A stretch of DNA of 64,000 nt, from positions 15,504,164 through 15,568,163 of the forward strand of contig CM049315.1 of assembly GCA_026874595.1 (NCBI GenBank). The letters are read 5' to 3'. Position 1 is the stretch's first letter, and each line of letters starts with the position of its first letter. Both the position numbers and the translations under genes were made by a program. The notes below the pieces were generated by a model. It had not been told where the DNA came from and made no database searches. It worked only from the letters and a program-made list of their open reading frames with translations. Positions 1 to 64,000 of this stretch are shown here, piece by piece. Origin of the DNA: Sipunculus nudus (Eukaryota; Annelida; Sipuncula; Golfingiida; Sipunculidae).

Positions 1-518
1 TTAAAAAGTTTTTAACCTGACTGGTATATTGGTGTTTATTTTGAAGCACTCACTGAAGTAATGGTTTTATATTATGATCACAAGGACGTAATCAGCATGA
101 AGATAATACACAATATAACCCCGGGTCCCTTTGCCTTACTGAGATGTTTATAAAGTTGTTTTTGGGATCCTTTACTTCATCTTTGATTAGATGGTTGTTT
201 GTTAGAATCTAAGTATTTAATTGTTGCGCATTAGAATTCTAATATGTTAAAAACATTAGACATTTTACTAAAATACACAGGACATTAAATGACTTTCTGA
301 CTTGAGAAGACGAGTCGTACACGAAAACATTTATTGGTTATTTGAAAATAAACTCAAGGGTTCTAACTCTACAGTTAATAAGGCTTTTCCAATGTTTCCA
401 GGTTACATGAGCATCGAAATCCGCATGAGACGTCAGCTGTCGTGCAGCTGATGTGTCTTGGAGGGAAACCTTGGGGAGATTGTAATACCCCAAACCCTGG
501 ACATCCAGGCACCTTAAG
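1..518. other. non-coding stretch, nothing recognised
   Basis: AT-rich DNA without a credible reading frame, splice-site-bounded exon or recognisable repeat. It runs up to the left copy of the duplication that follows. Confidence 0.5.
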
Positions 519-1066
519 TTTGCTAACTAACTTTTAAAAACTTAGAGCTTAGAGCTTTGTCACCAGCAGACTGACTTTATTTTTTTTTGTTTTTGTTTTT
601 TGTAGTATTTCTTTTTTATTAATATCAGGATGTTTACGAAGGAATAGGAAATTCAAGTGTCATGAGTCGGATTCAGGCCAATGCAGTTTAAAATCGGTAA
701 AGTTGTCTTGTCTAGGCCGGTTCTTGTTAGGGCACTCATACGGTAGCCTTAAGTGACCGCGCACCTGTATGCTTTTTTGTGCTTTTTTTGCTTTTTGCTT
801 TTTTTGCTAACTAACTTTTAAAAACTTAGATCATAGAGCTTTGTCACCAGCAGACTGACTTTATTTTGCTTTTGTAGTATTTCTTTTTTTTTATTAATAT
901 CAGGATGTTTGCGTAGGAATAGGAAATTCAAGTGTCTCGTGTCGGATTTTGGCCAGTGCAGTTTAAAGTCGGTAAAGTTGTCTTGTCTAGACCGGTTCTT
1001 GTTAGGGCACTCATACAGTAGCCTTAAGTGACCGCGCACCTGTATGCTTTTTTGTGCTTTTGTTTC
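519..1066. repeat. direct duplication, two copies of about 270 bp
   Basis: Copy A runs from about 519 to 790 and copy B from about 803 to 1066. Both open with TTTGCTAACTAACTTTTAAA, continue through a T-rich tract, and end with GACCGCGCACCTGTATGC followed by T/G-rich sequence. The copies differ by scattered substitutions and by the length of the poly-T tract, so the event is moderately old. A stretch of the minus strand stays open in both copies, but copy A has a stop in the equivalent frame, so I do not call a gene. The junction between them is a string of GCTTTTTT units, which could have mediated unequal exchange. Confidence 0.85.
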
Positions 1067-4000
1067 TGGAGGCGTTTCCAGTTTTTGATATGCATATGAT
1101 CGGACGATTTGACATCAGCATTCGTATAAAAGCTGGATACGAGAAATTGACAATGACAAACTCCTGAGTGTGGCGCGCTGAAAAGTGTACTCTGCCAAAT
1201 TTGTTATCGGTCCGACAGGAGGGTCTGAAATGTCCGGCTTAGAAGCCATGTTCAGCTTAAAGATGGTGCCTGCGGGCGTAACAAGCATAAAAATCCGATG
1301 TCTGAGGAAGCCACTGTGATTTTTCCTGTAACGGACTTCGTGTTGCATTTTGCCGACGGACTGCTGAATCTAGCAGATTTTGTAGCGATTGTTTCCAGGA
1401 ACAGGCAGAGTACTGTATTTAAATGCGCTGTGTTTAAATGCGTACCGGCAAAGGTGCGGGATATTACTATGAGTGGGATTTCTGCTAAAATTCAGCTGTG
1501 TGGGACTTTTAAATTAAGCCCAGAAAGATAAGTCTGTGCTTGGCGCGTATTCGCCAGAGAGAGCCGTGAATCGCTGTCCCAGGTTTCGCTGTTTTGTGAC
1601 CTAGGTTGAGCGCATTCCTCCCAATGGTCAAGTCCACAGACAGGACAACACAAGTTGAGAAGGGAGTGAACAGGAACGGTCGTTTAACGTCATGGTTGGA
1701 TTCTGCCCAATATTTGTATGAACGCGCTAGCTTTAGCCAGTTTGTTCACCTCTTTGGGGTGCGACAAGCTCTATTTCATTTCTTTCCTCTTAATGCATAT
1801 AATCATGTCAAAATTAGTTAATTAGTTTCTGTAGATTTAAAATGGTATATTCAGGTGAATTTCGGGAGGTTATGATAAGAATATTAAAACTGATTACTTT
1901 GCAACATAACTGATGGAGATTTACGATTATAGCCAAGGATGAGCAATGATGGACAGTTGGACCAGACTTGCCTTTAGCAGAAACCCCTAATTAGATGTAT
2001 TTCTCCTGGTGCATGATGTTTTTCTCATAGAAAAAAAATTAGATGAATGTCCGATACATACATTTGTGATGCATATTTGATGGACAGCAGAGCGTAGGCT
2101 TGTAAGTAAATCGCCTTCCGGTCCATTTCCTCCTTTCAAAGAGGAATTGGAGAATTGTGAATAGATTCTGAACATTATATCTAGTTGAATACCCAGGAAT
2201 ACCCAGGCTAAACATGCGGAGATATGGATGCACGGATGGGGAGGTTGACCACGGGAAATATACTACTCATACTTGACTCAGCGTATACCAAAAAATTGAA
2301 TTTTTATTAAATTTGTTTTTACTAAATATATTAAAAGCGTTTAAAATTGTATGTGACAAGCTTTCATTTAAAAGTGTTTAAAAATGTAACGCATCTGAAT
2401 CAAAAGCGATGTCCCTCCAATGTCCAATGTAATTCACGCTACTTTAACCCTCATTGACCATAGAACGTGCCGCCAACAGATCGTTAACGTACAGTTAATG
2501 TTTGTTTTCAAAATGTTTTCCTGTAGTCATGGTGACTTAATATATCAATGACAATTAAAATCATTAATTAAATGGATGATATCTATCCTGATGGTATAAT
2601 CATTTTATAATGAAGCTTGCGTTTTTGCCCCAAGTTAGCTGACGGTATACGCTTTTTAAAATGAAACCCATCCACAGCAAATTCGCCGAAATTCACCAGG
2701 CCCCGAGAAAATTTGCCGTATTGTCAAGGCCCCGAGCATAGAATATATAGAACTCTTCATAATAATATATCATTTATAGCGTCATTTTTCAATTATTCAA
2801 TAAATGGTTCTGAAACGAGGGATTTTTCTAACTTCATAATGCTCATACATCACTAACTGTAAAATACGTTGCCCATTTGTACGATCTACCGCGGCCGTTT
2901 ATTACTCTGGTGTGATTACTGGGCTGCTGGGGAGGAGACAGGAATCATGAGGGTGCCCGTCCCTTTGAACCATTTACCATTGTGTTAAGCACCGATCGCT
3001 GCCTTCCTGACCTATACCTCAATGGTTTCTATATTTAATGGTCGGCAGCGGTTTGATGTTTGAATGAGAACCTTTACTTGACGAGAATGGATTCTCGTGT
3101 CATACGAGATTTATAAAATTCTTAATATAGGACCAGTGTATCGGGAAGACCAAAATTAAATTAGCTTTTACCAAATATGTAGAAAATAGTTTGTGATCTT
3201 AAAGTGTAAAAAACACTGTAAGTAGTTACTTAAATGTCTTTCCTTTTTTTTTTGCTCAATTGCCTTATTCAAAAGAATGCGATAAGTGACGCTGATGTAA
3301 ATGACGACTATTTAAATATACAGCCTTATCAATATAAAAATGTTCTTGTCGCTGAAAAGTTTGAACAATATTTATTTAGATTGCTGAATCTTAACTCGGG
3401 GTCAGACTGGAGTCTAAATCATGGAACAGGAAACGTCTATGCCACTGCTGCCATGTTTTGCTATATATTTGGGGAATTTCAAACTTGATTCCGGTCGTGT
3501 AACATGGAGGATGGCCTTGTATTTCAAGAGAAAGTTATTGTACACACATTTTGTTTCTGTTTGATTAGTCACGTATTCCATAATTCTTAACCTGTTAAAA
3601 TATTGATAGTTCCCTTTTTACTGATCCTGGAATTGATACTAGAGAGAAAACTGCATCTCTTCTGTTTTTTGTAAAATTCTATGATTTGCTGTAGGCTGGC
3701 TGATCAACCTACTCTTTTGTTCAAGAACATTCTGAGTGGGACAATTAAGATCAAGGAAATTTTTATTAAATCCGTGCCCGAATTCAAAATGGAATTTGGA
3801 AACTTTTATGTATGCTCTGATTTTGTCTGCTTTAGCCCCTGAGTTAATGGGATGTCTTAAAAGATTACTCTCTTGTTCAAAATTTACAAAAAGAATCAAT
3901 GTGAAAGTAAGAATGAAAAAAGAAAGGCGATTACACAGCATACTTTCAAAAGCAGAAGTCGTTATACCAGAAAAGGTTGGTCAGTGATCCGAGTGTACAG

Positions 4001-4932
4001 AAGAATTACGGCTGACGCGGGCGGCAGGCGGGCGGCAACACGAGGCACGTATGTGAACAATTGCTCAAGAGTATTTAATATAGGACGAAACACAATGATT
4101 CGGAGAAGAAGTGGGCGGTTACTTGCTATTTTGTATCGTTAGTTATTTATGGAACAATTTTCCCTTTGCTTGTTTGACTAGAAATTCTGAAAAACGTAAC
4201 TTCTGTTTAAATTATTATTCATTGCGAATTATTTTTCGTATTTTAACATGAAGTTTAATGGACTTCGATTTTCGATAAGGATTTAGAATCGTCTGCGCTC
4301 AGACACCCCTAGAAGCCTTATCAGCCATCAACAGACGATATAGCCATGCCGAAAACTACACTGCAGCTGCCATCAATACTATCACAAAGATATCTCTGTA
4401 CACAGTTGGTAATCAAACTCTAATAAACACCAAAAGAGCTTTCGGATGTGCAAACTTATGTTGACGGATTCATATTGTTTCCTTCGATCTGTTACGATAA
4501 AACTCTCCATCAATGAAGCCGTGGAAGACATGACTATCATTTAGCAGAAATTCAACACACGTTAAGGGAGATTCACGTTATAATTAGCTCACAGTAGCTG
4601 TCTTTAGAAAGAAAGTATACAAATTTACCAATTAGTCCGGTTAATTAGACGAGAAAGGACACTTAAGTATCCAGGTGTTAAACTCAAGTTTTTCACTATC
4701 GTTTACGACATGACCATCTCCGTATAAATAATGTATAAATTACTTTCTATTAAATGATTAAAACAGATTTTCAAAGTCAAAGGAAAGGCCTTACTTCACG
4801 TTCGTTTGACATATGAAACTTTTTGTTTCTGTAATTGATTATTTTCATGTAATAGAAAAATGTTTTATTAATTCACCTACATGGAAATTTCTGTATGGTA
4901 TCGTGTTTAGACAGTAAGAATTGTTATACATA

Positions 4933-4934
<2 letters not shown>
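1067..4934. other. non-coding stretch, no gene recognised
   Basis: Only short overlapping open frames occur here, with no recognisable domain and no consistent codon character. A small GC-rich patch lies at about 4010-4045. CAAGGCCCCGAG-like text occurs twice near 2697 and 2728, a short local repeat. Nothing else stands out. Confidence 0.5.
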
Positions 4935-4979
<45 letters not shown>

Positions 4980-5016
4980 TAGATAGATAGATTGATAGAT
5001 AGATAGATAAAGCTAG

Positions 5017-5048
<32 letters not shown>

Positions 5049-5076
5049 TGGGAGGTATATATTTCCCCCCCCCCCG
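4935..5076. repeat. composite microsatellite (AT)n-(GATA)n-(AT)n-(GT)n-(C)n
   Basis: An AT dinucleotide run is followed by imperfect GATA tetranucleotides (4976-5009), a second AT run, a GT run ending about 5048, and then a run of 11 C at about 5065. Five simple-repeat types follow one another within 140 bp, the usual product of replication slippage. Confidence 0.95.
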
Positions 5077-5950
5077 GTTCTTGGTTCTTACTTCCTTGAT
5101 ATATCCCTGCCAGAGATTATAAAGTTCCAGCGCCAAACTATAACATGGAGATTACCCCGGAAGCCTTTTCCCGCTTGTATGTGTGCCAAAAATAAAAATT
5201 ATGTCTCACACATATCAAGTTTTGTCCCTGGACTGTCCACGCCCGCTGTGTAGAGTTAGGTCCTTTCACTGAATTAAATAAGACCAAGGTAAGCCCGTGA
5301 TGTGAAGAAAATATTTACATAGTGAACAGATCCGCTGTAATAATATTATTCATGTGAAAATGTGTTAACGAAAAACATGGACATGTTATTACATCATCTT
5401 GGCCGGTTTCCGTTGAAGCCATCACAGTGTATTGTATACCATATTATGATATTGATTACCTAAATTGACTTGATTGAGCTCATCTTTAGATAGGCTTGTA
5501 AAAACGGAATTTCCAGCACTGAAACGGGTGATGTTAATAATTCTTTACGATCAGGGAAATTATTTCATTTTTGGGTCGGTCTACATCTTTCTTTTTCTAC
5601 CCTTCTCTTTCCGTTATTGTATAAAACCTCCAGCTCCTGTGTAAAGGTTTGTCTAAGCCACCTTATGTGTTAAGCCTGGCTTTTTCGTGAAATTCAGACA
5701 AGGAAAGAGACAAAGAAAATATTTGAGTTGAGCTAACAGAGGGAATTTGAAATGATCCATCCTTATTCATATGTTGATTAAACACACCATTTATTAAGAG
5801 ACAGCCAATATTCGTCTAAAAAACTCCTTGCTTTAGTAACATAGCAATACAGGGACAAAACAAATATCGAATAAGATTATTTTTGTCACTTAAAGAAACA
5901 GTATTACCCGTGATTTTATTCTTTTATGCATAAAATAATGTATGTTGTAA
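5077..5950. other. non-coding stretch, nothing recognised
   Basis: AT-rich DNA with no credible coding frame, known repeat or RNA gene. Confidence 0.5.
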
Positions 5951-6014
5951 TATGTTATACTATATACTGACAGTATACTGACAGTATATATATATAACTG
6001 TCAGTATATATTAT

Positions 6015-6045
<31 letters not shown>

Positions 6046-6046
6046 C
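5951..6046. repeat. 24-nt-arm inverted repeat followed by (TA)n
   Basis: The left arm (5951-5974) and right arm (5997-6020) are reverse complements over 24 positions with one mismatch; both contain ACTGACAGT or its complement. The 22-nt loop holds another ACTGACAG copy and a TATA string. A (TA)n microsatellite follows to about 6046. It could form a cruciform or RNA hairpin, but simple expansion of a TA-rich palindrome is an adequate explanation. Confidence 0.85.
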
Positions 6047-8576
6047 GCTGCAAAATACCCCGACGTAATTATTGATATTTGTCATATATCTTCATGTTCA
6101 TAAACCACTACAGAAATTCTTTATAAATTTTTCCTTCTGTCCTCATAAAGAGGTCAGAGGTCAACCAATTATGATTCACTAAGCCGGGCCTACTGACGAC
6201 CCCAATGCCCTCAGAATCGTATGCTCGGGTCCGCTGTGAGATTTTCTCCCATCCCATCAAATAGACCTTTCACTGGTTGTTTATAGCTCGGCGTAGACAT
6301 TCAGGTCGCAGGAGAAAAACATGCAGGTGTGGATGGAATAGGTCACCGATAATTAAGGATGGCGCCAAACAGGAAATTGGATCACTACAGTTCTGTGAGC
6401 AACGAATACATCTAACATACAAGTAATGATGATGACTGGTTGAGAGCCGGACCAGAAGTGAGATACAAAGCCCATGCGGTGGTGGTGTAATTAAAAGACA
6501 AGTAGGTTTGCCCATCATTCCTTCACAAAGGTTTACATCACGAGCCAAGCTCTAATTTCTCATACTTCTGCAAGTGATAAAGAAAATACTTTTTTTGTTT
6601 GAATATAGACGGGTGTCTCCTAACATAGTCATATGTTATTATACGTGATGGGAATTGAGAAATGCGCCACTTTAGGAATAAACCATGTCCCATTTCACTT
6701 TGACTGACAGGTTCATTTCAGTCCGCAAAAGCCGGCTTTATAAAAAAATGAATGTAATAAGGAACAGATGAAGGGGGAGTAAGGCGGTTTCATTTAAACG
6801 ACTTTTTTATTCATTATCTCACTGTAAAGGTGTCCGAATGTGTGGTTCTTTGATAAAGCATTAATAGAAAACAACACATATCCACCAAGTACAAATGACC
6901 AAGATGCAAATATCCGATTGTAAAGCTAACGTGCAGCCGGTCGCTAACGCTTTCATTTTATAATATGGTCAAGACAACACTATAAAATTGTGAGATGAAA
7001 TAACAAATTTCAAGTTACAAAATGATTCTAACTTAATACACGGTCTACAGAATTAACGTCATTTTCTTAAAGCTGCATACATTATACCGAGAAACCATAC
7101 CCGTATTTTAGCCTAGGGACGTCAAAATCTTTAGGTTTCTTAAGATTATGAATGGGCTGAAACGTTTTCACCGGTCCCAGGGATAACAAAGCCATAAATT
7201 TATTAAGCTTATCTCGGCGTTTTTCTGTGAACGATTCATCGCGACTACCGATTCACACGATGTTGTAAAATAAGACGGTACTAGATGTAGATGTTTAATA
7301 ACCGTTAATTTCAAGATTTTTTAAAGAGTATTTATATATGACAATCTTTCAAGCCAGATAGCTCAAAACTTTTTAAAGAAACTTGTTAGATTTGACCCTG
7401 TTATATAAAAAACTAAAAGTTATTGCTAAATTTCAGAGCAGGGATAAACCTGACCATCCCTGGTCCTTTTTTTTAATTTAAACAACTTGGTTTTAAGATT
7501 TCTCTGGATTGAGCTTATTCACGATTTTAAAACTCAGATTTCACCCTGAGATCTCACCGTGCTATCTTTGTGGCATTGTCGGGATCAAACTTAGGGTTTC
7601 CTGGCAATAAAGTTTGTATCCTCATGCTTTTTGTTGGGTAAAACTTGGTTGGAGCATTTTATATTCGAAATGCTATGGACTGACTTCGATGAAATTTTTG
7701 TAGAGGGTAATCGTACCACCCAAGGACTAATCCTGTTAATATTTAAGGTAACCTTTATCCCTAGTTAACTTAAGTGAAATTTTCCACCCCATTAATATGT
7801 ACAGGTGTGACCTCATTTTAGCAACCTTCGTTCTGACGGGCAGAGATTACCTGTAATGCAATCAATAAATCGAGGAATCTTGATGCACTTAGTCTCTCAG
7901 TTTGGATAAACAGATTTCCTCTGCTAGCGTACCCTTTACCAGTGTTAGATCATCATCCTGTTGTTATTCCAGATCTAGTGGTCTAGTGATGAATCTACAT
8001 GTATGTTGTCTCAGGTAGTTCTTGAAGTATAATACATAAATTATGCAGCGCAGTCATTTGATTAACGTGCCTTTTGTGCCAGTGTTCTGATTTATTTTCA
8101 AGGTTACCTTAGCGGTATCCCCAAGAAGCTGGGCCAACACTTATTGACGGATACTCTGAATGGCTTATAGACTAGTGGAATGCCAATTTAATTTTCAAAG
8201 GAGTAAACACGGAGGCCATTAATTTGAAATTTTCTCTCATGGCAATGATATATCCCTCAACATTTATCATCCTGAATTCAAAGCATGAGAACATAAATTA
8301 ATAAAATAAAATACGATATCTAAGTTCTAAGCAACCGAGGTCAATTCAAATAAATGTTGAATCGGATGAATGCACTGGGAATCATGCGCAATATTGCTTT
8401 TTGCTGTTCAATGTTACGCATTAAGTCATACTCCATTTGATTACGATAATAATAATTTTAGAAATGGGGAACACTTTTTAATAATATTACATGCTATATC
8501 TCGCTCAGTTGTCAGTCTGTCTATACCACCTTTTCACCTACAACTACAATGAGAGGTTAGCCTTAAATTTATAGAT
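6047..8576. other. non-coding stretch, no gene recognised
   Basis: Only short, mutually overlapping open frames. The interval 6180-6560 is somewhat richer in GC, with a 92-codon minus-strand frame, but it has no recognisable motif and no convincing splice sites. No RNA gene was seen. Confidence 0.45.
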
Positions 8577-9292
8577 TGTTTCATGTATCTGTTTATAATG
8601 CGCTGGCATTCTGATTCGTGTCTGGCGCTAGCCCTGTTCGTTGCTATGGGAGACGCGCGGTTTGAGCTCTGGCTAGCGTGTGAAGTGTGAAACGTGGAAA
8701 CTCAGCGTTCTTTGTGTTCTAGATAGTTCGGGTCTGTTCAGGCGCTGTGGGCGTACGTGTATTGTTATGCTCTTTGGAATGTTCCAGAATAGAAAGTTCT
8801 GGGCTTTGGGTGAAAAAGCTATAAAATAGGGGCTGTGTTTAGAGCCGGGCAGAGAGAAAAATACCAGCGGACACGGAAGAGTGTGACTCTCGTGTCAGTG
8901 TTTTTTGGGACCTTTCCGATAATTGCAGAACTTACAGATCTTCAACGGACTTTATATACGGATTGTCTTCAGTTTGCCTTTGGGATTATTACCAGAACTT
9001 CACTTTTGGATTACAACAGATTGTTTTCAAGAATAAATCGGACTATTCTTTTCATTTTATGTACATTTTTATTGTTGTTATACTGTGTAATTATATTGAT
9101 TTAGTGTATTGTAATGTCAGCATTGTTATAAGAATAAATTATAATTATCTGTTAACAAAAAAATCCACTGATTTCTTTATTCATTCCCCTTGACAGTTCA
9201 TGCTTCGTAGTGTTGCGGAATCTGATTTTTTTCCTTAACAAAATTTATGCTCGTCACGATTACGTGATTTGTTGTTATTGGGTTCCGTAACA
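8577..9292 (+). mobile_element. solo LTR, family member 1 (about 716 bp)
   Basis: This interval aligns along its length with 30169-30781 and 56267-57105. Its degenerate start (TGTTTCATG) matches TGTTACAGG in the other two, and its end is TTCCGTAACA. A TATA box (TATAAAAT, 8820-8827) is followed by GGGGCTGTGTTTAGAGCC, shared with copy 3, which looks like an LTR core promoter. Near 9131 is AGAATAAATTAT, a possible polyadenylation signal in the R/U5 part. No gag, protease or reverse transcriptase frame lies on either side, so it is a solo LTR or LTR-only derivative. I see no target-site duplication. Two short open frames inside are by-products. Confidence 0.75.
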
Positions 9293-9537
9293 AGTTATAT
9301 TTTGAATATATACCAATCGATAGATCATCATCATATACTTTTCTTAACAAGTTAATTTGCCATTGTAAGCTGCGTTTATCCCTGCCGAGAGCGAGTCATT
9401 TACTTGTATATATATATATATTATATATAGGATAGCCTTTGCCCTGGCAGGCAGAACTGATCTGTGATGCAAACATCGAGTTGGTGAACCTTGTCACAGA
9501 TTCCTCTTGCTTTGATGTACTTCCTCAACATATATTT

Positions 9538-9688
9538 TGTTACGAAGACAAATAAATGAGGGGAAAATCCTGGGCCGACCCGGGAGTCGAACCCAGGTCG
9601 GTGGCGCACAAGTCCGGCCAACCAACCGCTTCGCTAGCAAAGCAAGCTTCACTAGCGAGACAGTTCGGTCCGCTTTTATGTCACCCCG

Positions 9689-9690
<2 letters not shown>
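9538..9690 (-). mobile_element. tRNA-related short element (SINE-like), copy 1
   Basis: Read on the minus strand, it has a perfect pol III B box, GGTTCGACTCC (9583-9593 complement), within a T-arm-like stem whose halves are CCGACC and GGTCGG. An A-box-like TAGCGAAGCGG (9626-9636 complement) lies about 33 bp upstream, which is normal A-B spacing. A 7-bp hairpin, TCGCTAG/CTAGCGA, lies further upstream. The same 153-bp unit recurs at 54447-54600 in the same orientation with different flanks, so it is mobile and not a tRNA gene. Its ends (TGTTACG on the left, CCCCGTA(AC) on the right of the plus strand) are near inverted repeats. Confidence 0.7.

Positions 9691-9750
<60 letters not shown>
9691..9750. 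repeat. (TA)n microsatellite
   Basis: A nearly uninterrupted TA run of about 57 bp abuts the right end of the SINE-like element. It produces Ile-Tyr peptides in two reading frames that are not genes. A shorter TA run at 9409-9430 lies on the other side. Confidence 0.95.
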
Positions 9751-9753
<3 letters not shown>

Positions 9754-12084
9754 CAAAGCATCACCAATACCAAACCATTTCCACAAAAGAACGTGGCAAT
9801 GTTCCTGCAATGAAACCCAATAAGTGACCTAAAAAAGTGAAAATATCTGAAGACCGACATTTCGATTTGTACTATGTCCCTCAATATTAAACTATACTGA
9901 CTGGTGTTGTAACCGGTCAGTATAGAGTGCCTCAGTGAGGGCCTTCGTACTTTGTCTTGTACGAAATCCGTTTTCGAAAACGTAACCCAATGGTTCAACA
10001 ACATTTGTCCTTGTAACTTTTTTGTTTGTCTTGTAATACACAATACATTGACATGATGGAACAAGTATAAAATATAACTACTTTTGTTTTCCATTTTCTC
10101 ATTACCTCCGCCATCTAGATAATGTTTTAACTCATCCGTTCTTTTTGTTCATTCAGCTGCTTGTTAATAAAATAGCAAAATCTAATGAATCAATGACTAC
10201 AATTTTGGACGTTTTGTTCATGGTTGAGAAAAAACTTTTCAATTTTTGTGCGGCCCGGAGAAAGCTGCCGGCTGTAAGCCGAATGCTGCATTAGATAATA
10301 ATGTAATTGGACATTGTAACCGAGAATGCCGGTCATAGACTATTAGATAAAGTAGGTGTTTGGCCTGTTTTCTCGTTATGGTCCTGGTTACATTTTATAT
10401 ATAAGCTCTGACTGAAGACTTCCATGAATAATAATATATACATTGAAACATACCCTTTGAATTCCAAACGTTGTCCTTTTATCGGACAATTTGCAAGATA
10501 AAGAGAAACAGGCAAATGAAGAACATAGTCCGGTCGGTACCGCACACACTCGAAACCTGGTTAACAATGTTATCTTAACACACACTGAACGTAAAGCCCC
10601 TTAATCAGAAATAAATGACAGATCTCCCAAAACGCCATCGTCTAACAACAAAACCCACTGATCGACCTCGTAACATCCTGGAGTAAGTATATTTCACGTG
10701 ACAGTAAACCTTACCCCAGTATTTACGGTTCCTCTGTCATTGTTAAGGAAACCAACCCGAAACCGTCATGATCATGATCTAATGACCGGAGGAAACCTAG
10801 AATAATCTGACATGTTATTACCTTATTCAGATAACCGCCATTTGTTCCTGTAACAAAAATACTTAACTGGAATTTGCAGGATTTTGTGAATAGATGAAAA
10901 TATAATTAGCACTGTACTCTAAAACATCCTGCCATAACACAGGAAGGTTATCAACTTGCGAGGGCGGGAACGAACTTCCTGTTGACACGCACTTCATAAA
11001 TAATTTAATATCCGGCCAGTATCGTATGCTGAAATAATGATTAGTCTCGGTCATTAAATGATTTATGTTTTCTTTGTTATCACGTAATAAACATGAAGCC
11101 GATAAATGTCAGACGGACCAACTGCTTAACCGTGCTGTAATTCCTATTTAAAACTTTATAGGCGTTCAATGGGTGAGGTATTGGCGCTTTTTGATGTTTT
11201 ATATTGGGTCATTCTTTTATATTGATTTATTCATGTAAAAGAAACATGACTGCGATTGCTACCATGGTGTTATACCATGCATGGTAATAATAACAATGAT
11301 AATAAAAAGAAGAAGATCTTGATGAGACTGGAAAGAAACTTAGCTTAGGATAAAAGAGGAATTTAGTAACACAAACTATATCACATAGAGTTTTAAGCAT
11401 GCCTGGGAAAGACAACACTTTTATATACATGATTAAATCCAAAATCTAAATGCCAGTACACATTAGTCTACACGAGGATTTAATATCAATATTTACGACT
11501 ATACTAAAATAGGTATTACCCTAGTACCTGTTAATTATACAATCGTCACCATTACTTCTTGGTGATAGAAAATGATAAAACACATCCAAAGTGAATTATT
11601 AAATGTATATTATAATCGGATATACAGCATATGCGCGATCCTACTGTGAATCGCTATTGTCATACTACAAAACTGAGTATATGTGTACTATGGTGAAAGA
11701 CACACAACTTATCGTATACCTGAACGCTTACTCGTATCAGGGTGGTTACTACATTCAAATAGCTGCGATAAGATCACATTTAATGCATCTGAATACACCC
11801 ATATTCATTTGTATACCCCATTTCAAGCATCTTATTTGTGCCACTGCAGGTTTCGCTTCCTGGAATTCGCCTTTAGCCTTTACCAATCACTTTAGTTTAT
11901 TTCACACTTGTTTGTAAATGGAATTTCGTCTCACGCACGAAAGGAGTATTAGGTTCTCGCTTCCGGGGAATTCTAATCGAATATTTGAGTTCGATTACTC
12001 TTATGGACATGCATTTTGTTTGGATATTAAAACAATTCAGTTGAAAGTTTATAATGATTCCTATTATTTATCAATATATATACA

Positions 12085-12123
<39 letters not shown>

Positions 12124-13295
12124 AAATATATGAGTACATGAATATATAAATATAATTATCATAAGATATATAAAAAAAATAAAATACTTTTTTCCTTAAC
12201 TTATGACAACAACTTTTACGAAAGCTCTTCAAATGAATGTGCCTGTGTCGGAGAAGAAATGCAGAGCGTAACACGGATTCAATGTTTAAATGAGAAAGAG
12301 TAAAGAATGAGGCCGTAATGGAAGGTTCCTAATAGAGAGGTAATTACCATCAGCGGTTTCCTGTGTTCAGATTTTGTAAATTATAATAAACTTTAAAATG
12401 ATATATTAAAGGGAAACATTAGTAAAAATTAATCTTTTATTCTAACATTCATAATAATGACATCACTTCATTTTAAAATCAGTACTTTTTGTACGTGTGC
12501 ATGAATATTAGTCAGGCAAAACCTAGACATTGTTATTTTAATCGGTTTTAAAGTTTGGTTTAGAAAACGTACCAGAAAATGTGAATAAATAGGATGTAAA
12601 CCAAATATGCTTCATTTATTATTTTTAACCTGTAATTTCGATTCATAAATCTAATATTATACTTATAATTTATGGATGTATCTAATTTTGTTGATAGCTA
12701 ATTATATTTGTATTAAAGGTAGGTACATTTAAAAGAACTGACGCAAAAGTCAAGGGCCTAGAGGCAAAAATAGTCTCCCGAAATTTGTTTAAATAGGAGA
12801 GTGTGGAATCAATGATAACCCAATATCTGTAAACCTTAGCAAGAACCCATTTTTTATTCAAAATAAATGGAAAATACAAATTGGTTTTAAAAAAGAAAAT
12901 ACATGATTAAGATTTATAGGTATCTAGATGACACTTCTTCTAACTGCATGGGAGCAATAGGCGATGTAATTTTCAAGGTACACCTATTTGAAAAAGAGAC
13001 CCAACTGTCTGCTCCTTCCTTGACTCAAATATTATGCATGAGAATCGGTAAACATGTGAAAAAATATAAACAGCTCCTGTCAGTGCAGGGATATTTTGTA
13101 ATAGATCTTATATTAAGTATGCAAACACCTGAAATTGTAAAACTTTGTGAAAAGTGAGATTGTACAATTTGTGATAGGTGACATTTGTATTCGCATGAAG
13201 AAGCCATTTTGAAAATAATTCATTCAAGTCACACACACACATTTAAGTATTTGTTATAGCCCAATGAAATGTTATGCAAGCCGTGAGATTTGCGA
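9751..13295. other. non-coding stretch with one (AT)n microsatellite
   Basis: No coding sequence recognised. An (AT)n tract at about 12088-12120 sits in AT-rich text. Frames at 9753-10094, 11603-11917 and 12903-13157 are open by chance as far as I can tell: their products have no recognisable domain. If the receptor exon at 15016 belongs to a long gene running leftwards, this stretch may be intron. Confidence 0.45.
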
Positions 13296-13354
13296 GGCTT
13301 GTGTCTAATGGCTGGCGAGCCGTTTAAGCGAGCCTGCCATGATTGACACAAGCC
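13296..13354. repeat. 59-nt imperfect hairpin
   Basis: The outer arms GGCTTGTGTC (13296-13305) and GACACAAGCC (13345-13354) pair perfectly over 10 bp. After a small bulge, ATGGC (13308-13312) pairs with GCCAT (13336-13340), and the loop contains further complementary GGC/GCC. It could be a small structured RNA, a pre-miRNA-like hairpin, or the centre of a foldback repeat; the sequence alone does not decide. Confidence 0.6.
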
Positions 13355-13477
13355 AAGCAAACCTTGTCACAAGATAAAGTTGGCCATAAAATGAAAGCTA
13401 AAGTCTAAATGTTTCCTGATTGCTTCAGGAATAAGCCGAAAATACCATTAACCTCATAGATAGCTAGTAAGCCACCA

Positions 13478-13493
13478 CAGATGGCGCCATCTG
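13478..13493. repeat. 16-bp perfect palindrome
   Basis: CAGATGGCGCCATCTG reads identically on both strands. It contains AGATGGC, similar to the YY1-type core, in both orientations. It could be a binding site, but a single occurrence in repeat-rich DNA is weak evidence. Confidence 0.5.
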
Positions 13494-15015
13494 CAGCCAA
13501 TATCACATAGCAGTCACATGATCAAACATGTCTGCCAAATTTAGTAATGATTATTAAAAAAGTTCCTGAGATAAAACAGGTTGCAGATGTTGCACCATAC
13601 ATGCAGATACGTGAAATTAAAAACAAAATCTGTTAAGCAAAATCTAAAGTCCTATTGAAACATCACTTTATTAATAATTTCACTGGATTTACAATTCATT
13701 TATTTCCCTTGCTCAAAGGTCTCCTTGTATATGATCAGAAGACTATTCTTATTTACTGACTTATCTGAATGAAAAAGGGAAAAAAACATTCTCGATCACC
13801 TAAACAGAGATGGCACCATTTACATGTAATAATGACATGTCAGTCAATTGATGAGTGAATCCTCAGTATTTTGTGATGAAAGCAACAGGGTATTGGAGAT
13901 ATTTGGTGACATAATGAGGCGGGATGGAAGGGCGAACGGATGGACCGACCGTCGGACGGAAGGAAGGACGGACAAACGCGGTCCATTTTAGTAGTCCTTC
14001 CTCCTACGGCTTGGGACAATTCATATTTGTATTTTATCAATAATTATCTTCTGGCAGCAAACAGTCAGATTAAAAATGTTATTGCCTTCTGTTTCTTTCT
14101 AGTCCATGAGATAATCAAGAGGCATGCCGGGCCGTCACGCTCATCTCTGCCGAGTATTATTTAAACACCAACGCTTGGCGGATGATTTAATAAATCTTGT
14201 CAGTTATAAAGAAACGGATAATAAGGGCCTCGAACAGTTAGAAGAAAATGATGAACATATTTACCAATGATCCCTAAGTTACACGGACTGGCGGTATTTG
14301 AAGATATATTCATAATAGAGCAGTTGTAAAGTAAACTCAATCAACCCCCAGAATGCGGGAGTGACGGGTTATTAATGAAAGAGTTCATGATGCAAATTAC
14401 CTAATGGGATCCGCTTTTCTTCATAGTAAAGTTGAACATATTTCATCCAGGGCCTGGTTTTAAGACAGATCTGATTAAAACATGTTGTATATAAAAGTTG
14501 CTGACACATTATTAAAGCTTTCGCCTTCGGCAATGAAGTTTGACGAGGGTCCGATTCAACCCGTGCCTTTTTACGATTGTCTGTTGTGGATGAAACATCT
14601 TACGGAAATGGAAATGAACGTTAATGGAAAGATGGACCATTGGCAAGTTGATGAATAAACGTTGGGGTTCATGCACGATATTGTTTTGCTTTTTGGTACG
14701 TTCCAACAATTTACTTTGAAATCTTGCTGATTTCCAGATAGCACTCGTTGTAAGTGAGAATTAAATGATTGAATATCGGGATCAATAAGCATTTTGGCGG
14801 AGGTATGCACTTTCTTATTTGGACAATGATGGATTCGAATACACCGCCTTCACCCGTCATCAAATTGAATACTTCTGCTTTGCAACATAAGCCCCAAATG
14901 TTTCATCATTAGCAAGTTAAAGCATTATTTCTGCATTTTCTATTTAACTCTTTATGACTTTATTCACTTTATTTTTGTTTAAATACATATATTTTGTATA
15001 AAGTACCGAACTCAC
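13494..15015. other. putative intron 2 start of the receptor gene, and non-coding DNA
   Basis: Directly downstream, on the minus strand, of the receptor exon's donor site. It contains a patch of ACGGA/GGAC repeats at about 13917-13980, a motif common in mollusc repeats. No further exon of the receptor is recognisable. Confidence 0.4.
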
Positions 15016-15702
15016 CTGAGTATCGTTGTAGAGGATGTGTATGGAGTAACCAGGTATTATGTTTCGTTCGTTGACATGTTTTCTTGCCAGTTCTGCTGCT
15101 GTTTGGGCGGCAAATCCGTCCTTCAGAAACGGGGATTTAGTTAACTCGAATAATCCACCGATATACAAAGGTATCCTGTCACCAAGTTGATCCGCAACGG
15201 TAGTTCCCACACTTAAAAGATTTTGCCCATAATAATTTCTTTGTAACAAAGGTTCACTTGCATTTTGATCGACCCTACTCATGCGCGAAGAAGAATCGCT
15301 TTCGGCAAAATTGTAATTTCTTGTAGTTTCCTGTTGTGGTTCTGTCTGAAACTTATTTTCCTGGGAGTTGTGACCTACTTGTTTCGAAAACCGATCTAAG
15401 TTTACAGTGCGTTTGAATCTATGGTTATACATAGACAAATCATCTACATGTGTACTCGCAATCTTGGGAATGCTCAAAGATTTCAATTGTCGTGTTTTGA
15501 TATGTTTGTCCTCCTGCCTTGACAACTCTTCTTTTGCTTCATCTGAGTTTTCTATTTTGTGTTCTCCGTTATGGAATGATATGCACCAAATCCAGCAAAC
15601 AAAGGAGAACACTCGCAGAAGGGAGCCAGCCATATTCTTAGAGACATTAATGAGTTTACCCGAGGTTTCGAGTTGGATACTTTCACGCTTCCGCTCTGCC
15701 AT
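15016..15702 (-). CDS. GABA-B-like class C GPCR, 5' coding exon (partial)
   Basis: This exon encodes 229 residues if read from the first AUG (15702), or 206 from the second (15633). Residues 24-44 form a signal peptide (short N-region, hydrophobic VFSFVCWIWCISF). Residues 45-175 are hydrophilic and low in hydrophobics, with a furin-type RFKR at 95-98 and an NAS sequon at 147. From about residue 177, IPLYIGGLFELT, then AAQTAAELARKHVNERN, then IIPGYSIHILYNDTQ, reproduces the opening strand-helix-strand of the Venus-flytrap (ANF-receptor) domain; the wording is closest to GABA-B-type receptors, though a natriuretic-peptide-receptor relative is not excluded. The second AUG is preferred: A at -3, G at +4, directly before the signal peptide. 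The exon ends at CTCAG|GTGAGT (donor 15015-15010), phase 0; the frame beyond is intronic. The remaining ligand domain, seven helices and tail are not found in the window. By homology the product is a plasma-membrane receptor for GABA or a similar ligand. Confidence 0.85.
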
Positions 15703-15823
15703 GAGTTAGTCCATGCCCAAAGGTCACAGAGGTAGCATTCTTGACTACCCCGTGACGGGCTGAGGACGATATGTATCTGTTAGAAAAGTGATGCTTGCTC
15801 TGGATCCACGGTGGCTGGCGCAT
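15683..15823 (-). promoter_or_regulatory. upstream ORF overlapping the first AUG
   Basis: In the 5' leader an AUG at 15823-15821 opens a 46-codon frame that stops at 15683. It overlaps the first in-frame AUG of the receptor (15702) in a different register and ends 50 bp before the second AUG (15633). Ribosomes that translate it would bypass the first AUG and could only reinitiate at the second. Two further short upstream frames lie in the same leader. A role in translational control is inference; the frame itself is visible in the sequence. Confidence 0.55.
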
Positions 15824-15951
15824 GTCTATTTATGTGGTTATTGATCGACAGGGGAGACGCTACACCGAGCAGTGCTGGAACCTATCCCTCGATTTCTGTT
15901 CAGACTCGGTAGCACCAGCAAGCAAAGCGCAGCACCCCAGCTTATGATCAC
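15703..15951 (-). other. putative 5' untranslated part of the receptor exon
   Basis: The minus strand shows TTTATTTCAG|G at 15961-15951, an acceptable splice acceptor, so the exon carrying the start codon probably begins at 15951 and has a leader of about 250-320 nt. This interval is richer in GC than its surroundings, consistent with exon. If instead transcription starts within it, no upstream exon is needed. Confidence 0.45.
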
Positions 15952-16016
15952 CTGAAATAAAGCAAAATTTATTATCTATTCTGATATGCTACTGAACATG
16001 CCCTTTTATTTACCAG

Positions 16017-16070
<54 letters not shown>

Positions 16071-17193
16071 CATATACATATGTATGAAGCATTTAAAAAC
16101 AGTATGTAAAACAAAGACCCATATATTCATAATGTTTATACATTATGTTCTTTAATATGTCTTTATTTTTAATTTTAAGCATAGCTCATTGTAATGACGG
16201 CACTGTCTAATGATGAGAGTGCCCATGGTAGAATAAAGGTATGTAACAAGTAGCAGTCAGAGACCACAAACCCCCGCCAGAAGGGTTGTCGAGGTTTGCT
16301 GTGTGGGCCTACACAACTGTCCCAGCACCGCAACCCCATGCAGGTCACGTAGAATTAAAGCCGCCCCCTATTACCAAATAAAAGATTTTTTTAACTAGAA
16401 TAATATGCCACAATGGGATTAAATCCCTTGAATTGATAACATATTTTGTTGATTTATATTACCTCCAATGTTAACGGGCTGTACCCTGATTTCGGTATGA
16501 ACATAATAGGCCAGCTGGCGTGATATAGAAACAAAGAGATTTACTGCATAAGATAAAAGCTATCAGAACTCGATAAGTGGTGCTATATTTCCAACTCTGG
16601 GTCCAAGAGTTTTTTGTCCAAGTTTATCTGTAATTTTGAAGAAATGTTTGAAAGGGGCGGGGGGGGGGGGGGCTCTTGTTGTTAACCCAGAAGGCAACCT
16701 TCGAGAATTTATTAATGAAGAGATCAATAATATTTTAGGGCAGATCTGAATCAGGATAAAAAAAGGCATTGGCGAAGGTATGCTCAGCGCTTTCTATTTA
16801 TATAACGTGTTAATCTGGTGTAAATTTGCAGTTCAAAGTTTTGTGCAAGTAAGGATGCGTCTTCGTGACTCAGCTCAGGAACCATGGAAACCTCGGCAAG
16901 AGAGGAATAATAGCACCATGACACCTGTTAGCGTACCACGATCTCTGTGGCTCTACCTACATAAGATTGGTATACTGCTAGATGTATGCATGAGTCCTCT
17001 TGAATATTTATAAACGTTCATCTGTAAATCTTTCTGTCCGTCCGTTCATTCACCAAACCTACGTGAAACATGCCACCTTAATTTTTTTTTTTTTTTTGGA
17101 GGAACTTGTTTGTTCTCCTTTTTTCTCTCTCTCATACTCGATCATTTTTTATTTTTCATTCGTCCTTCCCTCTCGCCCGGCCTCTTTTTAGAT

Positions 17194-17254
<61 letters not shown>

Positions 17255-19952
17255 GAGGGAGGGAGGGAGAGAGAGAGAGAAAGAGAGGATACGTATGTGT
17301 AAAAAAAACTCAGTCTCGAGTGCATTATATCAAAGGCGGAAAGTGGATTGCAAATTAAATTGAAGAGAAACTGTAAAGTGCATTTTGCAATGCTTTGAAA
17401 TGCATTGATTTTCATTAAAACAATTTTCATTGACGGGCATTTTCCAAAATGTACATAATGGGACAGCTAATGGTTTTAATAAGAGCCCGGCTCTGGCGTG
17501 CAGCTGCCATATTTCGGGCCCATTATCCCCTCCCTTTGTGGTTAATTCACCACAAATTTCCTGTGTCTGGTGGTTTGTTTTCTGATGAAATGTAATCGCC
17601 GCAATACGCCTGGAAAGTCATCGCGTGCCAGGCGCGAATCCAGGACCATGCATCATCTTCAATGTGGGAGGGAGAAAAAGATCTGTTGGGCTTAGCACCT
17701 CCCTGAGCGGCAGTCGGCCGTCTTTTGTATCCCAGGAAGCCAGTAATATGTCGTAAAGAACACCGGGGCATAGGCTCAGGGTGACATACTGGTCGTCAGA
17801 CATTAATCACACGTCATACCTTGTCAGGGGTCAAGTAAAGGCTATTCTATCCACAATCATTCTTGATTTTGGCGAGTTAGACGCGAGTCCGAGCTCCATG
17901 GGTTAATAAACAAACCTAAATCTACACAATCTGATGGCCAGAAACAATGCAGTCTACCCGCTGTAATAAGTCCTCGCACTGGTAGTCCCATCACAAGAAA
18001 CATCCGGATTGGGAAATGGCCACTAAACCGGGAAATGATATAAACAATCTTTGACTGGGGAGGTCCAATGGGTTAAACATACAGTTCGAGTTCCCAGTGG
18101 CAGGTGCGCCAGACGGACAATAATCCCTGCTTCTAAGCTGGGGGTCCGTTAAAACTAGGTCCATAGTTTGTAAACGAGCTATTGGAATTTACAGATTTAT
18201 GTTATACTTCTTCTAAGTGATGTTTGCTGCGTCTTTGAACAGAATCAAACATGACACATTATAGACAGGACAGCAGTCGACTTTTTGTATATGTCCAGCA
18301 CTGTTAAACAGCCGAATGTACACGTAAAGAAGATTTTATAGTATGTAATTTATCTCGAAATTAGCTGACTGTCAGGTGACGTTCAATCAGAAAGTTGTAA
18401 GAATTCATCACTAGCACAGCAGAAAATGATAGCTGTTGAAGTTGTAGGGGTCTAAAGCTGTTCTAAACCGTAGTCGAGTACCAAAAATATGTTCTGTGTC
18501 AAAACTACTTCATGTGGTATAACAAACAATATTATTTTTCAGTTACATCATTCTGGCGTCACCTACAACTTAAACGGTCACTCATACCAATGATACTACA
18601 TAAGCATTTTTAAGTTTTGTTAATACAATTAAAAGAGTCCACGAGGACCAACATTGAACTACTTTGTGAGATAATTTGGTGAAAATCTGTTTTAAAAAGA
18701 AAGGGTTGAAGCTGATTTGCCAAGTGGTTGTTTTCGCCAACAGTACCTGTCGTGTGGTGTTCCCTAGAACAATAGATTTGTTCATCCAAGTTTATCACTA
18801 GTATCGCATACATGAGACACTTATTGGTCCTAGAGAACAAACATATAGACAAACACTACGTTGTTTTTATTTTCAGTTTGTCAATCCAGTTTCGTTTGTC
18901 ATGCACGTAACAATTTCTTTGCAAACATAACGACAGTTTAAAGCAGCATGTTATATTTCGATAAAATGCGACAATACTAGAAATATAAAATGCGACAAGA
19001 CTATTAATATCTGAAATTCCGCGGTTCAGTCGGATGCCTGGACTCCCACAACGGAGCGTACTAGTAAAATTTCCAGCGGCACAATTGGGTAATATTATGA
19101 GCAAATAATATCTTATTATAATTAATACATAATAAATGATATAATAAACAGAAACTTGTGTCTTTCATTCTAGATAAAATGCACTATACTGTGTGCTTTA
19201 GATGGCCTCATGGCCTGCAAATACGCTGTCAATCGTTAGCTATGTTTGTTTTTTTCTATGAACACTTGCCATTATGACCCCATTGACAGAAGCGTGTTTC
19301 ACACTGGTTACTGGACAATAGCCACCTCGTACACGACAAAGCGATTCACCTGTTACCATAGAGATGTATTTACACGTTGGTTTGTGAGCTCACGTTTTAT
19401 TTTTTTTTTTTGTTAATTCATCACAAGTAGCCTAATGTTAAGATTACAGGCTGTTTACCACGAAACTGAAGCGACGGGATGGATGGCCGTTGCAGTGCGT
19501 TCCCGCGTATGATTTGTGTGACGACTCAAGGCTTACTAGTCCAATATAAATGCCTATACTGAGTCGTGTATTCATGACTACAGCATTACATGTAACATGT
19601 AGGAATTTCTGCACTAAATGAGTAAACTAACCATCATCATGTCGGTAAAGCATGTCCATATACGTTCATTGCAGTAAGGTACTTCCATATTTGTTTTGAT
19701 AGTGATATAATAGCTAAAAGAATACAATATATGTTCACATTAATTGATGCACCTCTTGCTACTTTATATATGTACTTTTTTACATATATTACATATTTTA
19801 TGGGTAAATAAGTATTTCTGAGCTTATCTATATATTATATTTTGTCGACCGCTACAGATTAATTACAAATAAGAGATAATAATAGGTAAACTGCTTGTAT
19901 AATGATTTCTATGAAGGCATTGGGTAGGCAGATACCTGGATTAACAACTCAC
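15952..19952 (-). other. putative intron 1 of the receptor gene, with microsatellites
   Basis: The interval is bounded on the minus strand by GTGAGT (19952-19947) and TTTCAG (15957-15952). It holds (TA)n at 16015-16066, a G14 run at 16659-16672, a pyrimidine-rich tract at about 17085-17190, (AT)n at 17197-17252 and a GGGA/GA tract at 17253-17288. The open frames inside are short or derive from microsatellites. A weak tRNA-like patch at 17620-17720 is not called. Confidence 0.4.
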
Positions 19953-20147
19953 CTGTTTTCAAGGATACATTTAGTACATGAGCTGTATCGGTTGGGGACA
20001 TAAAATTTGTAAAAGCTAGCTTCAAAGCGGGCTCATTCCTGCTGAAAAAGTCTGATGGCTTTGGTCTCTGGAAAAGTCAAAGTTCTTTTAGGTTCCTGTT
20101 CAACTTACGGCCAATCAGCAACATCCGTCTTCGGTCATGTGACGTAA
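19953..20147 (-). promoter_or_regulatory. candidate promoter and noncoding first exon
   Basis: On the minus strand AAAACAG|GTGAGT (exon end 19953) is a perfect donor. About 150-200 bp upstream are an inverted CCAAT box (plus-strand GGCCAATCAG, 20109-20118) and a CRE-like TGACGTAA (20140-20147). The arrangement suits a TATA-less promoter for the receptor gene. The same motifs could instead serve a plus-strand transcript, because a donor-like CAGGGTAAGAG lies at about 20306 on the plus strand. No transcription start can be proven from sequence. Confidence 0.4.
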
Positions 20148-21453
20148 TAATAAACATGCGTACACGACAAACATTTACGATAACGCCATCCGGTCGGCAT
20201 TTGAGAAGACATTCTTGCGGGTTTTATTCGGTATAAACAGACTAGTATTTTAGCCTGGCAGTATCGGAAAGACAATAACAGTTTGTTTCAGTGCTTGAAC
20301 GGATCAGGGTAAGAGTAAATTAAGCCCATTTTTCCCCTCAGATTTTCTCTTGTATAAACATTGGAGCCTTCCCCGTCCCTAACGTCTTACCACCGGCTGT
20401 ATCTACGATTGTTGTAAACATTCCGGGGATCAAAAAGCTATGGATTATTAATTTTATGTCCCAGTGGTTACTGGGAGTGCTGCAAAAATAAACGACAAAG
20501 CGGCGTCCTCTTTGTCCCGGGCAAGTTCATTAATGTTTGTTCATTGATACCCTTTCCCATGAAATATTCCCCATTACCTGCCCCGCTCGTTTGGTTAACA
20601 AGAACTCTCGAGAAACCCGATGGCATGCTCTAAGAAACATTTTCGCGTCTTTGTCAATTATTGATAGGGGCTTGTATAACAAGGACTGTAAATACCCCTG
20701 TTATCACCGGGTCCTTTTTGTTAAGCGGCAAGGGTTCTTTGTGAGCGGCCTTGCTCGGACCATGAATGGACATTTAATGTTCTGCACCATGCATGGTTCG
20801 ATTTTATCTACTCAGGACACGCAGACAGGCAATTCGATTTTAATGGTTACACTTTCCTTCTACGAATTTTAGCCGGGTTCTGCTGGGCTATTATTATAAT
20901 TGTTCTACTTATGCTGTATACCACAGACTCGTTAGTTTTCATTTACGTGATACCCTAAAGCATTAAAGAAAAACATGCGATTTTTTATCCAAATAAATAC
21001 ATGTACTATGTGTTATTCTTGTGTCTCAGAATGTGTAAGCATTCAGGGCTGGTTAATTTAACAATAAATCTGCTTTCACCTGCCAGACCGCTATAAAAGA
21101 CAACAAAATTTATAACAAGCAACGCCAAACGAAACCGCCTTGATGTTTATTACCAGGGAATAGTTACATTGGTTTCAACTAATTTTAGGGATATACCGGA
21201 GCTACGTGCAAAGAAGAGCTTATACAATCAAGTTTATACGACTGATAAATCAATAAAATTACTGCTTTCCTCGTTCTGGTAATTATCGTGACAGTGATCT
21301 TAATACGTTTACTCTCTAAGCCGTATAACTCTTTCATGTACATATTCATTACTTTATACTTAATACTTTATGGACAGCTTTTATTACGTAACTTGATACT
21401 CCTATTTTGGCCTTTCCTTTCTCATTCTCATATCATCCCTTCTCATGACATCT

Positions 21454-21456
<3 letters not shown>
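20148..21456. other. non-coding stretch, no gene recognised
   Basis: A 111-codon plus-strand frame at 20537-20872 is the longest here, but its product shows no domain, no compositional sign of selection and no convincing splice sites. Nothing else is supportable. Confidence 0.4.

Positions 21457-21518
<62 letters not shown>
21457..21518. repeat. (CT)n microsatellite
   Basis: About 30 uninterrupted CT units on the plus strand. Confidence 0.97.
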
Positions 21519-21521
<3 letters not shown>

Positions 21522-22318
21522 ACTTCTAAATACCGTAGCTGTTATGATTATAACGCCATTTTTAGTTTAGATAGCCTATGGTGTTAAAACTGCGTATATA
21601 TATTTATATAAAAGGACTCCCTCTTTCAAGAACCGTCCACCTGACAACTGAATATTGAAACATCCTAGTTACCCATGGTCGTTATTATGAACCCTTACTG
21701 CATATACTTTCATATACTAAGTATATGAATCAACAGAAACATACGACGACAAAATAATACGTATAGAAGTTGCCTCTGACGTCGTCAAAATTCACACAGT
21801 TTTTATCAGGCAGAGAGGAAGTACATGTAGTTATATATGTCCATTGGATGACAGGAAAGTTCTACTTTATCCTGGTCTAAGTGGCTTTACGACCTTCAAC
21901 TGGGAGACCTGCACCACTTGGTATGAGTATAGTACATTTGCCTTTTATATTCCCCTATATAATGTATATTTGCCTTTCGAATTGTATATTATCATAGTAT
22001 ATGTGTATTGTATATTTATATCATGTGTATACAACTGAAATGTTACTGTACCCAGGACCCTATTAAATATTAAATATCAGCTTACTTGCTAATGAGCTTC
22101 CTGGTAAAATATCTTTGTATTAATTATAAACATTAAACCACAATAAACATCTGTGCCCTATTATGTTTCAGTATCGCACGTGTACCCCGCCCAATCCTAT
22201 TGTGCCACCGAGGACAAAAGGATCAGTGCCAGTCATTAAAATGTCCCCCCCCCCCCCCCATACGCACAAAGCATAATCTCGTAAAGTCTCGGCTTTTCAA
22301 ACCACGCCGTTAGCTTCG
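21519..22318. other. non-coding stretch, nothing recognised
   Basis: AT-rich DNA with a C-run near 22245. No credible frame or RNA gene. Confidence 0.5.
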
Positions 22319-22400
22319 TTCTAACAACATTCACCTGATGATCGGGTCGCATCCCGTGAAACAGACTGTAGTGAATTTACAGTGTTGTTTTTCTCCAGAG

Positions 22401-22437
<37 letters not shown>
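22319..22437 (+). mobile_element. hammerhead-bearing dispersed repeat, copy 1, with (TA)n tail
   Basis: An 87-bp module (22319-22405) recurs in inverted orientation at 31300-31385 with about six substitutions and one 1-2 bp indel. In both copies the end after the ribozyme-like core runs into TTATATA and a (TA)n tract (22402-22437 here). A short conserved module fused to a TA microsatellite is typical of retroelement termini. Penelope-like elements and retrozymes carry hammerhead motifs in such terminal repeats, which is the likeliest origin. No reverse transcriptase frame is nearby. Confidence 0.6.
22329..22376 (+). ncRNA. candidate type I hammerhead ribozyme, copy 1
   Basis: The core elements occur in the right order. 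Stem I strand ATTCAC (22329-22334) precedes CTGATGA (22335-22341). Stem II has CGGG/CCCG around a TCGCAT loop (22342-22357). GAAA (22358-22361) is followed by a minimal stem III of 3 bp with a GAC loop (22361-22369). The predicted cleavage is after GUA at 22370, and GTGAAT (22371-22376) closes stem I perfectly with ATTCAC. A very short stem III is characteristic of hammerheads in animal Penelope-like elements. The weak point is a U-U pair at 10.1/11.1, at the base of stem II, where G-C is normal. Activity is untested. Confidence 0.6.
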
Positions 22438-22438
<1 letters not shown>

Positions 22439-23023
22439 TAGTATCTTTTATCTACTAATTATGATCTATGATCTGGTGCGATGTTAAAAATCATAATGCT
22501 CGGCAACTTGTGTTCAAACAATAACAATTTAAGAGACCACAATTTTCCTTCAAGCTAACCGAGCAAATCGTTAAACTGGCCATACGGAGGTACTTTGTAT
22601 TGTTTGTATTTGTCCGAACATTTCATCATGTTTCATCTGATGAAATCATGTTGCAATCACATTTGAATTAAAAAATCAGTTTATATATGCTGCAGTTCTG
22701 AGGTGCTGTTATAAAAAAAAAAACTTCATTAAAAATCACGTAATACTTTTTCAATAACAAACTTTGCCATGACATATTTTAGCAGCTTCATATACACTCA
22801 TCATTCATTACAACATACACATTTACTAGTGTCTTGGTTACAGGTGGCAAAATGGATTTCTATGTAATTTGCGTCTGCAGTTTTGTATAATATCTTAATC
22901 GCATTTGGTTTCGCTTTTTTTGTATTGACAAGTGGCCCATGGGCCATGACGCTCAGCTGAACTTGAAAATACAAAGAGTGTATTTTAAGATGTATTTGAA
23001 ATATAATTAACATCAAATTTTTA
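22438..23023. other. non-coding stretch, nothing recognised
   Basis: AT-rich DNA with no credible coding frame. It leads into the repeat that follows. Confidence 0.5.
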
Positions 23024-23625
23024 ATTATTCTGTGGGGTACTTTTGAGCCCCATTGCTCCATAGCTCAGAGGTTATGGGTAACAGAGACCTAATTTTAGGT
23101 TTCCAAAGGACTTTTCATGGGTCTCCCTACTTGTCAAGAAAGAAGATTCTAGGTCCAGTCGTTACGATGTATGCCTTGTTTACAGATGACTGCATCTTTT
23201 GAAGTCTCAAAAATAGAGAAAAATCGAAAACAATACAGGTGGCGCCACCAGTCTACAGAAACTGATGAAACACTCCATGATCAATATCCATGCAAAAGAA
23301 AAATTATGGTGATCAATGCATTAGTTCTTCAGATACTCGAGCTTTTGTATCAAATTTCCATTATTCTGGGGGGGGGGGGGGGGGGGGGAGGTACTTCGGA
23401 GCCCCATAGTTCGAAGAATATGGGTAACAGAGACCTAATTTCAGGTTTCCAAGGAGATTTTTTATGGACCTCCCAGGATGTCTGGTAAGAAGATTCTAGG
23501 TCTAGTGGTTACGATTTGTGCCTGGTTAACGGACGGACAGACGGACAGACAGACGGACAGACGGGCGCCGGACAAAGGTTGATCGCTTTAGCTCAGATGA
23601 CTTTCAGTCAGCTGAGCTAAAAACC
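23024..23625 (+). repeat. internally duplicated repeat ending in ACGGACAG units and a hairpin
   Basis: A module of about 155 bp (23024-23177) recurs at 23361-23526; both share GGGTAACAGAGACCTAATTT and GAAGATTCTAGGTC. A G21 run (about 23368-23388) interrupts the second. After it come ACGGACAG-type units (23530-23562), GCGCCGGAC, and a perfect 9-bp hairpin, TTAGCTCAG (23588-23596) with CTGAGCTAA (23612-23620), followed by AAAA. This ending is widespread in bivalve repeats as I recall them; the class of transposon is not clear from one copy. Confidence 0.65.
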
Positions 23626-26600
23626 ATTTGTATCAGCATTTAAATGCAATGAATGGTCTACCCTGTCCAACAACTAGAAATTAAAACTGTTTAAGTCAGT
23701 CAACCCCTGATATAAACAACCGGCACTCTTTAAGTTTGAAAGATGAAGACCAATCGGGTTCTTTTGTTACATCACTCATGTCCTTTTGGACAACCCCGTA
23801 CGCATCTTGCATGTGTTTTATTTCATGTTAATCATTGCTTTAAAGTAAATATTCTTTATTTTGAATCCTACGCATTAACTGACTTGTAGGTCAGTACACC
23901 CCGGTGGTAATCAGGTTTTGTCAAAATATGTAATATGATATTACAGGAATATTTTTCAAATAACATTCGTTTACAAGCATTTAATTCATTAAACAATAGT
24001 TTATCAGTTTTGGTAAAAGATACTCCTATTTACTGCAAAACAATATGATTATGTGGACCCTGGTAAATTTATAGGAAAATAAACTACGAAATTAATCTGA
24101 CAATAGTGCGATGTAAGAAGTGACAAGTATATTTTTACCAAAATGTGTTAAAAAAGAAACAAAATGGATGAAGGGACTCTAATAATATCAATGAGGTAAA
24201 TTCGCCCTGCACAACATATTTCTTTGTGTACTATGTGCATAAATTTGGACATTTTAACATTAGCCCTGAACATATTTTATTCAACAACTGAATAACTCAG
24301 ATGGGTACAGTACTGACCTGTATTTCATGTTTAACCTACATCCTATATTAGTATTATATAGAGCGTATACTCTGTCTACCTACATCAATGAACTCATCAC
24401 AGATCGATTCATTTGCACGCAATCCTAATCAAAGTATTCAATACGCTTGGTGTGGTGAAACAGAATTCCAAAACAATGTACTTGGCATTTTATTACAGAT
24501 TTCATGGTATCATAGGATCAGGTACCTTATATATCGCAGTGGATCGTCTTGCGTCAATGGTTGCTCAGTGATGGCGTCCCGTCCTTGTTATTTATTGATG
24601 TTAATCCTAGCCACCTGACATGTGACAACAAACGCATATGCTATGACCACTCAGAATGACGTTCATGTTAGAGAGTACGGACATGCCGAGTCAGGTAAAT
24701 ATCCGCTTGGTCAAGGATATTAAATTGACCAGTGTCCAAGAGGTGTCCCTATTTATAAACGCAAAATCACGATTTTCCGGCATGTTACTTGGACATATGT
24801 TGTGATCAGCTTCATTTTTCGTTATCGCAGTATTACTTTTCACCTTTATTGTTACTGCTATTATTACTATTATTATTATCAATATAATTAATACGGAGTT
24901 GGGTTTTTTTCTAGAGGACGGTTTACTTTGCTTCCGTTCTGATTTGACTCTACCAATTCGCCAGACGTATCGGTGGTGTGCTCTCCTAGGACAAGTTTTT
25001 TTTTTATTTGCGGGATTATGCCCTATTAAGTTTAATAATTAATAATTTTAATATTTCCCCATAAGGTGCCCCTATTCTTTTGTGCTGCAAGGTCTTCCAC
25101 GCCTGTGACGCTTTTTCAGGAGGCGCCTCGGGGATTTTCACTGGTCTTTTAACCGTGACCAGCGCGCATGTCCTGCCAAAAAGGCATTTCCGTGCAATAT
25201 ACACGGTCTCGCGGGTCCACTATAATCCCCATTGATCCCCAATATCCATTGTAACGCCTCAAAAGGAATTTTCTTTCTCAAAAGGAAGTAAAGGTTTTTA
25301 ATCCAAAGACCACATGACTCCGCTTTCAATGCGAGGGATTTTTAGTTTGGTCAACACTGGGCACTGAGTCCAGTGATGTGACCACCGTTTGACAAATATT
25401 TATGGGTTCCAGGTATGTTGATTTTTATACATTCGAAAATATCTTTCAATGATAACCATGGTTTCAAAAGTTCGGTCAAGTTGTGTGTTTATGAATTTTT
25501 TTTTTCCAAAAGAAGCACCACAACTTAATTATCATTCGGGTTGGGGTGGGGTCACATACATTTGTTAAGATCCGTTATCTGTAGGGACGGTGAAACTTGA
25601 AAAAATATCACCAGTACATCTATAAGTTGATAAAAACTAGTATTTCCTTTAATATCAGCCATGTGTTCACCTGTATGCGTTTCATGTGTGAACACTGTCA
25701 TGCTTTAGTCACACGAGATCAGCTTGCGAGTGGCAGAATAAATAAATACGAATGGATGGCTTCCACACGGGGGCAAAGAAATGGTCCTTTTTCATAATGG
25801 TTAATAAGAAAATTGTTGTGATTTTTATAACCTCCAAAATGAAATGGACTATGGACAATGCAACGAACCAAGGCTAAAGTGTTTTTTTTTTTTTTTTTTG
25901 CTAAATGCTTTTATCGAAATATATCAACCTGTTTTTTTTTATCTGGGACAGTTGTCAGTTTTGCACCAGACCTGCTTATTCCATGACAGTTAACAGTACT
26001 TAAATCAAAAATTTGTTGGAATATATTTTTCTGAACCTATCTTTTTCACATTGGCAGCTATACGTTTCGCGTACAAGAGAATTCAACGACATATGCATGT
26101 GTATACAAATAACGCATGTGTCTGTTAACATGCCTTAGACTATACCCTCAACTGACTACACTGAATAAACATCGTGTTTATGATGTCGCCTGAGCTTCAA
26201 CTAATACAAAGCATCTTTCATATAATTTCACGGTAGAATGCTTCTTTATACAATCGTTATAACTACCATATTTATAAAGGAATGAAAAGCTGTCGGACCT
26301 ATGTTGTTTATCGGGAAAAAAACTTATTTTTTGTGTGATTTCTGGAATAGAATTAATTTTCTATGTTGATATTTTTGGGGAACGTGTTCCTAGAGAACTT
26401 TGCAGAAGTAATCTTTATATCATATAAGTGAAACACATGGCAAAAGTTCCTACCAAACCTTAGGATTAAAATATGCATCGTTTAGTTCCTATCACCTCAT
26501 TAAAAAAACATCAGATAGAGCCGTGGATTTTCCGCGGGAGCAGCTAGTTATTATTATTATTATAACACATTACATGTTATACTATTGTCATTATTCTTAT

Positions 26601-27226
26601 AGTTGAACTTTTGCGAGTAACAATTAATCCTTTTGTGACCTTTGTAATGGCTTTTACGTTTGTATTTTGAACTGTAAATGAGCATCTCTATCTTCCTTGC
26701 GTAAGTGATGACGGTTTTAATTTCTTCGTGTTCATTTTCAAGAATAATTATTTTATTTTGCCATTTTTTATTGTTAACTTGATTTGTTCCTTCTAGGCGT
26801 CTTTTCCTTTATCCATTTATTTTTGCTTCATGATTTATTTTCTTCATGAATCTGAAATTATTATTTTCTTCTTGTTATATTCGTAAGTTTTTGTTTATAT
26901 ATTTATTTTTATTAATTATTTATTCCTCTTTTAGACAACTGGACTTTAGTCATGATTTCTTTTATGATTTCATACATAAAATGTGTCCTGATACATGTTC
27001 ATCAAGGGCTGTTATATGACCTAAACTTTTGCTCCGGAGTTGGAAGCTGCAGAACTACCACAGATATACCTCACGACATTCTAAATTTTTGGAATGACTG
27101 AATGATGGATTTGAAGATGGATTCTTATTTTAATTTCATTATTTATTTACTTAATTATTGGGAGTTTAATACTGATGCCAAGCACATCATTGTATATTAA
27201 GTAGAATATGATGAGTTGCGGGTTGA
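23626..27226. other. non-coding stretch, no gene recognised
   Basis: AT-rich DNA with homopolymer T runs near 25500 and 25881, and a T-rich strand-asymmetric interval at about 26600-26940. No exon or RNA gene can be supported. Confidence 0.45.
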
Positions 27227-27720
27227 CGTCAGTCACCAGAACACTGATCTTGCTACTACTCCAGCATAGGTCGTTAGAACTACATGAAGTAGCAGAACTG
27301 CAGCCAACAGAGAACAACGACAGGCCGCGGTGACAACGACAGCCCGGCTCGCATGACAATGGAGACCATATCTCAAGCGTGTAAGAGGAAATCTCAGCGG
27401 AGAGCAGTGTGTGCAGTCATTCATTTGGACATCTTAATGGAGCGAGCACTTCTTGCGCGGCCTGAGGTTTCCGGCAATAATCTACCAGTTGTCTGTCAAA
27501 TCGGCCTCATCGCAACCTTCACTGTCAACAGCTCGGTTAAAATGCACCTGGATGTGCGTGGCCCCGAGCAAGACAGTGCATCTTTGACACCTGATAATGC
27601 TGATGTGTTTTTCGTTGTCCTTAATGGCTTTCTCAATGTAATGTAGAATCTAAAAACTCCCCGGTCGATACACTTGACTGTGGAAGGCATAACGCGGGCC
27701 ATTTGCTATGACTCTCCACA
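27227..27720. other. GC- and CpG-richer island of uncertain coding status
   Basis: Base composition rises clearly over about 500 bp and both strands stay open in places. On the minus strand a frame from ATG at 27424 contains a hydrophobic stretch (AVVVTAACRCSLLAAVLLL) that resembles a signal peptide, but it stops 63 codons in and any donor site is weak. On the plus strand a 97-codon frame (27353-27646) overlaps it. Neither product is recognisable. It could be a promoter/first-exon island or a decayed repeat. Confidence 0.3.
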
Positions 27721-28157
27721 GTGTGTGCATACATTGGTATAAGTAACTGGTTATAATTGACTATTCTTGAACCACTTTATTGAATATAAATGTTTGAGCC
27801 ATTATCATGCAGAATTATGTATGAGTGTAACAAAACGGGATTTGCAGAGATCTGTATGTCATGTTACAATGAAGAGGCCAGAAGACACAGAAAGCGTTTG
27901 TATCCCACAGACGATTATGATACCACGTGACATTTTAGCGTTTTAAAGAAAATGAAGTTGCCGCCCGACATGCAACTCTGATTGGTGATTTCAAGGCTGT
28001 ACGAGATAGTTCAGTCACGATATAAAAGTTTTCTTTAACATGGATCCCAGAAGTATTCTCTACCTGTTACAGGTATGGGGGAATAATTGATTTTTTAGAC
28101 GAAATTCTTAAAATAGTTTAAATTGTAGATACCATCAACTACTATAAAAAACAAACG
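27721..28157. other. non-coding stretch, nothing recognised
   Basis: No credible gene, RNA or repeat. Confidence 0.5.
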
Positions 28158-28276
28158 TTTCTACACACAATATGTATAGCACGTTGTATCTCCACACCAA
28201 CTTGTATAGCACATTGTTTCTCAAAACCAACTGGTATGGCACATTGTTTCTACACACCAACTTGTGTAGCACATTC
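28158..28276. repeat. 30-bp minisatellite, four units
   Basis: Units begin at 28158, 28187, 28217 and 28247. The first is 29 bp and the others 30 bp. Each has the form T(T/A)TCT..A(C/A)ACCAACT.GTATAGCACATTG with a few substitutions; the second and fourth are most alike. Short local tandem array without flanking element. Confidence 0.85.
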
Positions 28277-29721
28277 TTTTCTTTCAGGATTAGGGATTCT
28301 CAGACAGGATGTATGTAACTTTGAAAGAAAACACATACTTATGTGACATTTCTGAGGTCCTGACATTTAATGGGTCTTCCACTTCTTAATTATAATCAAT
28401 ATTACATTAATTTATAATAATTAATTGAGAAATTTACATTGTGGAGGTCTTCCATACATTGCTGCACACATTGATATTTGCCTTAAATGTGGCATACCGT
28501 GTCTTCTACTATGTGAATTATTTATATCTCCGTATGGCCATTTATGTGTGTGAATTATTGTAACATTCCAGCTTTGTAGGTTCAGTTTACTTCGTCAAGC
28601 CACAGTATTCGTAATAATGAAAATAGTGAGAGTGCAAATCATTTGATACAAAACAGTCTTCTTGACGTAATACCAGGCATTCTCATGGTTTGAACCCCAA
28701 CATGTGAGCTTGTCTACAGTAGAATAATGAATAAAGTTCGACGGGAAATGAAATAACGTCAAGTGCGTCTGGGAACATTTTAATATATGACAATAAGTAG
28801 ACCTTCAAGTGGTAGTATGTTATTTGGAACCATTAAATTAAAACCCGAGCTGATACCTTGACGGTGCTCAGGTCGTACATAAAGCTATATAAATTTCAAT
28901 TTATTATAAATAAATAGTGCCTTATGTACATATAATAGGTGGAACTACTTTTTCCTGCATGTTAACGGTTAAAAAAGAGTATTTTATAAGTCAGTTATCG
29001 ATATAATTTTGCCCTATGAAAGCACTATGGATTGTAATATGCATTTCAGTACCATGTATATCTCATCTTATTTTTAGGTCGAATTAGCGTGTCTTAAACT
29101 TCAGGTTATCTTATATATTTATGTGAAAAAGGACATCACGTATAAGTGTGTTTCTATTTATGGTAGTTGTATATAACGTTAATAAAAATAAATAATGACT
29201 AATTGCAATAATGCCACATAATGCGATTCTTTCTTTCATTTTATTTATAATTCGGTCAACGGGTATTAAATCTGTGCCAGTAAGCCGTCAGATAAGTTGT
29301 CAAGCCATGTGAATTTAAATTACATTACAATGGCTTCTAGCATCGGGTGGAAGCCAGTAGCCCACAAATCTAAGTTATTTCTTTAAAAAATAGACTATTT
29401 GAAAGACAATGACCCACCACTGACAGACAGGCTAGGTTTCACAGCCTAAGTTTGTATTTTACGACACGATTTCTTTCCAAAGCTTGTATCGGCTTTGCAG
29501 GGACTGTTTTTGTTTTTTAATGATGTTTAGGAGACTTATATTCAATTAGCGCCAGTTTTATGAGATTTGTTTTTGCGTGGGATTTGTCATCCGCTGTTTC
29601 TGGGATTCAGTGGAAACAGAAGAATGAAAGAATGCTCCTAAATCAATTGAACTGCTTTACAAAAAAGCGTTAATTTTTCCTATTCAACAAATCGTTCGGA
29701 CATTGAGTTAAACAGTATTGA
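28277..29721. other. non-coding stretch, nothing recognised
   Basis: AT-rich DNA without a supportable exon, RNA gene or repeat. It ends where the 25-bp satellite starts. Confidence 0.5.
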
Positions 29722-30168
29722 CAAATGCCAAATATCTTCATGGTACATACGGCCAAATATCATCATGGTACACACGGCAAAATATCATTATAGTACATAC
29801 GGCCAAATATCATCATGGTACATACGGCTAATAATTATCATGGTAAATACGGCCAGTTATCATCATGGTACATACGGCAAAAAATCATCATGGTTTATTC
29901 GGCCAAATATCATCATGGTCCATCCGGCCAAATATCATCATGGTACATACGGTCAAATATCATCATGGTACACGGGGACAAATGCCATCATGGTACATTC
30001 GGCCAAATATCATCATGTTACATCCGGCCAAATATCATCATGGTACATACGGCTAATTATTATCATGGTAAATACGGCCAATTATCATCATGGTACATAC
30101 GGCCAAAAATCATCATGGTTTATTCGGCCAAATACCATCATGGAACACGCGGTCAAATGCCATCATGG
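29722..30168. repeat. 25-bp satellite array, left part
   Basis: About 18 units with the pattern CATCATGGTACATACGGCC followed by AAATAT, variants differing at a few positions. A higher-order repeat is visible: a run starting at CATACGGCTAATAATTATC (29821) recurs at 30046, exactly 225 bp or nine units later. Because 25 is not a multiple of three, three units (75 bp) give a 25-residue peptide period in all frames, which creates long spurious open frames, including one of 155 codons. The array is cut by a solo LTR and resumes at 30782. Confidence 0.95.
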
Positions 30169-30781
30169 TGTTACAGGTGTCTCTTTTATTGAGCGCAGGA
30201 GTCTTGCCTGTGTCTGTGTAGCGCAAACATAGTTCGTTGCCATGGGTGACGTGCGAGTTGACCCCGCCCTCGTGTTGGGTCTGACGTGTAGAAACACAGC
30301 GCTCATGCTAACCTGGAATTTTCTGGGCTGGTCGCGCTCTATGAGCGCGTGTCTTGAATTGTTCTTTGGGCGCGTGTGTATTATGTATTGTTGGGTTCTT
30401 TGGATTGTTCGTGAAATAGAAGTTTCTAGGCTTTAGGGTGAGAATCTGTAAATTAGGGACTGTGTTTAAGAAATATTCCAGCGTACACGGAAGAGTGTGA
30501 GTCAGTTTGTTGACCTTTCCGATAACTGCAGCAGTTATAGGTCTTCTTCGAATTTTTTTAAGGATTTAATATAGTTTTAAGTTTGCCTTTGGGATCACTA
30601 CCAGAATTCTACTTTTGGATTTCAACATATTGTTTTAGTGATTTAATTGAACTATTATTCTCTGAGAAGATTTATTTGAACTGTTCATCTGGATAATACG
30701 TTTAAAAGGACTTGTTTATCTCCAAAACAAAATTTATGCTCGTCACGACTACGTGAACTGTTGTTATTAGGTTCCGTAACA
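30169..30781 (+). mobile_element. solo LTR, family member 2 (613 bp), inside the 25-bp satellite
   Basis: It begins TGTTACAGGTG and ends TTCCGTAACA, matching the termini of the copy at 56267-57105. Shared blocks include CACGGAAGAGTGTGA (with copy 1), the GACCTTTCCGATAA region and AAATTTATGCTCGTCACGA. The TATA region is decayed (TGTAAATTAGGGACTGTG). It lacks a segment of roughly 200 bp that copies 1 and 3 share in their 3' third. The sequences directly flanking it (CATGG left, AAAGT right) do not form a target-site duplication, but both sides are the same satellite, so insertion into the array is clear. No coding capacity. Confidence 0.8.
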
Positions 30782-31180
30782 AAAGTACATCCGGAAAAAA
30801 ATCATCATGGTACATACGACCAAATATCATCATGAACTACACGGCCTAATATCATCATGGTAAAATACGGCCAAATATCATCCTGGTACACGCGGCCAAA
30901 TATAATCGGGATACGCACGGCCAAATATCATCGTATGGTACATACGGCCAAATATCATCATGGTACAAACGGGGGGGATACAAACGACCAAATATCATCA
31001 TGGTACATACGGCCAAATATAAGCTAGGTACACACGGTCAAAAATCAGCATGGTACATACGGCCAAATATCATCATTGTACACACGGCCAAATATCATCA
31101 TGGTTAATACGGCAAAATATCATCATGGTACATCCGGCCAAATATCATGGTACAAACGGCCCATACGTTTGGCCCATACG
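30782..31180. repeat. 25-bp satellite array, right part
   Basis: It continues the same CATCATGG..CGGCC units for about 16 more copies with more length variation than the left part, including a G-run at 30970 and truncated units near the right end. Confidence 0.93.
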
Positions 31181-31264
31181 TCTGACATGGTGATCAGAAC
31201 CGGTGGTGTCAATTTATATTCAAGGGAAGGGAAAGACCCACAGGCGTGGAAGGGTAATCAAAGT

Positions 31265-31382
31265 TATATATATATATAACATATATATATATATATATAT
31301 ATATAACGCTGAAGAAAAACACTGTAAATTCACAACAGTCTGCTTCATGGGATGCGACCCGATCATCAGGTGAATGTGGTTA

Positions 31383-31440
<58 letters not shown>
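31265..31440 (-). mobile_element. hammerhead-bearing dispersed repeat, copy 2, between two (TA)n tracts
   Basis: The module at 31300-31385 is the reverse complement of 22319-22405 and is flanked by (TA)n on both sides (31265-31305 and 31385-31440). In the element's own orientation the (TA)n after the core is in the same relative place as in copy 1, so this junction is part of the element or its insertion preference. No protein-coding sequence of a retroelement lies nearby. Confidence 0.6.
31328..31375 (-). ncRNA. candidate hammerhead ribozyme, copy 2 (probably degenerate)
   Basis: Read on the minus strand it has ATTCAC, CTGATGA, stem II, GAAG, a short stem III and GTGAAT, so stem I is fully paired as in copy 1. 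Differences: position 15.1 is G instead of A (GAAG for GAAA, giving a G-U pair in stem III), stem II has a C-A mismatch at 10.2/11.2, and the cleavage triplet is GUU. The U-U at the base of stem II is shared with copy 1. These changes make activity less likely. Confidence 0.5.
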
Positions 31441-31442
<2 letters not shown>

Positions 31443-33071
31443 TTTTATTGCCTATTTTCAGTTTTATGTTAAAGCTAAACCAGGTTGATAATATTTCATA
31501 GTAAACTCAGAAATGGAACCAAATTATTAATATTTTGCATTTTCAAAACAAGCATATCATTATTGTTCTCTGAATATCGGGGGGGGGGGGGGGGTGATTT
31601 CATTGATTATCCCCCCTTGCTAAAATGTTCGGGGCATATATACCCCCCCCCTATTGGCTCCAATGACCAGTAGAGAGAATTATTTCACAACAGAATATTT
31701 TAATTAAAAAAGGAGTTTTCTATGAATATATAAAACCAACATCGTATTGTTACAGCAATTTATAATCTTGAAAACAAAATAAAGTATTTCGTGCAATTTG
31801 CACGATGTAAGTTACAAAGTGCTTAGCACCTATAAACAGGTAAGCAACAGAATCGTCCTCGTACAGTTAGAGATCAACAAAAATCAAATTAACGTCTAGA
31901 TCAGGGCCAACCCCAAATTTTGATTATTCTCTCTTATCTTAACAGCTGCCCCATTGTCACTTACTTAATAACAAGCACTGGATCGCAGCTGTCTTTAAAA
32001 AACTCTTGTCAGTGCAAAACATATTTGTTTTTAAAAGTTTAATTAATTATGATATTTATGATGGCAAGATACAAAACTGCATACAAACAGATTTGTTAAG
32101 CAAACCAGCAAGTTAGGGCAAATCTTGACGGTTGTCAATTTCTGGCGTACGGGAGGTCAAAAGAATATAAATAATTGTTTCAGGGGCCCTTATTTTCGGG
32201 TCGTCCCACGTTCTGATGGTACAGATTCACCACGTCTTAGACTGATGAGATACTTTAGGTTCACGGCATTATTTGGGTCTCACCAGAAATGAGCTTTGTC
32301 GCACATTTGACCGAGTTGTGCCAGCTTTTCATTAGCCATGCAAACGTGACCAGTGAACACACAACATAAATGTAGGCCTAATGTAGGCCTATTATATAGA
32401 CAAGCTTGGAAGGAGGGTGCCTTTGTATTTCTGTGCGTGAAATCTATCAGAGGGTTATATGGTCTCATGTCATGTTGTGTATTATACATGAGCACAGCCA
32501 AATACTCTCAATTATTTATCAGTGGAACCTTACGCTCTAATATAAATCGTGGGTCAATAACAATTGTTACTCATTCTCTTTGGGCTCAATATTTAACAAC
32601 AAGAACTTTATTTATTCATCATTTCTCAGTAACGAGAGACTGAGACTTCCTGTATATAAAGCAGCCAATATCTTTACCATTAGTTATTATCAGAATTGAT
32701 AAAAAATAACTTCTAAGAGTGAATATCACTGAAATACGAAAAGAGACTGAGACAGGCAGAAGAACAACAATACAAAAGAAAAGGTATCAGAGTCCTATTT
32801 GACATATTAATTTAATGATAGAAGCAAGGGCTGGAAAACACAACAAGAAGTAAAGGAGGAGAACGCTATAAATCATCAAAATAAGAGATGACCTTTCGAT
32901 TAATGCCTTATGCTTTCATATCCAAGAACAGGTCTTCTACCCACTGACTGCAAATAACAGCGGCCAGTGAAACCGTATAGCGTTCTGAAAGTGTCCGGTG
33001 AGGCCACGCCAAATATGATCTTCTGACTCTTGGCTTCGCTCTTTCCACAGGGCATTAATGATAATTTTTAA
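31441..33071. other. non-coding stretch with G-runs
   Basis: A G16 run at about 31579-31594 and a C-run near 31645 are the only features. The open frames are short and unrecognisable. Confidence 0.45.
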
Positions 33072-33326
33072 CGCCATTTTGGACACCATCTTGGATTTGC
33101 CAGCCAAATGACTTAAAGATGTTTTCACAGATTCCCATGGATCTCTCAACCCCCCCCCCCCCAAAAACAAACTTAAACACACAAAAAAATTACAACCCGA
33201 TGGTGAAAAAAAAGATTATTTATAGCCATTTTTTTAGGAATTCGCGACCATCTTGGACGCCATCTTGGTTTACCAGTCACATGAATACTTAAAATGTTTT
33301 CACTGGCTCCATTGGATGTCTCGACC
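33072..33326 (+). repeat. diverged direct repeat of about 80 bp, period about 173 bp
   Basis: Copy A (33072-33151) and copy B (33245-33326) share CCATCTTGGA..CCATCTTGG, an ACTTAAA.ATGTTTTCAC block and a CTC.ACC end. Between them lies a C14 run. The CCATCTTGGACGCCATCTTG wording is common in animal repeats and probably marks a decayed transposon. Confidence 0.7.
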
Positions 33327-35175
33327 AAAATAACCTAGCAGTAGATAATAAAAATACAGCCCTATAATGAAAAATAAATGATATAAATTATCATATAAAT
33401 TAATATGATTCTTAATTGGAGGAAAAATATTCTTTTCAGACGACGTTTAAATGTTTATATTTCACAACAAAGATCAATTTTTTAAATAATATTGTTCCAA
33501 ATTCCCACCAAATAAAATTGTAGAGTTTTTCTGTAAACGCCAGTTTTACATACTGACACATGGAAGAAAATGCTTTAGTCTTGTTCTGAAATGATGTACA
33601 TCTAATTTATTTTTGCCAGACAATTAATGTACAATGGGCGTTGATATATTGGAACCTGTGTAACGCAACGCTCAATTTCTTGAAAGAGTCAGGTTACCAG
33701 TTAACAGAAATATAAGAGGTACATGCCAGGGCATGTAAGCTCCCGTTTTATAATTGTAATTTGTGATATATAATATCTGATGATCTAATTTAAAGATAGG
33801 TATTATTCACCGATAATAAAAGAAACCATTAAGTATCGTAGGTACCCTGCACCTCTTTATTTGACTGACCCCTGACGCCAATGGGGGTTCCTTAGGCCAT
33901 GCTTAAATTTAGGGAGGATATATGGTCAACCGCCCCCCCCCTCCCTTTTTCGAATCCCCTCTACCCGCTGTTATATACGTCTGTTAAGAGTCGTGATAGT
34001 TTTGCTATCACGAGTGCATGAAGACTAAGCGTAAACTCATGAGCCTTGTCTGGTGAGAATATGTGGGTGGCAACCCCCTTTACCAATGTTCCTGGAATTC
34101 AAAGGTAATAAAAATAGGATATATGATATGCCCCATTGTATACTTTAACTTCTTAATACAAATTTATAAAAATCATTTACAGATAAGACACTGGTGACCG
34201 CATATCAAAAACTACCTCATCAAACAAGGTATGAGATATCAATATGTAACCCTACTGTGTAAAACATTTATTTTATTACAAAAAAAGTAAACATTTGATC
34301 AAGCTCAGTGAACATTACAATCTCAACTATTCTTGTAATTAAGCATTGAACGTCATGGATTTGTGATTGTTTCAAATCAAGCATATTTTCAATGAATGTG
34401 TCCAGTAAAGATGAAATTGAAAGGTCAACGAAGAAAATTAGAAAAAAATACAAACGAACTGGTTAACTAAATTATCTCCCTCTAGCTTTAATAAACCTTT
34501 TTTAAAGGGTTGCTTTGGAGCATTTGCACTTACATAACCTTTGCTCTGCAATAGCCTTTACAATTATCTCAACTACGTTTTTTCTCGGGCGGCCTCTTTG
34601 TCGTCCAGAATAGAGAGTGTTATCTTCGCCATAACATAAGTGGCCTAAATTGGAATTCAGAAGATACAGGACAGATATTGAGCAGCTTGTATTGTTTAGG
34701 AGATGAGTTAATGTATTGTGAGTTGAATATAAGCACATGCAGTTCCGTAACGTCCGAACATTTGGAACATTTTAAAAACTATTTATGAGTTAGTAAGACT
34801 TCATAATAATTCAATAATACAATTTTCCTATCATTTACAAATAGCTTTCCAGCATATTATAACAATTTTCATTCATTAGTGATTTAACTGCCGACTGGAT
34901 GCAATCACTGTCTCAGTGATACCGTGATTAGGGAACACATCCTTATACGTACCCATTGGATAAATATTACTCCCATTACTAAATATAAACACTGAATTAT
35001 AAGTAGATACATTAAATTATAGTCTACGTAACAATGTTATTTCCAATAGTGTATATCATAGTAATTATATGCTTATTTAACTTAATAAGTAGAGCGCCGT
35101 AATGTCGAGCTTTTACCACTGATTTCCCCTCAGAGGTAAGTTTACTCCGAAGTGAATATCTTGATTTAATCTAGG
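33327..35175. other. non-coding stretch, nothing recognised
   Basis: AT-rich DNA with a C-run near 33932. No exon, RNA gene or clear repeat. Frames at 34268-34453 and 34502-34738 have no recognisable product. Confidence 0.45.
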
Positions 35176-35518
35176 TAAGGCCAAAAAAAATTAAAGGTAT
35201 GGTTCTCAGGCACCGCCCGCATCAATTTTAAACCCCCGCATCAAAATTTTTTATTTTGATTTTAAATAAAAACTTTCCAATTTTGAGCTGCTGCCGCTCC
35301 GACATTTCTTTCAAGAAGATAAAACCATACAATTTCTTTTGTTTTGTAGTGCTTTTACTTATTTAGCAAAATAAAACTGTTATTTTCATGCTTTTCCCTT
35401 ATCATTTGACATTTTTATCGAAACATACCAAAAAAATTAAAATAAATAAAGCGCCCGCCCGCATTGATTTCTGAAAAAAAGTGCCTGAGAACCATACCTT
35501 TTTTTTATTTTGGCCTAA
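35176..35518. mobile_element. MITE-like element with about 38-bp terminal inverted repeats
   Basis: The left end TAAGGCCAAAA..TTAAAGGTATGGTT continues to CTCAGGCAC; the right end is its reverse complement, GTGCCTGAGAACCATACC..TTTTGGCCTAA, with only a few differences in the A/T tract. Total length is about 343 bp with no coding frame, which fits a non-autonomous DNA transposon. GCCCGCAT occurs close inside both ends in direct orientation. The exact boundary and target duplication are ambiguous; TA or a longer sequence is possible. Confidence 0.8.
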
Positions 35519-37054
35519 TCCCTAATTCATTCCGGTGCCTCGACCTTGGCTGTCAGGACTGAATTGAGTATACAGTGGTATACGTGTTGCTAAACTGCAG
35601 TATGGCACATGCTATAAACCTATGATCACTGATCATTAACGGAATATTCCTATTATTTCCCATTTAAGATTGACTTATTTTCTTCTCTGTAGACATAGAA
35701 AGTGGACCCCGATCTTAAAAAAAAGATTATAAGGCAAACTTAACAGACTGATCAGAAAGAAGATGCAAAATTTAAACATTAAATAAATAACAAGAAAAGC
35801 ACTCAGAGAGCGCAGACCTTTGCCAAGGAAGCTCATTACCCCCAAATGAAACTGTCGGAAAAGCAGCATTTTTCTTTTAAAATATTCTTTGATCAAGAAT
35901 GTTATTCGTCAATTGTTCATTGTATTATTCCCGAGCTATCCTGAATATTTCATCAAAATCCTTTGATAACTTCTTGAGTAAACTTGCTTAAAGTCAAACA
36001 AACAAACCAACGCCCGAAAAAAACATAACCCCCGCCGCTTGATGGAGGTAATAAACAGGTAAAGTCGAATATATTTTACAGACTAAGACGTTACTGCTGA
36101 AGAAAATGATATAAATGAGCCCTCGAAGCCCAGGCGAAGCTGTGAGAAACTGAAAGAAACAGTGTTTTGTTTTACTTTTGAACTTCTGACAGTCCATGCT
36201 ACGTCTGCACGTGAAAAAGGCTACTCATAAGGGGAGAAAATGTATGTGTACCGTTTATGAAATATGAAGAAGTCCATTAGTAATGAACCTGTAACTATAA
36301 CCAGATAAACTGTTATGCTATAAATGGGGTATCAGTTAAATGCAGGGGTATTGCAGAATGACCTATCATTGAAATATATCATTGATTCTTGCATATCAAT
36401 AATATCAGGCACAACAAATCCTTAAAATTTTAAAGGCAGAACTTGATAACCACTACCACCAGTTATCAGGATATTAAAAAAAGATATGACCATATCATTT
36501 TAAGATTTATGTAGTTTTACTAATATCATGAAATGTCCGTTGCTACACTCATTTTTATGTATGGACTATATAGAATATTTAATGCCTGGCTGTATCAAAT
36601 GTCACGTGCATTGTAAAAATATTGCGTTTTTGCATCTTTCTGTCTCCTTACAAGATAAGATGTGACCACATTTATTGACTATGTGAATTGTAAGATGATG
36701 TTTAAAAAACATTTGAACGAATATGATGACAACTGTATATACTCGGCAAGAAAATAAGTTGATCTTAAACGCTAAGTGTGTTTGAAAGGTATCTCTCCTC
36801 ACCCAATAGGTGACGTTGAAAAGGACGGTTTCAGTATTTAAGCTGGTCTACGATAAAAGAGCGTACTGCAACAGGCATATTTGCTTGCCAAAGTCATGGT
36901 TTGGGGCCTATCTCCCATTGGGGGGGGGGGCTAAAGTCATTTACGTTCTTATAGCAATAGGGCCCAGGGGTATGAACACACATCAACAACCATGGACCCA
37001 TGCTGTACGTAGATTTACTGACACCTTTAAGGGAAACGGCACGTACACGCGGAG
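35519..37054. other. non-coding stretch, nothing recognised
   Basis: AT-rich DNA without supportable genes. A G-run lies at about 36919. Confidence 0.45.
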
Positions 37055-37155
37055 TGACGTTATTGATTGTCCTCTGTGACGTCACGGCATGCACTCCAAA
37101 GATGGCCATATATCGTCACCGGCTACGTCCACGTGTAAACAAATGTGCTATAAAA
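37055..37155 (+). promoter_or_regulatory. candidate core promoter with two CREs and a TATA box
   Basis: TGACGTTA (37055-37062) and a perfect palindromic CRE, TGACGTCA (37077-37084), lie 65-90 bp upstream of TATAAAA (37149-37155); AAGATGGCC (about 37098) is a YY1-type match between them. This spacing is typical of a CREB-responsive TATA promoter on the plus strand. An ATG in good context (AAAATGG, about 37214) follows, but its frame is only about 15 codons unless spliced. No gene can be named. Confidence 0.35.
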
Positions 37156-39409
37156 CCCCATAAAACCCTACAGCTCATTCCGGGGTTATTTACCCCCAAA
37201 CCGATCACCCAAAATGGATGGCTTGGCGGGGGTAATAACAAAAAATAGTAAGAAGTGAGACTTTAGTGAGGAAGTCAAACCCGTACCGCTATATCCGCCC
37301 TGTGCCAAATCATCCGCGTTAATGTTAGAAATTAGATTGAGATTAAAACAAGGAATAAAAACAGGATTATTATAGTCTGTTTCATCCCTTCATGTCCATC
37401 TGTTTTTTTGCTATGAAAATTTGTATTAGTTACATTTCAAGGGAAACAATTATAGTGTAGAAGAGAGGATTACAGAACCTAATTTTCAACTAGGTAACTA
37501 AATTCCTACCTTATGCCATATTTGAGTAACAGAATTTTCTAAAAATATGAGAAATCAGTCTACATTTTACAACATATCAGACCCACTTATGGCGGTCAAG
37601 GTCATTGGTCACATGCAAAAACAGCCTTAACTGACAGCTGCTGATTGGATGACCTCATTTAAACACCCTAAAAAATATAACCAGCCAAAACAAAGATGGC
37701 TACTTATGGAGGGACACACCATATCTGCCAGATCATGATAAAGAGACAAAAATGTTGTGAAACATAAACGGGGGATTTATTGTAAAATTCTTAACTGCCA
37801 TATTAGGTTGTCACTTTCATTTGTTGTTTACTTGGAAAATATTGAAAAATATAAACTTTTAAGTCAATCATCTTCAAAAAACAGGTGGACAGCAGGTGGT
37901 GAAATGGACTATAGAAGTCTGTATGCTATCAACGAGGAGTTGAAAACATGAAAATATAGATTAATGTATTGCCATAAAGCATTAACACACATAAGAAAGA
38001 AATGGTTTTGTTGTTTAATGAAGAGATAGTCCAGAAGGAAAGAGCTTTGTCATTATGATATGTTTTTGATTAAAATACATGAACTTGATGAATATGTAAT
38101 AATATATGTAATTTGTTTCTAAAATCAAGATGTTTATTGAAAATAAACTATCTGCATTTAGAAATCTGCATCCCAATGGATAAATGCCTCTACCATATGG
38201 GGGTTATTATTTTGGGATGCTCACTAACCGTTGTGTGCATCCACTCATCTCAAAACTAAAAACGCTCTACGAACTCCCTGGACACCGCAATCCATGGTGC
38301 CGGGCGCTCGACCTTGACGTGAACAGTTGGCTGTAGACCACATTGCGGAGCGCATGAGACTGGACCATGTCTGTATTCACTTATTTTTTAGCCCATATTC
38401 CCAGGTTCATTCGTGCATAAGTGACCATACATTTGTGAACATTCCTTGAACACGCTTCAGAATCCGGAGAAGATGATGGACGCACAGCAGAATCTATTCG
38501 ATTCTTTCTAGGCCCATTTCAGAAATGCCCTGAAAATATAAAGGTTGTGTGAGTTAGGTTGTGAACAAATACGCAAACACGTGAACAGAATGAACGCATA
38601 CCCCTCTGACGAAGCAATAAAAAGTATTTAATGGGATGCTGGAGAAGAAAGGCACCAGCCTGGCTCAACAAGTTGGTATTATTCTGCTGGGATTGCCAAG
38701 AGAAGAGTCATCAAGATATTGGACCCTCGGCGATTCAATGCACCCAAGACCTGACAGCGGGCAGATAATCATCGCCTAAGGTTTGCCAGAGAAAATTGAA
38801 TCAAATGACCGGCTTGAATGTAATTCCAGGAATTATTCATTCATGTGATCAGAGAACGTTAAGCTAATGAAGGGAAAGTCAGTTGGAGAACCCGGAATGA
38901 CTAATAAGCTGTTCTTAACATCCGGTCGAGACTTGACTTCAGGAATAATGTGCTTAAAGGTTTCCACTTTATCCTGTTAACGCCACCGGCAGGAGGGCAG
39001 CAAAAGGATTAACACAGGGTTTTTGAGGGCATTGCAAATCGGCTAAATATTAAAAAAAAACAGAGGATCCATCATCATTTTAATGATTGTCGGAACCAAT
39101 GGGCGTGAAAGCGTATTTTGATTTTAATGCTGGTTCATTATACAGAATAATATTCAACTTCAAGACATGGAAAATCTGAACGCTTTTGATTCATGTAACT
39201 GGAGCATTTATGCAGAATAGTACTGATTTCACCTTGTAAAATACAAAACTATAAATAGTCGTACAATTCTATATAAAGGCTATAAATAGCTGTCTAATAA
39301 CCGGCAGGCCGGTCCACGCCACGTAAGATGTGGTCGCCATAACGTTTACAGTTGGGAAGCAGACATTTTGTCATCCATGAAAGATTTACTTAAAAAGATT
39401 CAACTTATA
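37156..39409. other. non-coding stretch, no gene recognised
   Basis: A plus-strand frame of 64 codons at 37757-37951 and others are unrecognisable. The interval 38270-38800 is somewhat GC-richer but interrupted by stops in all frames. Confidence 0.4.
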
Positions 39410-39800
39410 CAACACGATTTTTTTATTTATTTTTTCTCCTTTCCTGTGTTATTAAAATATGTTTATTAGTTTATTTTCTTTCTCATTAGTCCAATTTTAT
39501 TTTTTTTTATTTATTATTTATGAGATTTTTATCTAAAATCAGTTTGTTTTCCTTTTTTCTTTCTCCATTCTACTCTCTCTAATGTTATAGGATTTTTCTT
39601 TCTTTTTTTTATCTTTCTTCTTTTTTCCTCATATAAGTTAATGTTTTTATATTAACCTTACTAACGGTAAACAGGTAAAGATAATCCTTTTTAATATCGC
39701 GTAATATTTTCACACCTAATTCAAGACACATTAATTGATTGATTTTGAATAGAGTGAAAGAATGAATGTATGAATGAATTAATGAATGAATGGAAGATGA
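39410..39800. repeat. T/C-rich strand-asymmetric tract and ATGA-type repeats
   Basis: From 39418 to about 39640 the plus strand is almost entirely T and C with scattered A. At 39760-39800 follows a run of GAATGAAT/ATGAATGA units. Low-complexity DNA; no gene. Confidence 0.8.
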
Positions 39801-41539
39801 TTGAAAGATTGAATCAATCAAACTATCAAAATGAGAGAGGGTGTTATGTTCATGGTTCAATTTGATTTTATTGATATATTTACATGACATGTATGAATGT
39901 GTCAGTTAATGAATAAATAACAACGCGAGAGATGGGTCTTTGGTTCAAAATGATTTTACTAATTGGTTACTCAGCATAGCTATGATACACTTTGACCTTT
40001 GAGTCATTTTACTGGTTATAAAATACCATACTTCATTCACCTTCGCATTACTTGTACCAGGCTATAATCAAATGCATATATCTCTCAGATGTTTTATCTC
40101 AATTTCCAGACTAATAAATAGGGATTCGGTGCATGTTATACCCAATCCGCATCTACCTTTCCAAAAGCACGACTCAGTGGGATGAATCCAATTGCTGTAA
40201 TATGTGCGTCCCTGTAGATCGGGTGTCTCTGATTGACCAGAGAACATTCTATAAACGCCAGAGGCCAGCTTCTCCAATTGATTCTCTACGCCTGAGATAT
40301 GAGGCGACATCAGACGAACCATGAACCGACGTGTGATCTAGTCCCGTATTCTTGTCAGAGAAAGGGATCTTTGAGCTGAATTATTGCCTCTCTTGAGAGT
40401 GTTCAAGTAAACTTATCTGCCAAATAAACCCTGAACTATGTAGTATAAAACAGCCGGTCTCCGTCCCCTGTATATTGGTTATACCACGTTATACACGGGT
40501 CCCATGTAGAGATCATTTTGTTAAGCCTCCTTAAAGAAACCGGAATGTTTATTTCTATATTGATATATTGTTCATTTTTGGCACATTTTTGGTTCACAGG
40601 CGTGTAAAACTATCGACAAAAGTTTTCTTTTTTTCTTCTTTTTCCGTGTTAACTCTGCATATCGAAGCCAGATTTTACCAGAACTGAACCTCAGTCAGAG
40701 TAATGCCGATATTTACCTAATTAATTTGACCTCGAATTAATTTGATTTTTTTATCCAACATTTCAATCAGGAATTAAAAATAAGATTTTCAGTTAAATGA
40801 ACTCTCTTGTTGATGGTAAAATGAAGTTATTGTACCATAAATACACGTTCGGATAAACAGGTCAATAGGAAATCCTGATAGCATTAATATGCAGTACTAC
40901 TATGTTCAAATGCTGCATCATTTTTCAGCATGCGACTCGGACCGATAACACCTGGCACGCACACACAAACAATTAAGCCGGTGTATCAGGAACTATAACA
41001 TCCAAATTCACGGTCATCAGACACATTATAATATTAAGTATATACCAGTCTAACCAGAAACTGAGCGCTTTTCTTGAAGCTGTGTGTTAACCATAAAGTT
41101 TCTCGCAGGAGCTCGATTCCTGGCAAAATCTGTGCATATTCAAAGTGATGAAAATTCGCAAAACTCACGATGTAATGCAGTCGCAAATGTTCAGAAATGA
41201 ATTCCTGTAGACATTTTCTGAAGAAAGCATGATACATTTCCAGCCAGTTAAATAATATCCTAAAAAAATAGAAAAACATAGGCGGCAGTGTGGTAGCCAT
41301 GTTTGAATCAGGATGGCAGCCATATTTCATATTGGCTGTCACGTGGTAATACAAAATCGGTTTTTGGCATAAAAAGTGACAGGATTGTCAGATATTCATG
41401 ATTGTTTGTACCTAATTCAATGTGTTTTATTACATGTTACATAAAATGTGATAATTAAAAAATATATCTACAAAAATAAATAATACAAAAGATTCAAATT
41501 AAACCATTTTAAGAACGATTTATTTCGTATTCAAATTTT
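39801..41539. other. non-coding stretch, nothing recognised
   Basis: No supportable gene. GGCAGCCATATTTCATATTGG near 41313 resembles GGCGGCCATATTTCAAAATG near 46335 in the same orientation, outside the two inverted arrays described next. Confidence 0.45.
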
Positions 41540-41960
41540 TAATATGCGAATAAGAGCCGCCATTAATAAAGACTCTACTTTCTTCGAAACCTCAAGAACT
41601 GTCCATGATAACTGGTGGAGCATTTTGTCTAGACCTATGTTTTTATGGTCAAAGATTCATATAAAACAATACTTACAACGGTTTAGCCAGTGTTTCAAAT
41701 GTTAATATGCAAATTAGGGCCACCTTTTTTGTAGATTCTAAGTTTTTTAATATATCAAGAACTCACCATGATAATTGGACTAAAATTGTGTCTACGCCTA
41801 GGTTTTCATGCTCAAATCTTCAAATTTAACCATGTAAACAAATGTTTAGTAAAATTTACCATGCAAATCAGGGTCCCAATTAATTAAACCCTCAATATTT
41901 CAGATGGAAAATATGGTACCCGGGCAAACATGATACACTAGGTTATCATGGCCAAGTTTG
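41540..41960 (+). repeat. array of ~160-bp degenerate repeats, left arm of a foldback-like structure
   Basis: Three units start at ATGCGAATAAGAGCCGCC (41543), ATGCAAATTAGGGCCACC (41706) and ATGCAAATCAGGGTCCC (41861), spaced 163 and 155 bp. Each continues with a CTTTCTTCGA- or TTTTTTAATA-like block, then CATGATAA.TGG, then GTCTA.ACCTA.GTTTT.ATG. The first unit aligns over about 140 bp with the reverse complement of 45880-46020. Confidence 0.8.
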
Positions 41961-44900
41961 TAAAAAGACCATTGGGAAAAAACCTCCAGATAATCTGTCG
42001 CATTCTCAAAAGACCGAACCAAAATATTTAGTCACAATTCATATCGACTTAGGTTTAAACGGTTTTTTTTAATCAAACGAAACCATAAAAGTAAAATTTT
42101 AATAACAAAATGAAACATTTCTTTTTTAGAAACTATGAAAATATGAATTGACAAAAACGTAGCCAAGCGGCTGGAGCATTTGTCCAAATACTGTCTCCAA
42201 GGCTTTGCTCTGATGTTTTCTCGACAGGTCACAGATGTTTACAAACATATTTCCTTCATATGCACAGTAGGATATTCATAAAGGAAAAGTCCTAAGTAAT
42301 ATTAAAACAGCTCTGTTTGAAGAATAGTTTATTAACTCGCATAATTATGGCTTCAAAACGATCATGTTTGTATATTTTTTTACTTTTGTGCCTATTGTAG
42401 CACCAGAAGCCTACACTTTATAACGTAAATAATCTAGATACATAAAAATGGCAGTATAATTTAAACGTGACATAACTGCCATTGTAATCACTTAATCGAG
42501 ATATTTGATGCAATGGACGTAGACTCTGAATATAATTTGTGGCGCATCTCAAGACCAGAAGACGAAAAGCTCGCCAAGTCTCAATTATTTTTATCTATGG
42601 AGCTAATTTGTCCCAGGAATAAGTGATTCACCAGATCCGATCAATTATATCGGATCAAGCAGGCCAGAATCAATGCTCTGTTTTGAATATTAATCAGTGT
42701 TTGTGAATTTAAGAAGTTTAATCATACTCATAAGAGTCATAAGTGGATAAAAAGTAGTATATTATAGACTCGAAAATGTTGGTCAAAGACCAAACAGCCA
42801 GACCGTTAAAGGCATATCAAGATAGGCATTATAAATACAATTAGACATTTTGGACCGCTAGGACTCGATCAATGTTTGCCTACCTTGCTCTGCAAATTGG
42901 TAGATTATATTACAATCAGATAAGCGGGGTGTTTTACATTATCGTTATTGTAATGCCAGGCCAAAACAGAGGTAAAGATGCGAAAATTAGGTAAAACTAC
43001 CTAACATCTCCAAATACCATGACTTTCGGTATTATCAATAGAATTCATTGTCCAATCATAATCACCATGTTTACAAACATTTATAATGATTCTTTTGCTT
43101 CTATAAAATATTCTGGTTAACTTGAACTTCTGGCCTTAGAAAATGGAATGAAAGGTATCATGATATCTTAAGTTGTGTATTCCAAGCCATCTCAAAGTGT
43201 TAAGAAAAAGATTACTTTTTTTAATTTTTCATTAATTAACAAAAGATATATCAATTTGCATGTAACACGAAAGGGATGAATTTGTGAATAAGGCCAGACT
43301 TTTTTAATTTTTCGGTTTACAAACCCGCCGACCTCCGATTTCCTCATTTCAAAATAAAATTGGCATTTTGACTTTTTTCCTTTTATATTGCGTCGCCGAA
43401 TCCAGCACGGTTGTTGACAAATGAATTGTTTAGTGACCGTGTGTATTAGATCAACTCAAACGTTAGAACTCTTATGATTGGCTAATAAGGTCACTTTCAT
43501 AATGACAGATGGAGGGTTTAAGCCAATCACAATAGGGTATCCTTGGGCCATAAATGCAATTGATTGGCCATCAAGTAGACAAAAGATTCAGCAGGGAAAT
43601 TGAGAATTCTTAGAGAGTTTTCAAAGTTCGTTTTCTGCACTACAGTTCATTTTCATACCAGCGTTTAGGTCATATTTGTTAAACATATTTGTTATAGATA
43701 GATGTGAATTAGAAAAGAAAATTAGTTTGGTTGCATAGCGGCTTTACCAGCGTGCCACTGTTAAAAACTTGCTGGATATACAAACAAATTTACTTCTTAA
43801 GACTAATTATTGCACTCTAAGTCAGACGCTATTTATTACTGCAAATTGGCTAAGTTTCACAAGTTTACTCTTAAAAAATATTATAACTTGTCAAAACTTA
43901 AAAACGAAATCTTGTAACGCTTAAAAGAAAATTACTGAGCAGATGAAATTATATACTGCATGAGGTCGTCATGTACTCTTTGAAAACTCGAGGAATTCTC
44001 AGGGTTTCTGCAGTATTTCCGACTATCTGTAGTCTTAGTGGCGAGGTTTTATGTGAGGCGCTGGCTTTCGGATATTTTTATAGTCAAAACAAAAGCAAGC
44101 TAAAATGAAAGCCATTTAAAATGCAGAAACGTTGAAAGGATTCATTTAATTGTTCCAAACGGATGTGATGGAAACTTTGATGTGTATGGATGCCGAAAAG
44201 CATTTCCGGACGGACAGTGGCCAAGTGACGGCATATTAAACTGAGTACGGTACGTACTGTCACGGCCGTGGTAAGAAATCCAGATGAATAAATAAAGAAT
44301 ATTAATACTTTTTAAAATTTTAAAATAGTTGAATAATTCAATGTGATCTCCAATGGAAACCTCACTTTATTAGCAGTTGTTGTATATTCAAAGGACTGTC
44401 ATTGTCAAACATGCGCAACACCAAAAAGGAAAGGACATGGTCATGAATCAAACAACTCGAGTACGCGAGTTCCATGTTGTTGACATTTGATCTGTTGATA
44501 GCGAATAGCTGCAAGTCGCATATTGTCATTGTTATATATATTGTCATTCACGACTGAAATATAAAACCTGCAGTCTATCACGCTAGCAGTGAATATTTAG
44601 ATTTCTCCTTGCATATCTGTCAAAAATATATTATTTTGTATTTGTATAAGTGTTTGACTGGTCTTTAATTTGTAAAACTTTATAAAACAGGCAGTTCATT
44701 TTGCAGGGACAGTGACTGAATATTTATTTCAGGTGTGTATGAATCATAAGTTTTACTGTTTAAACTTTTATTTGTCATTAATTTACTTTCAATGACATTT
44801 GAATGGCTTGAAATAACATGGCACACGCAAGATGCATGTGGAAAACTCAAGAGGATGATGATAATATTTTAATTTTATATATTATTTTATATATTTTATA

Positions 44901-45419
44901 CAGGTTTATATAGAGCCATTTAAATATGAATTTTATAACCCAACTGTACAATACAGGATTCACGAACACTAGTATCCAGGTTTGTTCAAATTTTTTTTTC
45001 CTACCTCCTACCTAACACTTTTGTCAATCATGTTCGTAAACCAAAGAATTAAAAAAGTCTGGCCTAAGGATGAACGCCTAGGTTCATGTAATCCAATTGA
45101 TCTAAACTGGTCCCTGTACACAGGACTGCGTTTTCTATAGACTAAATGAATTCCACACAGATGGCAAAACCTCTGGCGTCGTCGTATTGGGTTGCACCCA
45201 GAAATAATGGCCAAATGGCTATAAATGACGTGAATGTAAAAAGTTCTTACATCCTAAAAATTTTATCTAATACATTTATCGAAATATCTTGACTTATATG
45301 ACAAATTAATGAGATAATCTATAATTGTGAAAATGACTGATGCATTATGATTCTGTAAGTCATAATATTAGGCATGGAAAGTACACCCTGTCTTACGTCT
45401 AGATTAAATTATACACCAA
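41961..45419. other. spacer between the inverted arrays, no gene recognised
   Basis: About 3.4 kb of AT-rich DNA. Three CCAAT-type sequences (about 43478, 43525, 43561) are clustered but without an accompanying exon. No transposase frame was recognised, so if the whole is a transposon it is non-autonomous. Confidence 0.4.
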
Positions 45420-46040
45420 TCACTCAATTCTAACTTCTTAGATTGATCTCATACATGGAAACGTCAGATTTAGCAAATATATTTGACCATTTATTAAAAT
45501 TTTAAATATATACTGGAGAAACTAGGTTTTACAGCAAAACTTCAGTAAATTCCATTTTCAAAATATAAAAAAATAACATCAAGCATTTATTCCAATGGCC
45601 TTTTAATATTCTTTGACCATATAAACCTATGTTTTGATCCCATGTTTATCTAAATTTTATTAAATGGTTTCCAATATATTCCAATTAGGATATTAGAGAA
45701 AGTAGAATTTACATACTAAATTTCAGTAAAAACCATTATTCACATGATTTCATTTGAATTTTTGACCAATTTTAAACACTGACCAGTTGTGATGGTTAGT
45801 TCTCCAGATATTGCGGAAAGTGGAATTTCAATCAAAGGCGGCCTTAATTTGCATGTTAAATTTAAAATATGAAATTAACCATTATTAATATGGTTTCATT
45901 TGAATCTTCGTCCATGAAAACATTGGTCTAAACACAATATATGACCAGTAATCATGGTTTGTTCCTGTGTTATCGAAGAAAATAGAATTTTCGTCAATAG
46001 CGGCCCTAATTTGCAATTTACAGATATTGCCAAAGGTCGT
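45420..46040 (-). repeat. array of ~160-bp degenerate repeats, right arm of a foldback-like structure
   Basis: On the minus strand the array contains units like those at 41540-41960, most clearly those whose plus-strand ends read GGCCTTAATTTGCATG (about 45839) and GGCCCTAATTTGCAA (about 46002), 162 bp apart. Older units lie near 45700 and 45530. The shared blocks are TTTCTTCGA, CATGATTACTGG and TTTAGACCAATGTTTTCATG. Confidence 0.8.
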
Positions 46041-48054
46041 CGTGGGGACAACCCATCTCAAAAGTACCAGTGGACCCCTACTATCATAAATCCATAAAAA
46101 AACCTTGTATTCAACACAATTCATAGGTACCCCCTACTTGGAACTCGTAAGCTAGTGGCAGAGAGTCCATTTTCTAAAACAAACACGTTAAAACAATTGA
46201 AATTGAATGCCCCTATTCTCTGTTAAAAGGTAAGAATTGAATTCTGCACCGTAAAACATAGCTACTGACAAAAATATGAAGAAAAAGATGAAGCTGTAAC
46301 GCTTATAGGTAGAATTGATGTTTTTGATATCATGTGGCGGCCATATTTCAAAATGTTCACTCTAACATGGATGCCAGATTGCCATCTTTGATAAAATTGT
46401 TCTTTATGGTCCATTTTAGATATTTAAATAGGTGATGTACTTTCCTCAAAAAAATGCCCACTGGATAACACTCCTGCACTAATGGACGTAGTAAGCACTC
46501 TTGGAGAAATATGGGTGGTATGCCAAGCTCCTATACAGAAAGGATTTGATATAAGCCTAATTGGGATTTACATGCGGGTGCAACTTTGGCACTTACCTCC
46601 AAGTTGCCGTGATCAGAATATTGAACTGAAAGTCTGGAATTTCAGTGTTTGTGAAACCACGTGTCCGCCATCTGTTCATCTTTGAATACCGGCATCGAGA
46701 TAACCCTTAGTGGCCCAGTTGTTATAACTTGTCGCGACAGCTAGCTGATGGTAAAACAGCCTCATCTCAGCAAACATTGTTTCATATGATGGATAACATT
46801 AAATGTGGCCGAACAACTTTAGAGTTTATAAAAATAACATAGCATTCAATATTCATTATTCAATCTCATTTTCTTGATGGTACAACTAAAATTAAGTCAT
46901 CTATGTGGAACAGACCAAAAATCAATTTTCAAGACTTAATTCGTTATCAATCACCGGGACATAATGAAGAAAATCAAATCAGTTTATTACGGTAAAACGA
47001 AGTTTCCATGACAGCACCAATAAAAAAAACAAACACTACAGCTGCAATGAGGCCGAGGCTTTGCTGGAAAATATATTCAATAATTCCATTCACTAAAGCT
47101 GCAGATTCAGTTCCGATCACCTGCGAGACAAAACGATCATAAATTAATGTTTTATAACAGACTTATGAGGTGAATTGCAGGAAACCTGGCTGAAGACTCC
47201 GTGTTTTAATTCAGTCAACCTAATGAGTGCCGGCCAAGGTTCACTTTAATTCTGCTCTCGGAATAATACCAGGCCTCGGTGAAAATAACGAATACCGGAA
47301 ACAAGTCCTTTGTTATTACGTGATTATTATTTCACTTATTACACAATAACCTTTAAATGTACCAAGTATTCGCTTACCATTTATGGATATATATATAAAA
47401 CATATATATATGTGTGTGTGTGCGTGAAATTGTGTACGTGTGTTAAAAAATTGAAGAGATAACAGGAAATGTTATACTTTGATCTCGTTATTTTATTCCA
47501 TCTGGCTTAAACTAACACAAATGATTAAAATAATATTTTATTATGCAATGTGTAAAATGAACGGTGATATGCTCTTAAAAGCTAAGCAAGCAAGCAATTG
47601 CATTAAAAAATGACTGGCCATAAAAAAGATATTCATTAAATAAAGATGTAGGCTTAAAGTTAGATGTTACTTAGGCTAGATAAGAAATGCACATAATCCA
47701 GTAATATACTAAGATATTATATAATTAATATTATAATAATTTGAAACACAAATTGTCAGTTTCATAAATCTGTCTTTAACAGCCTCCTTGTTAAACTTAC
47801 ATCTTATAACGGGCCTTATACACTTCATGCTAGTGACATCTGTCGTTCACGTTTTAAAATAAGTGTTCGGGTCCGATATTTAAACGATATTTTTTATATC
47901 TCAGGAGCCTAACGTAATAAACCTACCTTATTTTTTTGGTGAGATTCTGGTTTATATCTGATTTCCATTGGCAGAACTTTCTGTGTTGGTTCATTGGAAC
48001 CAAAGCAGAGGAAATACGGTCGTGGAAAAATGTCTATTATTATTCGCAATATCA

Positions 48055-48056
<2 letters not shown>
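46041..48056. other. non-coding stretch, nothing recognised
   Basis: No supportable gene. A short TA/TG microsatellite lies at 47390-47421. Confidence 0.45.
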
Positions 48057-48103
<47 letters not shown>

Positions 48104-48136
48104 TATATATATATATTTATATATATATATATAATA
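48057..48136. repeat. (AT)n microsatellite
   Basis: About 80 bp of AT units with three small interruptions. Confidence 0.97.
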
Positions 48137-51100
48137 TGTATTTCGTACAAGAAGAGTACATAATTTGAAGAAGGTTAATAATAATCACAATCAAGAAAAA
48201 AAACTTGTAATTCAATTCGGAAACACATCACTCAACCGTTAGCTGAGGGATGAAATAATCAACGAAACTTTGTCCTTAACGTCAGTTATGCCATCTCTTA
48301 TATTCACTAAGTTGTGAAGGATCCTTCCTATATAGCCTTTTCCTCGTCATGGATTTCTGGTAACGTTACTTTGCAAGACAGTTCATTCAATTTAATACAT
48401 TAATTTTGTATTGTTGCACAAAAGTAACCTAGTTTGTCGCCAATAAAACTAGAAAAATCATCTTTCCCTCTGTGAGCTATAAAAGAAACAAGTAAATACA
48501 CATTTTCAGTATGCTACATTTTACCAGTAGCGTATATTTTTTTTATAAATGTATGAAGTCTTGTGTAGAACAGACCAGATTTGGTTACCTGGCTGTACAA
48601 AATACTGTGCCATAACATCGCTGCTATTTGCGTGCATTTATCCGAATCCCATGACTCACTTGGCTACGTGTTTTTATCATTATCATTCCCATGTCCATAT
48701 TTTATTCGTCAAATTTATCAATTTTCTTTAAAAAATATAAGCAAACTGCAGGCAATTTTAGGTTTTAGTAAACGAATTGAATTTTGTCTTTAACTTCCGT
48801 TTATTAAAATAGGCAGGTAAACATGTGAAGCCCACCCCCCCCCCCCCATATCAAGCTTAATAATCGCATATATTGGAGAATGAGAGCTTACCGGCCTCTC
48901 CGGCAAAGTCAGTGACATCATCCTGTCATGTTGATTAGCAAGAAACTAAAACAATACGCATCACGCAACAGCGGCAATCAGTTCCACGCATGTTACCGAA
49001 ATGAAGTGCAATTTACTTCACGGAAATGGCAAGATTTTTTTTCTAAAGATGTTAAGTGTTTATTTTTGTCACACGGGGAATAATTGAGATGATGATGAAG
49101 GTGCGACCATGTCTTGCATTGCAAATGAATTAAGCTTTTTGCCAGAACAGTATGGTATTATTAACGAACAGAGTAGGGATAAAATCTGTGAGTAATAAAC
49201 TAGATCCAAGAGGATTTCGTTGAGCCATTAGGCCCCTTCGTCCGTGTTGTTAAATCTGTATGAACCTCTAAATCAAGCGGGTAAGCGAAAACCTTATCAA
49301 CCTTATTACCAGTGACGAAAACTGTATAAGTTAAATATATATGAATATATATGTTTATGTATTTGTATACATATATATAAAACATTTAATGTTTACACAT
49401 TGGGTCCCTGTGGTAGATCTTTGACCGGACCTACTCACCTACCAGGTATATATATGCATGAAATGTAGTGTATTCTCTATAAAATGTTATGGTGTCGCTC
49501 AATATTTCGTTCTAAAACCGTTTGCTTAGTCCTGTACACAAGCTGATAGAGGCTTGCATCGGGCACGCTGTGGCTTAATAAACAACACATCTTGCATGCC
49601 AACGGGTGCCGTACCGCGCAATTTTATAAATCAATCTTCGCAATTTTCCAACCGTTATTTCTTCCGTGATTTTTCTTTTATGTTTTTCTCCTTGTTTGGA
49701 AATCGCGGTCTTGTTATAGCAAACCGATACACGTGGGCCCTGTTCACTCACACACAGAACTATAACAAAGAATAAAACACGAGAAACAGAAATATTAAGC
49801 CCTTGTGTGGGGATGCTTTGGCTTGGAAACCTTTGCATTCAGTGGTGAATAGCTAAGAACGTGAGACAATACACATATTATTGTAAATGAATATGAACCT
49901 TTAGACCAATGTATGTTCTGGGTGTGTGTGGGGGGGGGCACGTTTGTCTCCCCCTATTTGTTTGTATTTGTGTTTGTTAATGGCGACATGCGACCTGTGA
50001 CATGTGACCATGCGACATAGTTTGGTTGCAAAATGACAGCCCCCATAAGCGGTTTCGAGAAACTTGGAGAAATAAACCTGCCAGGGTTCGATAAAGTCGT
50101 GGCGAGGCGACACGAAAGTACTCCAAGGACAGCGTCCATGCGAGAATCCCTCCACAGCGATTGTTTGGAGGCAAGGACGTGGGTTTAGAGCGGAATAGCG
50201 CTTTTTTTCGGACAACGCCCAAATAAAAGTAGAACTATATAATGTTAGTCCGAGCGGACATAATTTTTCATTATCTCGAAATCGACTAATACTGAAGTCA
50301 AATTTGGCAGATGACGAGGTAGGTTACCAGTTGTTTGTTGTCATTGATTGGAAAGGGTGGACTTGTCATACGACAGTCACGGCATGTTTGCGGTCTGTAT
50401 TAGGCCACACGGACAAAGATCTGCACTCTGCGATGTCCCATCTTTTCATATCTGCTATGAAGCGGCCACAGCCGATCCATAAATGGTCTATTCAGCTGTA
50501 GCCAGGACTTTCTGTGAAGGTTGCTACCTGGAGGCCGAGAGACCAAAGTTTTTATACATGACTTGAGTGCCTCAGGTACCACTGGATCTGCAGGACTCAC
50601 TGCTTCCACGTTCTCCAAAAATGAGCGCAGGGGTTCTTTGAGCTCAGGGTGCTGGAGTTTTCTCCTCTAACAGGATGCAATGTAGGAGGTGGCTTTGCTG
50701 TGAAGCATTTTGATACAATCGTCTACAAATGTTATCCCAAAGTTCCTTGGTTGTTTGAATCCCGGACAAGACTGCTAGTTGATACAGTTGAATTATATCT
50801 TGTTAAATATTGAAGAACCATTCTTTTATAAGTAACCTTAAATGCTGGGAAGAGGTGCCAAGGCAAATCAACCTCATGAAGTTTGCCCATATCACGCAGA
50901 CTATAAACCTAAGTAACCTAATTTCCCGGTTTCTAACATGTCATCAAAGGTTTCTTGAAGTCATGTCAGATCAGAATACTAACTGGCAACTAGTCCCGGC
51001 CTGTTTAATATGTTACCTTATTAAAAGTGTAGTTTTTTAGAACTCAAACTGAATTTATAAGAATACAATGCAGTATGTTGTTATATTTTTTTCTAAATAT

Positions 51101-52229
51101 AACAATGATTTAACTCAAACATAAACCTTACATTTGGGAAAGGAATATTTTTGGGTACTTTCGACAGCAGTTCCAACCTAGAAATTATTCAATGTAAGCT
51201 TCTCTTTCTTTTAGTGATTATTAATCGGAAAAGGTAAGATACATTAGTATTTCATTCCCATTTTTAGGGGTATTACCTCACATCATGCAAAAGCATCAGG
51301 TACAAGGCCAAAATGAGACCATCAAATACATATCGTGCATAATGTTTATCTTATACACACAGTAGTTAGTATTTTAGTACGACAAGGTACAAAAACCACG
51401 GCCTTAGCTGACGCAGACGATGACATTTCATATTTCTCTCGGATGTAAAGACTGTTTGCAAGAACTGGAACTAAACCCGACATAAATGACACAGTGAAAA
51501 GACTAAATTCTTAACGTGTTTGTCTGAAGCAGTTGGGCGTCAAGATTTTTATCCTCTACAATGTGCGGGTCACAAGTCATATTAAAATAAACAATTATAA
51601 CAAGATCCTTTTTGCAATTTTTTAAGATGTATTATATCGAGTTACGGCAGCATGACGCAGGTTCTAACAAGCCGAAAATGAGTTTTCATCAAACCCACGG
51701 AGACCCCGTTTCCGCCTTATTGTGAGGGATAAAAACAAACGTACCTGGTTTAGATTAACCTACAGGGATGTACGACACATTTATTTTATCATTGTCCGAT
51801 ATTTGTGTGCATAGATACGTAATAACGAAAAGGATCTTACTTATCAAGCACATTTTACAAGACGAGATTTTTACAGGTTTTACTGTGTATATAGGAAAAG
51901 ATACGTTGGCATAACAATCTCTGTAAATCCTTTGATTACAAAAGTAAATAACACGAAATCAAATACAAATGTTATGAGCTTTTCAGCTATCTTTCTTTGT
52001 AGAAACGTCGTGTTGCAACTAGCGTGTACTTGGTCGTAGTCGATCCTTGTGGGGGACAGAAGATAACGTCACGAACTGGTTTACTCTTTAAAAAAAAAAC
52101 AAAAAAATGTAACGCTGGTCTAAATTTATTCAAGAAAGGATCTTAAAGAGGAAAAATAAATAATGCCCGAGAAAGCACAGGAAAATTCGTTGAGTTTATT
52201 GTACCAGTCATGAGAACTGGCATTAAAGC
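48137..52229. other. non-coding stretch, no gene recognised
   Basis: A C-run lies at about 48832-48847. The minus strand is open without an ATG from about 50670 to 50400, in a locally GC-richer interval; the peptide (containing ENVEAVSPADPVVPEALKSC) reads as coding-like but I do not recognise it, and it may be a decayed transposon or processed pseudogene. Other frames are unremarkable. Confidence 0.35.
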
Positions 52230-52515
52230 AGCAAGGGTTAGGAAGCTTGTTAGAACTAAGAGCTTGTTTTCTTTTGTTCATTAGAGCCCATTCCCCTTCA
52301 CTATCACGGGCTTTGTCTCTAGTGTCAATAGACCTGTGACGTGAATGAAGCTGACGGATCTCACCCTTAACCCTACCGAAAATAGAACAAATTCTGAAGC
52401 GTATCGGGACGAAACACATTAGCGGGTCGCAACTGTTGTTTGCACGGAGTCTCCCTTGTTTTGTCAGCTGTCAGGGTATAATCCGTGCTGCCTCGCGGGC
52501 CAGGGAACATTACCG
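52230..52515 (+). repeat. dispersed repeat, copy 1 (about 285 bp)
   Basis: Aligns with 62925-63200 in the same orientation. The best block is CTGAAGCG..C.TGGGACGA.ACACATTAGCGG..TGTTTGCAC.GA.TCTCC.TGTTTTGTCAGCTGTCAGGGT in outline; the strict identity GTTTTGTCAGCTGTCAGGGT is found at 52458 and 63154. A 97-codon minus-strand frame across its left part has no counterpart in copy 2, so it is not a gene. Confidence 0.7.
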
Positions 52516-54446
52516 TCTAATATTTATTGTTTGCCTAGTGTTAATTTTCCTTTCCATCTCAGTAAAACCACCCTGTCAAACAGAAAAAAACTAGCATTCA
52601 CACTCTTTAATTCTGCGTTTTTACATAGAAATGCCTTGTTTCAAATCCTCGATAATTAAGAATTATTATTATTAGAAGGTACTTTATTTTACCCACAGTT
52701 TTATGTCACTGAAAACAACATTAATAGTTTAACATCTTGATATATTGGATATCAAATTTATTCTTTGTTGTTAATTTCCTTGATTTATAATTAAAAATTC
52801 ATGCATTTTATAATTCACAGACGTGTTTGCTTTAGGAAACCCATAAAGGGCAACTGGCTTGCATTTGTTAATAAATTAAATTCTTAATGGAAACGGTTGC
52901 TTCAGAATAGGCAATTATAATCCTGGTAAAACTTGGTTTGAATATCCTGAACGTATATGCCCTGATAAGTTAAAAAATGACTTCATTGGATGGGATACTA
53001 TGACGTCAGACTTCTCTCCTCAGCAAGTACAAACAAACCGCATATCGAACATATAATTTATTTTACTTTCCTCATTCCCTTTATATATGTTTCTGAAATC
53101 ACATTACCAGGAAATGCAAAACCTCGTTAAACATTAATAAATTTTTTGCCTTTGCATTCCGATAAAAGTTTGATATTCCAATTGGCAACTAAGATCTGAA
53201 GATTCTATCGGTGACTTCCTTCCGCTATGCCTTGTATATCGTACAGTGCGTCACCTTCAGTCCGTTAAGACCAATATAATCAATATTCTTTTATAATTTG
53301 AAGACTTGTGAGACATACGCATGCAAGATATTGTTTACCGATACGTACGGATACTAGTTTATAATTTCCTTAAAAAGGTTTGTTTACTTTTTAGATAAGG
53401 ATTAAAATGAACGTTTCGTTAAAAAGTATTTTAATCAGCATTCTATACACGGAAAATGAAGGAATCTTAGAGGGCTAATCGGTAGTATATTTCATATTCC
53501 ATGTAACTTTGCTCAGAGCTCATATACAGACATCGAAATCGCCTTTACTTTTAAACCTAATTGAAATGCAATGTTTCTGTTACTTTCTGTGACAGGTGCG
53601 TCCTTATTTTCAAAACGAGACATGCCAAACAGACATAACACATATTATTTATGAAATTATGAAATTTCCTTCAGGTGAGTATGCTATTCAGTGTAAGTAG
53701 AACAGATTTACGTACCGTCAATTACTTGCAGTGATTTGTTGAAATGCTGCAAAATCTTTTGTCTCACAACATTGGCGTTAAGGCTTGTTGTCGTCAGGGT
53801 TTCTGTACAATTGTCACACCGCCGAAAGAATGGACTTTCCAGGTTGTTATAAACGGTGGAATAAACCGGCTGAAAACTACACATACACGCAAAACGATGG
53901 GGAAAATGTTGTAACATAAACAATAAAATTATAATCAAATTCAAACTTGCTATACTTTGGAGAGGCGTTGCACATGCAAAATATGAAGCTCCTTAGAGTC
54001 CATATGATTACACAAATTCACTGAGTCCTACCAAATCCTGACACTCGCCGTAAGCACATATCACACAGAAAGTATACTTGTCAACACGGCCGCTGGTCAC
54101 ATGATCGTCGCGCACGTGACTTAGGTATGCACAGCCTTCTCTGTAACATCACTCAGACAATGTCTGTCACTGCAGTATTTTCCCATAATGTATACAGCAC
54201 TCAGTACCCGAATATGCCACGACAATATTCACAATATTCGGTATCATTCACAATGATCCGGGTATCAATTGTCCTCGTCTGTTTGCTAGGCGTCACCACA
54301 GCAGAAACACAAGTCCTCCTGTTAACACAACTCCTAACAAGAACTCTTTTACTATTGGTATTTCGCCCATACTCCGGGTGTTGAAAGTTTCTAAGCTATT
54401 TTAGTGCCGAAAACGAGTACCTGTGTCCCTACGCTAACATTGATAC
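52516..54446. other. non-coding stretch, no gene recognised
   Basis: No supportable coding exon. E-box-like sequences (CACATGATC, GCACGTGAC) lie at 54097-54120 in a small GC-rich patch, without an exon that I can defend. Confidence 0.4.
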
Positions 54447-54600
54447 TGTTACGAAGACAAATTGCTCAGGGGAAAAATACTGGGCCGATCCTGGATTTGA
54501 ACCCATGTTGGTGGCGCACAAGTCCGGCGTACCAACCGCTTCGCTAGCAAAGCAAGCTTCACTAGCGAGACAGTTCGGTCCGCTTTTATGTCACCCCGTA
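54447..54600 (-). mobile_element. tRNA-related short element (SINE-like), copy 2
   Basis: The same unit as 9538-9690, with the same ends (TGTTACG at left and CCCCGTA at right on the plus strand) and unrelated flanks. The A-box-like sequence (54536-54546 complement) is unchanged, as is the TCGCTAG/CTAGCGA hairpin; the B box has become GGTTCAAATCC (54493-54503 complement). Identity is high in the right half. Confidence 0.7.
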
Positions 54601-55084
54601 TTAATACATGATACCGCATACCAATATACAATAAATTATAGAAACTATCATCTAGTTATACTGTCCTTACTTGAATGTTCAATAAAATGGTTAAGTCACA
54701 TTAAATCATATATTTAGGTTTATTGAGAAAAATATATTTCATGACAGATTTAATTTTTGACACATGACAGAATAAAAGAATTAGACAGTTCATCACGCAA
54801 GCAAGAAACGAAAAATTCCAACCAACCCCTCTCCTAGTTGTTTTTGCAAGGGTCATTGAGGAAAATTTACCGAGTGTAGTATTACATATTTTATTGTTCA
54901 TTTTATTTTTCTGTTAAGTAGGCATTGATACATTTTTTTATGTAAATGAATATCGAAGAAAATCTGTTTTGTGAACAGACAGAACAAATGTTGGTTATTA
55001 CCTGCGGTAAGTTGCAGGGATTACACGAATGTCAAGCAAACTTACCTTTGTCCTTTGAATTAGAAATGTTAGTAGGGTAAAACC
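54601..55084. other. non-coding stretch, nothing recognised
   Basis: AT-rich DNA between the SINE-like element and the 196-bp satellite. Confidence 0.5.
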
Positions 55085-56261
55085 AGCCGATAGACTATCG
55101 ATACGTTGACCAAGTGTTGGACTGGCCGAGTGCCGATAGTTATCACGAAATTGGCAGTCGAATATCCCATGTCGCTGATTTGTGTGATAAAAGATTTTCG
55201 CATGCGAATATCGCTTGTGAACATGAAACTGGCGTACAAATATCTAAGGTCGTGGCTCATCATTGGACAAATATGTATGAACTATATGAGGTGAATCCAC
55301 GTTGACCAGCTGCCGAACTGTCCGAGCGCCGATAGTTTTCCCGAATTTCCCTGGTGAATATCGACTGTCGCGGATTTGTGTGATATTCGATATTCGCATG
55401 CGAATGTCGCTTGTCAGCGTGATATTAGCGTTTCGAATACCTAAGGCCATAACCCATCATTGCCCGAATATATATGAATTATACCAGGTCAATTCTTGTG
55501 ACTAGCTGCGGAACTGGACGAGCGCCGATAGTTTTCCCGAATTCCCCTGGTGAATATCAAATGTCGCGGATTTTTGTGATATTCGATATTCGCATGCGAA
55601 TGTCGCTTGTCAGCGTGATATTTGCGTATCGAATACCTAAGGTCATAACCCATCATTGCCCGAATATATATGAATTATACTAGGTCAATTCTTGTGACTA
55701 GCTGCGGAACTGGACGAGCGCCGATAGTTTTCCCGAATTTCCCTGGTGAATATCGACTGTCGCGGATTTGTGTGATATTCAATATTCGCATGCGAATGTC
55801 GCTTGTCAGCGTGATATTTGCGTATCGAATACCTAAGGTCATAACCCATCATTTCCCGAATATATATGAATTATACCAGGTCAATTCTTGTGACCAGCTG
55901 CCGAACTGGACGAGCGCCGATAGTTTTCTAGAATTCCCCCGGTGAATATCGAATGTCGTTGATTTGTGTGATATTCGATATTCGCATGTGAATGTGGCTT
56001 GTGTGCGTGTAATGAGCATGCGAATATCTAAGGTCATGGTACGTCGTTGCCCGTATATGTGTATATATTGACAGGGGAACTGTTCCAGGTGAATCTACGT
56101 TGACCAGGTGACAAACTGGCCGAACGGCGAAAGTGTTCCCGAATTTCGCTGGTGAATATCGAATGTCGCTGATTTGTGTGATATTCGATATTCGCATGCG
56201 AATGTCGAATGTAGCTTTGTGGTATTGATATATGAAATTCAAATGTCGCTAAGTATTGTGT
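55085..56261. repeat. 196-bp satellite, about six units, palindromic core
   Basis: The phase marker GAG(C/T)GCCGATAG occurs at 55128, 55324, 55520, 55716 and 55912, exactly 196 bp apart; a diverged sixth is at 56122 (210 bp later). The inner units are nearly identical, the outer ones diverged, as expected when arrays homogenise from the middle. Each unit contains the perfect palindrome ATTCGCATGCGAAT, preceded by GAATATCGA..TCGATATTC that can form a stem. Because 196 is not a multiple of three, the open frames crossing it are artefacts. A solo LTR directly follows and decayed satellite-like text resumes beyond it. Confidence 0.95.
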
Positions 56262-57110
56262 TATCCTGTTACAGGTGCTCTTTTTATTGTGTGACATGGG
56301 TGTAACTCGTGTAATAGTTGCACTCTCAGTTTAATCCGTACTGGTTGAACTCTCGTTGTCATGCTAGCTTGTGGCTTTCTCGCCTGGCCGGCCCGGGTCG
56401 GACTCACGTGTGGACCCTGGTATGTAGAGACACAGCGATGTTCTTCTAGATGACTCCTGTAACGCGTGTTTACTGTGTATTATGTTAGATCCGTTAGACT
56501 GTTCGAGAAGTGGAAAATTCTCAGCCTGGGGCAAGAAGTTATAAATAGGGGGCTGTGTTTTAGAGCCAAAAGAGAGGTGAAGAATATTCCGGTGGGCACA
56601 GACGTGTTTATGTCAGTTTGAGGGACCTGTCCGATTATCCAGTAATTTCAGGGATTCTACTATTACTAACTCTATAGCATTTAATGCTGCCTGCCTCAAG
56701 TTTACTTTCTGGATTGTTACAAGAGCTTTTCATTGGACTGTTATTCTCCGAGAGGATTGGTGTGGACCTTTCATCCGGCATATACATTTAAAAGGAATTA
56801 TCATTGTGACAGTGGTGGTATTCAGGTACTGTGCTCTTTGTTTATTAAGAGTGTGATTGTATTGATTTGTTGTTATACCTCTGTTATACTGTGTAATTGT
56901 ATTGATTTAGTGTATTGTAATGTTAGGGTTGTTTTAAGAATAAATTATAGTTATCTGTTAACAAAAAAAACACTGACTTCTTTATTCATTCCCCTAGACA
57001 TTTCACGTTGCCTAGTGTTACAGAATCTGATATTTTTATCTCCTTGACAAAATTTATGATCATCACGCATATGCATGTGATCTGTTGATATTAAGTTCCG
57101 TAACATATCC
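56262..57110 (+). mobile_element. solo LTR, family member 3, with TATCC target duplication
   Basis: The LTR spans 56267-57105, from TGTTACAGGTGCTC to TTCCGTAACA, flanked by TATCC (56262-56266 and 57106-57110). A 5-bp duplication and TG..CA ends are the signature of LTR-retrotransposon integration. A TATA box TATAAATA (56540-56547) precedes GGGGGCTGTGTTTTAGAGCC; AGAATAAATTATAG near 56937 is a possible polyadenylation signal. It is the longest of the three copies and the best reference. No internal coding region is present, so it is a solo LTR left by recombination between two LTRs. Confidence 0.88.
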
Positions 57111-57254
57111 AAATTGCAAATTATTGCCGTTATAACAGAACTTTAATTTGCCAAGGGAACACCAGAGGTGAGTCCCCGCTGTGTCAAACATGTGTCAAGA
57201 GAAAATGTTTCGAGTTTTGCCCGAATGTCGCATATCGAATATCGGATGTCACGA

Positions 57255-57257
<3 letters not shown>
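57111..57257. repeat. decayed satellite-like sequence right of the LTR
   Basis: After the target duplication, GGTGAGTCC..., TTTTGCCCGAATGTCG and CATATCGAATATCGGATGTC resemble pieces of the 196-bp unit. The LTR thus sits inside or at the edge of the array. Confidence 0.55.
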
Positions 57258-57304
<47 letters not shown>

Positions 57305-57922
57305 TTATTTATTTATTTATTTATTTTTCATTTCAAATATCCCTGATTTGAGTGATATTTGAATGCGAATATCGAATATCGGTTCAATTTCAATCCCGTG
57401 TCTGAACATAGGGAAGGAATTAATTAAATATTTGCAAGTTATGGTTTAAGTGTGTGAGCAAAAGTCTAAGCGTGAGCTTTAATCCCCTTATAGTCGCATA
57501 GGCCTACCCATGATGCCGCTTTGTGTATGAACTCTATATATATATATAGACTCAACTTTAAATCAGCTCTGGACAGGGATATCCAAGTGTTGATGATGTT
57601 ATATATATATATATATATTTATTTATTTATTTATTTATTTATTTATTTTTCATATCAAATATCCCTGATTTGAGTGATATTTGAATGCGAATATCGAATA
57701 TCGGTTCAATTTCAATCCCGTGTCTGAACATAGGGAAGGAATTAATTAAATATTTGCAAGTTATGGTTTAAGTGTGTGAGCAAAAGTCTAAGCGTGAGCT
57801 TTAATCCCCTTATAGTCGCATAGGCCTACCCATTATGCCGCTTTGTGTATGAACTCTATATATATATATAGACTCAACTTTAAATCAGCTCTGGACAGGG
57901 ATATCCAAGTGTTGATGATGTT
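57258..57922. repeat. 322-bp tandem duplication with microsatellites
   Basis: A block ending GTTGATGATGTT at 57600 is repeated to 57922 with a constant offset of 322 bp and only a couple of differences (for example CCCATGATG/CCCATTATG). Each copy begins with (TA)n followed by (TTTA)n, then ATCCCTGATTTGAGTGATAT with satellite-like GAATATCG words, and has a second short TA run near its end. The near-identity shows a recent event, probably seeded by misalignment of the TA tracts. Confidence 0.95.
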
Positions 57923-60900
57923 CACCTGAAACACGTGGCAACATCCACGTCCTAAAAATGCCTCCGAGAGCTGCAATGGACAACTGTCGGTCATGTGGCT
58001 GTCTGCTCTGTCTACCCATAGAGTGTGCGAATTTGGAGAATGTTATAAAAGGCTTATGAGACCTTAAGAATAAAGGATTGTTTATTCGACAGGACTTTAT
58101 GTAAAGTTTTGACAGGATTAGTGTGAGAGATATAAACGTAATTTATTTATACGGGGTGTACAATAAGTTATAATAACAAAATGCAAGGGACATCCAACCG
58201 CTCGGATGGTAGTCTGTAGAGTGCAGGATTTCCGTAGACAGGACTAGGATACCAAAAGTCATCACCTGTAGATAAGATATCGGAGCGAATCTCTCATGTC
58301 CTGTTGAGATTGTGCTATTGGTGTGTTTTGTACTGGGGGGTTCTCAGCACCTAAACGTTAGCCCTTGAACTAGTAATATAGATCCTATACATAAGCTTAT
58401 TGTTATATCAAGGTTTATATACATAAATATCTTCCAACTTTACCAAATGTATTTGTTAAATGCTTTCTAAGACACAGATGTCGCATTAGATCAATGCCAG
58501 TAAACATTGTAGACATTGTGCTGAAATTCCCATCTCAGCCCAAAATTGTCATTGAAATAAAAGATTCATCCTGAATCGATGAGGGGTCCTTGACCCTACC
58601 ATGGAATCAGAGTAAAGTTTATGACTGAGCAGCCCTGCTGGAAACCATATTCCCGTAATACAATATAAACAGTCGATAGTGCAATGTTTACATGTTTACA
58701 CTCCGTGTTATAGATGGTGAATAAGGCCGTTGTAGTAGCCTCATATACATCGATTCTACTTAATTTTCAGAAACGCTCATGTTTTATTTAGCGACTTTGA
58801 ACACAAAGACGGGGTGCGTTTAAACGCCATGTGTTCATTGCCCAGTGGACTGTGTGGGGGTTTCCATCCTCATACCTAAGCTCAACTTTAAGGTAGCTAA
58901 AATAATAAACGAAAGTCAGATGAAAAAATGGAAATTAAACCTTCACATTACTAAGGAAGCATTGCAATTCTGGAACACCCCAAAGGCATTCCATTTCCGG
59001 CCAGAATTTATGTCACACGTGACATGTGTTATGTTGAAGTTTTACGCTAAACTTTGCATTTTACCAGGGTCTGTGGTCTAGGAGCACAGATCACGAGTAC
59101 GAGTACCGGAATCACCAGAGGAACCGTGGGAATGATTACGGTCGACCTCAACCAGGTCCTGGTGCTTTGCAGTTGTTCTACCACTGTTCATAAATATCCT
59201 CATCAACAACTAATGAATTTGAAATTAATAAACTGCAGATAATTTAATAACATCTAATTGCTAATTAATAAAAAGAAATATTAAAGAATAATCACGAAAA
59301 TTGGGAAATTAGATAAAATGAGAGATATTGCAGCTCAACGGGGGGCCGTGCCGAAGGCGCCCCCTCTGGATAAGCAAAGGCAAATTAATGCATATATATA
59401 TATAAGTATTAACTAGACTAAGTGAAATTCTGGTTGCGACTTGGGGGGGGGGGGCGGCGGCGCCATGGCCCCCGGCTACGCCCCTGTTATTGTTGCAGGA
59501 GTCTTCCTGAATGTGTCAAAGGAATTAAAGTCTCCATTAGAAACGGGATATTCCTGACTTGTATTTAAATGCCAGTTGTTAACTTTCTTGTACTTAACTG
59601 GGACCAAATCGAAATATATCATAATTGTGCTACATCTCTTTATCTAAAAATTCTTCTGCTAATATTCCTCTCTCCTCCAGCGTCAGAAGCGCTGATTCTC
59701 AAATCAGAAAGAATGACTTGTGTTTTTTTTCCTACATGTCAAAACAGTGCTACAATAAAGCGGTAAACTAGGCCGTTGACGCCATCCTACATATTGTGCA
59801 GAAAGCAAACAACATTTTTAAACCTAAACAAACTTGAGCTTTGATATTTGAGTATGGGAAGAGGAATTGAAAACATGACACATCTGGTGTTACAGACAAT
59901 TACATTTCAGAATTCTCGGAGGTGAATAGGGTGTGTGCGGGGATTGGAAGGACACCAGCTGTGAATTACTCACACGTCAAACGTGTGACATAGTGAGAGC
60001 ACTGTTTTTTTTTTGTAAAGCAGCTGAGCGTCCATGCAGATTTGTTTATAGGAGGTCCTAGGACCAGTATACGAGCTCTCCAACAGTCGCCTCTTGTTAG
60101 AAATTTAAGTGGTGGCTTTTTTCTCCTAGATAAATATTAAATCCGTTAAATTAAAAAAAAGATGCAAATGGAAAAAAAATCCCCGGCGGTCTGGGCATCC
60201 CTCTTTTCTCTCTCAAGAGGAAGCGTACATGTATTTGAATGTGTTGCCAGCTGTTCATCAGTGTTATAGAAGAGACGCACTTACATCAGCATGAAATCTG
60301 CGGATATTTCTGAGGATTTTAGTTTAAATGGGCATACACCGAGTCAAAATCAGCGTATTTAGCACTTCGAATAAAGGCTTTAACATTTCATTTTAATTCA
60401 TATTTCATAACCTTCATATTTTATATTGCATCATCGTGCTCAAAGGACAATGTGATGTGGTCAATTTAAACAATATATTTGAAAAAAAATTGTTGAAGGG
60501 ATGTCAGTGAAGTTATATGGAAGTTAAGGGTGACATCCGTGGAACAATCCGCTAATTTTGAAGGTAATGTGTTTTTATGCCAATGATTCTTTAACATTGT
60601 GTGCTTGGGCATCTTTTCTTTTATATTTTAATACCTCTACTTGTGGGCAAATATAAACAATCTTATGAAAAATGAAAGTGTACACAAATTCAACAATAGC
60701 AACCTTGAATTTATGTAACAAAAATTAATCAAACTGTTGCGAAAAAAAATTAAATGCTAAATTAACAACTTTAAATGCAAATTTAATTATATAAATATCA
60801 TATCTAGTCAATCGCAAAAAAAGTACCATATGCATGCTTTTAAAGCATACTAGTAACCATAAATATGGTTAGTTAAAATTGTTATCATACTAATCATTAT

Positions 60901-61721
60901 GAAATTATACATTAGGAAACCCTCCGAGATAAATTTTGCGTCCTTTGTTGTAATTCACATCATCCTTTTCACATGTATATTTGATCAGCCTCTAGTCTAG
61001 GGTGACACGGCATTTTAAGTTAATTATTGTGATCAAAATGACCCTACTGTCACATGAGAAGTAACAGTAATGTCAGCTCGCTTGCTATTCACTCGCTTAG
61101 ATAATGCTTTAATAGTGATTCTCACAAGGGATACAAATTAGCAGATCCTTGTTTCTGCCGTAGATTATGAGTATACACTCATAATTGTTTATAAGATAAT
61201 GGTAGGTTATAGTGTTGATATTCAGAAACTTAAAAAAAAAGCATTATGTGACAGCTTGACAGATTGGGGTGTTTTTTACCAGATATAATCTGATTTTTGT
61301 CTGTGTATAACATGTTGATTTGATCACTCTTGTAATTTGTGTGGTTCCACATTTCAAATGTTTCCGAGACTAGGCAGGTATTACATTCACTTCATATGCA
61401 TGTCTGCTGGACAGAGAGCCAGATTCGGTAACCAATGTGAACTGGTCATATACAAAGGAAATTTCTTATGCAAAATCTCACGACTGTGGAACTCTGACAG
61501 GACGGCAGCACTCGCTCCCTGTCATGTTATTTTGTATCCTTGTGTCACCAAAGCCCCGTTAGTACCGCACCTGCGGGTTCTGGGTATTTAGTTGCTGGCT
61601 CATAACACCAAGGAACCCCGAGGGACGCTTGTGTGTGTGATACACAGCCGTGAGGCACCACCTTCCAATGAAGCCTGCAGAGCGCTCACCCTGGGGGGGG
61701 GGGGTGCAAAGTAAAAATTAC
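57923..61721. other. non-coding stretch, no gene recognised
   Basis: A GC-rich patch at 59340-59480 includes a G-run and GGCGGCGGCGCC. A 78-codon frame at 58845-59081 and others are unrecognised. No RNA gene. Confidence 0.4.
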
Positions 61722-61741
61722 AGCTCCTCAGCTGAGGAGCT
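61722..61741. repeat. 20-bp perfect palindrome
   Basis: AGCTCCTCAGCTGAGGAGCT is identical on both strands. It lies just right of a G-run, at the start of a possible coding segment that continues to 61871. Confidence 0.6.
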
Positions 61742-62924
61742 TCCCGCATTGAGTCTTGTGACCCCAACAGCTGAAAACACTCCTGGTAGCAGCAACACTG
61801 TCGATGACAGTGATGGTATGGTAACACAATTTAAACCGGTCTCCGATTCCGTGGCCCGAGAAAACTGTTGAGACAAACGCATACTGGTAAAACCAAGTAT
61901 GTTTCCTCTATCATGAACTTGCTCTGTACTAAGTAGGTAGGCATCCCATTACACAATTTGTCAATATGATGACAACTTTAGACCCTACAAATGTGATACG
62001 AACGGGGATTGTACACTCTGATGAACCTCTGATTAACCAAGTATTATTGTACATTTGTAGGCTCCCGAATAAATATCACTTAAAATAGAGGGAATTTCAT
62101 TCCAATAATAAAATAAATATAAATACTAAGTTGCTTTCAATGGCAAATTAGCAAAATAAAATGGATTTTATCTTCCATAAAAATGTGATCAAGGTTTTGT
62201 CAGGTTTATGACGTGAAAAACGGTTTCAACAACACAGGCCTAGCACGTCCGTTTGCAGAACAAAGCTGAGGACTTTCAAGACTAAGATCATAGTTAGTTT
62301 TTAAATAAAAATTATAATTTATTTTCTCCAGGAAAATGGAGGTTAAAAAATAACATGCGTAATCCTAGCCATTATACATTTTAACACTCGGAACTGTCTT
62401 CTAGGAGTTTTTTTTACATTTTAAAATATTACTGCCACTGGCAACAGCATCAAGAAAACCGGTCCCATTACTGTTTGACCATAAGTCTTCTTCCCTGAAG
62501 CTACAAGACAAGGTCAGCTAAATCTCCCGAGATTTAAAACTGATTTTGTCACGTTTTATTTATCCTTCTTCGACAAGCAGGCATCAATGCCTTGGTTTCC
62601 TTCTAGCATGATTGTGAAAGAAAGTCACATTTGCTGAAAATCATTTTTCTTCATTATTTTTTTTAATACTATAACCTTCATTCATCCATGTACGTACATT
62701 TAGTTTTACGATGTCGTTTGTTGCATATTAAATAAAATACATGTATGTAACCTTGAAGACGAGTAGCTAATGTAATGAGGATCTGCTATCACTTGCTCTA
62801 TCTAAACATAAATTCTCTCCTTATATCCCAAAAAGGAAGATGTAAATAGCGCCCTGGAATAGCAGAAAATAACACCTTAGTGTTATGGTATATGTCATAT
62901 GAGCTCACAAAACACAAGCATTGG
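61742..62924. other. mostly non-coding; possible short terminal exon at its left edge
   Basis: From about 61723 to a TGA at 61871 the plus strand is open for about 49 codons with a Ser/Thr/Asp-rich product (LPALSLVTPTAENTPGSS..), preceded by ATTACAG, which could be an acceptor. There is no pyrimidine tract and no homology that I recognise, so it is not called as a gene. The rest of the stretch holds nothing. Confidence 0.25.
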
Positions 62925-63200
62925 TAACAGGTTCGTAGAACGAAGATACTGGGTTCTTTTGCGAATTAGGAAAGAAACATTCTACAGTCGGTCAGTTCTT
63001 ATCGGGGATGTGTTTTGGTATTAGTGAACGTATGACGAATACAGCTGATTAATTCAACCCTTAACCAACCGGCAAAAATTCTACTCCTGAAGCGGATCTT
63101 GGACGACACACATTAGCGGATTACCACTGTTTGTTTGCACAGATTCTTCCTGTTTTGTCAGCTGTCAGGGTTTATTCTGCACCGCCTTGAGGACCAATAA
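62925..63200 (+). repeat. dispersed repeat, copy 2
   Basis: Counterpart of 52230-52515 in the same orientation. The right 125 bp are clearly alike, the left part is more decayed. No terminal repeats or target duplications are evident. Confidence 0.65.
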
Positions 63201-64000
63201 TATAGCCGGCTTACAGCTTTGTCTCCGAAAGTTTAAATACTAATACTGTTTCCTCTGAAATTTTAACACGGGCATATCCCTAGTATAAATTAACTTCCTC
63301 CAATTCTTAAGTGGTCTTTATTAACGATGCGTAATTGTGATTTAAAGCTTAATCGTTTAATAATATATTACGCTTTATAAACAAATAAGACGTAACTATA
63401 TTTAGAATTATATATTTCATGATACGCATTACACTCTCAGAAAAAAGAGTCGGATGATTTGTTCTCTTCTATCAGAAGAGGAAATAGTATTAGGTTTTAT
63501 TATAGGTGAAGTGTCTGTAATAATGTTTTCGGTGTATGAGTAGATAACATTTAGCGTAAAGAAAGAGATGTCTTATTATCCTTGAACTACAACTCTTCTA
63601 TGTCTTTCTTTAATAGGATGCACAGCGTGTGCACTAAATGTTATATACATGTACCTGTGTTTATCATCTCTGACATCTTTTGTTACATGGTCTGGAAGAA
63701 ATCGGGTTGTGAATATTATAAAAATATGATTGGCGTAATTGCATGATATTAATTTATTTAAACAAATAAGCAATTATAAGGAAAATCAAAATATAAGCTC
63801 ATACATTGAATCAACTGGGACCTTTTTGAGGATCTGAGGTGTTATTTGCACGTCACCTACTGAAAATTTTGTTCCCGATTTAAGGTATAGGCGATATTAA
63901 AAATAAATTACCTCCAAAGCTTTCTAGCTAGATAAAAAATGTTCCCATTAAAGTTTGCTTTTGTAGAGCCTTTGATATTATATTTAAATATGCAATGAGG
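63201..64000. other. non-coding stretch, nothing recognised
   Basis: AT-rich DNA up to the window end without supportable features. Confidence 0.5.

Follow-up and report, generated by a model that had tools for sequence, protein, structure and literature searches.

One coral genome has more than 6000 type I hammerheads of the minimal or canonical form (PMC7229834), and in many metazoan genomes minimal type I motifs are found by the thousand, for the most part scattered through non-coding DNA (PMC7761336). Published animal retrozyme repeats measure 170–400 nt, and the axolotl retrozyme motif HHR_Amex2 combines a short helix III with a U-U below stem II (PMC7229834). Minimal motifs of the Penelope type are usually devoid of helix III altogether (PMC7761336). 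Dimeric action of hammerheads is on record for amphibian retrozymes and has been suggested for the Penelope motifs (PMC7229834, PMC7761336). Homing to AT-rich DNA was described for PAc, a hammerhead-bearing Penelope-like element (PMC11167929). The PAc hammerhead cleaved only when protein was added, insertion still took place with hammerhead mutants, and reads ending at the cleavage site were absent (PMC11167929), so that a role of the hammerhead in mobility is unestablished even in this element. In the 2011 hammerhead survey (PMC3088659), U10.1-U11.1 was found in natural hammerheads and supported more cleavage than any other mispair at that place; candidates mispaired at 10.1-11.1 were rejected unless their activity was measurable, and most of those rejected were cryptic mutant hammerheads located within repeats.

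The window (the whole stretch of DNA that was analysed, 64 kb, G+C content 36%) carries a type I hammerhead motif with an intact core at 22329–22376 on the forward strand, and this motif is very probably derived from a hammerhead. It was recognised in the sequence, was the single match of a type I descriptor applied to both strands (looser stems added none), and was the top match of the covariance model R1 described below. Stem I has 6 bp (ATTCAC 22329–22334 with GTGAAT 22371–22376; sequence and descriptor). Between its strands follow the core segment CTGATGA (positions 3–9, 22335–22341), stem II (22342–22357; CGGG 22343–22346 with CCCG 22353–22356 and the 6-nt loop TCGCAT; sequence and descriptor), the core segment GAAA (positions 12–15.1, 22358–22361), and stem III (22361–22369), in which ACA (22361–22363) and TGT (22367–22369) form 3 bp around the loop GAC. 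The first pair of stem III is A15.1-U16.1 in the standard hammerhead numbering. Hammerhead cleavage sites are placed by the NUH rule, and cleavage is accordingly predicted 3' of A17 in the GUA triplet, at 22370. The three helices are joined at the core and stem I is open-ended, as in the type I topology.

The preliminary description had placed the motif at 22329–22376 and named its core parts in order, and all of them are present in the sequence, in agreement with the descriptor; the U-U at the base of stem II, which it called non-canonical, was confirmed at 22342/22357. All entries of the type I core list in PMC3088659 are found in the motif, both C3 U4 G5 A6 N7 G8 A9 and G12 A13 A14 A15.1, U16.1 and H17. 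A Watson-Crick pair at 10.1-11.1, beside the core, is absent, the two positions being U-U instead, and because of this mispair the motif would be set aside under the rules of that survey. A possible distal stem I (22323–22389, forward strand) would pair AACAAC (22323–22328) with GTTGTT (22384–22389) across a 7-nt bulge (22377–22383). Its six Watson-Crick pairs are equalled by 5% of random segment pairs, or 29% when G-U pairs are counted, and the same helix is present in the non-hammerhead fold too.

The motif lies in a repeat that had been called dispersed, and within the window one more copy was indeed found, inverted, at 31385–31305. The non-microsatellite part of the first copy (copy 1) spans 22319–22401 on the forward strand, as delimited by its alignment with copy 2 in BLAST and nhmmer; copy 2 lies on the reverse strand about 9 kb away, with its hammerhead part at 31375–31328 (alignment, R1). 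A (TA)18 microsatellite is located directly 3' of copy 1 (22402–22437), and on the reverse strand copy 2 is followed 3' by (TA)n (31265–31305) and preceded 5' by (TA)28 (31385–31440; Tandem Repeats Finder, the last also by alignment). Thus, (TA)n adjoins three of the four repeat ends; the AT-rich insertion site expected of Penelope-like elements is present at these ends, and this feature is not specific to Penelope-like elements. No third copy was detected in the window by BLAST or by nhmmer with all filters off (next best E 2.8), and by BLAST in the window the copies share no sequence beyond the repeat of about 84 bp.

Over 84 alignment columns, the copies differ by six substitutions and one 3-nt gap, with 75 of 81 aligned bases identical; since the nhmmer two-row alignment was poor at the 3' end, identity was counted on the other pairwise alignment. 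Half of the substitutions (3/6) fall inside the 48-nt motif, where copy 2 has A for G11.2, G for A15.1, and U for A17. The first of these breaks the stem II pair 10.2-11.2 (C-A), the second departs from the type I core at 15.1, and the third leaves U at H17. As all three strike functional positions, the hammerhead of copy 2 is probably dead. Substitutions amount to 3 of 48 positions in the motif and 3 of 33 in the aligned flanks; conservation of the motif does not clearly exceed that of the flanks. In stem II one change breaks a pair, and the six inner base pairs of stem I are invariant in the two copies; an absence of compensation in these two stems had been named in advance as evidence against a ribozyme, and no compensatory change was seen in stem II or in the inner part of stem I between these two copies. 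Copy 2 also has C for A at 22326, which could allow pairing to the 3' strand of the distal stem I, and this single case was given no weight. The copy differences fit the neutral decay of a once-intact hammerhead and do not by themselves prove one.

Chance expectation was estimated with 5329 dinucleotide shuffles, in which no match was obtained at stems II/III/I of at least 4/3/6 bp, versus one in the window. With looser stems, the same shuffles gave 4 (4/3/4), 30 (3/2/4), and 99 (3/2/3) matches. By analytic estimate, about 1.3e-4 matches to the permissive descriptor are expected per 64 kb. For the motif in its actual form the estimate was about 7e-8, a figure fitted after the fact and restricted to Watson-Crick pairs and short loops. 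In all, the motif combines 13 matching core positions with 13 Watson-Crick pairs in its three stems (A15.1-U16.1 included).

No hammerhead was found with Rfam 15 at the gathering cut-off, nor at E up to 10 in 301 bases, 73 bases, or the whole window. The matches returned at E up to 10 (12 in the 301 bases, 20 in the window, and 0 in the 73 bases) were all non-hammerhead and all below the gathering score. An AT-rich inverted repeat with TACTGACAG units was observed at 5950–6021 in an Rfam alignment. As a control for Rfam, ten viral loci were taken from a hammerhead pattern scan of viral contigs (at least 120 stretches). The pattern fixed GTC/GAC in stem II, which was common to all 130 matches listed, and type I closure was found in 90 of these 130 listed matches. 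By the descriptor, 9/10 control loci had type I closure (L033 weakly; L081 did not), and RF00163 was reported at gathering in one of the nine loci with predicted type I closure (L075). In the E-value mode, L069 reached 28.4 bits with RF00163; the scores of L071 were 24.7 bits with RF03152 and 24.5 bits with RF00008. At a low cut-off, Rfam detects these two controls but not copy 1.

The Rfam family Hammerhead_1 (RF00163) has the same topology and core as copy 1, yet gave no match at E 10, and its consensus carries G10.1-C11.1 and GUC, neither of which is present in copy 1. For this reason, a separate covariance model (R1) was built from nine distinct 49-nt hammerhead motifs of viral contigs, chosen from 15 fixed-length pattern matches with at least 13 of 15 pairs required; nothing from the window was included. 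With filters off, the best R1 match in 64 kb was exactly 22329–22376 (15.5 bits, E 0.016), followed by copy 2 (31375–31328, 12.5 bits, E 0.17) and an unrelated match at 40981–41026 (11.0 bits, E 0.54), out of 26 matches at E up to 10 over the window; the E-values are rough, as the calibration was short. The alignment of copy 1 skips stem II and relies on stem I, CTGATGA, GAAAC, and stem III, and the alignment of copy 2 relies on stem I and CTGATGA only, as does that of the third match. Because copy 2 and the unrelated match share the same limited basis, the informative part of the result is the rank of copy 1. The preliminary description had held that the absence of any covariance-model hit would speak against a hammerhead; the absence is real for Rfam at E up to 10, and it does not extend to R1, where copy 1 came first. 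Its broader proposal, that a dispersed repeat carries a type I hammerhead motif, is borne out by the descriptor match, the R1 match, and the second copy.

Relatives of the repeat were searched for by pattern in contig collections. In viral contigs, one pattern gave 27 stretches, one gave 3, and three others gave 0; in genome contigs, the pattern search gave 0. None of the 27 stretches coincided with any of the four matches that R1 gave at E up to 10 (default filters), and no hammerhead was seen by eye in the other 3. As the collections consist of viral and prokaryotic DNA, the absence of relatives says little.

The surroundings of the repeat were also searched for a parent element. No Pfam match to a reverse transcriptase or GIY-YIG domain was obtained in the six frames of 20001–34000 (stops read as X), and hence no coding parent element is seen in this interval. 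A tandem retrozyme unit of about 170–400 bp is absent at 22.3 kb, where there is just the (TA)18 beside copy 1. Two tandem dimers were considered as hammerhead carriers and rejected: 519–1061 (275-bp units, about 89% alike) had no descriptor match, and 57278–57922 had no descriptor match and reached just 7.5 bits with R1 at 57337 and 57659. The dimer at 57278–57922 consists of two 322-bp tandem units of 99% identity, which start in TA/TTTA simple repeats and are of retrozyme-like size.

Other features were recorded in the window. A minisatellite of 25-bp units (AAATATCATCATGGTACA type) occupies 29727–31148 in several blocks, and an array of 196-bp units (5.5 copies) is located at 55121–56207. 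A dispersed 165-bp repeat is found at 9527–9690 and 54436–54600, the copies being 89% alike, with GGTTCGA in one and GGTTCAA in the other. From its resemblance to such elements, we take it to be perhaps a tRNA-derived SINE; ARAGORN found no tRNA in it. On the reverse strand, an exon-like open frame lies at 14944–15705, residues 168–241 of which resemble GABA-B receptor subunit 1 (PDB chain, E 1.1e-4); with this exon, the window has the look of animal DNA. A protein search yielded 337 candidates, none of them at E 0.001.

In nearest-neighbour folding of the 48-mer, the hammerhead had −7.4 kcal/mol and the best fold −11.3 kcal/mol; for 86 nt, the values were −11.1 and −19.0 kcal/mol. The folding energy was not unusual (z = −0.8 and −1.7). 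In the minimum-free-energy fold of 77 nt, a competing forward-strand hairpin, ACTGTA/TACAGT (22365–22383), pairs the cleavage-site base and is incompatible with the hammerhead. As a hairpin, stem III was calculated at +2.1 kcal/mol, and its near-palindrome ACAGACUGU self-pairs between two copies (4+4 bp, −6.9 kcal/mol). This self-pairing would correspond to the geometry of hammerheads acting as dimers and is weak evidence for it, as the gain over the hairpin is one G-C pair. Since stem III is unstable as a hairpin and the near-palindrome pairs well between two copies, activity is predicted to have been probably mainly that of a dimer. Current activity of copy 1, as predicted from its sequence and fold, is doubtful: being solo and facing a misfold of greater stability, it probably shows slow cleavage or none in the cell despite its complete core.

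Set beside the metazoan non-LTR retrozymes of PMC7229834, the locus shares the type I topology, a short helix III, and low-GC DNA, and with HHR_Amex2 it shares the U-U below stem II. Unlike those retrozymes, it has no tandem 170–400 bp unit and consists of solo copies of about 84 bp against (TA)n; its helix III has 3 bp and a 3-nt loop, versus 2 bp and a tetraloop there, and any tertiary loop contacts are putative here. The Penelope-like and Terminon hammerheads (PMC7761336, PMC11167929) are similar in being dispersed minimal type I motifs with possible dimer action and AT-rich sites, and differ in that a 3-bp helix III is present here (PMC7761336) and that a coding remnant was not found in 20001–34000. 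A minimal stem III had been described at the outset as known from both Penelope-like elements and retrozymes; this agrees with the retrozyme motif HHR_Amex2 (PMC7229834) and less well with the Penelope motifs, for which a missing helix III is the usual state (PMC7761336). The cryptic mutant hammerheads set aside in the 2011 survey (PMC3088659), as described there, are also alike in lying in a repeat and having a mispair beside the core.

We consider it likely that the repeat is a solo, truncated or reduced, decaying remnant of a metazoan retroelement of the retrozyme or Penelope-like class that carried a type I hammerhead. This reading is favoured because of the descriptor match versus 0 in 5329 shuffles, the R1 ranking, the inverted second copy, the (TA)n ends, the natural occurrence of U10.1-U11.1, the dimer geometry, and the published abundance of type I motifs; cited against it are the Rfam result, the U10.1-U11.1 rule, the skipping of stem II by R1, the folding, the lack of compensation, the lack of a tandem unit and of a coding parent in 20001–34000, and the PAc findings. 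A chance likeness to a hammerhead, in a short repeat that forms hairpins and never cleaved, would be in line with the silence of Rfam on hammerheads at E up to 10, the three functional positions broken in the second copy, the unremarkable folding energy, and a permissive descriptor that expects roughly two random matches per Gb. Such a chance resemblance is nonetheless unlikely, as the core positions and pairs coincide in a way never met in the shuffles, an independent model puts both copies on top, and the published type I counts, thousands per genome in many animals, far exceed the chance rate (PMC7229834, PMC7761336). The opposite view, a live functional retrozyme at this locus with circular RNA produced from copy 1, could draw on the intact core of that copy and on the possible distal stem I with its bulge. 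It is very improbable in light of the missing tandem unit at 22.3 kb, a repeat far shorter than the published 170–400 nt (PMC7229834), two solo copies in opposite orientation, and a stable competing fold.

Within the remnant reading, the repeat may be a Penelope-like fragment (a piece of pseudo-LTR with a hammerhead) and not a retrozyme. The AT-rich junctions, as in PAc (PMC11167929), and the solo short copies point that way, and the 3-bp helix III, usually missing in Penelope-type motifs (PMC7761336), together with the absence of a reverse transcriptase or GIY-YIG domain in 20001–34000, points away from it; we regard this assignment as possible and somewhat doubtful. For the decaying remnant as a whole, RNA of the putative parent element would have cut itself 3' of A17 (position 22370 in copy 1), with a 2',3'-cyclic phosphate and a 5'-OH as the resulting ends. 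Self-cleavage would have trimmed tandem transcripts into units, and the trimmed units may then have been circularised and/or reverse-transcribed into AT-rich sites. It is also conceivable, and very unlikely, that the hammerhead unit of about 84 nt plus (TA)n was itself mobile, as an RNA circle of roughly 110–140 nt that moved into, and perhaps seeded, (TA)n. If so, the circle would be smaller than the 170–400 nt animal retrozymes published in PMC7229834, and copy 2, flanked by (TA)n at either end, would be the leftover of one turn of the circle.

On the remnant reading, the locus holds a probable hammerhead relic that can be recognised in raw animal sequence despite the absence of an Rfam hammerhead report. 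As the curated Rfam models report none here, Rfam-based counts of hammerhead relics may be low. Otherwise, the repeat would be one more family in an already published class. The (TA)n junctions provide a testable clue to the integration sites of the parent element.
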